Assembly: GCF_000143085.1 (NCBI RefSeq)
Contig: NC_014315.1
Location: forward strand, 1,890,001 to 1,954,000
Length of the DNA stretch: 64,000 bases
Direction: 5' to 3'
Origin: Nitrosococcus watsonii C-113
GTDB taxonomy: Bacteria > Pseudomonadota > Gammaproteobacteria > Nitrosococcales > Nitrosococcaceae
Shown here: piece by piece, positions 1 to 64,000 of the stretch
How positions within the stretch are numbered: the stretch's first letter is position 1
How the letters are laid out: each line of letters begins with the position of its first letter
The notes under the pieces: generated by a model
Told to the model about the DNA's origin: nothing
Seen by the model: only the letters and a program-made list of their open reading frames with translations
Database searches by the model: none
Translations under genes and position numbers: made by a program

Positions 1-1749
1 CCCCACATAAACCACCTGAAGATGGAGGTTACCCTTACTCAAAAAGCGGTAATTAGCGTTAAAGCCTGCTTTGCGTTCCGGACGCCGTACCAAAGGCTGA
101 CCGGTTTTCTCATCTTGAGTATGCATCTGAGTATAGTTCCCACGCAAAGTCAATTCTTCCAGGGGCGTTAAATTCATAAAAATCTCCCAGCCCCTAATTT
201 TGGCTGCATCAATATTAATAAGCTGGAAGTTATCAGCAGCCACCTGGCTAAACTGGATTAAATCAGTCAGTTCATTGTCGAAATAGGTCACCCCTACTGC
301 CCCCTCATCGTTCCAAAAGGATTGTTCTACTCCGATGTCCCAGGAACGGCTCATTTCAGGGCTTAAATCTGGATTGTTGTATTCAAGCTGGGGAGTATTG
401 CGGTCATCCTGAGTGGTATTGAAGCGCTCATCAAATAACTGGGTTAAAGTAGGGGCTTTAAAACCAGTACCGTAGCTCCCCCTGAGCGTGAGGCCCAATC
501 CATCAAATACGAGGGCGGCGGTTGTCCGGCCGGTAATTTTAGAACCAAAAATGCTATGATCATCTAACCGTATCCCCCCAGTGAGAAACAGCTTATCCCA
601 AAAACTCAATTGATCTTGCAAGTAGTATCCCTTGGTGTCAACGCTCTTCCGGGGCAAGTTTGAACCCGGCGATTGGGCCTCCATGCTGGCCTCTTCCCAG
701 GCGAATCCAAAGGTCAGAGTATGTTCCTTAGAAAAACGCAGGTTATGTTGCCAATCCACTTTGATTTTCTCCCCCTTAAAAGAACCTGGGAAAGGAAAAG
801 GGTTCTGAGGGTCTGGCCGATTTTGATTTTCCCTATCATGGTGGGTAAAAGAAACCCCAAGTATTTGTTCCCATAGATTATCAAACAAAGTGAGATGTCC
901 TTGACCCCGGAGAAACAACTGTTGGCTATCCAGAGTCGAATTAGGATCATCTATGGGTACAAAACGGCCCCTATTATCAACCGTCGATCCATCAATGTCA
1001 GTATGGTTACCGTTATAGCGCAAGGTAGTATCAAGGGAAAAATTGGGCGTAGGCGTTAGCCCGAATCGCCCCGTGAGGGTTGTATTCCGATCACCATCTT
1101 TTTCCGGGTTGCCCCGGCGAGAATCAGCTGCCGAGATGCCAGCGCTTTCAAGGCGAGTCCCGGTCAGGCTGTAATTAACAAGGTCATTCCCGCCATGTAC
1201 TCCCCCTGTCGCCTTGAAGGTACTAAAAGAACCACCTTCGACGCGAGCGGTAACGCGAGGCTTGCCCCTTCCCTTCTTAGTAATGATATTGATAACGCCG
1301 CCAATGGCATCGGAACCATAAAGGGTGCTTTGCGGCCCTCGCAGAATCTCAATGCGCTCGATATTATCCGTTAGCAAATTGGCGAAATCGAAAGAACCAC
1401 TGGGGTTGCTGGGATCATTGGCTTCTACCCCATCAATGAGCACCAGGGTATGGTTGGCGTTTGCCCCCCGCAGGAATACCGAGGTCTGCTGGCCTAAACC
1501 GCCACTTTGAACAACGTCGACTCCTGGTAGGCCTCGCAATACCTCGGATACTGGCATTCTTTGCCGCTGGGCAAGATCTTCGGCGGTAATGACACTTATA
1601 TCACTCCCTACATCTTGCGCTGGCGTTGGAGTCCGTGTTGCCGTCACCACCATCGGCGCTAGGGTTTTTGGGGCCTGCTGCTCACCGGCATAAACAACGG
1701 ACCCTAGCCCTATCAGGCCACCTAATCCAAGCGTTGAAAATATTTTCAA
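1..1749 (-). CDS. btuB: TonB-dependent outer-membrane receptor, BtuB-like (3' end beyond window)
   Basis: Likely takes up cobalamin or a related corrinoid across the outer membrane using TonB energy. The frame is open from a TTG codon at 1749, with GAGGAG just upstream, to the window edge (583 codons), so the C-terminal end is missing. A hydrophobic signal peptide covers roughly residues 3-22. A TonB-box-like stretch (MVVTATRTP) follows near residue 33. The plug domain shows LRGLPGVDVV, FLRGANANHTLVLIDGVE and GPQSTLYGSDAIGGVINI. The rest is barrel-like, with alternating polar and aromatic residues. The TTG start is preferred because the next in-frame ATG would remove the signal peptide. A cobalamin riboswitch lies upstream on the same strand, which is the main reason to prefer a B12 substrate over another TonB ligand. 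Confidence 0.9.
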   Translation of the reverse strand, partial: MKIFSTLGLGGLIGLGSVVYAGEQQAPKTLAPMVVTATRTPTPAQDVGSDISVITAEDLAQRQRMPVSEVLRGLPGVDVVQSGGLGQQTSVFLRGANANHTLVLIDGVEANDPSNPSGSFDFANLLTDNIERIEILRGPQSTLYGSDAIGGVINIITKKGRGKPRVTARVEGGSFSTFKATGGVHGGNDLVNYSLTGTRLESAGISAADSRRGNPEKDGDRNTTLTGRFGLTPTPNFSLDTTLRYNGNHTDIDGSTVDNRGRFVPIDDPNSTLDSQQLFLRGQGHLTLFDNLWEQILGVSFTHHDRENQNRPDPQNPFPFPGSFKGEKIKVDWQHNLRFSKEHTLTFGFAWEEASMEAQSPGSNLPRKSVDTKGYYLQDQLSFWDKLFLTGGIRLDDHSIFGSKITGRTTAALVFDGLGLTLRGSYGTGFKAPTLTQLFDERFNTTQDDRNTPQLEYNNPDLSPEMSRSWDIGVEQSFWNDEGAVGVTYFDNELTDLIQFSQVAADNFQLINIDAAKIRGWEIFMNLTPLEELTLRGNYTQMHTQDEKTGQPLVRRPERKAGFNANYRFLSKGNLHLQVVYVG

Positions 1750-1899
1750 CAATCTCCTCCTCTGGGACCGCGCGCACCCGCACGGCAGTCATTTGCAAAT
1801 ACGCTGCAGAGGAAGACAATAAGGCTCCGTCACCCATCATAGGGTCTAGAAAAAGGATAATCTCGGTATTGTCGCCCTCCGCAACACCACGGGACACTC

Positions 1900-2082
1900 T
1901 AGGCCGGTCTCCGGGCTTGCAAGTAAGCGGCGATTAAAATACCCGCTGGGCTGATAGCCTTCCCACGGAAATCCGCAGTGGCTTAATAACCAACCTTTCC
2001 TTGCCTACCGTTGCGGGGGCAGCGTCGGCTTTCGACCGACTTCCCGTTTAACCCCTCTAATTAGGATCGGGGCACCTATAAT
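1900..2082 (-). promoter_or_regulatory. Cobalamin (AdoCbl) riboswitch
   Basis: Reading the minus strand, the conserved elements of the B12 aptamer occur in order: AGGTGCC near 2077, AAACGGGAAGTCGGT near 2048, the B12 box GACGCTGCCCCCGCAACGG at about 2026-2008, then CACTG, GGGAAGGC, and the closing CCCGGAGACCGGCC near 1915-1902. The aptamer is about 150 bases upstream of the receptor start. The interval 1750-1899 would hold the expression platform; I see no clear poly-T terminator there. The family normally reduces expression of the downstream gene when cobalamin is plentiful. Confidence 0.95.
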
Positions 2083-2281
2083 GAGGAAGGTAATCTAGGG
2101 AAATGAGTTAGCACTGTCAATATTTCCCCTCCTCCACAAAGGATGGGGGGAGCGCGAGAATCATAAAAGAAGGGTTGCATGAACCAAAATAGCTCCAGGA
2201 CGGGGCTTTGTGTGGATAGAATAATCCAGTCACTGCTACCTAGCGGTTTGAATTGTCCTGAGCTCCTCCATTAAACTTTTG

Positions 2282-3799
2282 CTAGTCAAAGCTGAGCCCC
2301 AAAAATACTCGATAATCTTCATTAAAATCAACTTGATTCAAGTCAATTTGATAACGCCCTTCAAGAAATAGATGTATTGCGGGAAGTAGGGGTTTTTGAT
2401 GAGCAAACCGCCAATTCAAATTACCACTTGTCGTATAAGTGCGCTTTGATTGCTTATTATCCCAATTCTGCTTGGCAGCTATCTGGAATTGCCCTTTAAG
2501 AAGCTCCGGAACAAATACAGTATGACTCTTGATTCCGACCAGCAACTCATCAAGATTAGCGCCTCGGTATTGATAGCGAAGCATTGGATCTAAGCTCAAG
2601 TTGCCGTTACTAAATAGCTTAAGTCCGGCTTCCGCGGCAGAGGTGGCAAAATATTGGGCCTCTGTCGGCATGGTTTCGATTTTATTCCAATTCAAGCTAT
2701 GGCTTAAGTTCCAATGCCAATTCTGGTAGGAAAAATCGGCTTTAAATTCCGCTTTGGAAAGCTGCCGTCTTTGTTGCTCAATCTTATTTCTGGAAAGCGC
2801 CATATTAAGATTAGGAGAACCCAACCACAACGGCAGCTTAAAGCGTTGAAACCGGTACGATCCCTGCAATTGAGTTGTGTAAGTTCGCTGTGGCGATAAA
2901 AATCTTTCTCCGTTACCCGCTTCCTGGATTATGGAATTATCCCATGCCAGTCCCCGCCAATCCAGATGGGTAAAGCCTTCCCATCTGGATATTCCCTGCT
3001 CTGAAGTTGCTTCAACAGGGCTTTGAAAGAAAAGGCCTACCCGTTTATGTTTTACTCCCATGACCCCGTTTAATGGCGATTCAAAAAAGGAGGCGGCTTG
3101 GAGGGGTTGGTAGCTCAATTGTAATTTGTAAGCATTATCGTTTTGAGCCGAGGTAGCTATGAAAGGATCATAATTATAGTGAGTCCAAGCATACTCGCCA
3201 TGTAAATCAATCTGCTCCGAAAGTAGCTTGGCATCGGTCTTTAGACTCCAAGCATAATCATAATTTAACCCAAATTCCGATAGGGGAGTTAGACCGCGCT
3301 GACCTTTTAGATAAACGCTCGAGAATGTGATTGGCGTGGAGGCTAGATCTGAGATTTCTCCTGAAAACACTGCCCCTTGCAGGGATGGGTAGGAAAGGTA
3401 GCTTCCCAAAGATTGGCCAAAATCAGGCGTTGTATGGGTTTCGAAACGCGTCAACGTAGCACTGTCATTGCCTAGGGCAAAGTGTTGCTGAATAGCAGGT
3501 TGCTTAGTTTGGCGTAGTATTAAGGCATTGGGTTTAAGTAGCTTCGTTTTGGGCAAAATGTCGCGGCGCCTGTCCTCTTCTTTAAGTAAGAACTGCCAGA
3601 ATTTACCCGATTTCCCCTCTTTTTCCTCTCTAGGGCTTAGGAGGGGGAACTGCTCTACCGTTTTATCGACAAGCTCCGGCCCCACCAGGCTATCTAGTTT
3701 TCCGCCTATAGGCGGGCCAACCTGAGCAATTGTCAGCAATGGAGAAATGGTTAGCGCAAATAAATATACTAAGCTGGCATAAGATCTATTTCCCTTCAT
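2282..3799 (-). CDS. Predicted outer-membrane beta-barrel protein, function unknown
   Basis: A 505-residue protein I do not recognise by family. It starts with a signal peptide (about residues 1-25, cleavable after a small-residue site near TIAQ). Residues 30-110 are polar and rich in charged residues. From about 120 to the end the sequence consists of alternating hydrophobic and polar stretches with many aromatic residues and short turns, typical of an outer-membrane beta-barrel. It ends RVFLGLSFD, so the last aromatic is one residue in from the terminus. It stands alone, with about 180 bases between its stop and the riboswitch region downstream. No clear ribosome-binding site precedes the ATG at 3799. 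Confidence 0.6.
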   Translation of the reverse strand: MKGNRSYASLVYLFALTISPLLTIAQVGPPIGGKLDSLVGPELVDKTVEQFPLLSPREEKEGKSGKFWQFLLKEEDRRRDILPKTKLLKPNALILRQTKQPAIQQHFALGNDSATLTRFETHTTPDFGQSLGSYLSYPSLQGAVFSGEISDLASTPITFSSVYLKGQRGLTPLSEFGLNYDYAWSLKTDAKLLSEQIDLHGEYAWTHYNYDPFIATSAQNDNAYKLQLSYQPLQAASFFESPLNGVMGVKHKRVGLFFQSPVEATSEQGISRWEGFTHLDWRGLAWDNSIIQEAGNGERFLSPQRTYTTQLQGSYRFQRFKLPLWLGSPNLNMALSRNKIEQQRRQLSKAEFKADFSYQNWHWNLSHSLNWNKIETMPTEAQYFATSAAEAGLKLFSNGNLSLDPMLRYQYRGANLDELLVGIKSHTVFVPELLKGQFQIAAKQNWDNKQSKRTYTTSGNLNWRFAHQKPLLPAIHLFLEGRYQIDLNQVDFNEDYRVFLGLSFD

Positions 3800-3917
3800 G
3801 AATTATATATTCTGAACTTCGTGGATTTTCTTTACCTTTTCAATTCAGAATTTTTTACTAATTCCCTCTCTACCCTTATCATGGAGGGTGTATGTGATAG
3901 AAATGGAGGGAAAGAGA

Positions 3918-4679
3918 GTGAAGCCAGCTATTGTGATTATTGGTATCGGCGAGATAGGCGGGGTATTTGCACGTGGATTTCTGCGCGCAGGGCACCCTGT
4001 CTACCCGGTTTCCCGGGATCTGCTGATGGAGGAAGTCGCTCAGGAAGTACCGGATCCTGCGCTCATTTTAGTCGCCGTCGCGGAAGCAGACTTGCACCCG
4101 GTCCTGCAGCAAATCCCTACCTCCTGGCAAAATCATCTAGCGCTCCTGCAAAATGAGTTATTACCCAGAGACTGGCAGCCCTATCATTTTTCTAATTTGA
4201 CTGTTACTTCGATTTGGTTCGAAAAAAAGCAGGGACAAGACGTTAAGATCTTACTCCCCTCTCCCGCCTATGGTCCTGGCGCGCACTTGCTGTCCTCGTC
4301 CCTGCAAACATTAGACATTCCGACTCATATCCTGACCACAGAAACGGAACTGCTGTTCGAATTGGCGCGCAAAAACCTCTATATCTTGACCACCAATATC
4401 GCGGGACTTATCATCGGAGGCGACGTGGCCACTCTCTGGGGGCAGCACCAAGAACTCGCTAAGCGAGTGGCCAAGGATGTCCTGGACCTCCAGGAATGGC
4501 TAGCGAAAACCCCTCTTCCCAGAGAACGGCTTATGGAAGGACTGGTGGCTGCTATCGAGGCGGACCCCCACCATAAATGCACTGGCCGATCAGCCCCTGC
4601 CCGCCTTGAACGAGCCTTGCATCTGGCAGAAGAAGCAGGCTTAGAAGTGGCTGCTTTGCATGAAATCGCTTCCCGTTAA
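3918..4679 (+). CDS. Rossmann-fold NAD(P)-binding protein, ketopantoate-reductase-like
   Basis: The N-terminus IVIIGIGEIGGVFARGF is a dinucleotide-binding GxGxxG motif followed by a short helix, as in the PanE/ApbA and 6-phosphogluconate dehydrogenase families. I see no clear substrate-binding signature for ketopantoate, so the exact reaction is open. The frame opens at GTG 3888 and ATG 3903. I chose GTG 3918 because GGAGGG sits seven bases before it and because the Rossmann strand then starts a few residues from the N-terminus. The 3' end overlaps the convergent phosphatase gene by four bases. The C-terminal half is helical and probably forms the catalytic or dimer domain. Confidence 0.6.
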   Translation: MKPAIVIIGIGEIGGVFARGFLRAGHPVYPVSRDLLMEEVAQEVPDPALILVAVAEADLHPVLQQIPTSWQNHLALLQNELLPRDWQPYHFSNLTVTSIWFEKKQGQDVKILLPSPAYGPGAHLLSSSLQTLDIPTHILTTETELLFELARKNLYILTTNIAGLIIGGDVATLWGQHQELAKRVAKDVLDLQEWLAKTPLPRERLMEGLVAAIEADPHHKCTGRSAPARLERALHLAEEAGLEVAALHEIASR

Positions 4680-5281
4680 ATAGGTAAGTTTGCCCCATGG
4701 AACAGCAATTGTAAGCGCTCTCGCGGCCCCTCTCCGCCTACTTGAATCCGGCTGATGCCGGCATTAGGGACATGGATTCGAAAAACGGTTTCCAAAGGCA
4801 TCTCCAATACCTGGCGTATCAACATCCGCATCGTTCCAGCATGGGCAACTACCAGTACATGCTCGCCACCATGGCGATTAAGTAATTCCTCCCAAGCAGC
4901 AATAACTCGATCACGGAAATCCAGGAAAGATTCTGCGCCCGGTGGTGTATGGCGAACAGGATCTTCATAAAAGCGGCGGAAAGCCTCCGGTTCACGCTCT
5001 CTGACTTCGGCAGCCGTAGAACCTTCCCAAGCCCCAAAGCTAATTTCTTGCAAACGCTCATCTAGCTGTAAAGGCCGCCCATGGCGCTGACTAAGCTCAT
5101 AGGCAAATTCCGCGCACCGTTTGAGGGGAGAGCTTATAATCCGATCCCAGGGGCAACCTTCGCCAACGGCCGCTCGCATCTGTGACCAACCTTTTTCACT
5201 CAGGGGATCATCCCTATGGCCTCGGTAGCGGTGCCCTCCCACAGGCTCGCCATGGCGGATGAGATCAATAAGCGTTGACAT
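4676..5281 (-). CDS. Histidine phosphatase family protein (CobC / phosphoglycerate-mutase-like)
   Basis: A 201-residue single-domain enzyme of the RHG histidine phosphatase superfamily. LIRHGEP near residue 7 carries the phospho-accepting histidine. SSPLKRCAEFA gives the second phosphate-binding arginine region. WEGSTAAEV with ISFGAWEG matches the alpha-ribazole-phosphatase/PGM pattern. VVAHAGTMRM near residue 145 gives the second catalytic histidine. Alpha-ribazole phosphatase (CobC) would fit a genome with cobalamin regulation, but the superfamily hydrolyses many phosphomonoesters and the B12 genes at 1-2 kb are not in the same operon. The ferredoxin gene is 36 bases upstream on the same strand. 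Confidence 0.8.
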   Translation of the reverse strand: MSTLIDLIRHGEPVGGHRYRGHRDDPLSEKGWSQMRAAVGEGCPWDRIISSPLKRCAEFAYELSQRHGRPLQLDERLQEISFGAWEGSTAAEVREREPEAFRRFYEDPVRHTPPGAESFLDFRDRVIAAWEELLNRHGGEHVLVVAHAGTMRMLIRQVLEMPLETVFRIHVPNAGISRIQVGGEGPRERLQLLFHGANLPI

Positions 5282-5317
5282 GGAAGCTAATTTAACTTTT
5301 TTCCTGATGGGTTCTCA

Positions 5318-6104
<787 letters not shown>

Positions 6105-6112
6105 CTAAAAAG

Positions 6113-6718
6113 TTATTCGGCTTCCGCTCCAGGGGCATTAGAAGTCCGACGAGCCAGATAATACCCTATCTCCCCCGCCTGCTTGCTATGTAATAATGTC
6201 CAGGTGACCGGCAAAGGCGGTAACGGGCTGCGCCTCCAAGCCTCCAGATAAATATAAGCACCGGGGGTCAACCAGCCACCATACTCCAAATAGGCGCAAC
6301 AGGGCTCTAGCAAACTACTTTCAAAGGGAGGATCTAAAAAAGCAATATCAAAACTTTGCGCGGAACCACGCAGATAAGCCAACGCATCACCGGCAACAAC
6401 TTCTATCTTCTCGGCGGAAAAATATTCTATCTGGGCCTGGATTGCTTGATACGCTCGCAAATCTTCCTCTACCATGACTACCGCCGCCGCGCCCCGAGAT
6501 CTAGCCTCCAAACCGAGCACCCCGCTACCCGCAAACAGATCCAAACAACGAGCGCCGCTGATGACCGGCTGGAGCCAATTAAATAAAGTTTCCCGAATCC
6601 GATCAGGCGTGGGGCGCAATTCCGGGCGGGCCGGAAAATCGACTTTCCGGCCGCGCCAGAGACCGCCAATAATTCTAACCTGGCGCCGGAGAGATTTAGT
6701 TCTACTCCTTGGTAGCAC
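6113..6718 (-). CDS. rsmD: 16S rRNA (guanine-966-N2)-methyltransferase
   Basis: Methylates G966 of 16S rRNA using S-adenosylmethionine. Motifs: VRIIGGLWRGRK at the N-terminus, RPTPDRIRETLFNWL, the SAM-binding CLDLFAGSGVLGLEA near residue 60, and the catalytic FLDPPF near residue 128. Its 201 residues match the family. The only plausible start is GTG 6718, which overlaps the end of the upstream M16 gene by 17 bases, suggesting translational coupling. Context rsmD-coaD-ferredoxin is conserved in related bacteria. Confidence 0.95.
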   Translation of the reverse strand: MLPRSRTKSLRRQVRIIGGLWRGRKVDFPARPELRPTPDRIRETLFNWLQPVISGARCLDLFAGSGVLGLEARSRGAAAVVMVEEDLRAYQAIQAQIEYFSAEKIEVVAGDALAYLRGSAQSFDIAFLDPPFESSLLEPCCAYLEYGGWLTPGAYIYLEAWRRSPLPPLPVTWTLLHSKQAGEIGYYLARRTSNAPGAEAE

Positions 6719-8006
6719 CGCCCACCATAACCGTGACCATCTTATCTAGATCGATCCGTTTCTGAAAAGCCTCCCGAATCTGCGCAACCGTGACCGCCTC
6801 CACCTGGGAAATGAAGGTCTCCAGATAATCCAGTGGCAATTGATAGAAACCAATCATGGCAAGATATTGAACCTTCTCCCCATTGCTGTCGATTCGCAGG
6901 GGAAAACCGCCGGTAATATTTTGCTTGGCTAACCGAAGCTCCTCCTCGCTGGGTCCTTCGGCGATAAAGTCTCGCAAGGTCTCGCGCAACACCTTTAAGG
7001 CTTCCTCGGCTTGTTCGTTGCGAGTTTGCAATGCCATGACATAGGGACCTCGACGCCGCATGGGGCTAAAGTAGCTATTAGCGCTATAGGTTAATCCCCG
7101 CTTCTCCCGAAGCTCCACGCTAATTTGGGAAACCAAACCACTGCCCCCTAGAACATGATTACCCACATAGAGAGGAAAGTAATCGGAAGCGCCTCGGCGC
7201 ACTCCTATCGTTCCCGAGATGATGGTCGTCTGGCTAGAAGGGTAACGAATGGCCTCTACTCCCGGCTTGCTGATGTTAAGGACGGGTGGTAGTGCAGGCG
7301 CCGGTTTTCCTATTGGTAAATCGCCTATCACCTGCTCGGCTACCTGCTCGGCCTGGGATCGCTCTAGCGCACCCACAATCGCCACTACCGCATTGCTGGC
7401 CACATAGTAGCGCCGATGGAAGGCCAAAACATCCTTCCGGGTTAAGCTAGCCAACCCTTCCTGGGTTCCTAGAGGCAGATGCCCATAGGGGGAGTCGCCA
7501 TAAAGGCGGCGATAAAAAGCCCGGCTAGCAAGACTGCTCGGCGACTGCAACTGCCTTTGTAGAGCAGTTTCCATTCGCTTACGTACCCGCTCAAAAGCCG
7601 CTACCGGCATAGTAGGCTGCCTCAAAACCAAGGCCATGGTCTCCAATGCCGACTGCAAAATTTTAGACTCGGTCAAGCTACGCAGGCTGACTACCGCCAT
7701 ATCCCGTTCGGCCTGGGTACCAAACTGGGCGCCCAAATTATCAAATCGCTCGGCGATGGCATCGGCATCTAACTCACCCGCACCTTCCGGTAAAAGGGCG
7801 CTGCTCAGTTGGGCCAAGCCAGGTTGGTTTCCATCCCGGGCCGCACCTGCGTCGAAGACTACGCGGACATCCACCATGGGCAATTCCTTGGCCTGGATAA
7901 AATAAACCCGGGCTCCGTTGACCATCGTCCAATGCTGAATATCAGGCGCCGCTAAACTTATAGCAGCAATACTCCATAGCAGTAAAATTGCAAGACTACG
8001 AAACAT
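6702..8006 (-). CDS. M16 family zinc-peptidase-like protein, inactive-type subunit
   Basis: Has the two-lobed M16 (pitrilysin/processing peptidase) architecture: an N-terminal peptidase-like domain and a C-terminal M16C domain with LREKRGLTYSANSYF. The zinc motif HxxEH is missing; the equivalent segment reads LAQLSSALLPEG. It is therefore probably the non-catalytic partner of the adjacent upstream M16 protein, as in known M16B heterodimers. The frame opens at 8057, but ATG 8006 has AGGAGG six bases upstream and begins a clear signal peptide (MFRSLAILLLWSIAAISLA). It overlaps the upstream gene by 11 bases. Probably periplasmic. Confidence 0.88.
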   Translation of the reverse strand: MFRSLAILLLWSIAAISLAAPDIQHWTMVNGARVYFIQAKELPMVDVRVVFDAGAARDGNQPGLAQLSSALLPEGAGELDADAIAERFDNLGAQFGTQAERDMAVVSLRSLTESKILQSALETMALVLRQPTMPVAAFERVRKRMETALQRQLQSPSSLASRAFYRRLYGDSPYGHLPLGTQEGLASLTRKDVLAFHRRYYVASNAVVAIVGALERSQAEQVAEQVIGDLPIGKPAPALPPVLNISKPGVEAIRYPSSQTTIISGTIGVRRGASDYFPLYVGNHVLGGSGLVSQISVELREKRGLTYSANSYFSPMRRRGPYVMALQTRNEQAEEALKVLRETLRDFIAEGPSEEELRLAKQNITGGFPLRIDSNGEKVQYLAMIGFYQLPLDYLETFISQVEAVTVAQIREAFQKRIDLDKMVTVMVGGATKE

Positions 8007-9375
8007 GGCGGCCTCCTTCCACAGGCTGAGTCGAAGGCGCTTTTTCTCCTGGCTCAATAGGTAAAGGCACTAATTCCGCCCGGGTTAACCTGGTCTCCAA
8101 CAAATATTTCTGGGCAACCGCCTGGACTTGTTCAGGGGTAATGGCGCGCACCTGATCCACATAGGCATCCGCTAGCCGCCAGTCTAGCCCAACCGTTTCC
8201 AACAACCCTAGCTGCATGGCCTGAAAAAACATGGAGTCCTGTTCAAAAACCTGATGGGCAACTACCTGGTTTTTGATTCGCTCCAGTTCCTCCTTGCTCA
8301 CGAGTTCTTTTTGCAGGCGCTGAATCTGGGCCCAAATAGCCTCCTCCAACTCGGCAATAGTCCGTCCCTGGGCCGGTACTCCAGCAATCACAAATTGGTC
8401 TTCGGCACGAGCATACAAATCATAGCTAGCACCCACACTAGTAGCAATTTGCCCCCCCCTAATCAGTTCCTTGGAAAAACGGGAGCTACGCCCCCCATCC
8501 AAGATTCCACCGAGCACCTCCAGGGCATAGGCTTCCCAATCTTCTTCCGCGTTCTTTATAACCGGCACCTTCCACCCTAACAGCAAATAAGGTAGTTCGG
8601 CTGGTGCCCGTACGAAAATCTCCCGCTGACCCGTCTGGGAAATCTCCCGCTGGGGTTTGGGAGAAGTGATTTTTTCGGGTTTCAGGGGGCCAAAATATTT
8701 TTTGGCCAAAGCATAGACGGTCTCAGGGTCCACATCTCCTACCACCACTACAGTCGCATTGTTAGGGGCATACCACTTTTGATACCAAGCTTGCAAATCC
8801 TTGAGTTCATAATGCTGAATATCGCTCATCCAACCAATTACAGGATGATGATAGGGGCCGCTGAGAAAAGCGGTGGCGTTAAAACGCTCATAGGTCAAGG
8901 CATTAGGATTATCCTCCGTGCGCATGCGCCGCTCTTCCATCACGACTTGCTTCTCCTTCCGTAATTCTTCGGGAATAAGCACTAGATTGCGCATGCGATC
9001 GGCTTCCAGCCGGAAGCTGACCTCTACCCTATCATTGGCCATCTGCTCAAAATAGGCAGTATAATCGCGCCCCGTAAAGGCATTTTCCTCACCGCCATTA
9101 GCGGAGATAATTTGCGAAAACTGGTTTGGTTCCAGGTTTTTGGTACCCTTAAACATCATGTGCTCCAGCATATGGGAAATACCCGTAATCCCATTATATT
9201 CATAGCTAGAGCCCACCTTGTACCACACCTGGGAAACCATCACCGGTGCTCGGGGATCTTCCTTAACTAGGAGCTTTAGCCCATTCTCCAGGGTAAATTC
9301 ATGTACTTTGGCCATAACCGCTAGTGGCAGCAGCAGAGCCAAAAAAATTATTAGCGAGCGTATGAATGGCGTCAT
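7996..9375 (-). CDS. M16 family zinc metallopeptidase (catalytic subunit)
   Basis: Contains the inverted zinc-peptidase motif HMLEH near residue 60, followed by ENAFTGRDYTAYF and a downstream glutamate region (VVMEERRMRTEDNP) that completes the metal site. The C-terminal M16C domain is present, giving about 460 residues. The frame opens at 9429, but ATG 9375 begins a signal peptide (FIRSLIIFLALLLPLAVMA) and has an AAGGAAG ribosome site. It is read before the inactive M16 partner in the same operon, so a periplasmic heterodimer is likely. It is divergent from ftsY, with about 100 bases between the two starts. Confidence 0.92.
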   Translation of the reverse strand: MTPFIRSLIIFLALLLPLAVMAKVHEFTLENGLKLLVKEDPRAPVMVSQVWYKVGSSYEYNGITGISHMLEHMMFKGTKNLEPNQFSQIISANGGEENAFTGRDYTAYFEQMANDRVEVSFRLEADRMRNLVLIPEELRKEKQVVMEERRMRTEDNPNALTYERFNATAFLSGPYHHPVIGWMSDIQHYELKDLQAWYQKWYAPNNATVVVVGDVDPETVYALAKKYFGPLKPEKITSPKPQREISQTGQREIFVRAPAELPYLLLGWKVPVIKNAEEDWEAYALEVLGGILDGGRSSRFSKELIRGGQIATSVGASYDLYARAEDQFVIAGVPAQGRTIAELEEAIWAQIQRLQKELVSKEELERIKNQVVAHQVFEQDSMFFQAMQLGLLETVGLDWRLADAYVDQVRAITPEQVQAVAQKYLLETRLTRAELVPLPIEPGEKAPSTQPVEGGRHVS

Positions 9376-9479
9376 TGTCTTCCTTCTTGCTTGATTAACG
9401 CTATAGATATTGGTTTTTAAAATTAACAATAATGATAGGATACTTAATCGTAAACATTACCTAATGAGTCATAAAAGCC

Positions 9480-10538
9480 ATGGTAAGTTTCTTTAAGCGT
9501 AAGCGAAAGAGCCCAGAACAAAATTCAGAAGCAACTCCTCCTCCGGCAACCACCCAAGCAAGGGAAAAACAATCTTTATTCAAACGCCTGCGTGAGCGCC
9601 TCGGCCGTACCCGCAATAATCTGACGGGCGGTATTGCTGATCTGATGCTAGGCAAAAAATCCATTGATGATGAATTACTAGAAGAGATTGAAGCTCAATT
9701 ACTTATTGCGGATGTGGGAGTAGAAGCCACCCAGGCTATTATTAAAGATCTCACCGTTCGAACCTCCCGCAAGCAACTCCAAGATGCGGAAGCCTTGATG
9801 GCAGCCCTGCGAGAGAATATGCAAGCTTTACTGACGCCTTGCAACCAACCGTTAATAATTCCAGCAGCCATTCAACCCTTTGTCATTCTCATGGTAGGCG
9901 TCAATGGAGTCGGTAAAACTACCACTATTGGCAAGCTAGCGAAAAAATTCCAGGCTGAGGGTCGCTCGGTAATGCTCGCTGCTGGCGATACCTTTCGTGC
10001 TGCAGCAGTGGAGCAATTGCAAGTATGGGGTGAACGCAATCAAGTTCCGGTCATGGCCCAGCACGGCGGAGCCGATTCCGCCTCAGTAATCTTTGATGCT
10101 GTGCAATCAGCCCAGGCCCGGGGAATTGATGTGCTCATTGCGGACACCGCAGGTCGGCTCCATACCCAGATCAATCTTATGGAGGAACTCAAGAAGATAA
10201 AACGAGTCATGGGTAAAGTTAATCCCCACGCTCCCCATGAAATAATGCTGACCGTGGATGCTGGAACAGGCCAAAATGCACTGAATCAGGCTAAACAATT
10301 CCATGAAGCCGTTGGCCTTACTGGGATTATCCTGACCAAGTTAGACGGTACTGCCAAAGGAGGGGTGATCTTTGCTATTGCTAAAAAAATGGGGATCCCC
10401 ATCCGTTTCATCGGTGTCGGCGAGGGCATTGATGACCTACGCCCCTTTAACGCCGAAGAATTTGTGGATGCCTTACTTACCCCGCTGCCTCCGAAAGAAG
10501 GCGAAGAATTTGAGAATTTACCAGAGCAACCAAATTAA
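9480..10538 (+). CDS. ftsY: Signal recognition particle receptor FtsY
   Basis: Receptor GTPase that brings SRP-ribosome complexes to the membrane. An acidic and basic N-terminal A region (about residues 1-50) precedes the helical N domain. The NG GTPase domain has GVNGVGKTTTIGKL near residue 139, GDTFRAAAVEQL, DTAGRLHTQ, TKLDGTAKGG and GVGEGIDDLRPF. The total of 352 residues is normal for a gammaproteobacterial FtsY. In many relatives ftsE and ftsX follow; here the next gene is rpoH. Confidence 0.97.
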   Translation: MVSFFKRKRKSPEQNSEATPPPATTQAREKQSLFKRLRERLGRTRNNLTGGIADLMLGKKSIDDELLEEIEAQLLIADVGVEATQAIIKDLTVRTSRKQLQDAEALMAALRENMQALLTPCNQPLIIPAAIQPFVILMVGVNGVGKTTTIGKLAKKFQAEGRSVMLAAGDTFRAAAVEQLQVWGERNQVPVMAQHGGADSASVIFDAVQSAQARGIDVLIADTAGRLHTQINLMEELKKIKRVMGKVNPHAPHEIMLTVDAGTGQNALNQAKQFHEAVGLTGIILTKLDGTAKGGVIFAIAKKMGIPIRFIGVGEGIDDLRPFNAEEFVDALLTPLPPKEGEEFENLPEQPN

Positions 10539-10627
10539 TAAATATCATTAACTAGACCGCTATACCTATCTTGTTTATTCACGGATACTAAGTGGCACTA
10601 ATCGAACCGCCGGCGGGGGGAACCTTT

Positions 10628-10670
10628 CCTTAATATTAGCACTCTTATTATAAGAGTGCTAATATTAAGG
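10628..10670 (+). promoter_or_regulatory. CIRCE operator (HrcA site) upstream of rpoH
   Basis: The core at 10636-10662 is TTAGCACTC, nine bases, then GAGTGCTAA, an exact match to the CIRCE consensus. The symmetry extends outward to a perfect palindrome over 43 bases (10628-10670), with ATTAAGG ends. It lies 24 bases before the rpoH ATG, so HrcA binding would block transcription or elongation into rpoH. The transcript could also form a hairpin and may add termination of ftsY read-through. HrcA itself is not in the window. Confidence 0.93.
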
Positions 10671-10694
10671 AACTTCTTTACTTAAGAGGAATTT

Positions 10695-11558
10695 ATGGAA
10701 CTGACTGTACGCAATGATAACTGGGCATTAGTACCTCTAGCCGTTGGCAACCTCAATACCTATTGCCAAAATGCCCACAGCATCCCCGTGCTAAGCGCAG
10801 ATCAAGAACGATCACTTGCCCTCCGGCTTAGGCAGTATAATGATCTGGAGGCAGCTCGGCAATTGGTCCTCTCCCATCTTCGTTTTGTCATCCGGATTGC
10901 GCGGGGATATAACGGTTATGGACTTCCCCTGGCAGATTTAATTCAAGAAGGCAATATTGGTCTCATGAAAGCGGTCAAACGCTTCGATCCAGAGCAAGGA
11001 GTGCGTTTGGTATCTTTCGCTGTCCATTGGATTCGGGCGGAAATCCATGAATTCATTCTTCGTAACTGGCGTATCGTCAAAGTAGCAACCACCAAAGCCC
11101 AGCGCAAGCTGTTCTTTAATCTGAGGAGCGCTAAAAAACGCTTAGGCTGGCTTAATCGAAAAGAAGTAAATGAAGTTGCCCAAGATCTAGGTATTAGCCC
11201 TAAACAAGTTATGGAGATGGAAGCTCGATTGAGTAGCCAGGATACTCCTTTCGATGGCACTAACACCGAGGAAAGCGAAAATAGCCTCCCCGCGCCGATG
11301 GCTTACCTTGCGGATCCATCTGCTGATCCAGCCCAGAAAATGGAGCTTCTAGACCAGGAAAATTATTATGGCCAGCGGTTACGACAGGCATTAGAAGTAC
11401 TAGATTTGCGCAGCCGCACTATCATTAACCGCCGCTGGCTTCAAGAAAACAAAAGCACCTTACACGAACTCGCAGCGGAATACCAGATTTCTGCCGAACG
11501 CATTCGCCAACTGGAAAATAACGCCATAAAAAAGATGCGTTCCGTACTGGCTGATTAG
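10695..11558 (+). CDS. rpoH: RNA polymerase sigma-32 (heat shock) factor
   Basis: Sigma-70 family protein of 287 residues. Region 2 shows [20 protein letters not shown] and the helix [16 protein letters not shown]. The RpoH box QRKLFFNLR (about residues 136-144) is diagnostic for sigma-32 and is the region implicated in its control by chaperones. Region 4 ends with [23 protein letters not shown]. The ATG at 10695 follows AGAGGAA. The CIRCE operator directly upstream suggests HrcA control as well as the usual control of RpoH. Confidence 0.97.
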
Positions 11559-11633
11559 CCGCTCTTCAAATTGAGAAGCAGTATATTAGAAAAAGGGAAA
11601 ACGAGGCTTCAATTATCAGCGCTCCACCTGCCG

Positions 11634-12422
11634 CTACGGTTTTAACCCGGCTCTTCCAAGGAGGGCCTTGACGTAGTTCGCTGGAATCGCATACGTAATT
11701 CCGCTGGGATGTTTAAGAACGTTTTCCTTACTGCCTTTAACAAAAACTTTATTGACCACACCTAGCACCCGTCCCGTATCCGGATCGTAGACGGGACTAC
11801 CGCTATTACCCGGATATGCGGTAGCATCTAGTTGAAACACTTTAAAAGGTTGCCGGCGCAGCTGTTGAATGCGCTGAGGATTAAGATCCTGGCTAGCTCG
11901 CCCTGCCGTTGCAACGGGAGTAATGGCCGAGATAATACCACGGTGGGTCACCGGATAGAGTCCCAACACGGGGCCAATTGGAAAGCCGGTAAAAGCAACT
12001 CCCTCTCCTTCACGAACTTGCGAGGGGTTGCCTAGTGAAAGGAAGGATAAAGAGGAACCTCCTATCTTCAGGAGGGCAAGATCATGAATGGCATCTACCA
12101 CCACTTTCTCCGCCCGTCGTACCTGGCCTTTAACGCCGACAAAAACCGCAATATATTCGTTACGCTCCGAATTAAGCTCAGAAGGCAAAACATGGGCATT
12201 GGTCACCACATGGCGACCATCAGCAACGACAAAGCCTGTTCCCCGATAGTGTGCTTGGACGCCCCGAATGGAGGCATAAGTACCTACCCCCACCACTGCT
12301 CGTTTGACATGCTCGATGGTATCCACCAAACCTGCCCGAGAAGAGGTTACCATAAGAAACAATAAGCCAGTTGCTAGCGACAATCTCCATGCCTGTAACC
12401 ATATTTGACGATAAAGACTCAC
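11634..12422 (-). CDS. Trypsin-like serine protease, secreted
   Basis: A 262-residue protein with a signal sequence or membrane anchor (residues 10-30) and a chymotrypsin-fold protease domain. The catalytic triad is visible: VTNAHVL (His, near residue 76), HDLALLKI (Asp, near 112) and YPGNSGSPVYD (Ser, near 205). There is no PDZ domain, unlike DegP/DegS. GTG 12422 overlaps the stop of the upstream VanZ-like gene by four bases (GTGA), so the two are translationally coupled. The substrate is unknown. In this locus it may process surface or exported components, which is inference. Confidence 0.87.
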   Translation of the reverse strand: MSLYRQIWLQAWRLSLATGLLFLMVTSSRAGLVDTIEHVKRAVVGVGTYASIRGVQAHYRGTGFVVADGRHVVTNAHVLPSELNSERNEYIAVFVGVKGQVRRAEKVVVDAIHDLALLKIGGSSLSFLSLGNPSQVREGEGVAFTGFPIGPVLGLYPVTHRGIISAITPVATAGRASQDLNPQRIQQLRRQPFKVFQLDATAYPGNSGSPVYDPDTGRVLGVVNKVFVKGSKENVLKHPSGITYAIPANYVKALLGRAGLKP

Positions 12423-13693
12423 TGGGCTTCTCGGGGGTTGTTTTTCGGCAAAATTCTATCTTTACAAAAATAACGAGAATGTTTACGGACTTCTAGGCGT
12501 AACGGCATATAAAACCAAGGCAACCACCAGGCAAGCAACGCCAATAGGGCATCAGTAATATCGGGATATCGGCCCGCAAGGTATTGCTGATTCCATTCCA
12601 GGGCGAACATCCCAACCAATATCCCGATGCCACCCCAAACCAGCACCCTTCTGGGCCGCTGGGGGCGCAAATGAAGCACCAGTAGGCTCAGAGCAAAAAA
12701 AGGCCACGCGCCAATGATTGTATCAGCGATACCAATCACCGTGCCGGTTAGGTGACCCTTAAAAGGTATCCAATTGAAGCTAGAAAATAACCAAGTTGTC
12801 CCTATGCGCAACTCATCAATCATAACCGCCCCAAGGAGTGCAACGATACCGCTTAAAACGGCAGCCTTTGGCGGTAATTTCTGTAATAAGGCAAAACCAA
12901 TTATTCCTATGCCCGCGCCTACAAGGGCTTCGCCGGAAAGGGGGCGACCTACCACAGGTATTTTGAAAAGAAGCACCGCGCCAACGAATACAGCAAACCA
13001 CCAAAATACTGATTTACACGATTTTAAGGCTATAGTACTCACCGTACCCAGCGCCATAACAGTCAAAACATATACCGCTATCTGACCGAAGTCCAGCGGA
13101 ATCTGCCGAGTCAAGGCATACCAAAGTGGCTTTAACTCCTGGCGCAAGCCAGAGATATCAAGCGACGGAACCCAGGGACTGGTTTGAGAAAGTGCCCATA
13201 ACCCTAGTAAAAACACGCTCGCGCTGGCCAGGGCTCCAGAGCGAATATAGGCTTGGCGCAACGCAAGCAGACTTTCATAAACCCATCCTTGGGGGCGCAC
13301 CACGATAAAGAGCAGCCCGCCTGCAAGTGCTCCAGCGCCATTAAGCGCCAAGTCTAGGAATGAAGAGACTCGGCTGGGTAGGTAAACCTGTAAAGATTCG
13401 AGTAGAAAACTTAGCATGACCCCCCCTATGAGGGCAGCAAAAATTTGGGCAATGGGGGAGCGGAAGATAGCGGCGCGGGCAAGCAGAAAACCAAAGGGGA
13501 TATAGACAACAATATTAGTAAAAATATCTGAATAGCTGACATTCGAGCCATGCTCAAAAATAGGCCGCCACTCCGATTCCAATGGAACTCGCCAATCGTG
13601 CCAAGGATAAAGAGTGCCGTAGACCAACAATCCCCCGTAAATAACTAGCGGCAACCAATAAAACGGCTTGGCCTGTTCATTGGAATACATCAT
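12419..13693 (-). CDS. VanZ-like multi-pass membrane protein
   Basis: A 424-residue integral membrane protein with about ten hydrophobic segments. The N-terminal third is VanZ-like: residues 13-35 form the first membrane span with YPWHDWR after it, followed by FTNIVVYIPFGFLLA and LLESLQVYLPSRVSSFLDLALNGAG, the last two being the typical VanZ helices. VanZ-like proteins often occur in polysaccharide and exosortase loci, but their activity is not settled. The gene is coupled to the protease downstream. A strong inverted repeat overlaps its start codon region. Confidence 0.8.
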   Translation of the reverse strand: MMYSNEQAKPFYWLPLVIYGGLLVYGTLYPWHDWRVPLESEWRPIFEHGSNVSYSDIFTNIVVYIPFGFLLARAAIFRSPIAQIFAALIGGVMLSFLLESLQVYLPSRVSSFLDLALNGAGALAGGLLFIVVRPQGWVYESLLALRQAYIRSGALASASVFLLGLWALSQTSPWVPSLDISGLRQELKPLWYALTRQIPLDFGQIAVYVLTVMALGTVSTIALKSCKSVFWWFAVFVGAVLLFKIPVVGRPLSGEALVGAGIGIIGFALLQKLPPKAAVLSGIVALLGAVMIDELRIGTTWLFSSFNWIPFKGHLTGTVIGIADTIIGAWPFFALSLLVLHLRPQRPRRVLVWGGIGILVGMFALEWNQQYLAGRYPDITDALLALLAWWLPWFYMPLRLEVRKHSRYFCKDRILPKNNPREAQ

Positions 13694-13728
13694 GCATAAT
13701 CCCTCTTGCTAAAGGGAGATTATGCATG
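13691..13728. repeat. Inverted repeat over the start of the VanZ-like gene
   Basis: CATGCATAATC at 13691-13701 and GATTATGCATG at 13718-13728 are exact inverse complements, with an 8-16 base interior that is also partly self-complementary (CCCTC against GGGAG). The first three bases include the ATG of the minus-strand gene. In its mRNA the hairpin would enclose the likely ribosome site GAGGG. It may act as a translational control or an operator; the role is not shown. Confidence 0.55.
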
Positions 13729-13849
13729 AGTAGAAGAGAAAGATCTAACGACTCCCTTTATAAGTCAGTTACCTAAGAAAAATAGAGAGTATTTATTATT
13801 TGCTAGCATCGTGGCGCAATAAATTTGCATCTATCCTGCTTGATTCCTT

Positions 13850-16800
13850 TCATGCTCCACTAGGCGTATAGACGATGGTAAGTTTAGGTCTGAGTGTGGG
13901 ATTGGCCGTATAATCACTACTGCGGAAGCGTTTAAGATTACCATTACCACTCACGGGAACCAGGCGCCAGCCATGGTTGGTCTGGCCATTACTCATGGCT
14001 TGAAGGCCAGCGGTAACATCAATCTCAAGCCACTGGGGCGCCCAACCCACCCCCGCTTGGCCATCCGCAACAGCATTATAATCAACGCCGCTGCTGCCCG
14101 CCCCGCTTTCAGCCCACGAAACGCCGCTACGAGACTTATTCCAGGTGGCTTCATTTTCATCCCACGCCCGTAATAGCCGGTGGGCGCGATACACAAAATT
14201 GTAGCTCGAGTATTTATACAGCGCCAAGGTGGCGGACTGGATCGTGGCCCCATCCGGAATTGAACCACCCTCGGACTGAAAGATGGCAAATTGCACCAGT
14301 GGAACAAAGTGGGGCGCATCATCATTCATAACACTCCATGTCCCATAATTACTGCCCTGGCGATAATTAGACAAGAACGTATCCCGAGTGCCGCTGTAAT
14401 TTTCAAAACCGTCTTGAAAGATGATGGTTGAATTACCGCCGCTGCTAGCAGTGACGGTGATAGAAAGCGGAGCGGAAGTAGTAGAGGCGCCGTCGTCATC
14501 GGTGGCGACCACAGTTAAAGTGTGGTCGCCAGCAGGCACAGCCCCCCAGAGAAACTCATAAGGCGCGGTTGTATCCTGACCAAGCAGCGTATTACCCTGG
14601 TAAAAAGCAACTGCGCTCACCACACCGTCAGAATCACTAGCCTGGGCAACGAGCCTAATATCCGCTCCCGCTGCAAAACTCGCCCCCGCCGACGGAGCGC
14701 TCAGGCTGACGCTAGGCGCAGCATTGCCACCACCACCGTTGTTTCCACTTCCACCGTTTCCAGGATGTTGCCAAGCCATCGGCTTATACAACCAAACGTC
14801 GCCATTGGTATTACCTTGCAGGCCCATAAACGCGTCCAGGCTGGCGATATATTTCCACTTGCCTAATATTCCGGTCTCTACGTCCCCTGCGGGAACGGCG
14901 GATGTCGGTATAGGCTGCTTGCTAACCGTCCAGCCATGAGGGGAAACCGAGGAAGGCGCCTGCATTGCCCAGACTTTGCCGTTACCTTTCCAGATCAGAT
15001 ATTGGCCGCGTACCGGATCATAATCAATACCGTCAGTGCGAGATAGTTTGAATCGGCCACTTGGATCATGAGGCGTGAATATAATATTATTATTTTCCGG
15101 ACCAGCAGTATTCAGATTCCAATAAGTAAATTTCCTATCGCTCGTTTTTACGACTACATTTAGATCGGGATCATAGGCTGCGGCCCCTTGATCATTAATA
15201 CCTCCCCAAAACCTGCCCATCTGCTTCCAGGTGTCTTGCGCAGGATCGTTGATGTCCTTCATAGTATATTTATAAAGGGCTTGAGCGGTGCTGCCGGAAT
15301 TGCCAACGACATAAACCACATCGGCACCGTTCTCCACCGCATAGGCAGTACCTCCATTAACAAAAGAGGCCGGCAGCGAGGGATTGCCAGGAATATTGCC
15401 ATAGATATCCCGATTCTCCCACATATTGCCTCCCACAATCTCTGGATGAGAACCCTCGCGCTGCACATGGGAACCGGTGGTGCCGCCCACTTTATTGGGG
15501 TCCGCCCTGGAAGGATCAAACAGATAGGGACCTGTTTCTCGAGCTGTGCTGGCGTTAACCTGGCGCATATAAGGGCCGCCATGTTGGGAAGCGGCGCCGC
15601 CAAAGGTTAAAAACCGATCAGCAACTGGTAAAAAGATATTGTTATCGTAGGTATGCGCGGAGGGTGGCGCCGCATCCGGGCCATCAACCGGCATAATAAA
15701 CCCCAGATCATCCTCGGTGATCTGGCTGGGTAGGGAGGCACGTTCCCACCGGCGCGTGGTGCCACGCCAGCGATAAACGTCATTACCATTATAATTAGCA
15801 TGGCCGCCCCCATAAATGATGAGGTCGCCTCGATTAGAGTCCCAGGCAAAGGAACTCCAGGCGCCGATGATCCTGGATGGAGTCGGATTACTCATCCCCT
15901 TGAGGGGGCGCAGCCCAGGCGGCGTCCATACATCGGCAAAGCGATTAAGATTAACTTTAACCCAATCTCCTTCTGGCAGAGTCTCGAGAAGCGTTATTAG
16001 CCCGCTGAGATCAGGTGGAGTTCCAGCCGCGTTTCGCTGGACGCTCGAAGCAGGTCTATGCTCAGGCATTACATCAGCTTTTGGCCCATCAGTGGGATTA
16101 GTTTCGGCGGCTAATACTTCGATGGCTAGCGGCTGAGCGGTTAAGCGATCATCGCTATCGACCATCTGGATGGTAAATGGATAATGGCCAGCCGTCCTTG
16201 GTGCCCCGCTAATTACGCCGCTAAAGCGATCAAGCGTTAAACCCGCCGGAAGATTCCCCTTCACCGACCAAAGGTAAGGAGTGCTGCCGTCTAGGGCTTC
16301 AAGCTGCGCCCTGTAAGGTTGACCAGCATCAGCCAGTGGGAGGGCGCTAGTCGTTATAGTAGGTGAGGGGCGCTTGACACCCATATAGTCAAGTCGCAGG
16401 GCATCGACCGTAAAACCGTGTCCATCGCCGCTGGCAACGGCAACACTAAGCTGGTCGTTGAAAAAATAGGTGCCTAGATAATGCCAAAGCCCGCCACCAA
16501 TAGACTGATCAGCTTCTACTGCGGCAAAACCATCTCGATGATTAATATCATAGATCGTTTGCGCTGAGCTGGCTTGCTCTTCCGGCCACCACGCGTAGAG
16601 ACGATAATACCCTTCCTGCGGCAGCGCCGCAGAGAAGTTGAAACGGCTGGCCGCATCAATACTCTTCAGCGCCGTACCCGCATGGCTTAGGTAGGCATCC
16701 AGAGGCTCGAATTGACCACTGAACGCATCGGCCTGAGAAGTCTCTTCAAGCACGATGTTGGCTTTATGTTTTAGCCTCTGAGTAGCGATTTCGGCTTGCT

Positions 16801-16903
16801 GGGCATCGACTCCTACCGCGGTACCAGCAAACTCAAACAACAAGAAAGCTGCGGCAAGTAATAAAGAACAGCGCCGGATTTTACTGCTAAGGCAGTTTTT
16901 CAT
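13850..16903 (-). CDS. Large secreted multidomain protein: golvesin-like, Ig-like, kelch-like, Ig-like and CBM96/DNRLRE-like domains
   Basis: About 1017 residues with a signal peptide (hydrophobic segment about residues 11-30). Domains in order: a golvesin-like domain (about 45-170, with GYYRLYAWWPE and FTVDALRLDYMG), a putative Ig domain (LPAGLTLDRFSGVISGAP, 190-265), a beta-propeller/kelch-like region (320-720, with SSFAWDSNRGDLIIYGGGHA), a Gly/Asn linker, a bacterial Ig-like domain (about 735-830) and a C-terminal DNRLRE/CBM96-like domain (LRAWDENEATWNKSRSGVSW) to the end. This is an extracellular carbohydrate-binding or adhesive build. There is no PEP-CTERM tail. The frame opens at 16942; ATG 16903 gives the better signal peptide. 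The kelch-like part resembles the protein at 54.5 kb. Confidence 0.8.
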   Translation of the reverse strand: MKNCLSSKIRRCSLLLAAAFLLFEFAGTAVGVDAQQAEIATQRLKHKANIVLEETSQADAFSGQFEPLDAYLSHAGTALKSIDAASRFNFSAALPQEGYYRLYAWWPEEQASSAQTIYDINHRDGFAAVEADQSIGGGLWHYLGTYFFNDQLSVAVASGDGHGFTVDALRLDYMGVKRPSPTITTSALPLADAGQPYRAQLEALDGSTPYLWSVKGNLPAGLTLDRFSGVISGAPRTAGHYPFTIQMVDSDDRLTAQPLAIEVLAAETNPTDGPKADVMPEHRPASSVQRNAAGTPPDLSGLITLLETLPEGDWVKVNLNRFADVWTPPGLRPLKGMSNPTPSRIIGAWSSFAWDSNRGDLIIYGGGHANYNGNDVYRWRGTTRRWERASLPSQITEDDLGFIMPVDGPDAAPPSAHTYDNNIFLPVADRFLTFGGAASQHGGPYMRQVNASTARETGPYLFDPSRADPNKVGGTTGSHVQREGSHPEIVGGNMWENRDIYGNIPGNPSLPASFVNGGTAYAVENGADVVYVVGNSGSTAQALYKYTMKDINDPAQDTWKQMGRFWGGINDQGAAAYDPDLNVVVKTSDRKFTYWNLNTAGPENNNIIFTPHDPSGRFKLSRTDGIDYDPVRGQYLIWKGNGKVWAMQAPSSVSPHGWTVSKQPIPTSAVPAGDVETGILGKWKYIASLDAFMGLQGNTNGDVWLYKPMAWQHPGNGGSGNNGGGGNAAPSVSLSAPSAGASFAAGADIRLVAQASDSDGVVSAVAFYQGNTLLGQDTTAPYEFLWGAVPAGDHTLTVVATDDDGASTTSAPLSITVTASSGGNSTIIFQDGFENYSGTRDTFLSNYRQGSNYGTWSVMNDDAPHFVPLVQFAIFQSEGGSIPDGATIQSATLALYKYSSYNFVYRAHRLLRAWDENEATWNKSRSGVSWAESGAGSSGVDYNAVADGQAGVGWAPQWLEIDVTAGLQAMSNGQTNHGWRLVPVSGNGNLKRFRSSDYTANPTLRPKLTIVYTPSGA

Positions 16904-17111
16904 GTACTTCGATTCCCTTCTAAATGGTAAGAAATACAGCATGATTATTATCTATTATTGGTTAATTTATGATGCTGACTAATTTATAATATCGCCCCTA
17001 CCCTGTCCAGCGTTACACTGCATCAAAGCGAAGAGGGAAAGTCCTGTTATAGTGATCAGGATGGCAGCAACACATTAAACAGTCTTACCGCTCATGCCTA
17101 TCGCGGGCGCC

Positions 17112-19298
17112 CTAAGGGCGGGGTAGGTGCGCTGATGCTTGCAGAAACTCTTGCCAGTATCGGCAAATTATTTCCAGTTTATCGAGCACGATGCATGCTG
17201 CATCAACTTGTTGCGCTAGCCGCTGCGCTTGGTTTTCGCCAATAGAAGGATCGAAGCAAACCCGGGATACCAATCGAGATCCTGGCGCAATTCTAAGCGC
17301 GCCAAGCCAATCCCCTTCTTCATACCGGATTCGCACGGGCTGTCCAATATGACAGCATTGCGCTGCGAGCCGCCGTTCCGCCTCCGAACTCCCAGCAGGA
17401 AGCCAACCGGACAAATCAGCGTTAAGCCAATGGTAGGCTATAACCGCCTCATCATAAGTTAATAGGGCCGAGGCTCGGCGTATCAGGAAAGTAAAAATGG
17501 TAGGTACGCTGTCCCATGATTCACGCTCTTCCCCATTGGCGCGACAATAAACAGATGGCGGTAGCGGTTCGATAAATGAGCGTCCCTCCATACGGTCGCG
17601 CAGCATTTCGGCAAAGTCCCGGAAAATACTGTATCGGCTTCTTGAATTGGCAGCGAAAAAAGCTTCCATTTCCCATAGTGCCGCCTGCCATCGCAGGAGC
17701 AATCCGTAGTTAGGTGAGGTACCCAAATGCAGTACTTGTTGGGGCCACCGCCACTCCTCCGGCACCTCCCAGCGGCTCACATAGCCGCTGAGACCTTGAG
17801 GAAAGGGACTGTCCACATCAATACTACTAGCTACCGATGGGGGAATCAGGAGCGCCCCGGCAAATGGCGGGCCAGTAAAAAATTTTGATCCAGTCGCAAT
17901 GACGTAGAAACCCCGACGCAGATAGCTAGCCAGATTAGCGCGACTCACCCGCATTTGGGCTGCATCTACAATGACCGCAACTCGCTCGCCATAAACTGCT
18001 TGCAATTTTGCAATACACTCGAGACTAGGTGCCCCTAAGCCTGTTTTGGAGGAATCCAATAAATGAATAAGCGCTGAGCTGCCTGCTTTAATGCCCGAAC
18101 TCACCCATTTATGCAAACGGTCTTCCACTTCGCCGCTCGACAAGGGCTGCCCCGTCTCATCGCGCAATTCCAACTCCTGCACTTGAATCTGATCGCAGTG
18201 GAGACCCTCCACTGCCGTACCAGGCTGAACCGCGCCGCCCAGTGGACTAATGTGGTCGAAATGACAACCGGCAGCCGCATAGCGGCTGCCACTACCAATT
18301 TCTCGTGGGGCAATAAGGATATTTAATAAGGGCCGTTTGGCAACTGCGCTGGCACAATGTACTGCAAACAATTCCGCATCCGTACCCGAAGGTGTCAACA
18401 AAATTTTAGCGCCAGGCACTTGCTCAAGCAGTAATACTTGAGCCAAGTGCCGCCTTATCCGCTCCATCTCCTCAGCAAATCCGCTTACCAACTGACCAGC
18501 TAAGGCCAATGGGAACAGGCAACGACGCTGCGCTTCGGCATATGCAAATCCCGCTTCTGAAATCGATGATGCCGTACAGGTTGAAAACGTAATGGCCCAG
18601 GGGCGCGGGCTGGGGCTGCAGCCATATTTATTAAGTCCTGAACCCGGATGGACCAAGAGTCGTTCATCGCCCCCCAGGGTCAAGAGGCGCTCGGTGGGCT
18701 GCGCAAGCGCCAAGCACTCCGCCACACGCCTAATGGCAATTTCATCTTCTTCACCGACGGAGGGAAGCAGATCGTTAAAGGCATGAATAAAACGGAGGAA
18801 GGGCGCCAAGCCTGCGATAATAGCTTGCGGCGAACTTTGCTGGGCACGCAAAGATGCCAAAGATCTGAATGCCTCTCCCAGCCAAGAGGGATCGGCGGCT
18901 AGCACCTGGTCTTGATCTTCTGAGGGCATACTTTCAAGAAAAAGCAGGCTGGAATGCAATGCAAGCAACGCCGCTGAAACTGCTTGGCTGGAGGTATGCG
19001 CCGCCTGCGTCCAGGCAAGTTGTTCCACCCCTTGTCGTAAATGAAAAACTGCCAATGCAGGATGTGCAAGTGCCGAGGGACTCATCCGCAAAGTTCCAGG
19101 CTGCTGGATATGCAAAGGTTGTTCCTCCGCAGACACCTGGAGTGAAAAGCCTCGCAACAATATATTGATAGTGGGAGCCTGGAGTGTTAATTCCAGAACG
19201 CTGCATTGCGCTGGTGACAGAGATACCTCTATCACCGGCTTTACAGCGCGGGTCAACTCGCCATAGGTTCGAGAAACTTCTTCAGCATCTATCGTCAT
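17112..19298 (-). CDS. PLP-dependent fold-type I enzyme with extra N-terminal domain
   Basis: A 728-residue protein. Residues about 205-680 look like an aminotransferase class V/decarboxylase-type PLP enzyme: TPSGTDAE (302-309) for cofactor phosphate binding, VDAAQM with Asp445 for the pyridine nitrogen, and GSKFFTGPPF with Lys472 as the probable Schiff-base lysine. The first 200 residues form an additional, mostly helical domain that I do not recognise. Substrate and reaction are unknown. It is the third gene of a compact operon, 34 bases after the ATP-grasp gene, which follows an asparagine-synthetase-like gene. The set suggests building or attaching an amino compound, which is inference. 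Confidence 0.75.
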   Translation of the reverse strand: MTIDAEEVSRTYGELTRAVKPVIEVSLSPAQCSVLELTLQAPTINILLRGFSLQVSAEEQPLHIQQPGTLRMSPSALAHPALAVFHLRQGVEQLAWTQAAHTSSQAVSAALLALHSSLLFLESMPSEDQDQVLAADPSWLGEAFRSLASLRAQQSSPQAIIAGLAPFLRFIHAFNDLLPSVGEEDEIAIRRVAECLALAQPTERLLTLGGDERLLVHPGSGLNKYGCSPSPRPWAITFSTCTASSISEAGFAYAEAQRRCLFPLALAGQLVSGFAEEMERIRRHLAQVLLLEQVPGAKILLTPSGTDAELFAVHCASAVAKRPLLNILIAPREIGSGSRYAAAGCHFDHISPLGGAVQPGTAVEGLHCDQIQVQELELRDETGQPLSSGEVEDRLHKWVSSGIKAGSSALIHLLDSSKTGLGAPSLECIAKLQAVYGERVAVIVDAAQMRVSRANLASYLRRGFYVIATGSKFFTGPPFAGALLIPPSVASSIDVDSPFPQGLSGYVSRWEVPEEWRWPQQVLHLGTSPNYGLLLRWQAALWEMEAFFAANSRSRYSIFRDFAEMLRDRMEGRSFIEPLPPSVYCRANGEERESWDSVPTIFTFLIRRASALLTYDEAVIAYHWLNADLSGWLPAGSSEAERRLAAQCCHIGQPVRIRYEEGDWLGALRIAPGSRLVSRVCFDPSIGENQAQRLAQQVDAACIVLDKLEIICRYWQEFLQASAHLPRP

Positions 19299-19332
19299 CT
19301 GATAGCGTTCCTTAAAACCTCCCTACCGTCCA

Positions 19333-20466
19333 TTAGGAGGGCATATATCCATATTTGCGCAGCATCTCTCTCAATGGACCTCGATTCATGCCTGCATCAA
19401 CCACCAACTGGGGCAAGCGTACCCCGCCGATGATATTGACTTCAAGCATCACCGGCCCCTGATCGGTCAGCGCAATATCCCACGCCTGCATCTTTAAGCC
19501 TGGCAACGATGCCGTGCCTTCCCGGCAGAGTTCCAGCACCTGCTCCCAATCGGGTAGCGTAATCCCTACCAGCCGTTTTCCCGTATCCGGGTGCTCGGAA
19601 ACATTCCGACGCTGTAACCCCAAACCCGTAAACAGCCTCCCCACGACTCCCGTCTCAGGGTCGATAGGCCCTACTAAATTGCCAGGCTCCCAATAATTGT
19701 CGGCCATTGCGTTGCCCACGGCGACTTTCCAGAGAGTGCTAATCACAATAGGCTCTGGATCCAGTAAAGTCACTACGCGGACACTGCAAATGCGGCTACC
19801 ACACAACTCCAATAACAGGGGGTGTGGCTTCAAAAGCTCCTGAAAAATCCACCCTTGTTTCGCCAGGGGCTCGAGAGCAACCACAAAATCCGTCACAGCC
19901 ATACGCTGTCCATTAGTCAGCACTAGCTCATCGCTTTCACGCTCAAGCCGCTCGATGGCGTATACATTTTTACCCCACATTCCAAGCACAGGTTTGGCAA
20001 CCAAAGGAAATAGCGCCTGCTCGCGAAGAAACTGCCCAAGCTGCATACCATCGCGCACCGCTGTCAAGGGGCCATGGCGGCGGATCGGATGAAAAAGCGC
20101 ATGCAGTTTGGGCGAAGGCAATTGCAAGGCATCGAACAGGCCGTATGCCACCAATTTATCGTTCGCAATGGCATGCCAAAAGTGGGAATCGAATAATTCC
20201 CAAAGATCATATGTCATGTGTCGGCCAAGAAAGGCCCTCTTCTGCCCGGGACTAAAGCGCCGATCATCGAACAAACAATACTCGTAATACTCATAGGGAG
20301 CCAAGCGGCCCTTACCCCAGCGCAAGGCAATCATCTCAATAGCCTGGCTCAACAATGATTTCCCAGATGCCTTACGCGCTGCCCTGCCATGTTCCCACAA
20401 CTCACCCGGCAACGCGACAAAATCCTTGCAAAACCGGCTAACGCGCTGGCGCAGTCTCCAAAACAT
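19333..20466 (-). CDS. Sugar-transfer-associated ATP-grasp protein
   Basis: A 377-residue ATP-grasp enzyme resembling the family named sugar-transfer associated ATP-grasp. Features: an N-terminal helical part with YYEYCLFD, LVAKPVLGMWGKNV with Lys158 and a glycine-rich loop for ATP, WIFQELLKPHP, and the metal-binding end MLEVNIIGG (Glu342, Asn344). ATP-grasp enzymes activate a carboxylate as acyl phosphate and join it to an amine or thiol. Members of this family sit in exopolysaccharide loci and are predicted to link amino acids or peptides to sugar-bound groups; this is family-level knowledge, not shown here. The gene is only six bases after the upstream gene, so it is probably co-transcribed. 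Confidence 0.85.
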   Translation of the reverse strand: MFWRLRQRVSRFCKDFVALPGELWEHGRAARKASGKSLLSQAIEMIALRWGKGRLAPYEYYEYCLFDDRRFSPGQKRAFLGRHMTYDLWELFDSHFWHAIANDKLVAYGLFDALQLPSPKLHALFHPIRRHGPLTAVRDGMQLGQFLREQALFPLVAKPVLGMWGKNVYAIERLERESDELVLTNGQRMAVTDFVVALEPLAKQGWIFQELLKPHPLLLELCGSRICSVRVVTLLDPEPIVISTLWKVAVGNAMADNYWEPGNLVGPIDPETGVVGRLFTGLGLQRRNVSEHPDTGKRLVGITLPDWEQVLELCREGTASLPGLKMQAWDIALTDQGPVMLEVNIIGGVRLPQLVVDAGMNRGPLREMLRKYGYMPS

Positions 20467-20472
20467 GACAGT

Positions 20473-22062
20473 TTAATTGCTACCGTGGCTGGCGATCTTA
20501 GAGGCGGCGGGCGCCATCGCCGGAATGGAGGTTGGATCTCCCAGGCCAATCATAGTAGGGCGATAGCGGTCCTGCACCTGCGCAACAGCCCAATGAAACT
20601 TGTATCCCGTTCGGGAAATTAATAGGCGAAGGGAAATAGGCATTCGCAGGGGCAACCCCAAATTATTGCCCCGCCACACGATCCAATGATATAAAGTAGC
20701 CTGCATTTGGCGCAGGCGGTGGCGCATCGATCGCCGGTTGCGAGACTCAAGTTCCTCCGAAAATGCCATAAGAACCTGTCGCGATCCTGCCGAAAACATC
20801 GCCCCATTATCCAAGGTCACCCAAAAAGGTTGAGTAATCGCCTTTTTCTCCTGTCCAAATGATTCCCGCTCAATGCCTGCCGATTCGGCCAGCCGCCGAG
20901 GAATCGGCCTATCGTAAGTACCTCCAAGGCGCCAGGGAGCCATTTCAGGGGATTGGGAAATCCGCAGGATCTCGTCGTGGCGGGGCATCGTCAAGACCGG
21001 CAACGGTGCGTGAATGAACCCCAATCGCAACCGGAATTCCCCCAATGAGGCCCCGGAAGGATCCTTGCTCTTGAATTGGGTGCTATCCTCAATGGCTTGT
21101 GGTTCGAAGTCCCAAATGGTATCTCCTCGGAATCCAGTGAAAAATACCGTGCCGGGGAGGTGTTCGGCCAGCACCGACATCACTACATCATCGCCGCCAT
21201 TGCCCGTAGCCAGAAACTCGGCCTCGGGAATAGCTTCATTTTCAAAATAAAGAGAGCGGTCAAATTTCATGACATTGAAACCAAGCTGCCGCCCGATTTG
21301 ACCGCCGTCATCACAAGCATTCTGTGGATTACCCACATCGCCGTTAAGCTCCATCCGGGCACTGCAAAAAGTTACCGCTTCAGTACCACCACATTTACGC
21401 GCGATGACGGCGCACGCCGGCGAATCATAGCCGGTGGAAACAGTGGCAAGCGGCTTATAGGTAATGGAACGGCGAAGATCATTCGCATTATCCATTACCT
21501 GTTGCGCCATCCCTTCGAGATAGCCCGCATAATCCTCATAAGTGCCAAAATGGGGAAGAGCGGGTGGACAGTCCGTATATATATGAAGGTCGCGATCAAT
21601 CCGGAATCGGCGGTAGTACTGAAGCTGAATCCGTCGGCCTTGCGCGGTAGGAACCCACTTTCGGGCACGGTGATAGCCTTTTACTACCGACAAAAACTCC
21701 GACTCATACCCCACGTGCATCGGATCGATCGCATCGTCAAGCACCGCAAGCAGGTAAATAAATGAATTGGAGACAAAAAGACAATCACCATCCCGGCAGA
21801 AATGCAGGCGCTCCAGAGTATGGCTACTGGGGATGAACACTACTTGATCATCGGAGAGAATTGCCCCGGAACCCAACACTGCTTTGGCGTCTAACAAGCC
21901 ACGCCAATCGTAAGGTCCATCCCATCCGCCTTCAAAGAAAAAATTAACTTGACTCTCCACCCAAGGTCCGTGCTCTACAGTCACAATATCTGAGCCCTGC
22001 CTAAGATAAGCACACCACGCTAGCCGCGGCAACGCCGCGTTCATTTGCATTCTAAACTTCAC
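20473..22062 (-). CDS. Asparagine-synthetase-like ligase, paralogue A
   Basis: A 529-residue member of a four-gene family in this window. The first 170 residues resemble a degenerate glutaminase domain with no N-terminal Cys (it starts MKFRM). The second part is the PP-loop ATP pyrophosphatase domain with STGYDS at 209-214, EAEFLATGNGGDDVV, FTGFRGD, LGEFRLRLGFIH, and the shared family block YDRPIPRRLAE followed by SFGQEKKA. It probably adenylates a carboxylate and forms an amide, as in beta-lactam synthetase or asparagine synthetase, without using glutamine. The GTG at 22062 aligns with the starts of the paralogues. It heads an operon with the ATP-grasp and PLP enzymes. Confidence 0.83.
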   Translation of the reverse strand: MKFRMQMNAALPRLAWCAYLRQGSDIVTVEHGPWVESQVNFFFEGGWDGPYDWRGLLDAKAVLGSGAILSDDQVVFIPSSHTLERLHFCRDGDCLFVSNSFIYLLAVLDDAIDPMHVGYESEFLSVVKGYHRARKWVPTAQGRRIQLQYYRRFRIDRDLHIYTDCPPALPHFGTYEDYAGYLEGMAQQVMDNANDLRRSITYKPLATVSTGYDSPACAVIARKCGGTEAVTFCSARMELNGDVGNPQNACDDGGQIGRQLGFNVMKFDRSLYFENEAIPEAEFLATGNGGDDVVMSVLAEHLPGTVFFTGFRGDTIWDFEPQAIEDSTQFKSKDPSGASLGEFRLRLGFIHAPLPVLTMPRHDEILRISQSPEMAPWRLGGTYDRPIPRRLAESAGIERESFGQEKKAITQPFWVTLDNGAMFSAGSRQVLMAFSEELESRNRRSMRHRLRQMQATLYHWIVWRGNNLGLPLRMPISLRLLISRTGYKFHWAVAQVQDRYRPTMIGLGDPTSIPAMAPAASKIASHGSN

Positions 22063-22214
22063 TGCCCTATCCCCCCTCTTGTCGCTTTACGTTCCATAGA
22101 CGATGACTGATGATGGCTAGTGTAGTGGGAAATAGGGCAACGCTCCACATTTTTTAGCGCCAACTGCAAAAAAGGGCCAACTAAACACGGTCCATGACAC
22201 CTTTCAAGGGGTTA

Positions 22215-22870
22215 GAGCCTATTGTCAATTAAGCTAGATGAAGGCGGAAACAAGCTATAGTCATTCCAATGTACTGTCTTTGTTTTTTCAACAAAGCAAA
22301 GAATTGATTGAGATCGCTAGCTTAAGAGAATATGTTGGCATATAAAAGCGCGCATTATCCATAACGATAACACTGAGCTTATTCAGATCTTTAAGCAAGC
22401 AATCCTTGATCCATGTGTTAACCAACGCGTTGTTGTTGCATGAGCCTTTGAACGCCACGGGTGCAAGCCACTTATCTCGCCGTTTTTGCAATTATTACCC
22501 AATATTCCCCTATAAATTTGCCCACGCGGTGCCCAAATTATGCGGGCGATAGCTGTGTTTTTTAAAGCCGCACTCATCGAATATATGCGATATTGTCTTT
22601 ACCGTGGCGCTTGAAAAAACCGCGTAACCGAGCCAGGTAACACGCTCTTTACGCATCGCTTCTTTCTAGCTTACCCTCTTCGATAAACGATGTAACACAC
22701 TGTCTAAAATCTAACGAATAAGTCAGTCTCAATTGGAATGACTATAGACAACACCGAGTAAAATTTTAGCGCTTTTATCATAGCGGCTTGTGATGCCCTT
22801 GAATAGCGGCTTGTGATGCCCTTGAATTGGTTAAATTTGGCGAAGAAACCCCTGATTTTGAAGTTCCATA
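22215..22870 (-). pseudogene. IS5-type transposase 3' remnant, interrupted by an IS630-type remnant
   Basis: On the minus strand, 22870-22747 encodes FFAKFNQFKGITSRY and then, if one copy of a 23-base tandem duplication (22781-22803 and 22804-22826) is removed, DKSAKILLGVV, the usual C-terminal block of IS5-group transposases. The frame continues beyond the inserted IS630 element at 22255-22215 as LVSAFI, with stops where tryptophans are expected. The duplication causes a frameshift. Only the last 60 or so codons remain, so this is a dead fragment. Confidence 0.6.
22256..22746 (-). mobile_element. IS630-type element, degenerate, with 15-bp terminal inverted repeats
   Basis: Exact inverted repeats TATAGTCATTCCAAT (22256-22270) and its complement (22732-22746) bound a 491-base segment. 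Both begin with TA, consistent with the TA target duplication of the IS630/Tc1 group. Inside, the minus strand carries pieces of a DDE transposase: KNTAIARIIWAPRGQ / RDKWLAPVAFKGSCNNNALVN / KDLNKLSVIVMDNARFY, in different frames. At 491 bases it is about half the usual size, and the reading frame is broken, so it is inactive. Confidence 0.75.
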
Positions 22871-23215
22871 GAGTGTAAATAACCCCCCTAGCCGATTTGC
22901 ATAGCGTAGCTACGCACAAGGCGCGAGGGCCAAAGCTAAATGTTGTTTCAGCGTTAAATTCGCGCTATGATTTCCCCGCTGCCAAGAGCGTGACCTGCCC
23001 TCGAGAGGAGGGGAAGTAAAGTAATGCGCGCCGAAAATGGTATCAAATTGAGGATTTGCACAATAAGTCGTAGCCAGTGCGAAGGATCTATTGAAACACG
23101 AATTAGCCGGACTATTGAAGTTTTGCAGGAACAAAATTGATATCAGTCGCGATGAAACTCCAAATACTAACCTAGAAGAATTTTCTCTGATGGTTGAAAG
23201 TTTAGTCAAACTTAT

Positions 23216-24811
23216 ATGTCTTGGAATTTAACTTGTTGTAAAGTTTCGGTGCCACCTTTGGCATGGTGTTTGCTCTTGTATAAAAACGGCCAAGCCATTT
23301 TACTGCATGGCGCTAATGTCGAAATCAGTGATTTGGGTTTTGTTGAAGGTGCCTGGAGTGGTGCGTTTATTGATTACGCTTTTGATAGAACAGATACTTT
23401 CATGGGGACAGGGGGGCGTATACGTAGCTCGACATTCATTGTTTCGACCCCCTCACACAGCCTGGATCGTATCCACTACACGAGATGTAAACATTCAATT
23501 ATTCTATCTAATTCACTGGTTTTCTTACTAAATCAACTAGGAGACCGGTTAGATCCCTGCAACCCTTTCTATGTGAGGGACTTGTCCAGCTACATTGGCG
23601 GCAAAAATAAAATGCGTAAGTGGATCAAAACCCTTTCAAAACGCAAAATCTACCTTGCGCGTATCGCTAATCTTGAAATTAGCACCGACTTGGACGTGCG
23701 AGTTATCCCAAGACAACTTCCCGTTATTGGCGAGGATTTTGCTAGTTTTAGCGATTTTCTGAGTAATACTGTTTCGGCGCTGGCAGAGAATGCCCGGGAC
23801 CCTAAACGGAAAATAAAATACCATCCTGTGTCGACAATTTCTTCTGGCTACGATTCTTCAGCTGCGGCCGTTCTGGCCAAGAAGGTCGGATGCAAAACCT
23901 GCTTGACTATCGCAAATGCACGGGATGATTTAAACGAATTTACAAACCTTGACGATAGCGGTGCACCGATTGGCGATCGTTTGGGGCTAATAGTGTGCGA
24001 GTTTCGCAGAGATCAATATTTAAAATCAGCAGATTATCCAGAAGCTGAGTTCCTTGCATCCGGAACGGGCGGCAATGATGTGATACTTGCCGATGCTGAG
24101 CCCAAACTGGCCAATTCATTGCTCTTTACAGGGTTCCATGGTGATAAGGTATGGCAACGAAATAAAAAGAAAGTAGCTGACGGCGATATGATCCGTGGTG
24201 ATACCAGTGGCTCTTCTTTGCTGGAATTCCGCCTTCGCACTGGCTTTATTCATTTACCGATACCGTGTATTGGTGCAACCCGTCAGACGATAATATCGGA
24301 GATATCCAATTCACCCGAAATGAAACCTTGGTCGGTTGGTGGCGCATATGATCGACCGATTCCAAGGCGGGTTGTTGAAGAGGCGGGTGTGCCAAGAGAA
24401 ATGTTTGGTCAAGAAAAGAAAGCGGTTGGGCAGCCATTCAACGCTACTCCCAACGTATCATTAGTGCATGGCAGGCCGCTGCAACAACTACTTAGCCAGA
24501 ATTCGTATGCAGATTTCCAGATCTGGCTAAAAAATCTAAGTTGTAAAGATACATTGCTCAATAATCGTTCATTTAAATTAATGCGTTTTCTACATTCACC
24601 CTTACCTTGGCGGATAAGAAATTTGTTGTATACAATAGGAATAGTCAAACGAACAATTAGTCTATTAGATGAATTTCGCTATACTTATCCGCTCACCGAG
24701 CATGATTATTTATTGCAATGGGCCATTGAAAAAATGGCGCATGTGTATGACGTTGATCATTCAGATTTACCGCATAATTTAATCCCCTCAAAACCACTAA
24801 ACGAATCATAA
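23216..24811 (+). CDS. Asparagine-synthetase-like ligase, paralogue B
   Basis: A 531-residue paralogue of the proteins at 20.5, 26.5 and 30.3 kb, here on the plus strand. It starts MSWNLTCC, with no Cys2, so the glutaminase function is probably absent. PP-loop SSGYDS is at 209-214, exactly as in paralogue A; EAEFLASGTGGNDVI, FTGFHGDKVW, LLEFRLRTGFIHLPIP and YDRPIPRRVVEEAGVPRE follow. The gene is AT-richer in feel than its neighbours and is preceded by nested IS remnants, with no gene within 1.1 kb upstream. It converges with the flippase gene, 64 bases away. Substrate unknown. Confidence 0.82.
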   Translation: MSWNLTCCKVSVPPLAWCLLLYKNGQAILLHGANVEISDLGFVEGAWSGAFIDYAFDRTDTFMGTGGRIRSSTFIVSTPSHSLDRIHYTRCKHSIILSNSLVFLLNQLGDRLDPCNPFYVRDLSSYIGGKNKMRKWIKTLSKRKIYLARIANLEISTDLDVRVIPRQLPVIGEDFASFSDFLSNTVSALAENARDPKRKIKYHPVSTISSGYDSSAAAVLAKKVGCKTCLTIANARDDLNEFTNLDDSGAPIGDRLGLIVCEFRRDQYLKSADYPEAEFLASGTGGNDVILADAEPKLANSLLFTGFHGDKVWQRNKKKVADGDMIRGDTSGSSLLEFRLRTGFIHLPIPCIGATRQTIISEISNSPEMKPWSVGGAYDRPIPRRVVEEAGVPREMFGQEKKAVGQPFNATPNVSLVHGRPLQQLLSQNSYADFQIWLKNLSCKDTLLNNRSFKLMRFLHSPLPWRIRNLLYTIGIVKRTISLLDEFRYTYPLTEHDYLLQWAIEKMAHVYDVDHSDLPHNLIPSKPLNES

Positions 24812-24875
24812 ATATGCCCCCCTGTGTGAATTCCGAAAATTATCAGACCCCTATATTGACAACACGCCCTAGTTA

Positions 24876-26348
24876 TTAACTAACTGGCCACAACCGACTT
24901 CGAGTCTGGGAAAATAATAACCTCAATTCGTCCCAGATGGGATGACGAAGCGCAAGCACAGCCACCAGCCAGCCTACCCCAGCTCCAACGGCGCTAACAA
25001 TAAAAGCCTGCCAATGGGGCTGTCCGCTCTCAGCCGACATCCCTAGATAAAGCAAGGGAAATGCTATCGTAGCAGTAGTGACCAATAAGCTTGAAACAGT
25101 AGCTTTTATGTAGACCCTACCTTTGAGGCCAATAGCGGAACGCATCAGCAAAGAGGAATAAAGTAAACCCACCACGGCCGGAAAGACCATGGCGAAAGCA
25201 ACAATTTCTAATCCATAAGGAATAGCTAACATCACCGCCAAAATCGTTGCCAACAGCGTGGCCACCCTTAACCGTACTAATAAGTGTATCGCACCAACCG
25301 CAACCAGAGCCTGAGCGGTAAAGGCGAAAAGCGCATCAACCGCCGCATAGATGGACAGAATACGAGCTAGAGGAACTGCCGCATCCCACTGATCACCAAA
25401 GAGGATTCGCACCATTGGGAATGCCGTTATGGCAACAAAAGCGTAGCATGGCCACGCGAGGACCGTAATTAGCCTAAGCCCATGGGCATAAAAATCTGCG
25501 ACGCTCTCTCCCGCACGGTGTTTCGCTGCCATGTGAGGCAATATTGCCGGACTTACGGCCGATAGCACCGTGCGATCGAAGAGTCGAATAACCCCAAGCG
25601 CCTTACTAAAGAAACCTACTGCCGCGGCACTCAAATACCGACCAATGACCACTTCGGGCGTTCCCTGCTGAAGCTGGAACGCAATGGTTGAGAGCGTAGC
25701 CCGACCGCCAAAGCTCATAACTCTTCGCCACTCATAAAATCCTGGGCGCAAGATAAAGTGGCTAGGCCCTAGAAGACGCGCCAACAGCACCGTGGTAATT
25801 ACACCAAGGAGTGCGCTCCAGGCTAAGCTCATAGCACCAAGTCCTATCCATGCGAACCAAATACCGCTTGCTGCACGGACAAATTCACTGGTGACACCCA
25901 CCAGGAAAATGGTGGCGAACTGCATCTCCCGATTCAGGTACGAGAGAACTACAGAACCGAACGGAATTAAAACGAAATTAATGGCAAGAACTCGCAGAAT
26001 TTCGGTCACCCGCTCGTCCCCGTAAAAATCAGCGATCCAAGGCGCAGCAATCGCTAGCACGATGGCCATAGACCAAGCTATCGTCAGCGTGATTCCAAAG
26101 GCGGAGCGGATACGATCCATAGTAAGCTCCTTCTCCTGCACGATATACCGGCCTACGCCAAAGTCACGCATGGAATGAGCAAGATTCACGAAAACCACCG
26201 CCATGGAAAAAATACCGATCTCGGCCGGAGTAAGCAGGCGCGCCAGCACCATCGTGGAAACGAGGGAAATCACCAACGTTACATAGCGGTTCAGGGTGGT
26301 AACCACTATTGAGTACCGAACACCGGGCTTAGTCTTACTTTCAAGCAT
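24876..26348 (-). CDS. Wzx-type polysaccharide flippase (MOP family)
   Basis: A 490-residue membrane protein of the oligosaccharide flippase/polysaccharide export family, predicted to move lipid-linked repeat units across the inner membrane. Twelve or more hydrophobic segments are visible, starting at about residue 15. ARLLTPAEIGIFSMAVVFVN, a block near residue 40 typical of RfbX/WzxC-like proteins, is followed by MRDFGVGRYIVQ. An upstream TTG at 26384 is in frame; ATG 26348 has a purine-rich GAAAGAGAG site and gives the normal N-terminus. It sits between two of the asparagine-synthetase-like genes, so it may export what they modify. Confidence 0.88.
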   Translation of the reverse strand: MLESKTKPGVRYSIVVTTLNRYVTLVISLVSTMVLARLLTPAEIGIFSMAVVFVNLAHSMRDFGVGRYIVQEKELTMDRIRSAFGITLTIAWSMAIVLAIAAPWIADFYGDERVTEILRVLAINFVLIPFGSVVLSYLNREMQFATIFLVGVTSEFVRAASGIWFAWIGLGAMSLAWSALLGVITTVLLARLLGPSHFILRPGFYEWRRVMSFGGRATLSTIAFQLQQGTPEVVIGRYLSAAAVGFFSKALGVIRLFDRTVLSAVSPAILPHMAAKHRAGESVADFYAHGLRLITVLAWPCYAFVAITAFPMVRILFGDQWDAAVPLARILSIYAAVDALFAFTAQALVAVGAIHLLVRLRVATLLATILAVMLAIPYGLEIVAFAMVFPAVVGLLYSSLLMRSAIGLKGRVYIKATVSSLLVTTATIAFPLLYLGMSAESGQPHWQAFIVSAVGAGVGWLVAVLALRHPIWDELRLLFSQTRSRLWPVS

Positions 26349-26528
26349 ACTCTCTTTCTTGTCCTTTTCTACCCCAGGCTGCAAGTAAGGGGCATAATAT
26401 GGCGACAGCTTTGCTTACCGCCTACGTCTAAGTAATATCCCCGATAATCTGCTAAATGGGGAGATCGCGGGCAGTGTCCACACCCTCAACGTAGCATAAG
26501 TTATCGTCTAGCAATCCGAGTACTTAAA

Positions 26529-28031
26529 TTACTTGCGCAGCTCAAGCATGGTAAACTTGCTGTATCGGTCCTTAGCTCGCGCTATAGCCCAAGGAAAGAT
26601 AAATTGCCTGAGGTAAGTCGGCTTACCCTCGAACCAGCTTGCTGTACGCCAAATAGCCGGCTTCCGCTTGGCCCATTCGGCATAACGATTGACGGTTTGA
26701 TGAAACCACCGATCCAAACTGGCACTAGCGAGAGGAGGTACTTTTCCCCTCTTCCACCATGTCGATCGATGCTCCTTTAACCAGATTAAAAAATCTTGCA
26801 AAGAAGAGGGTGTTAGAAACTCATCGTAATTATGAATTATTACTGACGCCATACGCTTCTCCATACCGAAGGCTTCTCGAGGGACTCCTTTATTTTCGAC
26901 GATACGCCGACATATGGGACGGCTGTATTCACCACTGATATCCCACTGACTCATCTCGGGATCATTGCTGATCCTATTCACCGCTTCTATAGACCGAACT
27001 GCCCAGAACGGGACTGGGCAATGAATAAAACCAGCCCATAGTCTAAACTCAGTTAAACCCAGCCCAGAAGGATCACCGCGAACGATATTGGCGCCCAGAT
27101 GCTTAGTGCGTTTGCCCCACATTTTATCGCCATGATAACCCGTCATAAGAACCCGTCCCGCTAAAGTCTCCGCCGCTGCACTAAAGCGTACTTCCTCTCC
27201 CATGCTATTGGCGGCAATAAAAGGAATTTCCGGTTTCTGCAAACATCGCCATGCGGTACCTGACAAAACGATGGGGCGCACACCGAGATAACTGGCTATG
27301 CCTTCCCCACTATCCTCTTCGTTGAGGTGAGTCCGATCAAAGCAAATCGCCTCATCGCACCCAACTCCACTAGCCAAGGCCATTAGCGTCGGCGAATCAT
27401 ATCCCGTAGACAACGTCCCTAACATACGCAGGTGTTTGGAACGGGTGGGAGAACAAATATTTTCCGCCAGCTGCTCCATGGTACTTTCCAGAAAACCCAG
27501 ATATTGTCCGAAATTAGCAAGCTCCCTATTTACGCTAGGCTTAGGAACGACAGAAGCCATGTTCCCATCCCACCGCACATTATCGAAATAAACAAGCTCG
27601 ACATCTCCTTTAGAAGTTGTTAAAAGCCGCTTGTAATTATCGATACCGTAAACAACTGAATACAGATCTTTATAGTAAAATCCATATGCTGGATCTAGAT
27701 AAGCATCAACTACAGATAACAAACATACAAGTGAATTGGACAACCATACGCTTCTATCCCTTCTTAACATATTCAAACGATCAACCGTCGATCCAGACGA
27801 GACGAATATCATGACTGAATCCCTTATCCGTCCTCCGCTTCCCGCAATTACATCAGTTTGATCAAATCCTCCTGCCTCAAATGATCCGGGCCATACCGCT
27901 TCACAAAAGAAATCCGGGGTAACCTCTACCCGTGAACCATGGTAAATAATAATTTCTTGATTACCTTTGTAACATTCCGCAAGCCATGCTTGACAGGGCC
28001 AGCCGCTCATTAATTGATATTTAAAATGCAT
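26529..28031 (-). CDS. Asparagine-synthetase-like ligase, paralogue C (divergent)
   Basis: A 500-residue member of the four-gene family. The N-terminal region matches the others (HGSRVEV, GSGGRIRDS, WLSNSLVCLL) and has no Cys2. PP-loop STGYDSPT is at 208-215; MTGYHGDKMWGK, LTEFRLWAGFIHCPVPF and YSRPICRRIVENKGVPREAFG follow. It departs from the family at the segment that reads EAEFxAxGxGG(D/N)DV in the others: here it is PFIAANSMGEEVRF. Also Q-P after the KKA block is replaced. This may mean altered substrate or loss of activity. It diverges from the small ORF and ligase E. Confidence 0.8.
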   Translation of the reverse strand: MHFKYQLMSGWPCQAWLAECYKGNQEIIIYHGSRVEVTPDFFCEAVWPGSFEAGGFDQTDVIAGSGGRIRDSVMIFVSSGSTVDRLNMLRRDRSVWLSNSLVCLLSVVDAYLDPAYGFYYKDLYSVVYGIDNYKRLLTTSKGDVELVYFDNVRWDGNMASVVPKPSVNRELANFGQYLGFLESTMEQLAENICSPTRSKHLRMLGTLSTGYDSPTLMALASGVGCDEAICFDRTHLNEEDSGEGIASYLGVRPIVLSGTAWRCLQKPEIPFIAANSMGEEVRFSAAAETLAGRVLMTGYHGDKMWGKRTKHLGANIVRGDPSGLGLTEFRLWAGFIHCPVPFWAVRSIEAVNRISNDPEMSQWDISGEYSRPICRRIVENKGVPREAFGMEKRMASVIIHNYDEFLTPSSLQDFLIWLKEHRSTWWKRGKVPPLASASLDRWFHQTVNRYAEWAKRKPAIWRTASWFEGKPTYLRQFIFPWAIARAKDRYSKFTMLELRK

Positions 28032-28283
28032 AGTATCTATTTACCCTACTTGTGTGTCGGCTTTAATTAATGCGAAATATTCACCACTTAGGCATTGGTT
28101 ATTCACCGCCAGCCAAAGCAATCCGCTCTAAAAACTAGCAATTTATTTAATGATTAATTAAACTGAATTGAAATATATTAATCTACATATATTAAAAAAT
28201 TAATCTTTACTATCTCTAAGATGATAGAAAAAAACTAAATCACGTCTTAATAAAGGCAAGTGGTTTTAGCGATAAACTCAGTA

Positions 28284-28445
28284 ATGACAAAATTAATACG
28301 CATACATATTTTTGGGAAACCATTCTATTCAGCAGAACGGTGGCTAGCGTCTAATAAAAATTTAATTAATTTTCTCATCCACGGAAGCACCAAAGCCCTT
28401 ATTTCACGGTTATGGGCAATCGTATACAAGCGCAAGAGCTATTAA
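28284..28445 (+). CDS. Possible small basic peptide upstream of ligase E
   Basis: A 53-codon frame (ATG 28284) ends six bases before the ATG of the asparagine-synthetase-like gene at 28452. The peptide is basic and contains aromatic residues (FGKPFYSAERWLA, ending YKRKSY). No good ribosome site precedes it and no known family is evident. Small precursors next to asparagine-synthetase-like genes occur in lasso-peptide loci, but the expected Thr at leader position -2 and an acidic residue at core position 7-9 after a Gly/Ala/Ser are not found. It may be chance. Confidence 0.25.
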   Translation: MTKLIRIHIFGKPFYSAERWLASNKNLINFLIHGSTKALISRLWAIVYKRKSY

Positions 28446-28451
28446 TTTCTC

Positions 28452-30197
28452 ATGATTTTTGGCGTGCTGTCTCTTCAAGCAAAGCATGAGGCTAGCCAAA
28501 TATTGGCGGCACTTTTTAAACGGATCCATCGAGATGGTACGCCCGATCAAATCCGAACGTTTGACTTTCGCCTGGCTATCACGACCATAGCAGGCACTCC
28601 CAACAGTCGACCTCGAATAAATATAATACCCTTTTCAACGGGCCAACTTGTCATCCTCGCCGATATCCCCATTAGAGAATACGTAAGCTATTTAGAAAAA
28701 ACCGATGCACTTTCCCCAGATCTCCCTTTAGCTTGGTCGCTACCGGGAAGATGGATCGCTATAACCGTGCCCCATGACATAAATAAACCTATCCAGTGGG
28801 CCTCAGACCCTATCGGAGCACAGTGGCTCTATGTTACGGAAACCTCCGGTGGGCTGGTATTTTCCGATAATTTTTGGGCTGTTGCTAAAACGGTTAGCAG
28901 CAGCCAAGGTATTGACCCAAAAGCCCTTTGCCACGCTCTGGTCCTAGGTTACAACCTAGGAGAAGAAACCATCACGCCTGGCATAAAGCTCGCTCCCGGG
29001 GGCTGCGTTTACCAATGGGATGCTGGCGATTTTCGTATTATCCGTAGCCATCAGCTTGAATACGGCGATAAGATGGCCGGAGCGACCGAAGCTGAGAAGA
29101 TTACTCAAGTTCAAGCTGCCTTTTATGAAGCCGCTCTTTCTTGGAAGAAGGTTCTACCGGCCCGAACTGCTCTTTCTTTATCGGCCGGCCTAGACTCTCG
29201 AACTGCCTTGGCTTATCTCCAGCGAGCCGGCGTAGAGATGTCTTTCTACACTTTCGGGCAGCCCGGCAGCACCGAAGTGATAGGAGCCCAGTCCATCGCA
29301 CAGCGTGTTGGTTATAGCACTCATCTCTTTAAAATTCCAGATGCCTCTTGGGATGACTGGGAAATAAATATCCAGACGCTGGGTACTATCGGTCCATTAC
29401 AGCAATCAGGCTGGGCACATAGCTGGCGGACCATGTTAGCTAACGAAGCAGATGCAGTCGTGATCGGCTACTTGGGAGATGCATTAACAGGAAAACACCT
29501 TAGCTCGCAGCAATTTAACCGAAGCGACTGGGTCAATTACTGGACTCATTGGAGCTTAAGTTGGGAATGGCAGGAGTGGCCTGGAATCCGAAAAAAATGG
29601 CGCAGAGATCTCCCTAATAACCTCGCCGCTAGCTTTCGGCAAATTACCCAAAAACTAGAGGTTGCCTTCCCACACCAGCAGGCATTTCATCTTGATTTTT
29701 ATTGCCGTCAACGCCGCTGGGTAGCCTCACAGCCTAATGATATAGGGGCGGCGCTGCTTCCCGTGTGCTTCTTCTATCATCCAGCCATCTGGAAAATATG
29801 GACAAATCTGGCCCTATCTGATCTAGAACGCCAACGCCTTTACAGGCGAGCAAACCACCAGTTATTCCCCGATCTTTTCCACCGTCCAGTATCACCCGCA
29901 GGAGATCTGTTTCAACGAGCCTCTCGGAAGCTTACCCGGTTTCTCAGGAGAACGGATACCGCGCTACCGCCATCAGAACGGCCGCGCGTAATTGATAGAT
30001 CGCGAGCACTAGAAAGAAACCAGCAACAAATCATTGCCCAATTAGAATACAGCCGTGAACTACTAGAAGAGGTCGTAGATGTTGATTTCGTCCTAGAAAG
30101 GATAGGCGCCTTCGAGTTACAACGACCATCCGAAGCAGAGTGTGCAATGATCATGAGAGTAGTGAATGCATCCCATCTCATTTCGGCTATTATCTAG
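28452..30197 (+). CDS. Asparagine-synthetase-like ligase E, glutaminase Cys missing
   Basis: A 581-residue protein of asparagine synthetase fold but clearly distinct from paralogues A-D. It begins MIFGVLSL, where functional enzymes have MCGI, so residue 2 is Ile rather than the nucleophilic Cys. The N-terminal domain still keeps the later signature DPIGAQWLYV / GGLVFSDNF and the LAPGG segment at 180-184. The PP-loop is SLSAGLDSRTALAYL with SAGLDS at 244-249, and YLGDALTG takes the place of GDGGDE. It is likely an amide-forming or adenylating enzyme with ammonia or a substrate amine as nucleophile. It is convergent with paralogue D, separated by a strong hairpin. Confidence 0.8.
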   Translation: MIFGVLSLQAKHEASQILAALFKRIHRDGTPDQIRTFDFRLAITTIAGTPNSRPRINIIPFSTGQLVILADIPIREYVSYLEKTDALSPDLPLAWSLPGRWIAITVPHDINKPIQWASDPIGAQWLYVTETSGGLVFSDNFWAVAKTVSSSQGIDPKALCHALVLGYNLGEETITPGIKLAPGGCVYQWDAGDFRIIRSHQLEYGDKMAGATEAEKITQVQAAFYEAALSWKKVLPARTALSLSAGLDSRTALAYLQRAGVEMSFYTFGQPGSTEVIGAQSIAQRVGYSTHLFKIPDASWDDWEINIQTLGTIGPLQQSGWAHSWRTMLANEADAVVIGYLGDALTGKHLSSQQFNRSDWVNYWTHWSLSWEWQEWPGIRKKWRRDLPNNLAASFRQITQKLEVAFPHQQAFHLDFYCRQRRWVASQPNDIGAALLPVCFFYHPAIWKIWTNLALSDLERQRLYRRANHQLFPDLFHRPVSPAGDLFQRASRKLTRFLRRTDTALPPSERPRVIDRSRALERNQQQIIAQLEYSRELLEEVVDVDFVLERIGAFELQRPSEAECAMIMRVVNASHLISAII

Positions 30198-30283
30198 TTT
30201 CTCCCAAGTAGTACTAAAAAGTGAGAGAGGAAGAGACCAGGCGAGTAGATGGTTAATTCAATCTGCATCTCGTATAGCTTTCA

Positions 30284-30309
30284 GGCAACTCCCCTTGCAG
30301 GGAGTTGCC
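30284..30309. terminator. Hairpin between convergent genes, possible terminator
   Basis: GGCAACTCCC (30284-30293), loop CTTGCA, GGGAGTTGCC (30300-30309): a perfect ten-base-pair stem in the 144-base gap between two convergent genes. There is no strong T-run on either side, so termination is likely but not certain. Confidence 0.55.
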
Positions 30310-30341
30310 ATAATCTAGTATAGGTAGAGTATAGAGATTGC

Positions 30342-31910
30342 TCAATTAGAATTAGAAGCGGATTTCAGCTCTGTAGAAGCGTATCGTTTACGGATTTTTT
30401 CCACAGCCCAATGAAAAAGCAAGCTATACTCCCTACCTGAAAAGGTTCCCGATGCTGGGCGGGGGACATCTAGATTTAATATCTCTATAAGCGAGCTAAG
30501 CCGGGCTTTGGAAAGATACCACCCCAAGGTTCCGTACCGTATCTTCCGAAATAGCCGAACTCTCACCTCCTCCGCCATGTGCCGGGTGATAGCTTGCTCA
30601 TGAGGCTGGTTGCTAAGTTTCCTTTCTCGAAACTGTAGAAAATCATCCCAAGATTCTTTAGTAAACATTGTCGAAATATTGCTGGCAACCCACGTAGGTT
30701 GGGTCACAGCTTTCTTGATGGTACCAAAAGATTCCCTCGCCACCCCCGCTTCCTCAGCTATTCGCCGCGGAATAGGACGGTCATACCAGCCACCTAAGCG
30801 GAATTTAGCCATCTCATGGGATAATGAAATTTTATTAAGCTCAGGCCGCCTGTACATCGTTAACAAAGGAATAGGTAAATTCAAGAAACCTACCCGTAGC
30901 CGGAACTCAGACATGGAACCACCGAGGCCGCCGGTTGTGGACCGCCCGTAGCGGTGGTGGTTGACATTCTTAGTAGTGACCTTCCACAAACCATCGCCGA
31001 AATCCCCCTTTACGAAAATCCGCTTCTCAAGTACGGTACTCAAGGGTGCATAAACAACATCGTCGCCGCCGTTTCCGCTAGCCATGAATTCAGCCTCGGG
31101 ATATTGTTCCAACTCAAGATAGGCTTCCCGTTCAATTGGCAGTAAGGTAATTTCAAGTGCCTTGGCAATGTCGGTTGCATCCTCCATATGCCCGTGTCGC
31201 GAATCAGCAAACGTTACTGCTTCCGTGCAACCAATTGACTTAACAAGCGCGGTACACGCTGGCGAATCATAACCCGTTGAAAGTGAGCTTAACGGCGTAT
31301 ACCGAATAGTTCGAGCAGGGTCTGTAGCATTATCATAAATAGCACAAATAGATTTAGCGAGGTAATCGATGTACTCCGTATAATCGGTAAATGCAGGAGG
31401 CGTAGGACGAGATATTCGCCGTTGAATGAGGTCATGGCCAACCGCAATGCCATCATGATAGTGAAGAGTAGCCTGGTGCTTTCCATCGAGGGGAATTGAA
31501 GTTACCGCTTTGTTATACCCTTGCAGAATTGAGAAAAAATCCGTTTCGTAGAAGCCATAACTGCTTAATAGCTGGTGTGAGCTGGCCTCTAACAGATAAC
31601 AGAAGGAGTTAGAAATATACAGTACATCTCCATTGCGTATACTGTGCAGCCGTTCGGTAGGGTAAGTCGCGGGGAAAAAAAATACTTCGCTGGCGCTAAT
31701 CATACCACCCGATCCTAGCAAGACTTCGGACTCACCCAATCCACCCTTGGAAAAATCGCCCAGCCAAGCACCCTCCACAAAGAAAGTAGCTATCTGTTCT
31801 ACCCAGGAGCCGTGCTCGACAAATATCGTATCATTCCCCTTAATAATTTTCGCACACCATGACAATCGGGGAATCGAGGTGTTTTTACGATAACAAAAAC
31901 GAAAGCTCAT
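30342..31910 (-). CDS. Asparagine-synthetase-like ligase, paralogue D
   Basis: A 522-residue member of the four-gene family, closest in pattern to paralogue A. Starts MSFRFCYRKN, no Cys2. N-terminal block VEHGSWVEQ and GSGGMIS; PP-loop STGYDS at 211-216; EAEFMASGNGGDDVVYA; MSEFRLRVGFLNLPIP; WYDRPIPRRIAEEAGVARESFG. One difference is that the (F)TGFxGDxxW motif is VKGDFGDGLWKV. The C-terminus (YSLLFHWAVEKIRKRY) matches the WA-E/Q-K ending of A, B and C. Substrate unknown. Confidence 0.83.
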   Translation of the reverse strand: MSFRFCYRKNTSIPRLSWCAKIIKGNDTIFVEHGSWVEQIATFFVEGAWLGDFSKGGLGESEVLLGSGGMISASEVFFFPATYPTERLHSIRNGDVLYISNSFCYLLEASSHQLLSSYGFYETDFFSILQGYNKAVTSIPLDGKHQATLHYHDGIAVGHDLIQRRISRPTPPAFTDYTEYIDYLAKSICAIYDNATDPARTIRYTPLSSLSTGYDSPACTALVKSIGCTEAVTFADSRHGHMEDATDIAKALEITLLPIEREAYLELEQYPEAEFMASGNGGDDVVYAPLSTVLEKRIFVKGDFGDGLWKVTTKNVNHHRYGRSTTGGLGGSMSEFRLRVGFLNLPIPLLTMYRRPELNKISLSHEMAKFRLGGWYDRPIPRRIAEEAGVARESFGTIKKAVTQPTWVASNISTMFTKESWDDFLQFRERKLSNQPHEQAITRHMAEEVRVRLFRKIRYGTLGWYLSKARLSSLIEILNLDVPRPASGTFSGREYSLLFHWAVEKIRKRYASTELKSASNSN

Positions 31911-32005
31911 ACCCTACTCGCTAGCATTTTTTTTCTCAATAGCCACCTGGAAGAAAGGAAGCGCTCACCTTAAGAAGATTCCCACATAGCCAAGGAGAGC
32001 ACTAA

Positions 32006-32131
32006 CTAGGATTTTACTAGCCAATGAAACAAATTTTGGAGCGTGGACATACCAGGGGAAAATACCGCGGGCCAGAATAGCAGGAGTGCTAGGACAAAAT
32101 CTGCACCCCAGGCCATAAAACTTCTAATCAT
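32006..32131 (-). CDS. Possible small membrane peptide upstream of paralogue D
   Basis: A 41-codon frame on the minus strand (ATG at 32131, TAG at 32008-32006) with a hydrophobic stretch WGADFVLALLLFWPAVFSPG followed by a second short one. It lies about 95 bases upstream of paralogue D on the same strand. No ribosome site is evident and it has no recognised family. Weak support; it might be a fragment of a larger membrane protein. Confidence 0.15.
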   Translation of the reverse strand: MIRSFMAWGADFVLALLLFWPAVFSPGMSTLQNLFHWLVKS

Positions 32132-32535
32132 GGTGCTTAACGCGAAAGAAGACATGTATGAATAGCTTCTACAAAGCCCCTACCGATAATAGCCTTGCCA
32201 ATAGTATGATAATAAAATCATTGGTGATGGTAGTTTGAGGAGTAAGAGGAGTAAAAAGGTAACGGCTATAAGCGGGCTAACAAATACAGAAATGTGGTCA
32301 AAATATTTCTTCCGTATTGAACTTCACCTACTAAGACTTACCTCATAAATTACCTATAAAAATCACTCTATATTAACAATTTAGCAAAGGCTTTAGCACA
32401 ATCACTATTCTAACAAACAGAGTTAGTATGATCGTGAAGATAAACTCCTCAGCTAATGATCTTAATGGACATTCCAGATAGAAGGCAAAATATAGGTAAT
32501 TATACTACGGATCCTTAAAAAATCAAAGATAAGTC

Positions 32536-33357
32536 GGTAGTGCTCAAAAAGTAATGCTGCTCAGAATTATCGTATGACTTCTTGGTTGTAATGACAAATA
32601 AAGAATTTGATTGCACCGATATGATTAGCCAGTTTTTTCGAAAATAACAGGGTTTGACGAACCAAGCGCGAGACGCGCTGGGGCAAGGTGCAGTTAAACC
32701 GTTCGATGGCATTAGTTTGCCCCGAGCCGTTGGGACAAATTTGATGCTGCGCTGTAGGAATAATGCCCCGATAGGCCTCCCCATTATTGTCAGTGATAAA
32801 GGTAGCTTGTTGACGATAGCTTGTCGGAAGACGTAGCCACACCTGATGGGCACTGTCCTGTGAGCAGTCGCCGATATAGAAGGCCACTACTTGGCGTGAG
32901 CATGGATCGAGCGCCAGCTAGAGCCATTGCTTATTCGCTTTACAACCGACAAAGCTCCACAATTCATCAGCTTGGACTTCCAGACAAAGGAGTTCAATGG
33001 CCCGAGCGGTTGAACACCTAGATCATCAGTCAAGGGCGCGTATAGCTCATCGATAAACTGCAGCAACCACGTCGAGCTTCACCTCCAGTACCCGACAAAT
33101 ACCTCGCAACGACAGCCGCTCTAGCAGTCATTTTTTGACCAAGGTGCGCCTGGTCTCGTCAATTCGATGGGCGTCAGCCACAAACTGTCAACCACGCACC
33201 AGAGAGGCGTAATTTTGTTTACCGTAGTGGGGGCGACCGTTTTTCTTAATATGCGATTTCGCAACGTGGGCAACGCAAGTTGTTCATTGGTTGCTTCCTA
33301 TTACAACGGAGTCGCTCTGTTTTCACAAATTCAAAGCATTACTTTTTGAGCACCACC
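32536..33357 (-). mobile_element. IS1-family element with intact ends and an 8-bp target duplication
   Basis: The ends GGTAGTGCTCAAAAAGTAATGCT (23 bases from 32536) and the complement at 33357 GGTGGTGCTCAAAAAGTAATGCT match at all but one position. They are flanked by the direct repeat GATAAGTC at 32528-32535 and 33358-33365, an 8-base duplication as expected for IS1. The 822-base size fits the family (0.7-1.1 kb). The transposase inside (see next entry) has several stops and frameshifts, so it is inactive unless complemented. Confidence 0.9.
32567..33282 (-). pseudogene. IS1-family transposase (InsA/InsB-like), broken
   Basis: From the minus strand at 33282 the order of IS1 protein blocks is present: LRCPRCE with a zinc-ribbon, then in a shifted frame KKNGRPHYGKQNYA, LLERLSLRGICRVLEV, and finally, in an unbroken 106-codon frame (32887-32567), GDCSQDSAHQVWLRLPTSY, TDNNGEAYRGIIPTAQHQ, SGQTNAIERFNCTLPQRVSR and FSKKL with HYNQE at the end, corresponding to the InsB DDE region. 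In-frame TGA codons in the N-terminal half and multiple shifts mark decay. Confidence 0.85.
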
Positions 33358-33869
33358 GATAAGTCTAGCAGCGAAGAGTACTCAGCCGATTACAAAGTCT
33401 GCAAACGAAGGGCTAATAACCTGAGTCGGAGTCCATTGGCCGGACTCACGCTTATTGACTCTACCCCAAAATCCTAAGTAAATCATCTATAATTTAGAGT
33501 TAACCAGACGCACACAAGCGGTTAATAAGCCCTAAACAATGGCAATCTGCAAACGTATCAACCATCAAAAACAAATATTCTTTTTTCTGCCATTACAACA
33601 GCTAGATCACATTTGATTAAATAACTAATAATACAATTGAAAAAGCATTACAATCCTCTGTTGTCAGGCGCAAATTCAGAGCTTGCAACCGTTCTAAAAA
33701 AGAGATTCATGTCGCTGCTATTACGTCTATGGCAACAAAAAGCCCTCTTTCTTTATGACCAACCCGTTCTACACTACACACTGGGGCCTTCCCTTCAACG
33801 ACATACTAAGACAAGCACGATCGCTTCAGAGAAGTGGTAAAAAAACACGACCCATCTAATTATTGGAAC

Positions 33870-34230
33870 TCCAAGGTATATTTTTATTTCCACGTTGATA
33901 TGCGCAAAACCGGTACCACTTTTATGCAAAAATGCCTTTCCAAAATTCTACAGTATTAAATATCTACCCCCCTGGTCACCAACAAACGCATGGATTGCCT
34001 GTTGTCCAATATCCATCTTCAAAGTGAGCGCAAAGGGATCTACAAGGCCCTTGCTATTACCTTTGCGCTTCCAATAAGCGCCCTATCATCCTTATTAACT
34101 GGTCCGACCTCATCGAACGCGAACGGCTGATGCTGCTGCGTGCTGCCATCGCTGTCGAGGGGCGCTCGGTTCCCATTTATGAGGCCATCTACACTCTACT
34201 CAGTATAACAGCCCTCGTATTCATAACTCC
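33870..34230 (+). pseudogene. Sulfotransferase-like remnant
   Basis: Frame fragments on the plus strand resemble the start of a PAPS-dependent sulfotransferase: YFYFHVDMRKTGTTFMQKCL at about 33879-33938, where HxGMxKTGTT is the 5'-phosphosulfate loop, then a stop, and further on PIILINWSDLIERERLM. The rest, to about 34900, shows no continuous frame. An intact but differently built sulfotransferase lies at 35.4 kb. The identification rests on one short motif. Confidence 0.4.
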
Positions 34231-34989
34231 CTGAAAATTGTACACCGATTATCGTCATGGGTGACCGATTTCGTGGTCCGCGATTCAAGGCTGCCGAAAA
34301 TCTCAGTTGGCATTGGCTTGGGCGAATTCGCAATAGTATTAAATATCGACTACTCTCGCGTAAACGCCCACTTATCTCAGTCCAGCCGAACTCTCTCATA
34401 AGTGCCCCTATCTTTGCCATCTTCATCTGTTCAAAAAAGGCTGTTCTGGACGCCATCCTTGTCGCTGCGTTGAACACCACCGCAAACACAGTAGTATCGA
34501 AACTGTCTTTAAGAAACAGCAACGCGACCCGAGGTTAATCGCAACCCACCTCACTCCAGAGGAGTTTTCGCCCAAAAGCATTATAGCCCTTCACGGTAAA
34601 CGGATGCAGACCGAGGAGTGTTGCCGTGATTGGAAAAGTGATATATACCGATTCGGTATTACCATCCCTCGTTCGAGGAATATCAAACGACTCAACCTCC
34701 CCCTTTTGGTGGGTGCACTGGCTACCTTATCTCTATGGTGGATTAGCTGCCATGCCAAGCGCAACCAAGGGCACCGCCATTTCCAAGCTAACACCGTACG
34801 TGATCGTAACATCCTATCAATTTTGTTCCTTGCTGCCGCCGTCATCAGGCAACCTGATTACCCGATTAACTGTACTGACTTGATTTACTCCTGGGCATCA
34901 TTCCCCGATTATGTGCCTGAACAGAATTTGGCGTAGCTTTGTGGGAATCCATCAGAGTTCTACGTTGGCTGAAGATGAGTACTCTTCAT

Positions 34990-35180
34990 CGTATTCTCTC
35001 TGTTCAATTCTATTGGCTTTAGGAGCTATGGCGGCCTCAATCCCCGCTTCCTGGAGCAATACCAGCACGCGTTGCTGCAGCATCGTAGGCTTTGTCCGCC
35101 AGAAACACCATAATTTTGTGTAATAATGTGGGCAGCAGGGCGTCCGCTCCCTGCAAATAAAGTCCTTTTACAAAGGAAAG
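34990..35180 (-). pseudogene. IS5-type transposase remnant
   Basis: On the minus strand, QGADALLPTLLHKIMVFLADKAYDAAA matches the IS5 DDE block (ADKAYDAD-like), and a one-base shift later RVLVLLQEAGIEAAIAPKANRIEQREYDEE continues the usual sequence. No ends or full frame remain. The stretch 33366-34989 and 35180-35366 otherwise contains no gene that I can support. Confidence 0.65.
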
Positions 35181-35366
35181 CCCTAATTACACCGCAAAAA
35201 CCGACAGCGCCTACCCTATAGCCCATAATACTTCAACCAATCGCCCCAGAGGAAAACGCTTAAAATATTCTGTGGTTTTATAGACGTTTCTCCTCTTTCG
35301 TCCAGTTGGACCATTTCCTTTACCCCATTTGGCCCTAATGGTGGAGGTAGAACTATTCACTACTGG

Positions 35367-36194
35367 TTATACTGCCACCCGCTCGATACGGGCTAATAAT
35401 TGATCACATATTTGACGAATAGCCGAATCAATCTTAGGAGGAGATCTTCGACGCACGGAACTAGCAACTACTTTACGGCTCACATGCGGTTTATAAGCGA
35501 TTCCGAGAAAAGTAAACAACTCATTAAATACCTCGGTAGGGTGTTGGACAAGCTGCTCATAACCTACCAAACGTACACGTGAGTCCTGATCCAAGTTCTG
35601 CTCGAAAAAAAGCACATTACGAAAATACCAAAAGAGCGCGCAGGCTGACGCATTGCTGATCTCAGGATGATAAAGACACCTGACTAAGGCATGAGTTTCA
35701 TCCGACATCCCCCGTCCACGCCATCCAGCGGCATTCCGATCTCCAGCAATACGTCGAATGCTCTCTGGCATGCCGGTCCAAAGATCTAAGTGTGAATTTA
35801 CAACATCCTCATAATGGCGCACCAACCATATCCCCTTTGATGGGTTAAATGTATCCATCAGACAGCGTAATTCCTGGAGTTCACAAAGTGCTTTTAGTAC
35901 TATATATTTTGCGCTAGCGGTTCTTACTAGGCTATGAATAACAGTCGGTGGCCGCATCTCATAACCATTAAAAGCACGCGGGTCACGCTCATGGTAAACC
36001 ATGGTCTCAAAGCTTCGCTCAAGGACATCCATCAGCATATTAGTCCCTGATCTCTGGACTCCTGCAATAAAGAAGATCTGCTTGGCACCCTCGCGGGACG
36101 AAGATAAAAGCGTTTGATAAGCTTGTTTCTTGAGAAGAAAGGAATGGTACTTGATTCTCGCAAGTGCGCGGACGAGCCCATCTTGACTTTTCAT
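35367..36194 (-). CDS. Sulfotransferase family protein
   Basis: A 275-residue PAPS-dependent sulfotransferase-type protein. The phosphosulfate-binding loop IFFIAGVQRSGTNMLMDVLE lies near residues 40-60 and the 3'-phosphate binding segment IWLVRHYEDVVNSHLDLW near 120. The frame opens at 36212, but ATG 36194 overlaps the stop of the O-antigen-ligase-like gene by four bases (ATGA) and is the likelier start. It is predicted to sulfate the polysaccharide or an acceptor made by the cluster; that is inference from context. Confidence 0.85.
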   Translation of the reverse strand: MKSQDGLVRALARIKYHSFLLKKQAYQTLLSSSREGAKQIFFIAGVQRSGTNMLMDVLERSFETMVYHERDPRAFNGYEMRPPTVIHSLVRTASAKYIVLKALCELQELRCLMDTFNPSKGIWLVRHYEDVVNSHLDLWTGMPESIRRIAGDRNAAGWRGRGMSDETHALVRCLYHPEISNASACALFWYFRNVLFFEQNLDQDSRVRLVGYEQLVQHPTEVFNELFTFLGIAYKPHVSRKVVASSVRRRSPPKIDSAIRQICDQLLARIERVAV

Positions 36195-37606
36195 AGACGC
36201 CTTCCAGGCCATTTTTCAGGGAGACGTTCATTCTTCTGTCCCTCCTTGCTTAAAGAAGATAATTTATCTTGGCCACGCAGAGAAGACTGCCCATAGTGTA
36301 TCCTCTTATTATTTGCAAAGACTGCAGATGAATGGCGGCTAGTTATTCGCCCATCGGCCAAAACCTCCCGCCAAAGCAATGCGGCTAAAACAATAAAGAG
36401 ATAATAAAGGTCAAAATAGGCCAGATTCAAGAAAGCTCCACTGACGGCATAGCCAACAAGTCCTACTTGCAATGCCCAGGCATATTGCCCTATCCACTGC
36501 AATTCAGAAAACTTCGAAGTCTGTTTGTTAAGGCGTCCTAGCCGTTGGTAAGTTAAAAATAAGATTATCATAAATAGGCCAAAACCCACAAAACCGTGCT
36601 GTCCTAGCATTTGAAAGTAGATGCTATGAGCAACATGCCTGCCTTTTATTACATCGAAGTATTCAGGATCCAGGTAAGTATACCACCGTACAGAATCGCC
36701 TTCGTAGTCGAATCCACCACCGCGTAACGGCCTATCCACAGCAATATTCCATGCCAAATTCCATGCTGCGATACGCTGCATCGCGGAGGCATCCATTTTG
36801 TAATCTTGAATACTCTCCGCCCGATTAAAGAGCTTTTCAGGGGCAAATGCTAGGGCAGCGAAAGCAATAGGGATAAGCAAAATAACCAATAATGCTTTAT
36901 TACGCCACTTCATAAATAACAGCATAGAAACCACTGCTAACCCTAACATAGCACCTCGCGAGTAAGTGAACGGTATAGCGATGAAAGTAAGGGCAAAGGT
37001 AGTATATAAAAGCTTCCGTAACCAAACTCGCTCTTCGTGCCGCGCTAAAACTAGAAGCAGGGGTAACCCCATCACTAGTGCTAAACCTAAAAAATTATTC
37101 CCGGTAAGGAAAGAGTTTTCAGGCCCCATCACATGGTACTGTCCACCTGTAAAAATAGTAAATACACCACCTTTAAAGCCATAAAAACCTAGGCTCAGAG
37201 TTGCGACTAGAAACAGCCAATAAATCCTCTGTTTGCCATAGATGAGCATCGTCGTTACATAGCTCATTAAAAAAATTTTTGCCACCTTATCCCATTGTTG
37301 CCAAGCATCCTCAGGTGCCCAAGCGAAAAATGTGGTAAAGGTCATATACCCAAAAAGCACCAATAAGAGTCGAAGTTCCAGTGTCCAGGCAATAGGCTTC
37401 CTGTCTCGCACCAGCAGCAGCCCCCCTAATATCGCAATTGCCACCATCTGCGCGAAGGGCATATTCCAGGCAAACCCCCACGTCAACCGATGAGGATTCA
37501 TAATGCCTATCCATGTCCATACTAAAATACCAATCCATGGACGTAAAAAACAAACAGGCAGCAAGGCAAAAATAACCCCTGTGATCAGGATATCGCGAAA
37601 CGGCAT
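36191..37606 (-). CDS. O-antigen ligase / putative O-glycosylation ligase, exosortase A system-associated
   Basis: A 471-residue inner-membrane protein with about twelve membrane spans of the Wzy/WaaL superfamily. The N-terminus (PFRDILITGVIFALLPVCF, then RPWIGILVWTWIGIMNPHRL) closely follows the exosortase A-associated subfamily as I know it, as does TWGFAWNMPFAQMVAIAI. A large periplasmic loop holds the RAESIQDYKMDASAMQR region and HVAHSIYFQMLGQHGFVG, with a conserved His. It probably polymerises or transfers the polysaccharide. It is divergent from the acyl-CoA ligase (117 bases) and coupled to the sulfotransferase. Confidence 0.9.
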   Translation of the reverse strand: MPFRDILITGVIFALLPVCFLRPWIGILVWTWIGIMNPHRLTWGFAWNMPFAQMVAIAILGGLLLVRDRKPIAWTLELRLLLVLFGYMTFTTFFAWAPEDAWQQWDKVAKIFLMSYVTTMLIYGKQRIYWLFLVATLSLGFYGFKGGVFTIFTGGQYHVMGPENSFLTGNNFLGLALVMGLPLLLVLARHEERVWLRKLLYTTFALTFIAIPFTYSRGAMLGLAVVSMLLFMKWRNKALLVILLIPIAFAALAFAPEKLFNRAESIQDYKMDASAMQRIAAWNLAWNIAVDRPLRGGGFDYEGDSVRWYTYLDPEYFDVIKGRHVAHSIYFQMLGQHGFVGFGLFMIILFLTYQRLGRLNKQTSKFSELQWIGQYAWALQVGLVGYAVSGAFLNLAYFDLYYLFIVLAALLWREVLADGRITSRHSSAVFANNKRIHYGQSSLRGQDKLSSLSKEGQKNERLPEKWPGRRL

Positions 37607-37723
37607 TAGCGAGTTATACTGGAGTGGTTTTTGTAAAAGTAGTTTTCATTTTTTCGGCACTAGCCATCGAAATTTTAGCTTTCTTACGCCAAATCTTATT
37701 GAAACTGGCACGGATAGAGTTTT

Positions 37724-39328
37724 ATGTCAAGAATTCATTCCACAAACCTATTAGCGCACTCTTTAGTGCTCGATAATGCCTTCAAACGCCCAGACGAGCC
37801 AGCACTGATCCATGGCGATCAAACCTTAAGTTACGCCTCCCTCGGTAGCGCGGTTGAAGCCTGTGCTCGCGGGCTTCTGGCCCTTGGAATTGCCCCCTCT
37901 GAGCGCATTGCCGTCTACTTGCCTAAACGTCCTGAGACCGTGGTTACTCTCTTTGGCGCCGCGGCCGCCGGCGGCGTGTTCGTTCCTATCAACCCATTGC
38001 TTAAACCCCGGCAAGTTGCCTATATCCTTCGCGACTGCAATGTCCGAGTGCTTATCACCGCTGATAACCGCACCGATCTTTTACAAGATGAACTTGCTGA
38101 ATGCCACGATTTGCGAAACCTAGTAATCGTGGATGCGCCTACCCAAGCAGCTAAGAATCTTACCCACCCAACGGCTATCTCATGGGAGAGTCTCCTATCA
38201 TTGGGAGCCGGTGCCCCGTCTTTAGGACATCGCCGCATTGACAGCGATATGGCCGCCATCCTCTACACCTCTGGAAGCACGGGACGCCCTAAGGGCGTGG
38301 TACTCTCCCACCGAAACTTAGTCGCGGGTGCACAAAGCGTAGCTCAATATCTGGAAAATAATTTCAACGATCGCCTGCTCGCAGTACTACCCTTAAGCTT
38401 CGACGCCGGCTTTAGTCAGCTCACGACTGCCTTTTCTACCGGTGCAAGCGTAGTACTAATGGAATATCTACTGCCAAAAGATGTCATTAAAAGCATCGCC
38501 CGCCATGGGATCACAGGGATAACCGCCGTACCCCCTCTCTGGGTCCAACTTGCCTCCCTTGCCTGGCCCCCCGAAGCCGTGAATACCCTGCGGTATATTG
38601 CCAATACGGGGGGCCGAATGCCCAAAGCAGCCACGGCGGCCTTGAGACGATCTTTGCCTCAAACCAAAGTATTTCTGATGTATGGACTCACAGAAGCATT
38701 CCGCTCCACCTATCTTCCTCCTGAAGAAGTTGATAAACGCCCCGATTCCATTGGCAAAGCTATCCCCAACGTGGAAATCCAAGTAGCCCGCAAGGATGGT
38801 AGTCTATGCCTGCCTGGAGAGCCAGGAGAATTGGTTCATCGTGGCGCCCTAGTAGCCATGGGTTACTGGAACGATCCTAAAAAAACGGCGGAACGTTTCC
38901 GCCCTGCACCGGGGCAACTCCCTGAGCTCCCCCTTACGGAGATCGCCGTATGGTCTGGTGACACGGTACGCATGGATGAAGATGGTTTTCTCTACTTTAT
39001 CGGCCGCCAAGACGAGATGATCAAAACCTCTGGTTACCGGGTAAGTCCCACGGAAGTGGAAGAGGTACTGTACCAAACAGGTTTTGTGGCTGAGACTGCT
39101 GTCGTCGGCATACCTCATCCAAAACTTGGCCAAGGGATAGTTGCTATAGTAAAACTAGATAGCGCCGATTTTAACCCCGAGGATTTACTAGTTGCCTGTC
39201 GCGCCGAACTCCCGAATTTTATGGTCCCACTTACCATAATCGCTTCGGATGCCTTACCTCGAAACGCGAATGGCAAAATCGATCGACGCGCCCTAGCAGC
39301 AAAATTTGAGTCTCTATTCAAGGAATAA
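37724..39328 (+). CDS. Acyl-CoA ligase (AMP-forming), exosortase A system-associated
   Basis: A 534-residue ANL-superfamily adenylate-forming enzyme. ATP motif AAILYTSGSTGRPKGVVLSH is near residue 180, FLMYGLTEAFRSTYL near 320, WSGDTVRMDEDGFLYFIGRQDEMIKTSGYRVSPTEVEE (core motifs A8) near 410-445, and NANGKIDR with the catalytic Lys at the C-terminus. It would load an acyl group onto CoA or the acyl carrier protein encoded at 43.7 kb. The neighbour downstream is the PLP decarboxylase, eight bases away, a pairing that is standard for the exosortase A polysaccharide locus. Confidence 0.92.
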   Translation: MSRIHSTNLLAHSLVLDNAFKRPDEPALIHGDQTLSYASLGSAVEACARGLLALGIAPSERIAVYLPKRPETVVTLFGAAAAGGVFVPINPLLKPRQVAYILRDCNVRVLITADNRTDLLQDELAECHDLRNLVIVDAPTQAAKNLTHPTAISWESLLSLGAGAPSLGHRRIDSDMAAILYTSGSTGRPKGVVLSHRNLVAGAQSVAQYLENNFNDRLLAVLPLSFDAGFSQLTTAFSTGASVVLMEYLLPKDVIKSIARHGITGITAVPPLWVQLASLAWPPEAVNTLRYIANTGGRMPKAATAALRRSLPQTKVFLMYGLTEAFRSTYLPPEEVDKRPDSIGKAIPNVEIQVARKDGSLCLPGEPGELVHRGALVAMGYWNDPKKTAERFRPAPGQLPELPLTEIAVWSGDTVRMDEDGFLYFIGRQDEMIKTSGYRVSPTEVEEVLYQTGFVAETAVVGIPHPKLGQGIVAIVKLDSADFNPEDLLVACRAELPNFMVPLTIIASDALPRNANGKIDRRALAAKFESLFKE

Positions 39329-39336
39329 AATGCTCT

Positions 39337-40569
39337 ATGAACAAACCTCTTCCCCATTCACCCGTGGATTATTTTCCAGTAAAGGATGACTGCCTCCTCG
39401 TCGGAGGCGTTCCTCTTACGAAATTTGCGGCCCGTGTCGGCAGCACTCCCTTTTATGCTTATGAGCGTCGTCTGATTAGTGAGCGAATCCGACACCTGCG
39501 CGCTCATTTACCGTCCGAAATCTACATTCATTACGCGCTGAAGGCAAACCCCATGCCAGCCTTGGCAGGCCATATAGCACCGCTGGTGGATGGGCTTGAT
39601 GTGGCTTCTATAGGGGAACTTAAAATAGCCTTAGATGCAGGCATATCACCCAAAACTATTAGCTTTGCTGGTCCGGGGAAATCCGATGCGGAACTCAGGA
39701 CTAGCCTAGCGGCAGGAATCATTATCAACATGGAATCCGAAGGAGAGATGGAGCGTATCGCCCATTTGGCGGAAAAACAAGGCTACCGTCCCAAAGTCGC
39801 GGTGCGAGTAAATCCCAATTTTGAATTGAAAACATCCGGGATGAAAATGGCGGGAGGGCCTAAGCCCTTCGGTATAGATGCTGAACGCGTTCCCGCCATG
39901 CTGGCTCGGCTCAGCGCGCTCGACCTGGATTTCCAGGGTTTCCATATTTTCAGTGGTTCCCAAAATCTCCGAGCTGAAGCCATTATCGAAGCCCAGGAAC
40001 GCACGTTCACATTGGCTCTCGAACTTGCCCGTTCAGCCCCCGCGCCAGTGCGACTGCTAAACATTGGCGGTGGTTTTGGTATCCCCTATTTTCCAGGCGA
40101 TAAACCTCTCGATCTTAGGCCCATCGCTGATAATCTCGCGGCCTCCCTCCCCAAGGTACAACAGCAGCTACCTGAAGCTGAAGTGACCCTTGAGCTTGGC
40201 CGTTATCTTGTGGGCGAGGCCGGTATCTACGTTTGCGAAGTCATTGATCGTAAAATCTCTCGTGGCCACGTATTTCTAATCACGAATGGCGGACTTCACC
40301 ACCATCTCGCTGCTTCCGGCAACTTTGGGCAAGTCATTCGCAAAAACTACCCGGTCGTAGTAGGTAACCGGGTTCAAGGCTCAGACCGCGAAATTGCCAG
40401 CGTTGTAGGACCGCTCTGCACCCCCCTCGATATCTTGGCCCATCGTATGGATCTTGCCCAAGCTGAGGTAGGCGATCTTATCGTCGTTTTCCAGTCCGGA
40501 GCCTATGGCCGTTCTGCAAGCCCTCTGGGCTTCCTAGGCCATCCAGCGCCAGCTGAAGTGCTGGTGTAG
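39337..40569 (+). CDS. Pyridoxal-dependent decarboxylase, exosortase A system-associated
   Basis: A 410-residue fold-type III PLP enzyme of the diaminopimelate/ornithine decarboxylase superfamily. YIHYALKANPMPAL near residue 65 carries the Schiff-base lysine, GLDVASIGELKIAL follows, GFHIFSGSQNL is in the barrel, LNIGGGFGIPY is the glycine-rich phosphate loop, and PLCTPLDILA with the later VFQSGAYG gives the second-subunit active-site cysteine region. The subfamily is known from XrtA loci; its substrate is not established. Its stop is six bases from the convergent glycosyltransferase stop. Confidence 0.92.
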   Translation: MNKPLPHSPVDYFPVKDDCLLVGGVPLTKFAARVGSTPFYAYERRLISERIRHLRAHLPSEIYIHYALKANPMPALAGHIAPLVDGLDVASIGELKIALDAGISPKTISFAGPGKSDAELRTSLAAGIIINMESEGEMERIAHLAEKQGYRPKVAVRVNPNFELKTSGMKMAGGPKPFGIDAERVPAMLARLSALDLDFQGFHIFSGSQNLRAEAIIEAQERTFTLALELARSAPAPVRLLNIGGGFGIPYFPGDKPLDLRPIADNLAASLPKVQQQLPEAEVTLELGRYLVGEAGIYVCEVIDRKISRGHVFLITNGGLHHHLAASGNFGQVIRKNYPVVVGNRVQGSDREIASVVGPLCTPLDILAHRMDLAQAEVGDLIVVFQSGAYGRSASPLGFLGHPAPAEVLV

Positions 40570-40575
40570 CCATTG

Positions 40576-41835
40576 TTACCTCTCCAAATTGCAATCCGGG
40601 GAAACCGTCTCCTTCAGGAGCGCAGCCAAGGATGCAGCACGACAACTTCTTGAACTCCGGGCAATCTCCGCTTCGCTTGCCACTGGGGCTGTGTTAGTCT
40701 GGAGTCTCGTAAGGAAGTTTTGCAGTGTTGTCGCGATAGCCGCAGCCGAATCAAGCGGCGCAATAGTCTCGATACCCGCCTTCTGCAATACGCCTGCAGT
40801 GTCACCCTTAGGGTCCGTCAGTGCCAAAATCGGCCGCCGGGCGCGCAAGTATTCATAAAGTTTTGCTGGAATCTGGTGGTTACAATTGCTTGCCTGCAAA
40901 ATCAAAAGACCATCCGCTGTAAGCATCTCGGCAAGCGCCTCACGGTAGGGGATATGGGGTTCAAAGCGCACAATATCAGCGATTCCCCGTTCGCGCAAAA
41001 GCTGCCTAAAGTAATCCTCCGAGCCACTAGCCCGGAACACCACTTGTAAGCTTTGAGCAGTGATCCGGCCTGATCGCCGCAGGGTTGCCAGTGCTTCAAA
41101 AAACGCCCGAGGATCTCGTTCATTGGGATACACCACACCGCTATGCACAAGTCGAAGCGGCCTAGAAGTGTCAGTCAATGGAGGTAAAGAGACCATATCA
41201 AACATGGAATCCTCATAACCATTCTCAATAAGTACCCACGTCTTTTCCGAGCGTTCCGGATAACGGTCAGCATACATACACTTCGCCCCAGGAGCAGTGA
41301 ATATGGCGCGCGCGCACCGGCGTGCCGCCGCTGCCTCGATAGATCGGTATACCCGTCTCACCCGAAGATCAGGTGGATAATCCTCCTCCATCATGGGATC
41401 ACGAAAATCGGCAATCCAAGGAAGTCCGCTCAGCCGGTGTAAAGTTAAACCAATGAGATGGGCCGTAGCAATAGGATACGTAGACCAAAGAGCTTGGGGG
41501 CGGTAATGGCGGATAAGCCGCAGTCCCGCTGGTACCGCTCCGAGCCACCAACTTACCCAGCGATCCGGAAGCGCCAGAAGACGGCTATACCGTCCCTTTA
41601 ACGCCAAATGGCGTGCCGTATCAAGCCCAAATGCTCGATGCACGAGGGTGCCCGAATAGATATCGGCCAATTGGTCGTCACGACGCTGCTCATAGGCACG
41701 GGGATGAATGCTTAGAACAAGGGGCTGCCAGCCATATTCGGGAAGATGACGGGAGAAGGAGAGAGTGCGCTGCATACCGCTGCTGCCGCTAACAGGCGGA
41801 AAATGGTAAGCGATCATTAATATCCTCTTTACCAT
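40576..41835 (-). CDS. Glycosyltransferase family 4-like protein
   Basis: A GT-B fold glycosyltransferase of about 419 residues. N-terminal RILMIAYHFPPVSGSSGMQR is typical of group 1/GT4 enzymes, followed by the Rossmann repeat regions, IADFRDPMMEEDY, VLIENGYEDSMFD and a nucleotide-sugar binding domain with LLILQASNCNHQIPAKLYEYLRARRP (the ExxxxxxxE-like part). Frame opens at 41859; ATG 41835 gives the usual N-terminus, ATG 41817 has the better ribosome site (AAGAGGA). It slightly overlaps the hydrolase 1 gene upstream. Adds a sugar to the growing polysaccharide repeat, cytoplasmic face. Confidence 0.87.
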   Translation of the reverse strand: MVKRILMIAYHFPPVSGSSGMQRTLSFSRHLPEYGWQPLVLSIHPRAYEQRRDDQLADIYSGTLVHRAFGLDTARHLALKGRYSRLLALPDRWVSWWLGAVPAGLRLIRHYRPQALWSTYPIATAHLIGLTLHRLSGLPWIADFRDPMMEEDYPPDLRVRRVYRSIEAAAARRCARAIFTAPGAKCMYADRYPERSEKTWVLIENGYEDSMFDMVSLPPLTDTSRPLRLVHSGVVYPNERDPRAFFEALATLRRSGRITAQSLQVVFRASGSEDYFRQLLRERGIADIVRFEPHIPYREALAEMLTADGLLILQASNCNHQIPAKLYEYLRARRPILALTDPKGDTAGVLQKAGIETIAPLDSAAAIATTLQNFLTRLQTNTAPVASEAEIARSSRSCRAASLAALLKETVSPDCNLER

Positions 41836-42773
41836 GACCGTACCCATGCAAGGGTCCATTCAGCCACTTGGTCCCGCCAAATACGGCGAGAAAAAGTATG
41901 ATCCGCAGCAGACAACTCTCGACGCTCAATATTTGTACTGCTGAGTAGTTTGCGCCAGGCGGGCGAAGACGAGATGACATCGCGAAACTCATCTGCGGTT
42001 AAATCCTTACCACTAAGAATAAAAAGCACTCGTCCCTGGAATTGCGCCAGAGCGTCATAAGCCCGGCTAGGAAGTGACGCGGTTTTCTCAGAATCGCCTT
42101 CCTTAATTCTCCCCCGAGAAGAGTTCGCTTTCCTCAACAATCCTTTAAATGAGCGCAGCGAATCCGTATAGCCAAATTCCAAGCGCCAAATTTTACGCCA
42201 AAAATCGCCACTGACTAACCTTCGAAGATAATAGTGTTTGAGGTATACGGTCGCCAACCCCTGCTCTGTCCGAACCCATGGATTCAACATCACCAGGCCC
42301 GCTACGCGAGAATCAGAGGGGGCATAAAAACAAGCTGCCGAGGCGGCATCACAAAGACCCCAGATAACAATTTCCCTTAATCCTGGCGCAGCCTCCAGAA
42401 AAGTATCGATCGCTGCACGGATATCACCTTCGATACTCTCGAAGGTGCGGGTTTCACCCTCGCTATCTCCCATCCCCCGATAATCGAAACGAAATACGGG
42501 AATCCCTGCTTCTGCTAAGCAGCGGGCAAACAATACAAATTGGCGATGGCTGCCTACCCGATATTGTGGCCCACCAACAATGACAAGAATACCCCGGGTA
42601 GCATGCTCCGAACCTCTGTGCAAGATGCCAACAAGAAAATCATCAAGGCAACGAAAGGTGAGCGGCATCTCCCGAGCTGTTGCTGTTCTATAGCTACTAT
42701 TTTCCCGTAGAGTAGTTTTTTCTCTTGTACCGAAGCAGTCTAACCCCGCCTGTTTAAAAGGCTCCTCCCTCAT
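41829..42773 (-). CDS. Alpha/beta hydrolase (hydrolase 1), exosortase A system-associated
   Basis: Alpha/beta-hydrolase fold: GILVIVGGPQYRVGSHRQFV followed by FRFDYRGMGDSEGE, and the nucleophile-elbow region IVIWGLCDAASAACFY, where Cys-Asp replaces the usual Ser; in this subfamily the position is often non-Ser, so activity is uncertain. C-terminal DHTFSR supplies the His. ATG 42773 makes a 314-residue protein with a longer N-terminus than the usual family start at about 42668, either of which is possible. It is in the same run as hydrolase 2 and acyl carrier protein. Confidence 0.85.
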   Translation of the reverse strand: MREEPFKQAGLDCFGTREKTTLRENSSYRTATAREMPLTFRCLDDFLVGILHRGSEHATRGILVIVGGPQYRVGSHRQFVLFARCLAEAGIPVFRFDYRGMGDSEGETRTFESIEGDIRAAIDTFLEAAPGLREIVIWGLCDAASAACFYAPSDSRVAGLVMLNPWVRTEQGLATVYLKHYYLRRLVSGDFWRKIWRLEFGYTDSLRSFKGLLRKANSSRGRIKEGDSEKTASLPSRAYDALAQFQGRVLFILSGKDLTADEFRDVISSSPAWRKLLSSTNIERRELSAADHTFSRRIWRDQVAEWTLAWVRSW

Positions 42774-42844
42774 TCTAATACCTGTCTCCGATTATCCGCT
42801 GAAAAAACGTCTGCCCGTTTAATATTAAATATGTGACTGAATTA

Positions 42845-43684
42845 TTAATGGATAGCTAAGCGCACGGTAGTTTCGTCTAAAAGTTTAGGGGCCAATGCGA
42901 TCTCCTGGGTTGCCCAGAATGCATTCCCAATCACTGTCGCAGCGGCCACCCTAACTCCGCTCCCGCACCATATCTCCACAATACGCTGGCTCATAGGAGG
43001 AAACGATCGTCCTGAATTGGGCACAACTTCCAGCCAGTTCACAGCCATAGACCCAGGAGGGCTAAGATCCCCAAGACTGTGCTGTTCCAATGCCGTTGCC
43101 AGATCCGGGGCTAACTCGTAGCCTCCTACCTCTACTAACTCTCCGGCAGCAAGCCGTTGACGCAGGGTGGTCATATTCTCCCCCTTATTACCCGCCATCA
43201 TTTCTCCCGCAAGCCGTAGCCGAAGAAATTGGGTGAGCATTAAACGGCCATCCACTACTGGCTGCCACAATATCAGATCATGAATCTCATTATTATGTTC
43301 GCAGGCAAATTCCACCGCGAGCAACCCTCCTAGCCGGAGACCCCAAAGTTTAATAGTTTCCGCACCGTTTTCTCGCAGCCAATCCGAGGCAGCCCCCAGA
43401 TCTGCCTTCCATATTTCCCAGCGCGCCTCGCTAAACTCTCCTCCACTATCCCCAGTTCCATATAGATCTATAACCAGCACCCCATACCCAGCGCTAGCAA
43501 ACTGCTCAGCTTGCAAAACCACCATGCGTCGACATTTGTTCATTTCTTCAGCAAAGGCAGGAACATGCAGGATAGCTTCCCTAGAAAAGTGGTGATCTCC
43601 TGCTGGCGGGTAGTAAACAGCGCAAAGGGGCCCTAGCAGACCCTGTAGAAAAAAAATATGACGTTTTAACGACAAATTAATCAT
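42845..43684 (-). CDS. Alpha/beta hydrolase (hydrolase 2), exosortase A system-associated
   Basis: A 279-residue alpha/beta hydrolase. FFLQGLLGPLCAVYYPP near the start, ILHVPAFAEEMNKCRRMV forms the oxyanion region, VLVIDLYGTGDSGGEF follows, and the nucleophile loop is LWGLRLGGLLAVEFA, again lacking a typical GxSxG serine (G-L-R-L-G). The ATG overlaps the acyl carrier protein stop by four bases (ATGA). The function of this subfamily is unproven; its consistent occurrence next to hydrolase 1 and an acyl carrier protein suggests acyl handling. Confidence 0.87.
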   Translation of the reverse strand: MINLSLKRHIFFLQGLLGPLCAVYYPPAGDHHFSREAILHVPAFAEEMNKCRRMVVLQAEQFASAGYGVLVIDLYGTGDSGGEFSEARWEIWKADLGAASDWLRENGAETIKLWGLRLGGLLAVEFACEHNNEIHDLILWQPVVDGRLMLTQFLRLRLAGEMMAGNKGENMTTLRQRLAAGELVEVGGYELAPDLATALEQHSLGDLSPPGSMAVNWLEVVPNSGRSFPPMSQRIVEIWCGSGVRVAAATVIGNAFWATQEIALAPKLLDETTVRLAIH

Positions 43685-43971
43685 GAAAGTTTTTTATTCA
43701 CGAAATCCGCAAGACTCCCCACTGTTTCAAAGGTGGATGCCTCCACCTCATCATCATCGACCATAAAACCGTAACGCTCTTCTAAAGCGGTAATTATAGA
43801 GACCACCGCCATGGAATCGAACTCCGGCACCGCCCCTAGCAGGCGCGTTTCAGCCGCCATGGACTGGCGCGTCCGATCACTAAGCTGCAATACTTCACTA
43901 ATAATAAGTATAAGCTCATCGACAGTATTTACACTGGCAGCATTTACATTCCTTACTACATTTTCATTCAT
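43681..43971 (-). CDS. Acyl carrier protein
   Basis: A 96-residue phosphopantetheine-binding carrier protein: PEFDSMAVVSIITALEERYG has the DSM motif with the serine that carries the prosthetic group, helices on both sides are acidic, and TFETVGSLADFV is the last helix. The N-terminal 20 residues (NENVVRNVNAAS) extend it beyond classical ACP. It is in the typical exosortase A set with the acyl-CoA ligase and the two hydrolases. CoaD at 5.6 kb supports the CoA/pantetheine supply in general but is not linked. Confidence 0.93.
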   Translation of the reverse strand: MNENVVRNVNAASVNTVDELILIISEVLQLSDRTRQSMAAETRLLGAVPEFDSMAVVSIITALEERYGFMVDDDEVEASTFETVGSLADFVNKKLS

Positions 43972-43989
43972 TAGCTTTTTTCCTAGCTT

Positions 43990-44691
43990 CTAATTCAACA
44001 TAAGATGATCAGGGGGAGTAACTTCTACCCTAGGGAAACTCGCAGGCCCACTTGATACATGAAGATAGGGCTGGCACGTGGACAGCATAAATTGTCGCCG
44101 ACCAACCACCAGAAACAGCGCACTACCCACTTCTACCGCGCCAAGCCTGCGGTGTGACTCCCGCGACATGCGATTAAACGCAGAGACCCGACTCAAGGTC
44201 CAAAGGACACCCCGCTCCCGGAGATATCTATTTGCCTCATCCCAAAGTCGGGCAAAAACAAGGCTAGAACGATACTCAGGCCGCACGTAAACATCAAAAT
44301 CCCAGGCTACCTCCCCTAACGGCTTTAAGATAAACCGGCACCGAACCTCATCTTCATCATAGGAATCCAAGTTAAGCCACAAGTACCCCGCAAAACTATT
44401 ATCATTAAAAGCGCCAAGACATATTGCGCCCTGCTGGTAACGGCTTTGGATCGCTGCTTGGGGCCGTGGAAATTCTTTAACAATTCCATCTTCTTCCGCC
44501 ACCAGCCGTACCTGAATAGAGCGGCCACGATGGGGCGGAAGGTTAGGCTTTTTGCCTATCGGTTGCGCTACTAGGTAATACTTGTAGAGACCAGCCCGAT
44601 GAATATAGCGGGATAGCATTACGTGGATACTATAGAGTAATGCGTTCCACCACCCAATCTCAGCCCCCAGTGCTATTAGCTTCTTCATCAA
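43990..44691 (-). CDS. GNAT-family acyltransferase-like protein
   Basis: A 233-residue protein whose central part has the GNAT fold pattern: CLGAFNDNSFAGYLWLN, then WDFDVYVRPEYRSSLVFARLWDEANRYLRERG, in which the RPEYRSS-xxxLW segment resembles the acetyl-CoA pyrophosphate loop, and SRESHRRLGAVEVGSALFLV at the end. The first 60 residues are unusual, with hydrophobic and basic helices. It is likely to acetylate or acylate a polysaccharide precursor; the exact substrate is unknown. It is the first gene of the run that includes the acyl carrier protein and two hydrolases. Confidence 0.8.
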   Translation of the reverse strand: MMKKLIALGAEIGWWNALLYSIHVMLSRYIHRAGLYKYYLVAQPIGKKPNLPPHRGRSIQVRLVAEEDGIVKEFPRPQAAIQSRYQQGAICLGAFNDNSFAGYLWLNLDSYDEDEVRCRFILKPLGEVAWDFDVYVRPEYRSSLVFARLWDEANRYLRERGVLWTLSRVSAFNRMSRESHRRLGAVEVGSALFLVVGRRQFMLSTCQPYLHVSSGPASFPRVEVTPPDHLMLN

Positions 44692-45090
44692 AATAGTTTG
44701 GAAACTATCCTCAATTTACTGCGAGGACTCTCAGCAAACCGAACACTCTTCTAGAAGAGGGCGCAAAATTCGCATAAGCGCGCTTCAGTAGCAGAAAGTA
44801 CCCAGTCTTCCACTCGCATAACTCGTTCTTCGATAAAATCCTGCCGATGGCGGGCCATTACTAATCTCGGCTTATGACGCAATATCTCCGCTAATGAAAT
44901 CCCCTGCGCCTCTGGCACTGTAGCGAGAATACGCTCCATCAAAAAGCGATGCTTTGTTCTTCAGGAACAGCTTGGAAATACCTCTACCAATACCAGCTGC
45001 GCCATCTCGATCATCAAAAAAACTTGAAGAGATGCCAACAACCTTTGGAACCTATCCCTTTTCTCCCCGCGCTTAGAGGTTCGGTGCATA

Positions 45091-45200
45091 CATACGTGTG
45101 GTTCCCATATGATGGTTACCTCTCCTTACCTCAGCAGGCCATGAAGAATCTTCCCCATCCAGCTCTACCCGTATGCGCCCCAACCCGCTTACACCAAAAG
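45091..45200 (-). pseudogene. GMC oxidoreductase C-terminal remnant
   Basis: The frame encodes FGVSGLGRIRVELDGED-SSW then EVRRGNHHMGTTRM, matching the strictly conserved G-N-HH-MGTTRM block of GMC (glucose-methanol-choline) oxidoreductases. No flavin-binding N-terminus and no C-terminal continuation follow; the frame stops seven residues after the motif. Only about 35 codons survive. Confidence 0.65.
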
Positions 45201-45211
45201 CGAGAGCCATA

Positions 45212-45433
45212 CTCCGTGAGTGGCTGTATGCCAAACCGGAGGGTAAATAACGTCTCGGCAAAAAATACACCCCAAAGTCCATAATCGTTGAGGATTTACA
45301 GGGTCATGGGAAGATCATAATCACTGCGCCCTGTTGGGCCATAGATATACTGGCGGAAAGCGCCAGGGAATCGCTCATCCAGCCGGTCCCCCCCCGGCCA
45401 AATCTCAACGTCAACACTAAAAAAACGTTTAAT
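45212..45433 (-). pseudogene. Polysaccharide-deacetylase-like N-terminal remnant
   Basis: The minus-strand frame reads IKRFFSVDVEIWPGGDRLDE, RQYIYGPTGRSDYDLPMTL, a TAA stop, then ILNDYGLWGVFFAETLFTLRFGI. This has the form of a carbohydrate esterase/deacetylase N-terminus (FxVDVE, then GVFFxExLF...RFG). A stop occurs in the middle and it runs directly into the GMC remnant, so it is a fused scar. Confidence 0.5.
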
Positions 45434-45477
45434 GGCACTTCTTAAGATACTCAATTCTTCCGAGATTAGGTTATATT

Positions 45478-47301
45478 TCAATGCCCATGCGCCTGGAGCC
45501 AAAGCTCCAACATCATCAATATCCATATTAGATCTCCATAATAGGCAGTATGTTCAGATCGGTGAAGCTCAATAGCTCGATCAAGGAATTCAGGACGAAA
45601 ATAGGGACGCTTTTTAAGCGTAAGAATACTCTCATAGGCAAGTTCCTGGAGCGGAACATGCTCCGCCATCCATAAACCAAATGGCAACCCAAACCCATGC
45701 TTTTCCTTTCTAATGATTTCGAGGGGGAGAAAGTCAGCCATGGCTTCCTTATAAAAATGGCGAAGGCGCCGTCCCTTGAGTTTCAGCGACGATGGCACCG
45801 TACAGGAAAACTCAATAAGGGGGTCATCCAGCAACGGGTAAACGACCTCTACCCCCGCAAGCGCACACATCCGTCCGACCTTGCGAAGATCGTTATCCGC
45901 AAGGGTCTGCTGCCAATCCAGATACATCATACGATTAAGCGCTGAAGCATTTTGGGGCTTCGCGTATCGCTTTTGCTGCAATAATAAAGGCTCTTCCGGC
46001 ACTAGGGTCGCTAAGAAATCTGCTTGAAACATCTCCTGGGCGCCTTCCCGCTGAAGGAAGTTGTAGGCCTCTAAACGATCCGGTAACGGCGTCATTGCCT
46101 GGCGCACATAGCTTTGCGCCTTTCGCACTACGCCAACAGCCGCTGGCAAACGAAATAAAAGCGGCTCTAATAGCCTACTGCGCAGAACAAGCGGCACCAT
46201 TCCATAATATTTAAAAATCTGCTGTTTAGCATAACGCGCATTGCCCGCGAAGAGCTCATCGCCTCCATCCCCTGCAAGCAGATATTCCATACCATTGTTA
46301 GCGGCAAGCTTGGCACAATAATAAACACCCACTGCTGAAGAATTACCAAAGGGCTCGTCATAAACTCGAGCGATTTCAGGTACTATTGCACAGACATCTT
46401 CAGGCGTGACATAGTATTCATGCTGCTGAGTGCCAAAATGCCTAGCTGCGGTGCGCGCATAACCCATCTCGTCATACCCACTCGCTGAAAAGCCAATGGA
46501 ATAGGTATTGGCATTGCCCGGCCGCAATTCGGCAAGCATACCTGCCAGGGTCGAACTATCTAGGCCACCACTCAAAAAGGCGCCCACCGTCCGTCCTTTG
46601 GTGAGTCGTTTAACGGATTGGAGGATAAGGGAGCGCATCTGCTCGCCTAATACATCGAGGCGGACGTTATTGGTTTCATCGAAGGGAGGCTCCCAATAAT
46701 CCCTCATGCAAGTTTGTTTACCATCATACTCCACATAGCACCCCCCTGGTAGCTTATGCAGACCTGAGTAAATAGTGCCAGGGCCCGGAACCATATGAGA
46801 ATAGATATAATTGTAAATCCCTTGAGAGGAGAGTGAAGGATCAATGCTCGGGTGAGCCCGCACACTATCGGCGCTTGAGCCAAAAACAAATCCACCTTTA
46901 GCTGCCATGTAGTAGAGAGGTTCCTGCCCGATGCGATCCACTGCCGCAAATGCCCGGCCAGAGCGGCTATCCAGTATAGCAATAGCGAAAGCGCCATGAA
47001 GGCGTTGCAAAAGCTCCGTACCGTAACGGCGGTAAGCTTCGCCTAGAGCATCCCCCTCTCCTTGCTCACGGGCAATATGCTCGAGCTCTGGATCCGACCA
47101 CCACGGTTGACCAATAATGGCGGCAACCAAGCCGTCCGGGAGTAAACCTAATTTCTGGTCAGGCGCTGCGCAAGCTACTCGCTCCATTGAGACTATATCT
47201 AATTCCCGTGGAAGCTGTAGCCTTTTGCTCATCTCGCGGAGCACCTTTTTATCCCTTAGTTCTCTAGCAGAAAAATTGGCTAACCCACAAAGTCCCATCA
47301 T
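45478..47301 (-). CDS. Asparagine synthetase-like amidotransferase
   Basis: A class-II glutamine amidotransferase domain is followed by an asparagine synthetase domain, about 607 residues. It starts MMGLCGLANFS: the cysteine is at position 4 or 5, not directly after the initiator Met as in active enzymes (MCGI). The rest of the N-terminal domain is ordinary (VFGSSADSVRAHPSIDP, LPGGCYVEYDG). The PP-loop domain has FLSGGLDSSTLAGML, LAGDGGDELFAGN, ADNDLRKVGRMCALAGVEV and EKHGFGLPFGLW. Similar enzymes occur in polysaccharide loci; its amide acceptor is unknown. ATG 47301 is preferred to TTG 47310. Confidence 0.85.
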   Translation of the reverse strand: MMGLCGLANFSARELRDKKVLREMSKRLQLPRELDIVSMERVACAAPDQKLGLLPDGLVAAIIGQPWWSDPELEHIAREQGEGDALGEAYRRYGTELLQRLHGAFAIAILDSRSGRAFAAVDRIGQEPLYYMAAKGGFVFGSSADSVRAHPSIDPSLSSQGIYNYIYSHMVPGPGTIYSGLHKLPGGCYVEYDGKQTCMRDYWEPPFDETNNVRLDVLGEQMRSLILQSVKRLTKGRTVGAFLSGGLDSSTLAGMLAELRPGNANTYSIGFSASGYDEMGYARTAARHFGTQQHEYYVTPEDVCAIVPEIARVYDEPFGNSSAVGVYYCAKLAANNGMEYLLAGDGGDELFAGNARYAKQQIFKYYGMVPLVLRSRLLEPLLFRLPAAVGVVRKAQSYVRQAMTPLPDRLEAYNFLQREGAQEMFQADFLATLVPEEPLLLQQKRYAKPQNASALNRMMYLDWQQTLADNDLRKVGRMCALAGVEVVYPLLDDPLIEFSCTVPSSLKLKGRRLRHFYKEAMADFLPLEIIRKEKHGFGLPFGLWMAEHVPLQELAYESILTLKKRPYFRPEFLDRAIELHRSEHTAYYGDLIWILMMLELWLQAHGH

Positions 47302-47515
47302 GATAGTCAAATATTATCCCATTACCTTAACAGGCTTCAAAAAATTTACTGTTAGAACATACAGCAAAACTTAGCGCGCCGATAATCTCAGAAACAGCGT
47401 GAGGCTGATCTAGGAATGATAGTTTCAAAAAAACAAAGAAGTGTTAGAAGGGAATTTAAAGATACCAAAGGCAATATTCTATTGGCGCTTAACCCGCCGG
47501 CCTATTACCACTTCA

Positions 47516-48175
47516 TTAAGGCCAATATCCTTCTTTCTCTAAAAGTGTCTTTAAACCCGGCAAAGGATATCCTAGCTCATAAGCTGTGGCAGCATATTTT
47601 TTAGCAAGCTGGTACTTTTTAAGCTCAAAATAAAGCAGCCCAAGATTATAATTCAATTCTGAGGAGTCGGGGATTAAATCTAGTCCAATCTCATATTGTT
47701 CTAGAGCTTGTTCCAGTTCTCCACTTTTATGTAGATGTATGCCATATAGCATTCTTACAACACCATCTTTAGGACGAAAACGTATAGCACGAATAAAGTA
47801 GCATTCTGCAGACCGGCGCCATGTCCATTCTGCCTTCTGGGGCAACTTCCTCCCCTGAAGGCGCTCGAATCGGGATGCGGTATACAGCGCCTCATGGTAA
47901 TTAGGAAAATGCAAAAGCGTATAATCTAAATTGTTTGCGATATCTACAGGATTTCCCTTAAGCTGACGTATCTGAAGGCGAAAGTGATAATCATTCACCA
48001 GCTTCAGGTGACGCCGCACGGCAGGATGCGGATCCAGATAATCGTCCTGGCGATCATGATACCTTGCCGTCTCGGGAAGCAGTTCTCCACATCTTTGCTG
48101 GCCCAGGCCAATAGCTGGTAATATTGCAAGAATGCCTATAGAAACTAATATGCTGCGGTATGTTAGACTTTTCAT
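47516..48175 (-). CDS. Tetratricopeptide-repeat secreted protein
   Basis: About 219 residues: a signal peptide (YRSILVSIGILAILPAIGLG) and a helical part with at least two TPR units, LYGIHLHKSGELEQALEQYE and ELNYNLGLLYFELKKYQLAKK. An earlier segment (LHFPNYHEALYTASRFE) is a possible further repeat. ATG 48175 follows GGAGGAAATGCCAAT, so it is chosen over an upstream Met at 48271. It is probably a periplasmic or outer-membrane-facing helper of the export machinery, which is inference. Confidence 0.8.
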   Translation of the reverse strand: MKSLTYRSILVSIGILAILPAIGLGQQRCGELLPETARYHDRQDDYLDPHPAVRRHLKLVNDYHFRLQIRQLKGNPVDIANNLDYTLLHFPNYHEALYTASRFERLQGRKLPQKAEWTWRRSAECYFIRAIRFRPKDGVVRMLYGIHLHKSGELEQALEQYEIGLDLIPDSSELNYNLGLLYFELKKYQLAKKYAATAYELGYPLPGLKTLLEKEGYWP

Positions 48176-48787
48176 ATTGGCATTTCCTCCTCCTTCTAGA
48201 GAAGCATCAATACCTATTTCTTTGGCTTTTTCTGATTTTTCAAACAACCTAGAGCGGGCTATCTCTAACAAAAGATAGAACTATCAGTAGATGGTACATT
48301 TAGAATCCTGGTGCATAAACTAACAAACATTCCTTCTACAAAACATTAATGTCCTACACTTTTTCCATAGATGAATGGACCAGGATCACTTAAAACTTTC
48401 CAGAATCCTCAGAAATTGCAGGGTTCAATATGGATAGAATATACTTTCCAATATTGGTAATTACCAAAAAGGCAATGAAGCATTTTTTAAGAAAGTATAT
48501 TGCATACATCTAAGCTTATGCGCTTTCCCAGCTCATAATGATTTGTAAACTTAGTAAATGCTCCCCACCCTAATAGAGACAAACGTCTGATCTATCAGGT
48601 TTTTAAAACCACCACATTTACGTAAACCTCCCCATCAGCAGAAACGATAAATTCTATTTCTTAGTTTACTAATGAATAAGTTATTAGTACCAGATTAACT
48701 TACGCTGGCAATGACTTCAAGCACTAAGGGGTTCTATTCATACTCTTTAAACATAAGCAGGAAAAATTTTCCGCGTTTATAATCATT
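48176..48787. other. Intergenic, no feature seen
   Basis: A 612-base AT-rich stretch between the TPR gene and the deacetylase gene. I see no convincing reading frame, hairpin terminator or repeat. It probably carries the promoter for the TPR gene, but I cannot place one. Confidence 0.4.
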
Positions 48788-49819
48788 CTAACCAATACTG
48801 GTCTTTTCATTGCAACTATTCCACAAAAGACGCACCATAAATCGGCTTGGAGTACGATCCCACGGCGTGAAGCGTGGTAATTGCCAGGGATCGCTTCGAG
48901 ACGAGGCAACCCCCCAGGCAGTGGAAACCGCAGCCTCAAAATTTAGATTTTGAGTAATACCCACGTGTTCCTGAAGGTAGTCTTTTCCAGGTTTACCGTT
49001 AGGGTAGGCAAATAAACGCACCGGTTCGCCTAGCAGATCTTCTAGCCGGGCCTTGCTTGTTGCTATTTCCTGTTCTGCCGATGCCTGCTCTAGCGATGCC
49101 AAGATAGGATGGCTATGAGTGTGGGCGCCAATCTCCATCCCTGCCTGGCGAAGCTGGCGCACTTGGATCGAAGTCATCATCAAGCTACGAGGAAACGACT
49201 CGTGGCAATGCTGCGTTAGCGCTTGGGTCCGTCTCTCCCGCTCCTCGCCAGGAAGATATTTTAGCCAGGCAAGAATCTGCTCAATCGCCGCCAAACGATC
49301 TGCCGTATTTACTAGGGAGTAAACATCCAGCCCCATGTCTGTCAGATCCAAATCTCCATTAGGCATGCGGCGCAACGTTTCAATGATCTTATCGTTCCAC
49401 ATCCACCCACCATCTAGATAGCCAGTAGCAATAAAGAATGTTGCTGGCACGCCTACTTGCTGTAAAATAGGCAATGCGATCTCCATATTATCCGCATAAC
49501 CATCATCAAAAGTTACGCTGACTGCCCGCGGAGGTAAAGTTTCTTCCCGTAAACGCCTAACGGCTTCTGAGAGAGGAAGCGGATTGAAATAACGCGCCAA
49601 GAGTTCCATCTGCCAACGAAACCGCATGGCATCCGGCTCACCCGGAAGCAGAGCATCTGGCGCCGCTAGCACACGATGATAAATCAGCACTGAAAGACGC
49701 GCCCGTTTGCCACCAGGGGCAAGCAATGAAGCTAAGGGACGTAGCCCTCCACCCAATACCATCCTGTCAAATCCAGATAGAGCTTTTTCTGGCACCTTTT
49801 GCTCCAAAACTATTCCCAA
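48788..49819 (-). CDS. Polysaccharide deacetylase family protein
   Basis: A 343-residue carbohydrate esterase 4-type enzyme. NodB motif 1 is VSVTFDDGYADN (near residue 100), motif 2 GAHTHSHPIL (near 228), and the region FAYPNGKPG carries the later arm. A long insertion of about 70 residues lies between motifs, with a leucine-rich helix. It is likely to remove acetyl groups from the exopolysaccharide or its precursors. The start is uncertain: TTG 49819 opens the frame, with ATG 49762 as alternative. It is the last gene of a minus-strand run. Confidence 0.88.
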   Translation of the reverse strand: MGIVLEQKVPEKALSGFDRMVLGGGLRPLASLLAPGGKRARLSVLIYHRVLAAPDALLPGEPDAMRFRWQMELLARYFNPLPLSEAVRRLREETLPPRAVSVTFDDGYADNMEIALPILQQVGVPATFFIATGYLDGGWMWNDKIIETLRRMPNGDLDLTDMGLDVYSLVNTADRLAAIEQILAWLKYLPGEERERRTQALTQHCHESFPRSLMMTSIQVRQLRQAGMEIGAHTHSHPILASLEQASAEQEIATSKARLEDLLGEPVRLFAYPNGKPGKDYLQEHVGITQNLNFEAAVSTAWGVASSRSDPWQLPRFTPWDRTPSRFMVRLLWNSCNEKTSIG

Positions 49820-49881
49820 CCCCTATCCTATCCATTGCCCACTACAAAACCAGCCTAAAAGGCATTCTTTTTTTACAAGCC

Positions 49882-51981
49882 TTATCGAGGATGGGATTTC
49901 AATAACCTTTTGAGCACCGCCGTTACTCGCTCTTCAAGGGCAGGCGCATTATAGATAAGTCCTTCATTCAATTGCTGGGCCACATGCCGCAGCCAGTAGA
50001 GGGATACAAAAGCAACATGGTGGCTGGAATCGATACCACAATGATGATAACTTTCCTCAAGAAATTGCTGTTCTTTTTTATCAAGGCGCTCCTTATGCGC
50101 GAGCAATGGTATTGTCTGCGCGAGGCTCATCTCTGCGTTCAGATAGCGATAAGCACTTTCCAGATAGTTAAGGGCATCCAGCACCGGTATCCCTAAAAAA
50201 TCGGCATTATCCCAGTCAATTACTCCACTTATTTGAAACTCTTGAATGAAAATATTACTCGTACTAAAGTCGCCATGGACTCGTCCACGGCGTACGCGCA
50301 AACCATATAGCTGATCCCGAAAATAAGCTTGTGCCTTCTCTATAAGGGCCGGAGCCTCTAGCGCACTGGCCACCTGCTCTAGAGGCAGACTCACTTGGCC
50401 CTGATAGAACTCACCTGAAAGCTCCTCTAGCGCCTGCTCATGGAGATCGGAATTAAGCATTTGCAAAAAACCCGATACCGCTTTGAGAACATCCGTATGG
50501 TTTTGCTTTCCCAGCTCGGCCCGCAACGGCTGGCCTTCCACCCGGCTTTCAACATAATAGGGCATTCCTTGGATTTTACCTGCTGCAAGCGCTTGTGGGA
50601 GCAACTCCCGCAGCTTTTCCATCTGCGCCGCTTGCTGAAGAAATCGGTGGTTGTTTTTAGCGTCTGCTATGACAGAATCATTAAACGGTAATTTCACAAC
50701 TATTGGGCAATCCCCAGCATGACCCTTGATTACTCCCTTGGCTTTGCCTGTCGTGTAAAAATGGGTGAAGAATACAGAACGCTCCTTGAAACCAAGTTGA
50801 GATTCAATCGCCGCCGCTATCTTTTCCGCTAGCGACAAACCAGTAGGTGCCTGTGGTGAAGCAACAATTCCATAGGCGGGAACAAAATGCCGGCTGCGGC
50901 GAATACGATTAAGCCCTTGAGAACCAGGAGGCCGCCAAAGACCCTTCTCTGTCCGAAGTGGAATAAGCTCAGCCAGATGAGTATAACCAGGGGCGAGCCC
51001 ATAAATCTCTTGGCGCGGGAAGCCCGCCGCGCTCAGGAGGCGGCGGTAACCGTTGATAGAATAAGTATAAGTCCGGTAAGGACGACGAGCTACCGCAGTA
51101 GAATAAAGATTCGCCAGAAAACGCGGCAATAACGAAGCAAACCACAGACCCGAGTGGTGATCCCGGCGTCCACCAAAATAGCGATAACTCAAACGGTTTT
51201 CAATGGCGATAAAAAGCTGGCCTTCTGGCTTCAACACCCGCCGTATCTCGCTCAGGAAGCGAAGCTGGATTTTACGCGGATTAGTAGCGCCAAAGAAACT
51301 TAAAAACGCCCCCATTGCCTTCTCCAACCGAGAATTTCCCCGCTCCCAGGCACTTGAATCGTCAGCCACCCACTCCAAGACGCCCGAAAGCGTTACACAA
51401 TCCAAGCTCTCATCCGGAAACGGCAAAGAAGTCCCATCACCTCCAGCAAGCAGCACGATATGGTCATCCGGGTTAAACTGTTCAAAGCGCATCTGAGCAA
51501 ACTTGAGCCGCTCGAAGGTTAAGTCCAAAGCATATACACTGTCTGCGCTCGGCGCGATATTTTTCGTTAAATTCCCTAGCCCGCACCCCAAGTCAAGAAC
51601 ATGGGCATTTGACGGCAGCCGTAACAACAGCTTCCAGGCATAGCGACCATCAGCAACCAGATTGTCGAGCCAGTCAGGGTTTTGTCTCACTCCCTTAAGG
51701 AAACGCCGCACGGTATTCGCCCATGGCGCATGGCGCGCATCACGGGTAAGATCTTCCATTGCCTCTCGGGGGATGGGATTAAAATAATAGTCGCGACGGT
51801 GGCAGCGAAAATCTATAATGCCATCACGAACAGGATAGCTGGCACCACAGGCAGTACATACAAACTTCGTACCTTCAGCCGCAATGGCGCTGCCACACCG
51901 GGGGCAAGCTAAATCCTCTCGCAGCATGCAATGCTCATGTGCTCTGGTAGATGCTTTTAGCGAACTCATTTTAACCCCCAC
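49882..51981 (-). CDS. Methyltransferase-kinase fusion: zinc ribbon, class I methyltransferase, APH-type phosphotransferase
   Basis: A 699-residue three-part protein. Residues about 25-50 have a Trm112-like four-cysteine knuckle (CPRCG...CTACGASYPV). Residues about 125-300 are a SAM-dependent class I methyltransferase (VLDLGCGLGNLTKNI, VYALDLTFERL, LKPEGQLFIAIENR). From about 420 on comes an aminoglycoside phosphotransferase/choline-kinase-type domain with the catalytic loop VHGDFSTSNIFI and the metal motif GVIDWDNAD. It could methylate and phosphorylate sugars in sequence, which is inference. It lies 101 bases after the heparinase-like gene. Confidence 0.87.
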   Translation of the reverse strand: MGVKMSSLKASTRAHEHCMLREDLACPRCGSAIAAEGTKFVCTACGASYPVRDGIIDFRCHRRDYYFNPIPREAMEDLTRDARHAPWANTVRRFLKGVRQNPDWLDNLVADGRYAWKLLLRLPSNAHVLDLGCGLGNLTKNIAPSADSVYALDLTFERLKFAQMRFEQFNPDDHIVLLAGGDGTSLPFPDESLDCVTLSGVLEWVADDSSAWERGNSRLEKAMGAFLSFFGATNPRKIQLRFLSEIRRVLKPEGQLFIAIENRLSYRYFGGRRDHHSGLWFASLLPRFLANLYSTAVARRPYRTYTYSINGYRRLLSAAGFPRQEIYGLAPGYTHLAELIPLRTEKGLWRPPGSQGLNRIRRSRHFVPAYGIVASPQAPTGLSLAEKIAAAIESQLGFKERSVFFTHFYTTGKAKGVIKGHAGDCPIVVKLPFNDSVIADAKNNHRFLQQAAQMEKLRELLPQALAAGKIQGMPYYVESRVEGQPLRAELGKQNHTDVLKAVSGFLQMLNSDLHEQALEELSGEFYQGQVSLPLEQVASALEAPALIEKAQAYFRDQLYGLRVRRGRVHGDFSTSNIFIQEFQISGVIDWDNADFLGIPVLDALNYLESAYRYLNAEMSLAQTIPLLAHKERLDKKEQQFLEESYHHCGIDSSHHVAFVSLYWLRHVAQQLNEGLIYNAPALEERVTAVLKRLLKSHPR

Positions 51982-52082
51982 AAGACAAGTAATATTTTAT
52001 TCTTCATAGCCACCACCTAATTTTAATGACCTTTTGGGGAGTATCGGCAAGTTAGCCTCATCCAAGACCTTGGAGAAAGGGT

Positions 52083-54365
52083 TCAACTGCCCGGCCAGCA
52101 GATAGAAAATCCATCCAGGGTGCCACGGGGATTCACCAAAGCTGAACCTGAATGCCGAAGCTCAAGGACCGAGGTTCTTTCTGGAGCCCGCAAAGATAAG
52201 CCCATCGCCTCACACTGTAACGACTGGCCCTCAAGCCAGCACAACCGAGTGGGTATTCCAGCGATGGTCCGTAACCATAGCCAGGCGCCCTCAAAGCGAA
52301 TGCCCCATGCCTCTATCCCCAGCGGTGCTTCTTGCGGCCCCAGCAAAAGGTAATCTACCCGCTCGCCACAGATAATCCGGAAAGCTAACCCACCTTGGTG
52401 GCCTCGCATTTCCTGGAGCGAAACAGTCTCCGTTGATTTTTCACCCACTGCTAGCAAAAAGGCCGTTAACCCCTTCTCTCCCCTAAAGGTTGTTCTTACC
52501 TGAGGGGCCGCCTCTAATTGGCCATAATGACGTGATACCCATCCTCCCAAAGGTTCCAAGCTGCCTTCAAGAACCTGGGGGGAGGTTAAATCTTTGCTAA
52601 AAGTAATGCTCAGTGACTCTTCACCCGTAATCACACGAATCTCATGGGACGATCTTTTCTCGACCTTCGCTCCCGGCACCCATTGTAGCGCGAAGCTCGC
52701 CGCGTCGGAGGAGATTCTCTCCGGCAATTGGTCGTAAACGAGCCAGTATTCGCCAGGTACGTGGACGACTCCTCGGCAATAACTATCATAGACGTTCTGG
52801 CTTTCTATTTTTCCCTCAACCCAAGCTCCTACAGCACCCGCAATTAGGCGTGTCGTGGCTACCCGAGCGGCCACTTCCCGATCCCGGAAATCCCGCTTAA
52901 GAGAACCCAGCGAATCGACACCCCGAATAGATAAACCGTTGTGGGCCTCAGGTCCGGCGAAGTAAGCACGCCACCGGGGCAAATCAGGCGGCCATCGTTC
53001 CACCTGTGACCGATAAGTATAAGTTCCCCCATCAACGACCATGGGATTCCCAGCCACACTGACATAGATGCCTAACAGATCCGCGTGCATATGCCCCCCC
53101 ATAAGCTGCTTACCAGGCGCTGGTCCGGTACGAAAAACCAGACGAGTGCCCTCATCAGGTTCAGAGAAAATAAAAAACCCGCCTATAGGGTAAGACTTAA
53201 AGCTCTGAGATCTTTTCAGTTCTGCAGGCGAAGGAGCAAGCTTACCGCCCAGCAACCAAAACGCACGCTCAGCCGCTGAGTCTTCATAAGGCGAGGGAGA
53301 ATGGCTAGAGTCAAAAAGCGCTCGATATAGCTCTCGAATAGCCCCACATCCCCACCCCTCTCCAATATCCAAGGGGAAAAGAGGATCCTCTGTTCCATTG
53401 CCAATCGCTAACGGCGTTGTTTCTGGCCCACTTAAATCTATCTGGAATGCCAACATCCGTTTCAATCGATCCAGTGTCCAGTCTGGTACGGAGCGGTCAT
53501 TCCGCCGACTCAAGATTACATAGGCGGCAGTCATCTCACAGGCATATTCTTGATAATGAATTGAGTGCTCAAAGCCCGTCCCATCCTCATAAGTCTGCCG
53601 GGCCAGTTCACGCAACCATAACGACTCGTAGCGTTCTAGCCATCCTCGCTCTTCGATAAATTCTGGAAACAAAAGCCCTATATACCAGCCCGCAAAGTTA
53701 TCCAAAAGTAGATGGTTATTGGGGTAAGACTCGCCGAGACGAGGCGCTAAAAACCGTACATCCGCATGCAAAATCTTTAGCACAGCATGCTCCACAGCAG
53801 AGCAGCGACCCGAGTAGCCTGCATCGCCTCGCTTCGCAATCAAGAAAGCCAACGCCCAGGAAAGAGCAATGAAGCGCTGAATAACGACAAAGTTACTGAG
53901 ATAGGGGAGCTTTGAGCATCCAGCGCTAGCTACCTGCATCCAACCCTCAAGGGTTGCAGCCAGTATATGTTCCAGCGGCGCACCATAAAGAATCGCTAGC
54001 GCCAATCGTGGCGCAAAGGCAAAACGATGGGGCCGCGCGGCATAAAGCGCATCCTCCCCTGGCCCATTGGTAAGCGAGTTCCATGGAAATGCTTTTCCAA
54101 GACGATCCCCGCGTCGGCCATACGTTATAAGGCCAGTTCTGCAATCTGAATAGGCACGTTCAAGAAGCCGTGCCCGCCACTGGGGCCGTTCAGCCGCTAC
54201 TTGCTCCGCAGCCGCCCTGAGTGAACCTGAATCTGCAAAAAACGCGGGCTCAGCGTCTATCCCTACCTTCCTCTCAATGGCCGTAGAAGCGCTGAAGGTT
54301 GGGCAATAAGGAACGGCGGATGCTCGCCCAAACCAACCGCGAAAACGTGACGAAACCGATTTCAT
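52083..54365 (-). CDS. Heparinase II/III-type polysaccharide lyase-like protein
   Basis: A 760-residue protein: an (alpha/alpha) toroid N-terminal domain (with NNHLLLDNFAGWYIGLLF and YEDGTGFEHSIHYQEYACE, where catalytic Asn/His and Tyr are normally found), then the beta-sandwich heparinase II/III domain with MGGHMHADLLGIYVS, MVVDGGTYTY and AHNGLSIRG. No signal peptide is evident. In exopolysaccharide operons such enzymes are thought to trim or remodel the chain; substrate unknown. The start ATG 54365 follows the kelch-like gene by 84 bases. Confidence 0.87.
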   Translation of the reverse strand: MKSVSSRFRGWFGRASAVPYCPTFSASTAIERKVGIDAEPAFFADSGSLRAAAEQVAAERPQWRARLLERAYSDCRTGLITYGRRGDRLGKAFPWNSLTNGPGEDALYAARPHRFAFAPRLALAILYGAPLEHILAATLEGWMQVASAGCSKLPYLSNFVVIQRFIALSWALAFLIAKRGDAGYSGRCSAVEHAVLKILHADVRFLAPRLGESYPNNHLLLDNFAGWYIGLLFPEFIEERGWLERYESLWLRELARQTYEDGTGFEHSIHYQEYACEMTAAYVILSRRNDRSVPDWTLDRLKRMLAFQIDLSGPETTPLAIGNGTEDPLFPLDIGEGWGCGAIRELYRALFDSSHSPSPYEDSAAERAFWLLGGKLAPSPAELKRSQSFKSYPIGGFFIFSEPDEGTRLVFRTGPAPGKQLMGGHMHADLLGIYVSVAGNPMVVDGGTYTYRSQVERWPPDLPRWRAYFAGPEAHNGLSIRGVDSLGSLKRDFRDREVAARVATTRLIAGAVGAWVEGKIESQNVYDSYCRGVVHVPGEYWLVYDQLPERISSDAASFALQWVPGAKVEKRSSHEIRVITGEESLSITFSKDLTSPQVLEGSLEPLGGWVSRHYGQLEAAPQVRTTFRGEKGLTAFLLAVGEKSTETVSLQEMRGHQGGLAFRIICGERVDYLLLGPQEAPLGIEAWGIRFEGAWLWLRTIAGIPTRLCWLEGQSLQCEAMGLSLRAPERTSVLELRHSGSALVNPRGTLDGFSICWPGS

Positions 54366-54449
54366 TAGGCAAAAATCTTAAAACTTCAGAAGCTATTAAG
54401 GAGAAATGCCACTTTCCCTTGATCGGATAAATCGTCCACCAAAGTTTCT

Positions 54450-55580
54450 CTATTTGCTAGGGTGAGCGTTCTTACGCGCTTCAGCGGAAAGCGGCTGCCG
54501 ATCAGGCTGATAAAGCCAGACATTGTTATCCACATTGTTAATGGCAACGAACACATCGTTCTTTGGAGCATAGCGCCAACGCCCAAAAGTACCTGCAGAG
54601 CTATTATTGGGGGGTGGCCCTTCGCCAGCAGGCGTATCAACTGTCCAGGTGAATTTAACAGGATCAAGGATATAGACCTCATTTGTTTGAGCACCGCGAC
54701 ACTTAGGGGCTCTGCCACACCAGGCGACGATTTGATCCCCAACGGGATCATAGGCGACACCAGGAGATCGAGTGTTGACAATTGCATTACCCCCCTTAGT
54801 GGGGATAGTCTCCAGCGTAAAAGGAGGATGAAGGAGAAGCGTATTGACGGTTCCATCGCCCACAAACCAGATCTGATGGCGCTTGGTATCTAACGTGCCC
54901 GTTCTGTAGAGCATATCTAAATCAATTTCCGAAACCCTTCTCGTCCACCTATTGGTAAAAAAATTGAAACTATAGAGAGCCTCATTAGTCCCTGATCCCG
55001 AGTGAGTTTTAGCATAAACTTCTCGGCTCTCCAGATCATAAATAATCTGCACAAAGTTATCTCCCACCGGGCTAGCGCGGCTTTTTAACTTCCAACTCCT
55101 CGTAAGAGGATTAAAAACCCAGCTATCCTCAAGGCTCCCCCCCTTCCGGCATGAGGTTACTCCTCCAAATAAGAAAAGTTCACCAAGATGATCAATCCAA
55201 GCCAAATGATTATAAGTATGCCGCGCAGTCGGCGTATGCCCACCATCCCAGGTGCTATAACAAACAGTCTCGGCATCGGCAGTCGGCGTGGTTGGGTTGG
55301 TCAAACGGGTCCAACGTTGGGTATCAAGGTCGAACGCATAGACCTCATTACCATAATACCCGCCATGGCCGCCTCCCATAAGAAACATCCGGTTGCCCAC
55401 CGGATCAAAAGCGCCGCCAGACCAACTTTCAATAACTGCGGCGCAGTCTTTCGTCGAGGGCTTAACCGCCTTAGCTGGACAAACCTCCCGCATACGGCTC
55501 TTGGGAATCTCTATCCAGGTTCCCGCTTGCGCGGCAAAACCAGCTAGCGCCAAAATGGCATAGGTGGAAAGACGGCGCAT
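54450..55580 (-). CDS. Secreted kelch-like beta-propeller protein
   Basis: A 376-residue protein from ATG 55580 (GGGAG six bases upstream), beginning with a signal peptide (RRLSTYAILALAGFAAQA). The body has repeated blade-like blocks: SWSGGAFDPVGNRMFLMGGG, GYYGNEVYAFDLDTQRWTRL, LAWIDHLGELFLFGGVTSC and VAYDPVGDQIVAWCGR. It is similar in pattern to the propeller part of the protein at 13.9-16.9 kb (the same gGGHxxYxGN-VYxF/R). Function unknown; possibly binds or modifies exopolysaccharide. The longer frame up to 55718 would have an unusual N-terminus. Confidence 0.8.
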   Translation of the reverse strand: MRRLSTYAILALAGFAAQAGTWIEIPKSRMREVCPAKAVKPSTKDCAAVIESWSGGAFDPVGNRMFLMGGGHGGYYGNEVYAFDLDTQRWTRLTNPTTPTADAETVCYSTWDGGHTPTARHTYNHLAWIDHLGELFLFGGVTSCRKGGSLEDSWVFNPLTRSWKLKSRASPVGDNFVQIIYDLESREVYAKTHSGSGTNEALYSFNFFTNRWTRRVSEIDLDMLYRTGTLDTKRHQIWFVGDGTVNTLLLHPPFTLETIPTKGGNAIVNTRSPGVAYDPVGDQIVAWCGRAPKCRGAQTNEVYILDPVKFTWTVDTPAGEGPPPNNSSAGTFGRWRYAPKNDVFVAINNVDNNVWLYQPDRQPLSAEARKNAHPSK

Positions 55581-55714
55581 ATTTTCTCCCTCGCTTTTCA
55601 GATGAATAGCAAGCCTAGAAAGGCAATGATAAGATATTAATTGACTATATAATTTCTCAAGCTCGGAGCAAAGAGACCTATAGGCGCTACTCCCTAGCTG
55701 CGGTCTATCATAGC

Positions 55715-57073
55715 TCATGAATGCGGGTCCACATGGCTTATCACATAACGAAATTTCCCTGATCGCTCGGGTAGTATCTCGGTAACTGGTTCAACGTTCA
55801 CGCGGACTTCCTTCCCCAAGCGACCCTGAAAACCTCGTCGGATGCCATCTTCAATAGCTTGGTTATACTCACCAACAGGCACTAATAATACCCGTATTTC
55901 AACCTTACTTTCTTGAATGATCTTGAACGACTCAATCCCCGGCAGATCGCGCAAGACATAGATCAACGCGAGCCCATGCATGACCGTACCGTCCGCCGCC
56001 ACAATAAAGTCTGTCGTTCGGCCCTGGATTTCTTTAAGCACTGGCAAGGAGCGCCCGCAACTGCATGGCTGGTCGTTAAAAACCGCTACATCACCAGTGC
56101 GATAGCGAATAAAGGGAAACTCTTTAGTGGCAAGATGCGTAATCACCACCTCACCAGGCTCCCCTGCCGCAACCCATCTCCCCGCTTGATCGACCAATTC
56201 CACCACAATATCTTCTGCCGTAATATGCAAGCTGCCCGCCGGACAATGGTGAGCAATAAAACCCGCATCGCGTCCGCCATAACCATTAGCAACCCGGCAT
56301 TGAAACACGGTTTCAATATCCCTGCGCTGATCTTCATAGAGACGCTCTGCAGTCACAAAAGCCACCCGCACTCCAAGATCGTTCATGGATATATTCCGCT
56401 TCCACGCATGGCGAGCAATGTGCGCAAGGGCGCTTGGATAGCCAAACAGCATCCTCGGGCGCAGGCGCCGGATCTCGGCGACAAAATAATCGAGGTTGCG
56501 CTCGGACATTTCGAATGCTGATAGCAAATGCGTCCGCAGAAGACGATCTCGCCATGCTCGTAGACGGTTCTGAGCCCCAAGCTCTACCGGCGACCCCCAG
56601 ACCACGACCTCAGGATCACCGATGTCAACTCCCCACCAGCGGGTTGCCCGCCATTTAGCGGCTACATCGTGACTTACCCGCTCTTTACCTAAATAGAAAA
56701 TCAAAGGCTCGCCTGTAGAACCACCCGTATTAAAGCGCATAAGAGAGCTAGCATTGTCCGCTTTGAGGGTGTCCATATTTGCCCGTATTAGATCCTTAGT
56801 AAGAAATGGCAGCTTTGGCAAATCCTCGGGAGAACGAATATCGTTGGGATTGACCCCCGCTTCTGCAAATAGTTGTCGATAATAAGGCACCCGCTGGGCG
56901 GCAAGCTTAGTTAGCTTTTGCAGGCGTGCTGCCTGAAACTCCGCTAGACGATCCGCTGGCCACCACTGGGTGGTTTCAAGCTGACGCAGGATACGGACCG
57001 TCCCATGCCCCTTAAGGCGCTCATGGAACGGAAAAATAAATTTTGAAATAATATAGGTAGCGGAGGTTGCCAC
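55715..57073 (-). CDS. CapK / phenylacetate-CoA-ligase-like adenylating enzyme
   Basis: A 452-residue ANL-type enzyme of the PaaK/CapK branch. MRFNTGGSTGEPLIFYL near residue 115 is the ATP motif, GYPSALAHIARHA and NGYGGRDAGFIAHHC are substrate-domain blocks, and RYRTGDVAVF followed by GRTTDFIV are the C-terminal hinge motifs. CapK-like enzymes are common in capsule loci but their exact activity is not known. The GTG start at 57073 overlaps the upstream glycosyltransferase stop (TAGTG), which implies coupled translation. Confidence 0.88.
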   Translation of the reverse strand: MATSATYIISKFIFPFHERLKGHGTVRILRQLETTQWWPADRLAEFQAARLQKLTKLAAQRVPYYRQLFAEAGVNPNDIRSPEDLPKLPFLTKDLIRANMDTLKADNASSLMRFNTGGSTGEPLIFYLGKERVSHDVAAKWRATRWWGVDIGDPEVVVWGSPVELGAQNRLRAWRDRLLRTHLLSAFEMSERNLDYFVAEIRRLRPRMLFGYPSALAHIARHAWKRNISMNDLGVRVAFVTAERLYEDQRRDIETVFQCRVANGYGGRDAGFIAHHCPAGSLHITAEDIVVELVDQAGRWVAAGEPGEVVITHLATKEFPFIRYRTGDVAVFNDQPCSCGRSLPVLKEIQGRTTDFIVAADGTVMHGLALIYVLRDLPGIESFKIIQESKVEIRVLLVPVGEYNQAIEDGIRRGFQGRLGKEVRVNVEPVTEILPERSGKFRYVISHVDPHS

Positions 57074-58326
57074 TAATAAGATTCCTTGGACGCCGGCTTT
57101 ACCCTTGTTCCTATCTTGCTCCCATCAACAAGCGCCTCAAATTCCTGAACCAATACTTCAACTCGGTAATCCCAATGGTTCTCACAAGCATGCTTCCGTA
57201 TTACCGCCCGATCCCAAGAACGAGAAAGCGCCTCGCGCAAAGCTGCTTCTAAGGCTTTTGGATCGCCAAAGGGGACAACCGAGCCCAAACGAGCGTCGGA
57301 TACAACCTCGCGGTTTCCGCCTACATCAGTGGTAACCACCGGAAGGCCGCAAGCCATTGCCTCCAGAAATACATTGGCCCAGCCTTCGTTGCGCGTCGCT
57401 AGGACAAAAACATCCGCAGCGGACAGCGGCCACTTAAGATCCTCGGGAGACAGAGCCCCCAGAAAATGCACGGCTTCTTCCAGCCCAAGAGTCTGGACCT
57501 GATACCGCAACGACTCACTCATATCTCCTTCGGGCCCAGGCCCTCCCACAATAAGATAATACAGCCCCGGAAATTGCTCTCTAAGTGCTGGTAATACCTC
57601 GATAACTCGGTGGAAACCTTTGCGCTCAACAAGTCCACCCACAGAAATAAGAACCGGCCCCTCCGAAGATAATCCAAAACGGTGACGAGCTTCTACTCTG
57701 GGCACAGGGGTAAATTTCTCTGTATCTATCCCATTACCTACAATCCGTATTTTTTGAGAATCAACCCCTAAGCCGATCACATGACGCTTCAAAGAAGCAG
57801 CAACAGCAAATATGCGTGTCGCCCCCGCAAGTCCTTTGAGCATCAAACGACGACGAAAAGGAAATCGGGCAATGGGGACCTCGGTGCCGCGGAGAGTGAT
57901 AGTCACTGGCACCCCAAACCAGCGTCCAAGGAGTGTCGCAGCGTATCCTTCAGGATAGGCAAAATGGGCATCAATGAGACTGAAACGATGACGCAATTGC
58001 CATAAAGTGGGGACGACAGCAAACGCCAGAAACCATCCGTCAAGCCATTTAAAAAAACCTGGAATCGAGAAAAATCGAGGTCGATAAATTTCTATTCCAT
58101 CCTGAATTTCTTGCCGCGGTGCTGGCGGGCGGAAGTGGGGCCGCAAGCGGCGTAAAAAACTCTGGCCAGGAAACCACGGGGTGGGCGCAACTATGACCAG
58201 AGGTAAGTGCTTTCCTACCCGGAACATCCGCTCGCGGATAAAAAGCCCAGCACCTGGCTGTTCCTTATGAGGAAAGAGAGTGCTAATAACGAGCAATTGG
58301 GGCTGGTTTTTTTTCACTATCTCCAT
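57073..58326 (-). CDS. Glycosyltransferase family 4 protein
   Basis: About 417 residues with GT-B fold: QLLVISTLFPHKEQPGAGLF at the N-terminus, RLMLKGLAGATRIFAVAASL, VGNGIDTEKFTPVPR, LISVGGLVERKGFHRVIEV and the C-terminal EGWANVFLEAMACGLPVVTT with the catalytic/nucleotide Glu motif (E-x7-E). I start at ATG 58326 because the longer frame to 58449 would overlap the adjacent glycosyltransferase by 167 bases. It adds a sugar to a lipid-linked precursor at the inner membrane, the donor being unknown. Confidence 0.9.
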   Translation of the reverse strand: MEIVKKNQPQLLVISTLFPHKEQPGAGLFIRERMFRVGKHLPLVIVAPTPWFPGQSFLRRLRPHFRPPAPRQEIQDGIEIYRPRFFSIPGFFKWLDGWFLAFAVVPTLWQLRHRFSLIDAHFAYPEGYAATLLGRWFGVPVTITLRGTEVPIARFPFRRRLMLKGLAGATRIFAVAASLKRHVIGLGVDSQKIRIVGNGIDTEKFTPVPRVEARHRFGLSSEGPVLISVGGLVERKGFHRVIEVLPALREQFPGLYYLIVGGPGPEGDMSESLRYQVQTLGLEEAVHFLGALSPEDLKWPLSAADVFVLATRNEGWANVFLEAMACGLPVVTTDVGGNREVVSDARLGSVVPFGDPKALEAALREALSRSWDRAVIRKHACENHWDYRVEVLVQEFEALVDGSKIGTRVKPASKESY

Positions 58327-59533
58327 ACCCACCGATGACGGTATCATAGACTTGCTGGTAACCACTAACGCTCCGTTCCCAGGTACGTTCCTGCTCGACA
58401 AACCGGCGGGCTGCCTTACGTATCTCCGGCCAATCATTGCGGCGCTCAATAATGCTGAGAAGAGATCCCGCTAAAGCTTCTGGATTCCCCGATAAAAATA
58501 GAAAGCCTGTTTCGCCTTCCCGAATAAGCTCACGATGGCCACCTACATTGGACGCTGCCACCATCCGACCTCGGGCCATAGCTTCCAAAGGCTTGAGGGG
58601 AGTTACCAGTTCTGTGAGTCGCATCGGTAATCGGGGATAGACGAATATATCTACCAAATCATAATAACGTGCCACTTCTTCATGGGAAACCCGGCCTGTA
58701 AATACTACCTGGCGAGCTATCCCCAATTCTTGAGCCAGTGCTTGCAGCCTATCTGCTTCAGGGCCTCCCCCCACCAAGAGCAAACGCGCCTCAGGCGCTG
58801 CGTGCAGCAGGGTCGGCATCGCTTGAACTAAAAGGCTTAAGCCCTCGTAGGCATAGAAAGATCCTATGAAACCTAATACGGGCCCCTTCCCCAATCCCAA
58901 AGAATGGGCGAATACTGGATCGGGACGGCTTGCTCCTACTGAAAAGCGTTCAATATCAACGCCATTCGGGATAACCGTCACCTTACTCGCTGGAATGCTG
59001 CGAGCGAGAATGTCACGGCGCAGTCCTTCGCACAACACCGTGATGGCATCGACGCGCCGAAATACGTATGTCTCTAGCCCGCGACTCAAGCGGTAACGAA
59101 CTCCTCCCTGGGTGCTTGTTCCATGATCCACCGCTGCGTCCTCCCAAAAGGCTCGGCACTCATAGACCACGGGTAAGTTAGCATGTCGCCCGGCGCGCAG
59201 CGCAGCCAGGCCATTTAGAGCGGGAGAGTGGGCATGCACGATATCGGGCCGCTCACGCTGAATTACTTCCATAAGCCGGCGTTCAAGACTGCGAACTACG
59301 GCTAATTGGCTGAATGCTGAGAGCTGTCCAGCAAGTTCCCCCCCAGGTAAGGTTCTATGAAAACAGAATTCTTCTAGGATCTCTTCCTTAGCAGGGGCTT
59401 TGCCATGCTTGGCGCCGGTCACTTGGGCAGTCTCCCAGCCGAAGGTCCGTTGCTGCTTGAGAATAGCCCAAGTGCGAAAAGTATAGCCGCTCTGGAGAGG
59501 CAATGAGTGATCAAGTACATGAAGAATTTTCAC
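58283..59533 (-). CDS. Glycosyltransferase, exosortase A system-associated (GT4, Daro_2409-type)
   Basis: About 416 residues. The N-terminus KILHVLDHSLPLQSGYTFRT is the signature of the exosortase A-associated subfamily. Other blocks: DIVHAHSPALNGLAALRAGR, VTVIPNGVDIERFSVG, VLGFIGSFYAYEGLSLL and MRLTELVTPLKPLEAMARGR with the E-x7-E-like pattern. GTG 59533 is chosen because it overlaps the upstream stop by four bases (GTGA), though ATG 59560 is in frame. It overlaps the next gene by 44 bases. Cytoplasmic, inner-membrane-associated. Confidence 0.92.
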   Translation of the reverse strand: MKILHVLDHSLPLQSGYTFRTWAILKQQRTFGWETAQVTGAKHGKAPAKEEILEEFCFHRTLPGGELAGQLSAFSQLAVVRSLERRLMEVIQRERPDIVHAHSPALNGLAALRAGRHANLPVVYECRAFWEDAAVDHGTSTQGGVRYRLSRGLETYVFRRVDAITVLCEGLRRDILARSIPASKVTVIPNGVDIERFSVGASRPDPVFAHSLGLGKGPVLGFIGSFYAYEGLSLLVQAMPTLLHAAPEARLLLVGGGPEADRLQALAQELGIARQVVFTGRVSHEEVARYYDLVDIFVYPRLPMRLTELVTPLKPLEAMARGRMVAASNVGGHRELIREGETGFLFLSGNPEALAGSLLSIIERRNDWPEIRKAARRFVEQERTWERSVSGYQQVYDTVIGGYGDSEKKPAPIARY

Positions 59534-62193
59534 TCTGCGTACACTCCGCTTTCTATCCAATCAGCCAATATTTTTAGCTCTGCCTCATTCAAGGTCCAAG
59601 GATGATCAGGACCAAAATTGATATCATTGGGGCGATCTTCATCGGTGCGGCCATCTAGCCGTTGGCCGGCAGCTTTCCAATACAATAAGCTCTCCCGAGC
59701 AAAAAGCATATGGACGTACTTGCTGAGCCAGGGGCGATCCATCCGGCCTGGCGGCGAGGCGCCCCTGATATCTACCGGCGGGGGTTCAGGCAAATGCTGG
59801 GTGTTAATGTTGTTGGCGAGCTGCCAATAGGTACTCCCTTTACCCGTACCTGGCCGATCCAGGGTCAACCCGTCAGGGGCCTCATCTCCACTATGACAGG
59901 AAGCGCAGTTTTTCTGGAGCAAGGGGAAGACATCCTGCGCCCACTTCCATTCAGGCACAGAAGACTGTTCTAAAATTACCGGTGAGTTTTGGGCCGCGAG
60001 GCTTTCTTCGAACTTCGGAGTCTGATTGGTGCTATGAAGGTGGCAGCCACCACAGGTATGGAGTTCTCCTGGCCGTAGGGATTGCACCACCTGATCCCGG
60101 GCAATGGCGCGGCCCTCGCTATCCACGCCCGCCATTAAATAGGGCATATCACAGGGGAGCGAAGCAAGGAAAGAACCGTCTTCTTGCAGTGGCACATCCC
60201 CTAAAACCCGGGTCCGGATGCCCTGGGAACCGTTGAAATCCGACTCATGTCTCCTACGCTTGAAAGGAATTACCTCCCAAAAACGTATTTTTACCATTTC
60301 CGACAAATCTATCCCATGGGTAGAACAACCCTGAAGGGCGCAGGGGGTCCGATCTGGAAACTCCCCTTCACCACCATAGTTTCTTACCTCCGCTTCCATA
60401 GACGCTCCCCCTAGCAGGCATTGTCCAGAATCTGTTGTTTTAAGGGGAGGGGTTGCCACCTGGCGCGAGCGCACTAGCCGCGGCATGAATTCATGCCAAT
60501 CGGGACTATCCACCACCACTAATGTATCCGTTTCAGTGGCGGGATTTGCCGGAATTCGTGTAGTGCGGTAAATACCCGTATTGCAGCCTAGCTCTGGCTT
60601 TTGGGTTTCGTCCTTCTTAAAGTAAAGATAACCGCTCCGATGACAGCGCCCCTCCATCCAAGTAAACAGCAAATTACCATCTGGCAATCCTTCTGGATCT
60701 CGAGCCCTGCCCTTTTTATCCGCTGGCATGTCGGTGCTCCCGCCAGCAATTGCTAAATATAAACCCCGAGGTTCAAAGGTTGCCTTTTGGGAGGGCGCAT
60801 ACGCTGGAGATTCTCCCTCCACATTTCCCGGCTCCACGGGCCAACACAGAATAGTGCCCCCGCCCAGATTATTGCCCCGATAATAGTTAGCGGTACACAT
60901 ATCACCGTTTGCCCGTTCGCCAAGAAAGTGAAGCGCCTTAAGCGTATGAAGACCATGCTCGATAGACGCTTGCCTGGTATGGGCACCCAATTCCGCTTCT
61001 AAATTACCGCCTCGCTGATCAACCGACATTACCCACCAGAAATTGTCCTTGGTGCCAAATAAAACCTGCAATCCGCCCCGGCTACGATAAGGCAGCATAT
61101 CCACTATCTGCCAGGAACTATACATAACTCGACCCGTCTTACTATGGAGCCAAGGATGCATGGCGTTATCCCGCTCATGGGGCCCCACCCGAACCGCCTC
61201 GCTCCCATCCGCCTTCGCAATCCAAAGCTGAAGCGCAGGATGAAACCCAGCCGAACCAAGTACACTTGGCCAGTCTCCAGCTCGAGTTGAGGCAAACATA
61301 ATACGGCCATCCGGAAGCCATATAGGTGCCGTGTCCCAGGTTCCAGACGTATGGGGCCAAGCAGTTAGCTTGCCAGTTATGAGATCAAGCGTGACGATCT
61401 GCGCTTCGGCCCCTTCCATAGCCAGGGACTTGTTTGGCAGCTTCATGGGAAATGTGTTGGGCTGCTGATTATATAATCGGGCAGCACGATAAATGGTAAA
61501 GGCTATTCGAGTGCCATCCAGGCTAACGGAAACATCCATGGGAACACATGGACGGGGCTCAGGAGAAACACAATCATAGAGTATCTCCTCATTTCCATCG
61601 GCTTTCCGGTACACCAGTTGACCGGGAGCTGAAAACCCCCAAAATCTGGCAGTCACATCAGATAATCTATCATAATTATCAAGATTCCTAAGAATTTTCC
61701 CATTGGCTTCAATAGTGGATGTGGTGCGCGGGATGCGCGTATAGACAATCCCTTCATCCATGTTCCACACATCCTCGGGCTTAGGCTGAGGAATTCCATC
61801 CTTGGGGGAATCACCGGCTACGCCCTCCCACTTTTGATATCGCTCTCCGCTATCGCTGGCGTTTCCAGTTTCTGGTAGCCTGCGGACAGTTCTACTCCCT
61901 TGATCTTCTAGTTCAGGCCGTAGCTGCTCATCCCTGACTAGCTCACCACCATCACTAGCGTTTCCAGTTCCCGGCAATCTTCGCAAAGTTCCGCTCCCTT
62001 GGGCGCCGAAAAGCCGCTGGCGGGCCTCTGGAAGCCATTCGCCACTGCCTTCAAGAGAAATACTGCTGCTTGCAGCAACCCTGAGAGGAGAAATTTCCTG
62101 GCTATCCATATCCCCACTGGCAGCAATGGGGTCAGCTCCTTGCAACATCCCAAGCAAAACACAAACCATAATCCGATAATTAAATATCAACAT
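59530..62193 (-). CDS. HzsA-related (hydrazine synthase alpha-like) dihaem protein, secreted
   Basis: About 887 residues with a signal peptide (MVCVLLGMLQGADPIAAS). The middle is beta-propeller-like (SGTWDTAPIWLPDGRIMFAS, DVSVSLDGTRIAFTIY). Two c-type haem sites, CGGCH near residue 714 and CASCH near 763, with a Cys/His-rich segment before them, match the architecture of hydrazine synthase subunit A homologues. Real anammox function is not implied: HzsB/C are not here and many HzsA-related proteins occur outside anammox bacteria. It would be periplasmic or extracellular, perhaps binding or oxidising something on the polysaccharide. An upstream Met (62286) is in frame. Coupled to the next gene by GTGA overlap. 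Confidence 0.82.
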   Translation of the reverse strand: MLIFNYRIMVCVLLGMLQGADPIAASGDMDSQEISPLRVAASSSISLEGSGEWLPEARQRLFGAQGSGTLRRLPGTGNASDGGELVRDEQLRPELEDQGSRTVRRLPETGNASDSGERYQKWEGVAGDSPKDGIPQPKPEDVWNMDEGIVYTRIPRTTSTIEANGKILRNLDNYDRLSDVTARFWGFSAPGQLVYRKADGNEEILYDCVSPEPRPCVPMDVSVSLDGTRIAFTIYRAARLYNQQPNTFPMKLPNKSLAMEGAEAQIVTLDLITGKLTAWPHTSGTWDTAPIWLPDGRIMFASTRAGDWPSVLGSAGFHPALQLWIAKADGSEAVRVGPHERDNAMHPWLHSKTGRVMYSSWQIVDMLPYRSRGGLQVLFGTKDNFWWVMSVDQRGGNLEAELGAHTRQASIEHGLHTLKALHFLGERANGDMCTANYYRGNNLGGGTILCWPVEPGNVEGESPAYAPSQKATFEPRGLYLAIAGGSTDMPADKKGRARDPEGLPDGNLLFTWMEGRCHRSGYLYFKKDETQKPELGCNTGIYRTTRIPANPATETDTLVVVDSPDWHEFMPRLVRSRQVATPPLKTTDSGQCLLGGASMEAEVRNYGGEGEFPDRTPCALQGCSTHGIDLSEMVKIRFWEVIPFKRRRHESDFNGSQGIRTRVLGDVPLQEDGSFLASLPCDMPYLMAGVDSEGRAIARDQVVQSLRPGELHTCGGCHLHSTNQTPKFEESLAAQNSPVILEQSSVPEWKWAQDVFPLLQKNCASCHSGDEAPDGLTLDRPGTGKGSTYWQLANNINTQHLPEPPPVDIRGASPPGRMDRPWLSKYVHMLFARESLLYWKAAGQRLDGRTDEDRPNDINFGPDHPWTLNEAELKILADWIESGVYAE

Positions 62194-62304
62194 AACCAAA
62201 ACTCTCAAAGAACTTGGGTTAAGCAATTTCTGTGAAAATTTCGCTGCAATCGCTGATTTCCAAGCCGAGACGCTGCTAACTGACAAAGGCTTCCGATAAT
62301 AGAA

Positions 62305-63999
62305 TTATCCCTCACTAGACTGACGCAAAAATGCCTCAAACATTAGAAGAGACCAAATAGGCGCGCTGTAATCACGTAATCCTGCCAAGTGCTGATCGAC
62401 GAGACGCCGCAAGGTCTGCATTTCGAAAAGCCCGGTTTCCGCCAGTATTTGTCCGGTCACCGCAGTGCGTACTCGTTCCCGAAGCGGGCCTCGAAACCAG
62501 GTGGCCAGCGGTACCGCAAAACCCATTTTCCGCCGATATAAAATTTCCTCGGAGAGATAGGGGCGCAAGGCCCGCTTAAAGATGTACTTTCCCTCACCAT
62601 CTCGGTACTTGAAGTGGGGAGGTAAACCGCTAGCCCACTCGACAAACGGATGATCCAGCAACGGTACCCGTACTTCAAGACTATGGGCCATACTAGCACG
62701 ATCCACTTTAGTAAGAATATCGCCAGGCAAATAAGTTTTTAGATCTAAATATTGGACCTGAAGCAGCGGATGATCGGGTGCCTGCCGGGCATGGTTCCGC
62801 AATACCTGCGATGCCTCATAACCCTGCAGCTCTTGGTGCATTCCTTGGCTAAAAAGACGATAGCGTAATTCATTCGAAATCACTGTCACGCTGTGAAAGT
62901 AACCTTCAAGAGCATCACGGGCCAATGCCTGGAAGGTTGTCTTAGCACGAAAGATGCGTGGTGCCCAATCAAGCTTAGGATAGCAGCGTCCCAAGGTCCC
63001 AAAAAGAGGCTGCCGCAGGCTCAGCGGCAAGATTCCCCGTATTCGCTGCTCATGCAAGTGCCAGCGGTAACGGCGGTAACCCGCAAAGAGCTCATCGCCT
63101 CCATCCCCGGAGAGAGCCACCTTTACCCGTTGGCGTGCCAGTTCGCACACTCTATAGGTAGGCATGGCGGACGAGTCAGCGTAGGGCTCGTCATAAACCC
63201 CCGCCAGTCGGTCAATTAGCCCGAAATCATCCGAATCGACTTGAGCAGAATGATGATTAGTGCCATAACGATGAGCGACCTGCTCGGCGTAGCGGGCTTC
63301 ATCAAATGCTGGATCAGAAAAACCAATCGAGCAGGTGCGTACTGGATCATTGGACAATTGGGCCATTGCCGCCACCACGGCGCTGGAGTCTACACCACCG
63401 GAAAGGAACGCCCCAAGGGGAACGTCCGCAACCAATCTAATATTGACCGCTTCTCGGAATTTTTCAATAAGGGTTTCTTCTATGGCTGGCTCAGAACCTA
63501 ACGCTTGTGGCTCTAAGGTAGCATCCCAGTACTGCCGCGGTTCCAATTTTGTCACGCCACGGCGGAGCGTAAGTGTATAACCCGGTGCAAGCTTATTAGC
63601 ATGGCGGAAAATAGTGCGGGGATCAGGAATATAGCCGAAAGCAAAATAATCTTCTACCGCCAGAGGATCGAGCTGGCGCGGCAAATGAGGATGGGCAATA
63701 AGCGCCTTGAGTTCAGAGCCAAAAATGAGCTGCCCCTTGGGCAGCAGTGCATAATACAGCGGTTTGATGCCTAATCTATCGCGGGCTAGGAAAAGCGTTG
63801 CCTGCTTACGATCCCAAATAGCAAAGGCAAACATACCCCGAAAATGATGCACGCACTTCTCGCCCCATTCCTCCCAGGCATGGACAATGACTTCCGTATC
63901 GCACCGGGTACGGAAAACATGACCACGGCGGCTAAGCTCAACCATAAGCTCCTTAAAATTATAAATCTCACCGTTATAGGTGACCCAAACCGTATCATT
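62305..63999 (-). CDS. Exosortase A-type asparagine synthetase (amidotransferase 1), N-terminus beyond window
   Basis: The frame enters from the right edge (VTYNGEIYNFKELM) and runs without a stop to 62305, so the first ~75 residues are missing and Cys2 cannot be checked. The remaining part is a class-II amidotransferase (RDRLGIKPLYYAL, FGSELKALIAHP) plus asparagine synthetase domain (FLSGGVDSSAVVAAM, LSGDGGDELFAGYRRY, GDILTKVDRASMAHSLEVRVPLLD, KMGFAVPLATWF). It strongly resembles the XrtA/PEP-CTERM-system amidotransferase. It heads the minus-strand run to the left of it. Confidence 0.9.
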   Translation of the reverse strand, partial: NDTVWVTYNGEIYNFKELMVELSRRGHVFRTRCDTEVIVHAWEEWGEKCVHHFRGMFAFAIWDRKQATLFLARDRLGIKPLYYALLPKGQLIFGSELKALIAHPHLPRQLDPLAVEDYFAFGYIPDPRTIFRHANKLAPGYTLTLRRGVTKLEPRQYWDATLEPQALGSEPAIEETLIEKFREAVNIRLVADVPLGAFLSGGVDSSAVVAAMAQLSNDPVRTCSIGFSDPAFDEARYAEQVAHRYGTNHHSAQVDSDDFGLIDRLAGVYDEPYADSSAMPTYRVCELARQRVKVALSGDGGDELFAGYRRYRWHLHEQRIRGILPLSLRQPLFGTLGRCYPKLDWAPRIFRAKTTFQALARDALEGYFHSVTVISNELRYRLFSQGMHQELQGYEASQVLRNHARQAPDHPLLQVQYLDLKTYLPGDILTKVDRASMAHSLEVRVPLLDHPFVEWASGLPPHFKYRDGEGKYIFKRALRPYLSEEILYRRKMGFAVPLATWFRGPLRERVRTAVTGQILAETGLFEMQTLRRLVDQHLAGLRDYSAPIWSLLMFEAFLRQSSEG

Positions 64000-64000
64000 T

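Follow-up and report, generated by a model that had tools for sequence, protein, structure and literature searches.

In Porphyromonas gingivalis and Tannerella forsythia, a uronamide is formed by the AsnB-like enzyme WbpS, while VimA determines which group, seryl or glycyl, the T9SS linking sugars carry, according to the passages cited here (PMC7468200). This pathway resembles the one proposed below in the amidation of a uronic acid by an AsnB-like enzyme and in the aminoacyl group put on a sugar of a surface glycoconjugate. On the other hand, WbpS acts as an amidotransferase, the family matches of VimA are of the N-acetyltransferase/FemAB type, and the same passages mention neither a PLP enzyme of the family described below nor a PF14397 ATP-grasp enzyme (PMC7468200).

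We analysed a window of 64,000 nucleotides from the genome of the marine ammonia-oxidising bacterium Nitrosococcus watsonii C-113. An earlier note on this DNA had singled out three same-strand genes, 6 and 34 bases apart, as a unit composed of two ATP-dependent ligase folds and a PLP enzyme. The ORF coordinates confirmed this layout, with all three genes on the minus strand, 6 bases between LigA1 and the ATP-grasp gene and 34 bases between the latter and the PLP gene (Table 1).

Table 1. Positions of the triad and its neighbours in the window
Feature	Position	Strand	Description
Trypsin-like serine peptidase	11634..12422	-	PF13365; orthologues in G001 and G002
VanZ-like membrane protein, downstream of triad	12419..13693	-	vanZ_1, 18.9 bits (cut-off 20); orthologues in G001 and G002
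PLP enzyme ORF	17112-19298	-	728 aa, ATG start
ATP-grasp ORF (PF14397)	19333-20466	-	377 aa, ATG start
LigA1 ORF	20473-22062	-	529 aa, GTG start
LigA2	23216..24811	+	Copy of a second site in the same genome
MOP/Wzx-type flippase	24876..26384	-	PF13440 (Polysacc_synt_3), 212.6 bits
LigA3, LigA1 paralogue	26529..28031	-	Orthologues in G001 and G002
AsnB-like protein, no Met-Cys start	28452..30197	+	PP-loop L-S-A-G-L-D-S; orthologues in G001 and G002
LigA4, LigA1 paralogue	30342..31910	-	Orthologues in G001 and G002

The triad proteins have orthologues in two other Nitrosococcus genomes (G001 and G002) at 72-91% protein identity, with dN/dS values of 0.12-0.16. Judged from these comparisons, all three ORFs look like real genes and the triad is under purifying selection. 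Order and strand are kept in three of the four Nitrosococcus genomes, and the first gap measures 6 bases in all three triad-bearing genomes, while the distances to the flanking genes vary widely. The TAG reported in the G002 ATP-grasp match sits at its end, the ORF there encoding 375 residues as compared to 377 in the window. In the fourth genome (G003), the search matched neither LigA1 nor the PLP enzyme, and the ATP-grasp protein gave only a 91-residue partial match, such as the other three genomes have besides the real gene. The triad may be co-transcribed; promoter-like sites (8, against 7.7 in shuffles) and terminator-like sites (11, against 8.5) showed no clear excess.

The triad is part of a longer run. 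In the relatives, LigA3, the MOP flippase, LigA1, the ATP-grasp gene, the PLP gene, the VanZ-like gene and the trypsin-like gene follow each other on one strand, and the flippase lies directly upstream of LigA1, at a distance of 144 bases in G002 and 123 bases in G001. In the window, but not in G001 and G002, this run is split between LigA1 and the flippase by a stretch carrying the duplicated LigA2, which is 98.98% identical across 1568 bases to a second genomic site. Synteny in the three triad-bearing genomes takes in the triad, the flippase, LigA3, LigA4, and the AsnB-like, VanZ-like and peptidase genes, the last two overlapping by 4 bases. Thus the three genes are contiguous, as the earlier note had it, but its boundaries cut through a longer co-directional run with a flippase and more LigA copies. 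The AsnB-like protein matched TIGR01536 under the cut-off (E 4e-8). No protein of the block gave a family match to a glycosyltransferase or a sugar-nucleotide enzyme.

An XrtA-type EPS locus occupies the right half of the window, with TIGR03097, 03098, 03099, 03100, 03101 and 03108 over cut-off, and XrtA itself lies 3.4 kb past the window end. The triad could accordingly be assigned to an exosortase-A/PEP-CTERM system, where it would make an amino-acid-modified sugar that XrtA might join to protein C-termini. We regard this as very unlikely and rejected exosortase-A membership, because in G001 a distance of 1.06 Mb separates the triad from XrtA, and because G003 has XrtA without LigA1 and the PLP enzyme.

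The PLP enzyme is of fold type I and class V-like, as judged from its model and from invariant residues. The protein was modelled full-length in one piece, with low confidence in the N-terminal part, and VIA comparison gave Z values of 19.4-21.3 across the 50 rows shown, the best match (Z 21.3) aligning 340 residues at an rmsd of 3.6. S304-G-T-D, D445, Q448 and K472 are invariant in all 18 aligned rows of the family. By analogy with fold type I, we take K472 to be the Schiff-base lysine, D445 to act on the pyridine nitrogen and S304-G-T-D to be the phosphate-binding loop. Cysteine desulfurases and alanine-glyoxylate aminotransferases of class V share the fold and the lysine position, but identity to class V enzymes is 11-16% in the ten best VIA rows; the enzyme did not match Pfam Aminotran_5 at E up to 1. 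The additional N-terminal domain of about 200 residues pointed out in the earlier note (window positions 18699-19298) was found in all three Nitrosococcus proteins, the other two being 59 and 69% identical to the window copy, and in none of the 10 other aligned homologues. Neither the enzyme nor this domain found anything in the PDB by sequence.

The ATP-grasp protein matched PF14397 (‘sugar-transfer associated ATP-grasp’) with 108.9 bits, well above the cut-off of 31.4, and TIGR02291 weakly (E 2.1e-9, far under cut-off). The glutamate and asparagine of its E342-x-N344 motif, presumably the metal site of ATP-grasp enzymes, are invariant in five of five rows. Profile searches with two ATP-grasp alignments gave weak matches only, the best being a TPR protein (E 0.0069) and a RimK-type enzyme (E 0.048) in one search and cyanophycin synthase (E 0.0067) in the other. 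The PF14397 entry gives no reaction, and the window member is distinguished by its coupling to LigA and a PLP enzyme. Within the class sample, its best relative (34%) is found in G418, in a polysaccharide locus that also holds an amidotransferase scoring above the TIGR03108 cut-off and a protein resembling polysaccharide deacetylases. The plasmid search returned four records, and in the one that was read, from Lichenicola, the relative sits among DNA-repair and toxin-antitoxin-type genes with no recognisable polysaccharide genes.

LigA1 falls among the PP-loop ATP pyrophosphatases by its PP-loop, by profile comparison and by a model of low confidence, and is probably of the asparagine-synthetase/beta-lactam-synthetase type; this fold is likely, yet less secure than those of the PLP and ATP-grasp enzymes. 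LigA1 carries S-T-G-Y-D-S, and all 16 aligned rows of the family fit S-[STA]-G-Y-D-S, with S209, G211, Y212, D213 and S214 invariant. This is a variant of SGGxDS, the N-type ATP pyrophosphatase motif carried by beta-lactam synthetase, carbapenam synthetase and AsnB, with which LigA may also share a two-domain layout. In hhalign, LigA matched AsnB-like proteins over the PP-loop region (E 9.5e-5), but the AsnB-like proteins of the block only at E 0.0037 and a probability of 9%. Nothing above cut-off was found in Pfam and NCBIfam, PF00733 and TIGR01536 included, and LigA1 was not among the seven matches listed for PF00733 in its own genome; the PDB by sequence and the plasmid search returned nothing. 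Unlike the beta-lactam synthetase/AsnB group, LigA thus has no profile match over cut-off, and it occurs as several paralogues per genome.

With a mean pLDDT of 44.7, the LigA model is poor, and Foldseek gave no match at E < 0.001. By VIA, residues 9-406 of this low-confidence model align to beta-lactam synthetase 1m1z (Z 9.1, rmsd 4.9, 283 residues), and the model aligns similarly to 6gq3 (Z 9.1, rmsd 5.2, 289 residues); GMP/NAD synthetases reach Z 10.0, so that the AsnB types are not separated from them. A Met-Cys start, as for the glutaminase Cys2, was found in none of the 16 LigA rows, for which start codons were set mechanically and three rows are over-long, and no cysteine is invariant among them. 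Beta-lactam synthetase is likewise not known to have an N-terminal glutaminase cysteine, and in this LigA would stand beside it.

In VIA, the PLP model comes closest to NifS/C-DES chains, and LarE is among the PP-loop neighbours of the low-confidence LigA model. Both would suit a sulfur-transfer pair, in which a NifS-like PLP desulfurase works with a PP-loop thiolating ATPase as LarE or MnmA. We consider this pair extremely improbable and rejected it, because no cysteine is invariant in the 18 PLP-family rows, in contrast to cysteine desulfurases. C227 is invariant in an 11-row alignment, but the five rhizobial rows have Arg or Tyr, so that of the 18 rows 13 carry Cys at position 227, two Arg and three Tyr. 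Moreover, the LigA model also aligns across its N-terminal domain to AsnB and beta-lactam synthetases.

Outside the genus, the families have other company. Among 369 genomes of the class, none except the window's own holds the PLP enzyme and LigA1 together, and none of the others with a PLP or LigA match had the ATP-grasp enzyme. Therefore the unit whose conservation the earlier note proposed to test is kept in three of four Nitrosococcus genomes, whereas beyond them the co-occurrence of homologues is in part missing. The genomes with LigA relatives (G262, G365 and G382) matched neither the PLP enzyme nor the PF14397 ATP-grasp anywhere. In G262 and G365, whose LigA relatives match LigA3 at 48% and 44%, the relative lies directly beside another AsnB-like gene with a family-2 glycosyltransferase near; G262 adds a heparinase-like gene to this setting, and G365 a sulfotransferase. 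The locus in G382 has no recognisable polysaccharide genes, and the contexts of LigA at two further places in the window's genome speak against a glycan. A 66-residue LigA match with four stops (G375) was set aside as chance.

In other proteobacteria, relatives of the PLP enzyme lie near a different ATP-grasp-like gene, a weak assignment, at all 13 loci, nine of which also have a decarboxylase resembling the PF00282 protein of L015. None of the 13 has LigA or a PF14397 ATP-grasp nearby. These loci are not independent, as four are from Duganella and two (L013 and L016) are nearly alike; L012 and L087, from the same sequence as L024, were left out of the count, and a 55-residue match with one stop (L011) was set aside as chance. 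The count is a lower bound, since the scan relied on two short peptide patterns, and the relatives in rhizobia escaped it. Relatives of the PLP enzyme occur in 33 plasmid records, of which five were read. The gene directly follows an NRPS/PKS gene in Sinorhizobium meliloti, and in Rhizobium leguminosarum it follows an AMP-binding gene that is separated from an NRPS gene by an IS21 element; the other three have no ligase neighbour.

Given that each family has other partners or none outside the genus, the three genes could be accessory genes that merely share a place in a surface-polysaccharide region and act on separate substrates rather than in one pathway. The 0/13 count for LigA or PF14397 near PLP relatives, the three LigA genomes matching neither partner and the three rhizobial loci without a ligase all agree with this. 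We nevertheless find it unlikely, as order, strand and the 6-base first gap stay constant in three of three genomes while flanking distances vary, and G003 lacks LigA1 and the PLP enzyme, with only the partial ATP-grasp match.

Less easily set aside, though we doubt it, is a small peptide-like or amide-rich exported metabolite as the product, for which the PLP enzyme would supply an unusual amine or amino acid, and which the PP-loop ligases and the ATP-grasp enzyme would assemble without an NRPS. The two rhizobial NRPS contexts, the ATP-grasp-like gene in 13/13 and the decarboxylase in 9/13 PLP loci, the alignment of the low-confidence LigA model to 1m1z and the block without a glycosyltransferase match are in its favour. 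Against it are the Polysacc_synt-type flippase and the VanZ-like gene of the block, and the polysaccharide loci in G262, G365 and G418.

We tentatively prefer, at somewhat short of an even chance, the reading that the triad supplies the core enzymes of a Nitrosococcus cluster for an amide-decorated, exported surface molecule, with a lipid-linked glycan or exopolysaccharide unit as the most likely product. Synteny, dN/dS, the invariant PP-loop and PLP residues, the Polysacc_synt_3 flippase, the loci in G262, G365 and G418 and the WbpS/VimA precedent favour this reading. The LigA of G382 and of the two other own-genome sites, the Lichenicola ATP-grasp, three of five rhizobial PLP genes with no ligase neighbour, the block without a family match to a glycosyltransferase or sugar-nucleotide enzyme, the PLP-LigA1 pair confined to one of the 369 genomes, the poor LigA model and promoter and terminator signals close to shuffle level speak against it, while the two plasmid relatives behind NRPS-type genes point as much toward peptides as sugars. 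Of the claims in the earlier note, the two ligase folds and the PLP enzyme are borne out by the PF14397 score, the LigA PP-loop and the PLP model and residues. Its route to an amino-modified sugar or peptide-like compound gains from LigA and ATP-grasp relatives in polysaccharide loci and from PLP relatives near ATP-grasp-like (13/13) or NRPS-type (2/5) genes, but neither an amino sugar nor a peptide is demonstrated by these results, and contexts against a glycan exist.

The triad enzymes belong to known superfamilies; for the proposed cluster, we infer substrates, order of steps and product as follows. The PLP enzyme would make or reshape an amino acid or amine. The ATP-grasp enzyme may then activate a carboxylate as an acyl-phosphate and couple it to an amine, as in the attachment of an amino acid to an amino sugar. 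The PP-loop domain of LigA1 would adenylate another carboxylate, such as a uronic acid, and transfer it to an amine from a source other than glutamine, because the glutaminase cysteine is missing. LigA3, LigA4 and the AsnB-like protein could act at other positions. The MOP flippase would then translocate the lipid-linked product, and on the far side of the membrane the VanZ-like protein and the peptidase may act.

More broadly, the PLP family might be a dedicated, so far undescribed amine-handling partner of several unrelated ATP-dependent amide-forming machines, namely PF14397 with glutaminase-less PP-loop ligases in Nitrosococcus, another ATP-grasp-like family, frequently accompanied by a decarboxylase, in other proteobacteria, and NRPS-type genes on rhizobial plasmids; in Nitrosococcus, it would feed a multi-ligase line by which an exported surface molecule receives a new amide-linked residue. 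Taken jointly, these claims are speculative and rather improbable. Of the three triad families, two, LigA and the PLP enzyme, have no Pfam/NCBIfam profile above cut-off. The PLP family recurs near differing ATP-dependent amide-forming enzymes, and therefore finding one substrate would predict chemistry at several other loci. It would also tell whether glutaminase-less AsnB-type ligases put groups other than simple amides on bacterial surface glycans.

The decarboxylase, ATP-grasp-like and PLP cassette of other proteobacteria resembles the triad in pairing the same PLP family with an ATP-grasp-like enzyme. It differs in having a decarboxylase in place of LigA and a PLP enzyme without the N-terminal domain, and its ATP-grasp-like family has no significant similarity to the PF14397 protein (E 0.14). 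The profile of that family matches 16 of the 369 class genomes and none of the four Nitrosococcus genomes. Nitrosococcus has a decarboxylase relative (33-35% identity), which we did not take into the system because it is sited elsewhere and is also present in G003. The cassette of the other proteobacteria is sometimes found near flagellar genes.

The three genes of the triad are open reading frames on the minus strand, and the positions and the gaps of 6 and 34 bases reported in the earlier note proved correct. A 15-kb part of the second contig of the window's genome matched plasmids of Nitrosococcus oceani (39% covered, 97% identity) and N. halophilus (44%, 84%), on which the assignment to the genus was based. 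Their order and strand are identical in the window's own 3.37 Mb genome (G000, with the window at C1:1890001-1954000) and in two other Nitrosococcus genomes (G001 and G002), the gap from the PP-loop ligase gene LigA1 to the ATP-grasp gene is 6 bases in all three, and dN/dS is 0.12-0.16 for all three genes in both comparisons. LigA1 and the full-length ATP-grasp gene are present in the same three of the four Nitrosococcus genomes. The fourth, G003, yielded only a 91-residue partial ATP-grasp match, and a partial match also lies elsewhere, besides the real gene, in each of the other three. Relatives of the PLP enzyme occur in three of 59 near genomes, the window's own counted, all within Nitrosococcus. 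Because the genomes compared are close relatives, the conserved order alone constitutes moderate evidence.

Features of the triad and its surroundings, in window positions
Feature	Position	Strand	Remark
1030-aa protein	13850-16942		Ig, golvesin and CBM96-type domains; between PLP and VanZ-like genes
PLP-enzyme gene	17112-19298	-	ORF, 728 aa
ATP-grasp gene	19333-20466	-	ORF, 377 aa
LigA1	20473-22062	-	ORF, 529 aa
LigA2	23235-24802		between LigA1 and flippase gene
AsnB-like gene	28452-30197		beside the run in G000, G001 and G002
LigA4	30342-31910		beside the run in G000, G001 and G002

The unit is longer than the triad. In G002, genes for LigA3, a MOP flippase, LigA1, the ATP-grasp enzyme, the PLP enzyme, a VanZ-like and a trypsin-like protein follow one another on the same strand, and the order in G001 is the same. 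In the window 2813 bases separate LigA1 from the flippase gene; the distance is 144 in G002 and 123 in G001. LigA2, in the intervening stretch, shows 98.98% identity over 1568 bases to another site of its own genome (L083:8405-9971); we take the pair, on this identity, to be a recent intragenomic duplication of the ligase gene, and for the same reason the interruption looks recent. The Ig/golvesin-type gene is a fragment in G002, and none was seen in the G001 locus. Window positions 32536-33357, 87-93% identical to an element of G001 (L084:8063-8902), are probably, at a guess, a decayed insertion sequence.

Among 369 genomes of the class, PLP matches were found in two (the window's own and G386), LigA1 matches in the window's own, G262, G365 and G382, together with one match taken as chance, and ATP-grasp matches in 79, own included, mostly over short C-terminal stretches. 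Because G262, G365, G382 and G386 are all outside the ATP-grasp-matching set, no second genome of the 369 holds two of the three families. Conservation as a unit, a check raised in the earlier note, extends over G000, G001 and G002 and was seen in no genome of the class sample besides the window's own.

Neither LigA1 nor its paralogues score above cut-off against any Pfam or NCBIfam family. S209, G211, Y212, D213 and S214, a variant PP-loop, are invariant in 16 rows of the family. Since none of these rows starts with Met-Cys, the glutaminase nucleophile that asparagine synthetases possess appears to be missing from LigA. When the LigA profile was compared with that of five AsnB-like proteins encoded in the same genome, 108 columns aligned in the region of the PP-loop (E 9.5e-5, probability 59%); the comparison with the block's AsnB-like protein was weak (E 0.0037, probability 9%). 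The AlphaFold2 model of LigA1 is poor (mean pLDDT 44.7). Most of the 50 Foldseek matches listed for it carry PP-loop ATPase titles and one is an alcohol dehydrogenase, none with E < 0.001. In VIA-align, this poor model matched GMP synthetase (Z 10.0, rmsd 3.9, 162 residues), beta-lactam synthetase 1m1z (Z 9.1, rmsd 4.9, 283 residues) and human asparagine synthetase 6gq3 (Z 9.1, rmsd 5.2, 289 residues). These scores are ties; the AsnB/beta-lactam-synthetase layout would be favoured because the alignments to 1m1z and 6gq3 are longer. We read LigA as a carboxylate-adenylating ligase that takes its amine from a source other than glutamine.

Pfam gave no match to the PLP enzyme with an E-value of 1 or less. 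The model of the enzyme (mean pLDDT 73.9) resembles class V enzymes of fold type I, with 4ixo as the best match (Z 21.3, rmsd 3.6, 340 residues), and Foldseek lists several fold-type-I groups for it. All 18 family rows share S304-G-T-D, D445, Q448 and T-G-S-K472; no cysteine is common to all of them. The first ~200 residues recur in all three Nitrosococcus proteins but in none of 10 other aligned homologues, and five rhizobial relatives (511-561 aa) are too short for the whole domain; it has no PDB match by sequence, and its model is of low confidence.

The triad ATP-grasp enzyme scores 108.9 bits against PF14397, with E342-x-N344 invariant in five of five rows. In the class sample its best relative outside the genus (34%) is that of G418. 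Encoded near this relative are an amidotransferase that exceeds the TIGR03108 cut-off at 958 bits, a protein resembling polysaccharide deacetylases, and relatives of two further proteins from the window. G181 contains two such ATP-grasp genes, close to genes related to the VanZ-like and the trypsin-like one. Plasmid searching found a relative in four records. In the one examined, from Lichenicola cladoniae, its neighbours are DNA-repair and other genes, and none of those within 10 kb is named as a polysaccharide gene, a context that counts against a glycan role.

Together, the parts of the triad would join carboxylates in amide bonds to an amine that does not derive from glutamine, and the flippase in the run suggests a lipid-linked product. 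We infer substrates, product and co-transcription, and tentatively propose a decorated surface glycan. In both G262 and G365, LigA adjoins an AsnB-like gene on the same strand and has a family-2 glycosyltransferase gene close by; its neighbourhood also includes a heparinase-like gene in G262 and a sulfotransferase gene in G365. In G382 LigA lies near an antiporter and a methyltransferase gene. The window's genome has two further LigA copies, and the neighbours of the LigA2 twin, judged by eye, are not polysaccharide-like. PMC7468200 offers a precedent for the amide chemistry on linking sugars of P. gingivalis, where AsnB-like WbpS forms a uronamide and VimA sets a seryl or glycyl group. ATP-grasp genes appear in flagellin-modification clusters of Shewanella (PMC3765264) and C. 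difficile (PMC5207246), and VanZ families are proposed to act on lipid-carrier-linked sugars (PMC12419801).

An exported peptide-like metabolite is a less likely outcome than the glycan. A PLP relative occurs on plasmids in 33 Rhizobiaceae records, of which five loci were examined: in one it directly follows an NRPS/PKS gene, in another an AMP-binding gene separated from an NRPS gene by an IS21 element, and in three no recognised ligase lies beside it. In L128:8959-10494 and L129:8959-10494 (Sinorhizobium meliloti and Rhizobium leguminosarum plasmids), the PLP gene shares 4 bases with the end of the preceding NRPS/PKS (L128) or AMP-binding (L129) gene; in L128, genes for a nitroreductase and a phosphopantetheinyl transferase come next.

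Scanning named genomes revealed 13 PLP loci. None contains a LigA or PF14397 gene; all have a second ATP-grasp-like family within about 2.1 kb, and nine a decarboxylase resembling the PF00282 protein at L015, which could escape detection on the short contigs L017 and L019. This second family has a weak ATP-grasp assignment (GSH-S_ATP E 0.015, below cut-off; RimK-type chain E 0.048), no significant profile similarity to PF14397 rows and no match in the four Nitrosococcus genomes; it matches 16 of 369 class genomes, with the PLP enzyme only in G386. That the PLP family is an amine-handling partner of several unrelated ATP-dependent amide-forming machines is doubtful, our confidence being lowered by this weak assignment. 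With the decarboxylase and/or PLP gene, the second family frequently has genes for flagella or chemotaxis at a distance of up to about 10 kb (L013, CheZ; L014, FlgE/MotB; L016, FliM; L024, the same as L087, flagellin/FliD, by Pfam; L115 and L120, by eye; L122), possibly as a flagellin-modification or metabolite cassette. At L120 and L122 it has beside it a gene that, going by its start sequence, is SerC-like.

The superfamilies of the triad enzymes are already known, and the amidoligase review of Iyer et al. 2009 may describe related neighbourhoods. Among the papers listed in searches of an open-access library, none had a title or abstract opening about the combination.

The right half of the window (35367-63945) is an exosortase-A-type EPS locus with an O-ligase, an acyl-CoA ligase, a decarboxylase, two hydrolases and amidotransferases, of which one exceeds the TIGR03108 cut-off; XrtA lies 3.4 kb past the window end. 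We rejected the triad as a standing part of this system, since XrtA and the triad are 1.06 Mb apart in G001 and since G003, which carries XrtA, lacks LigA1 and the PLP enzyme. N. oceani is listed with an EpsH/PEP-CTERM system in Haft et al. 2006 (PMC1569441).
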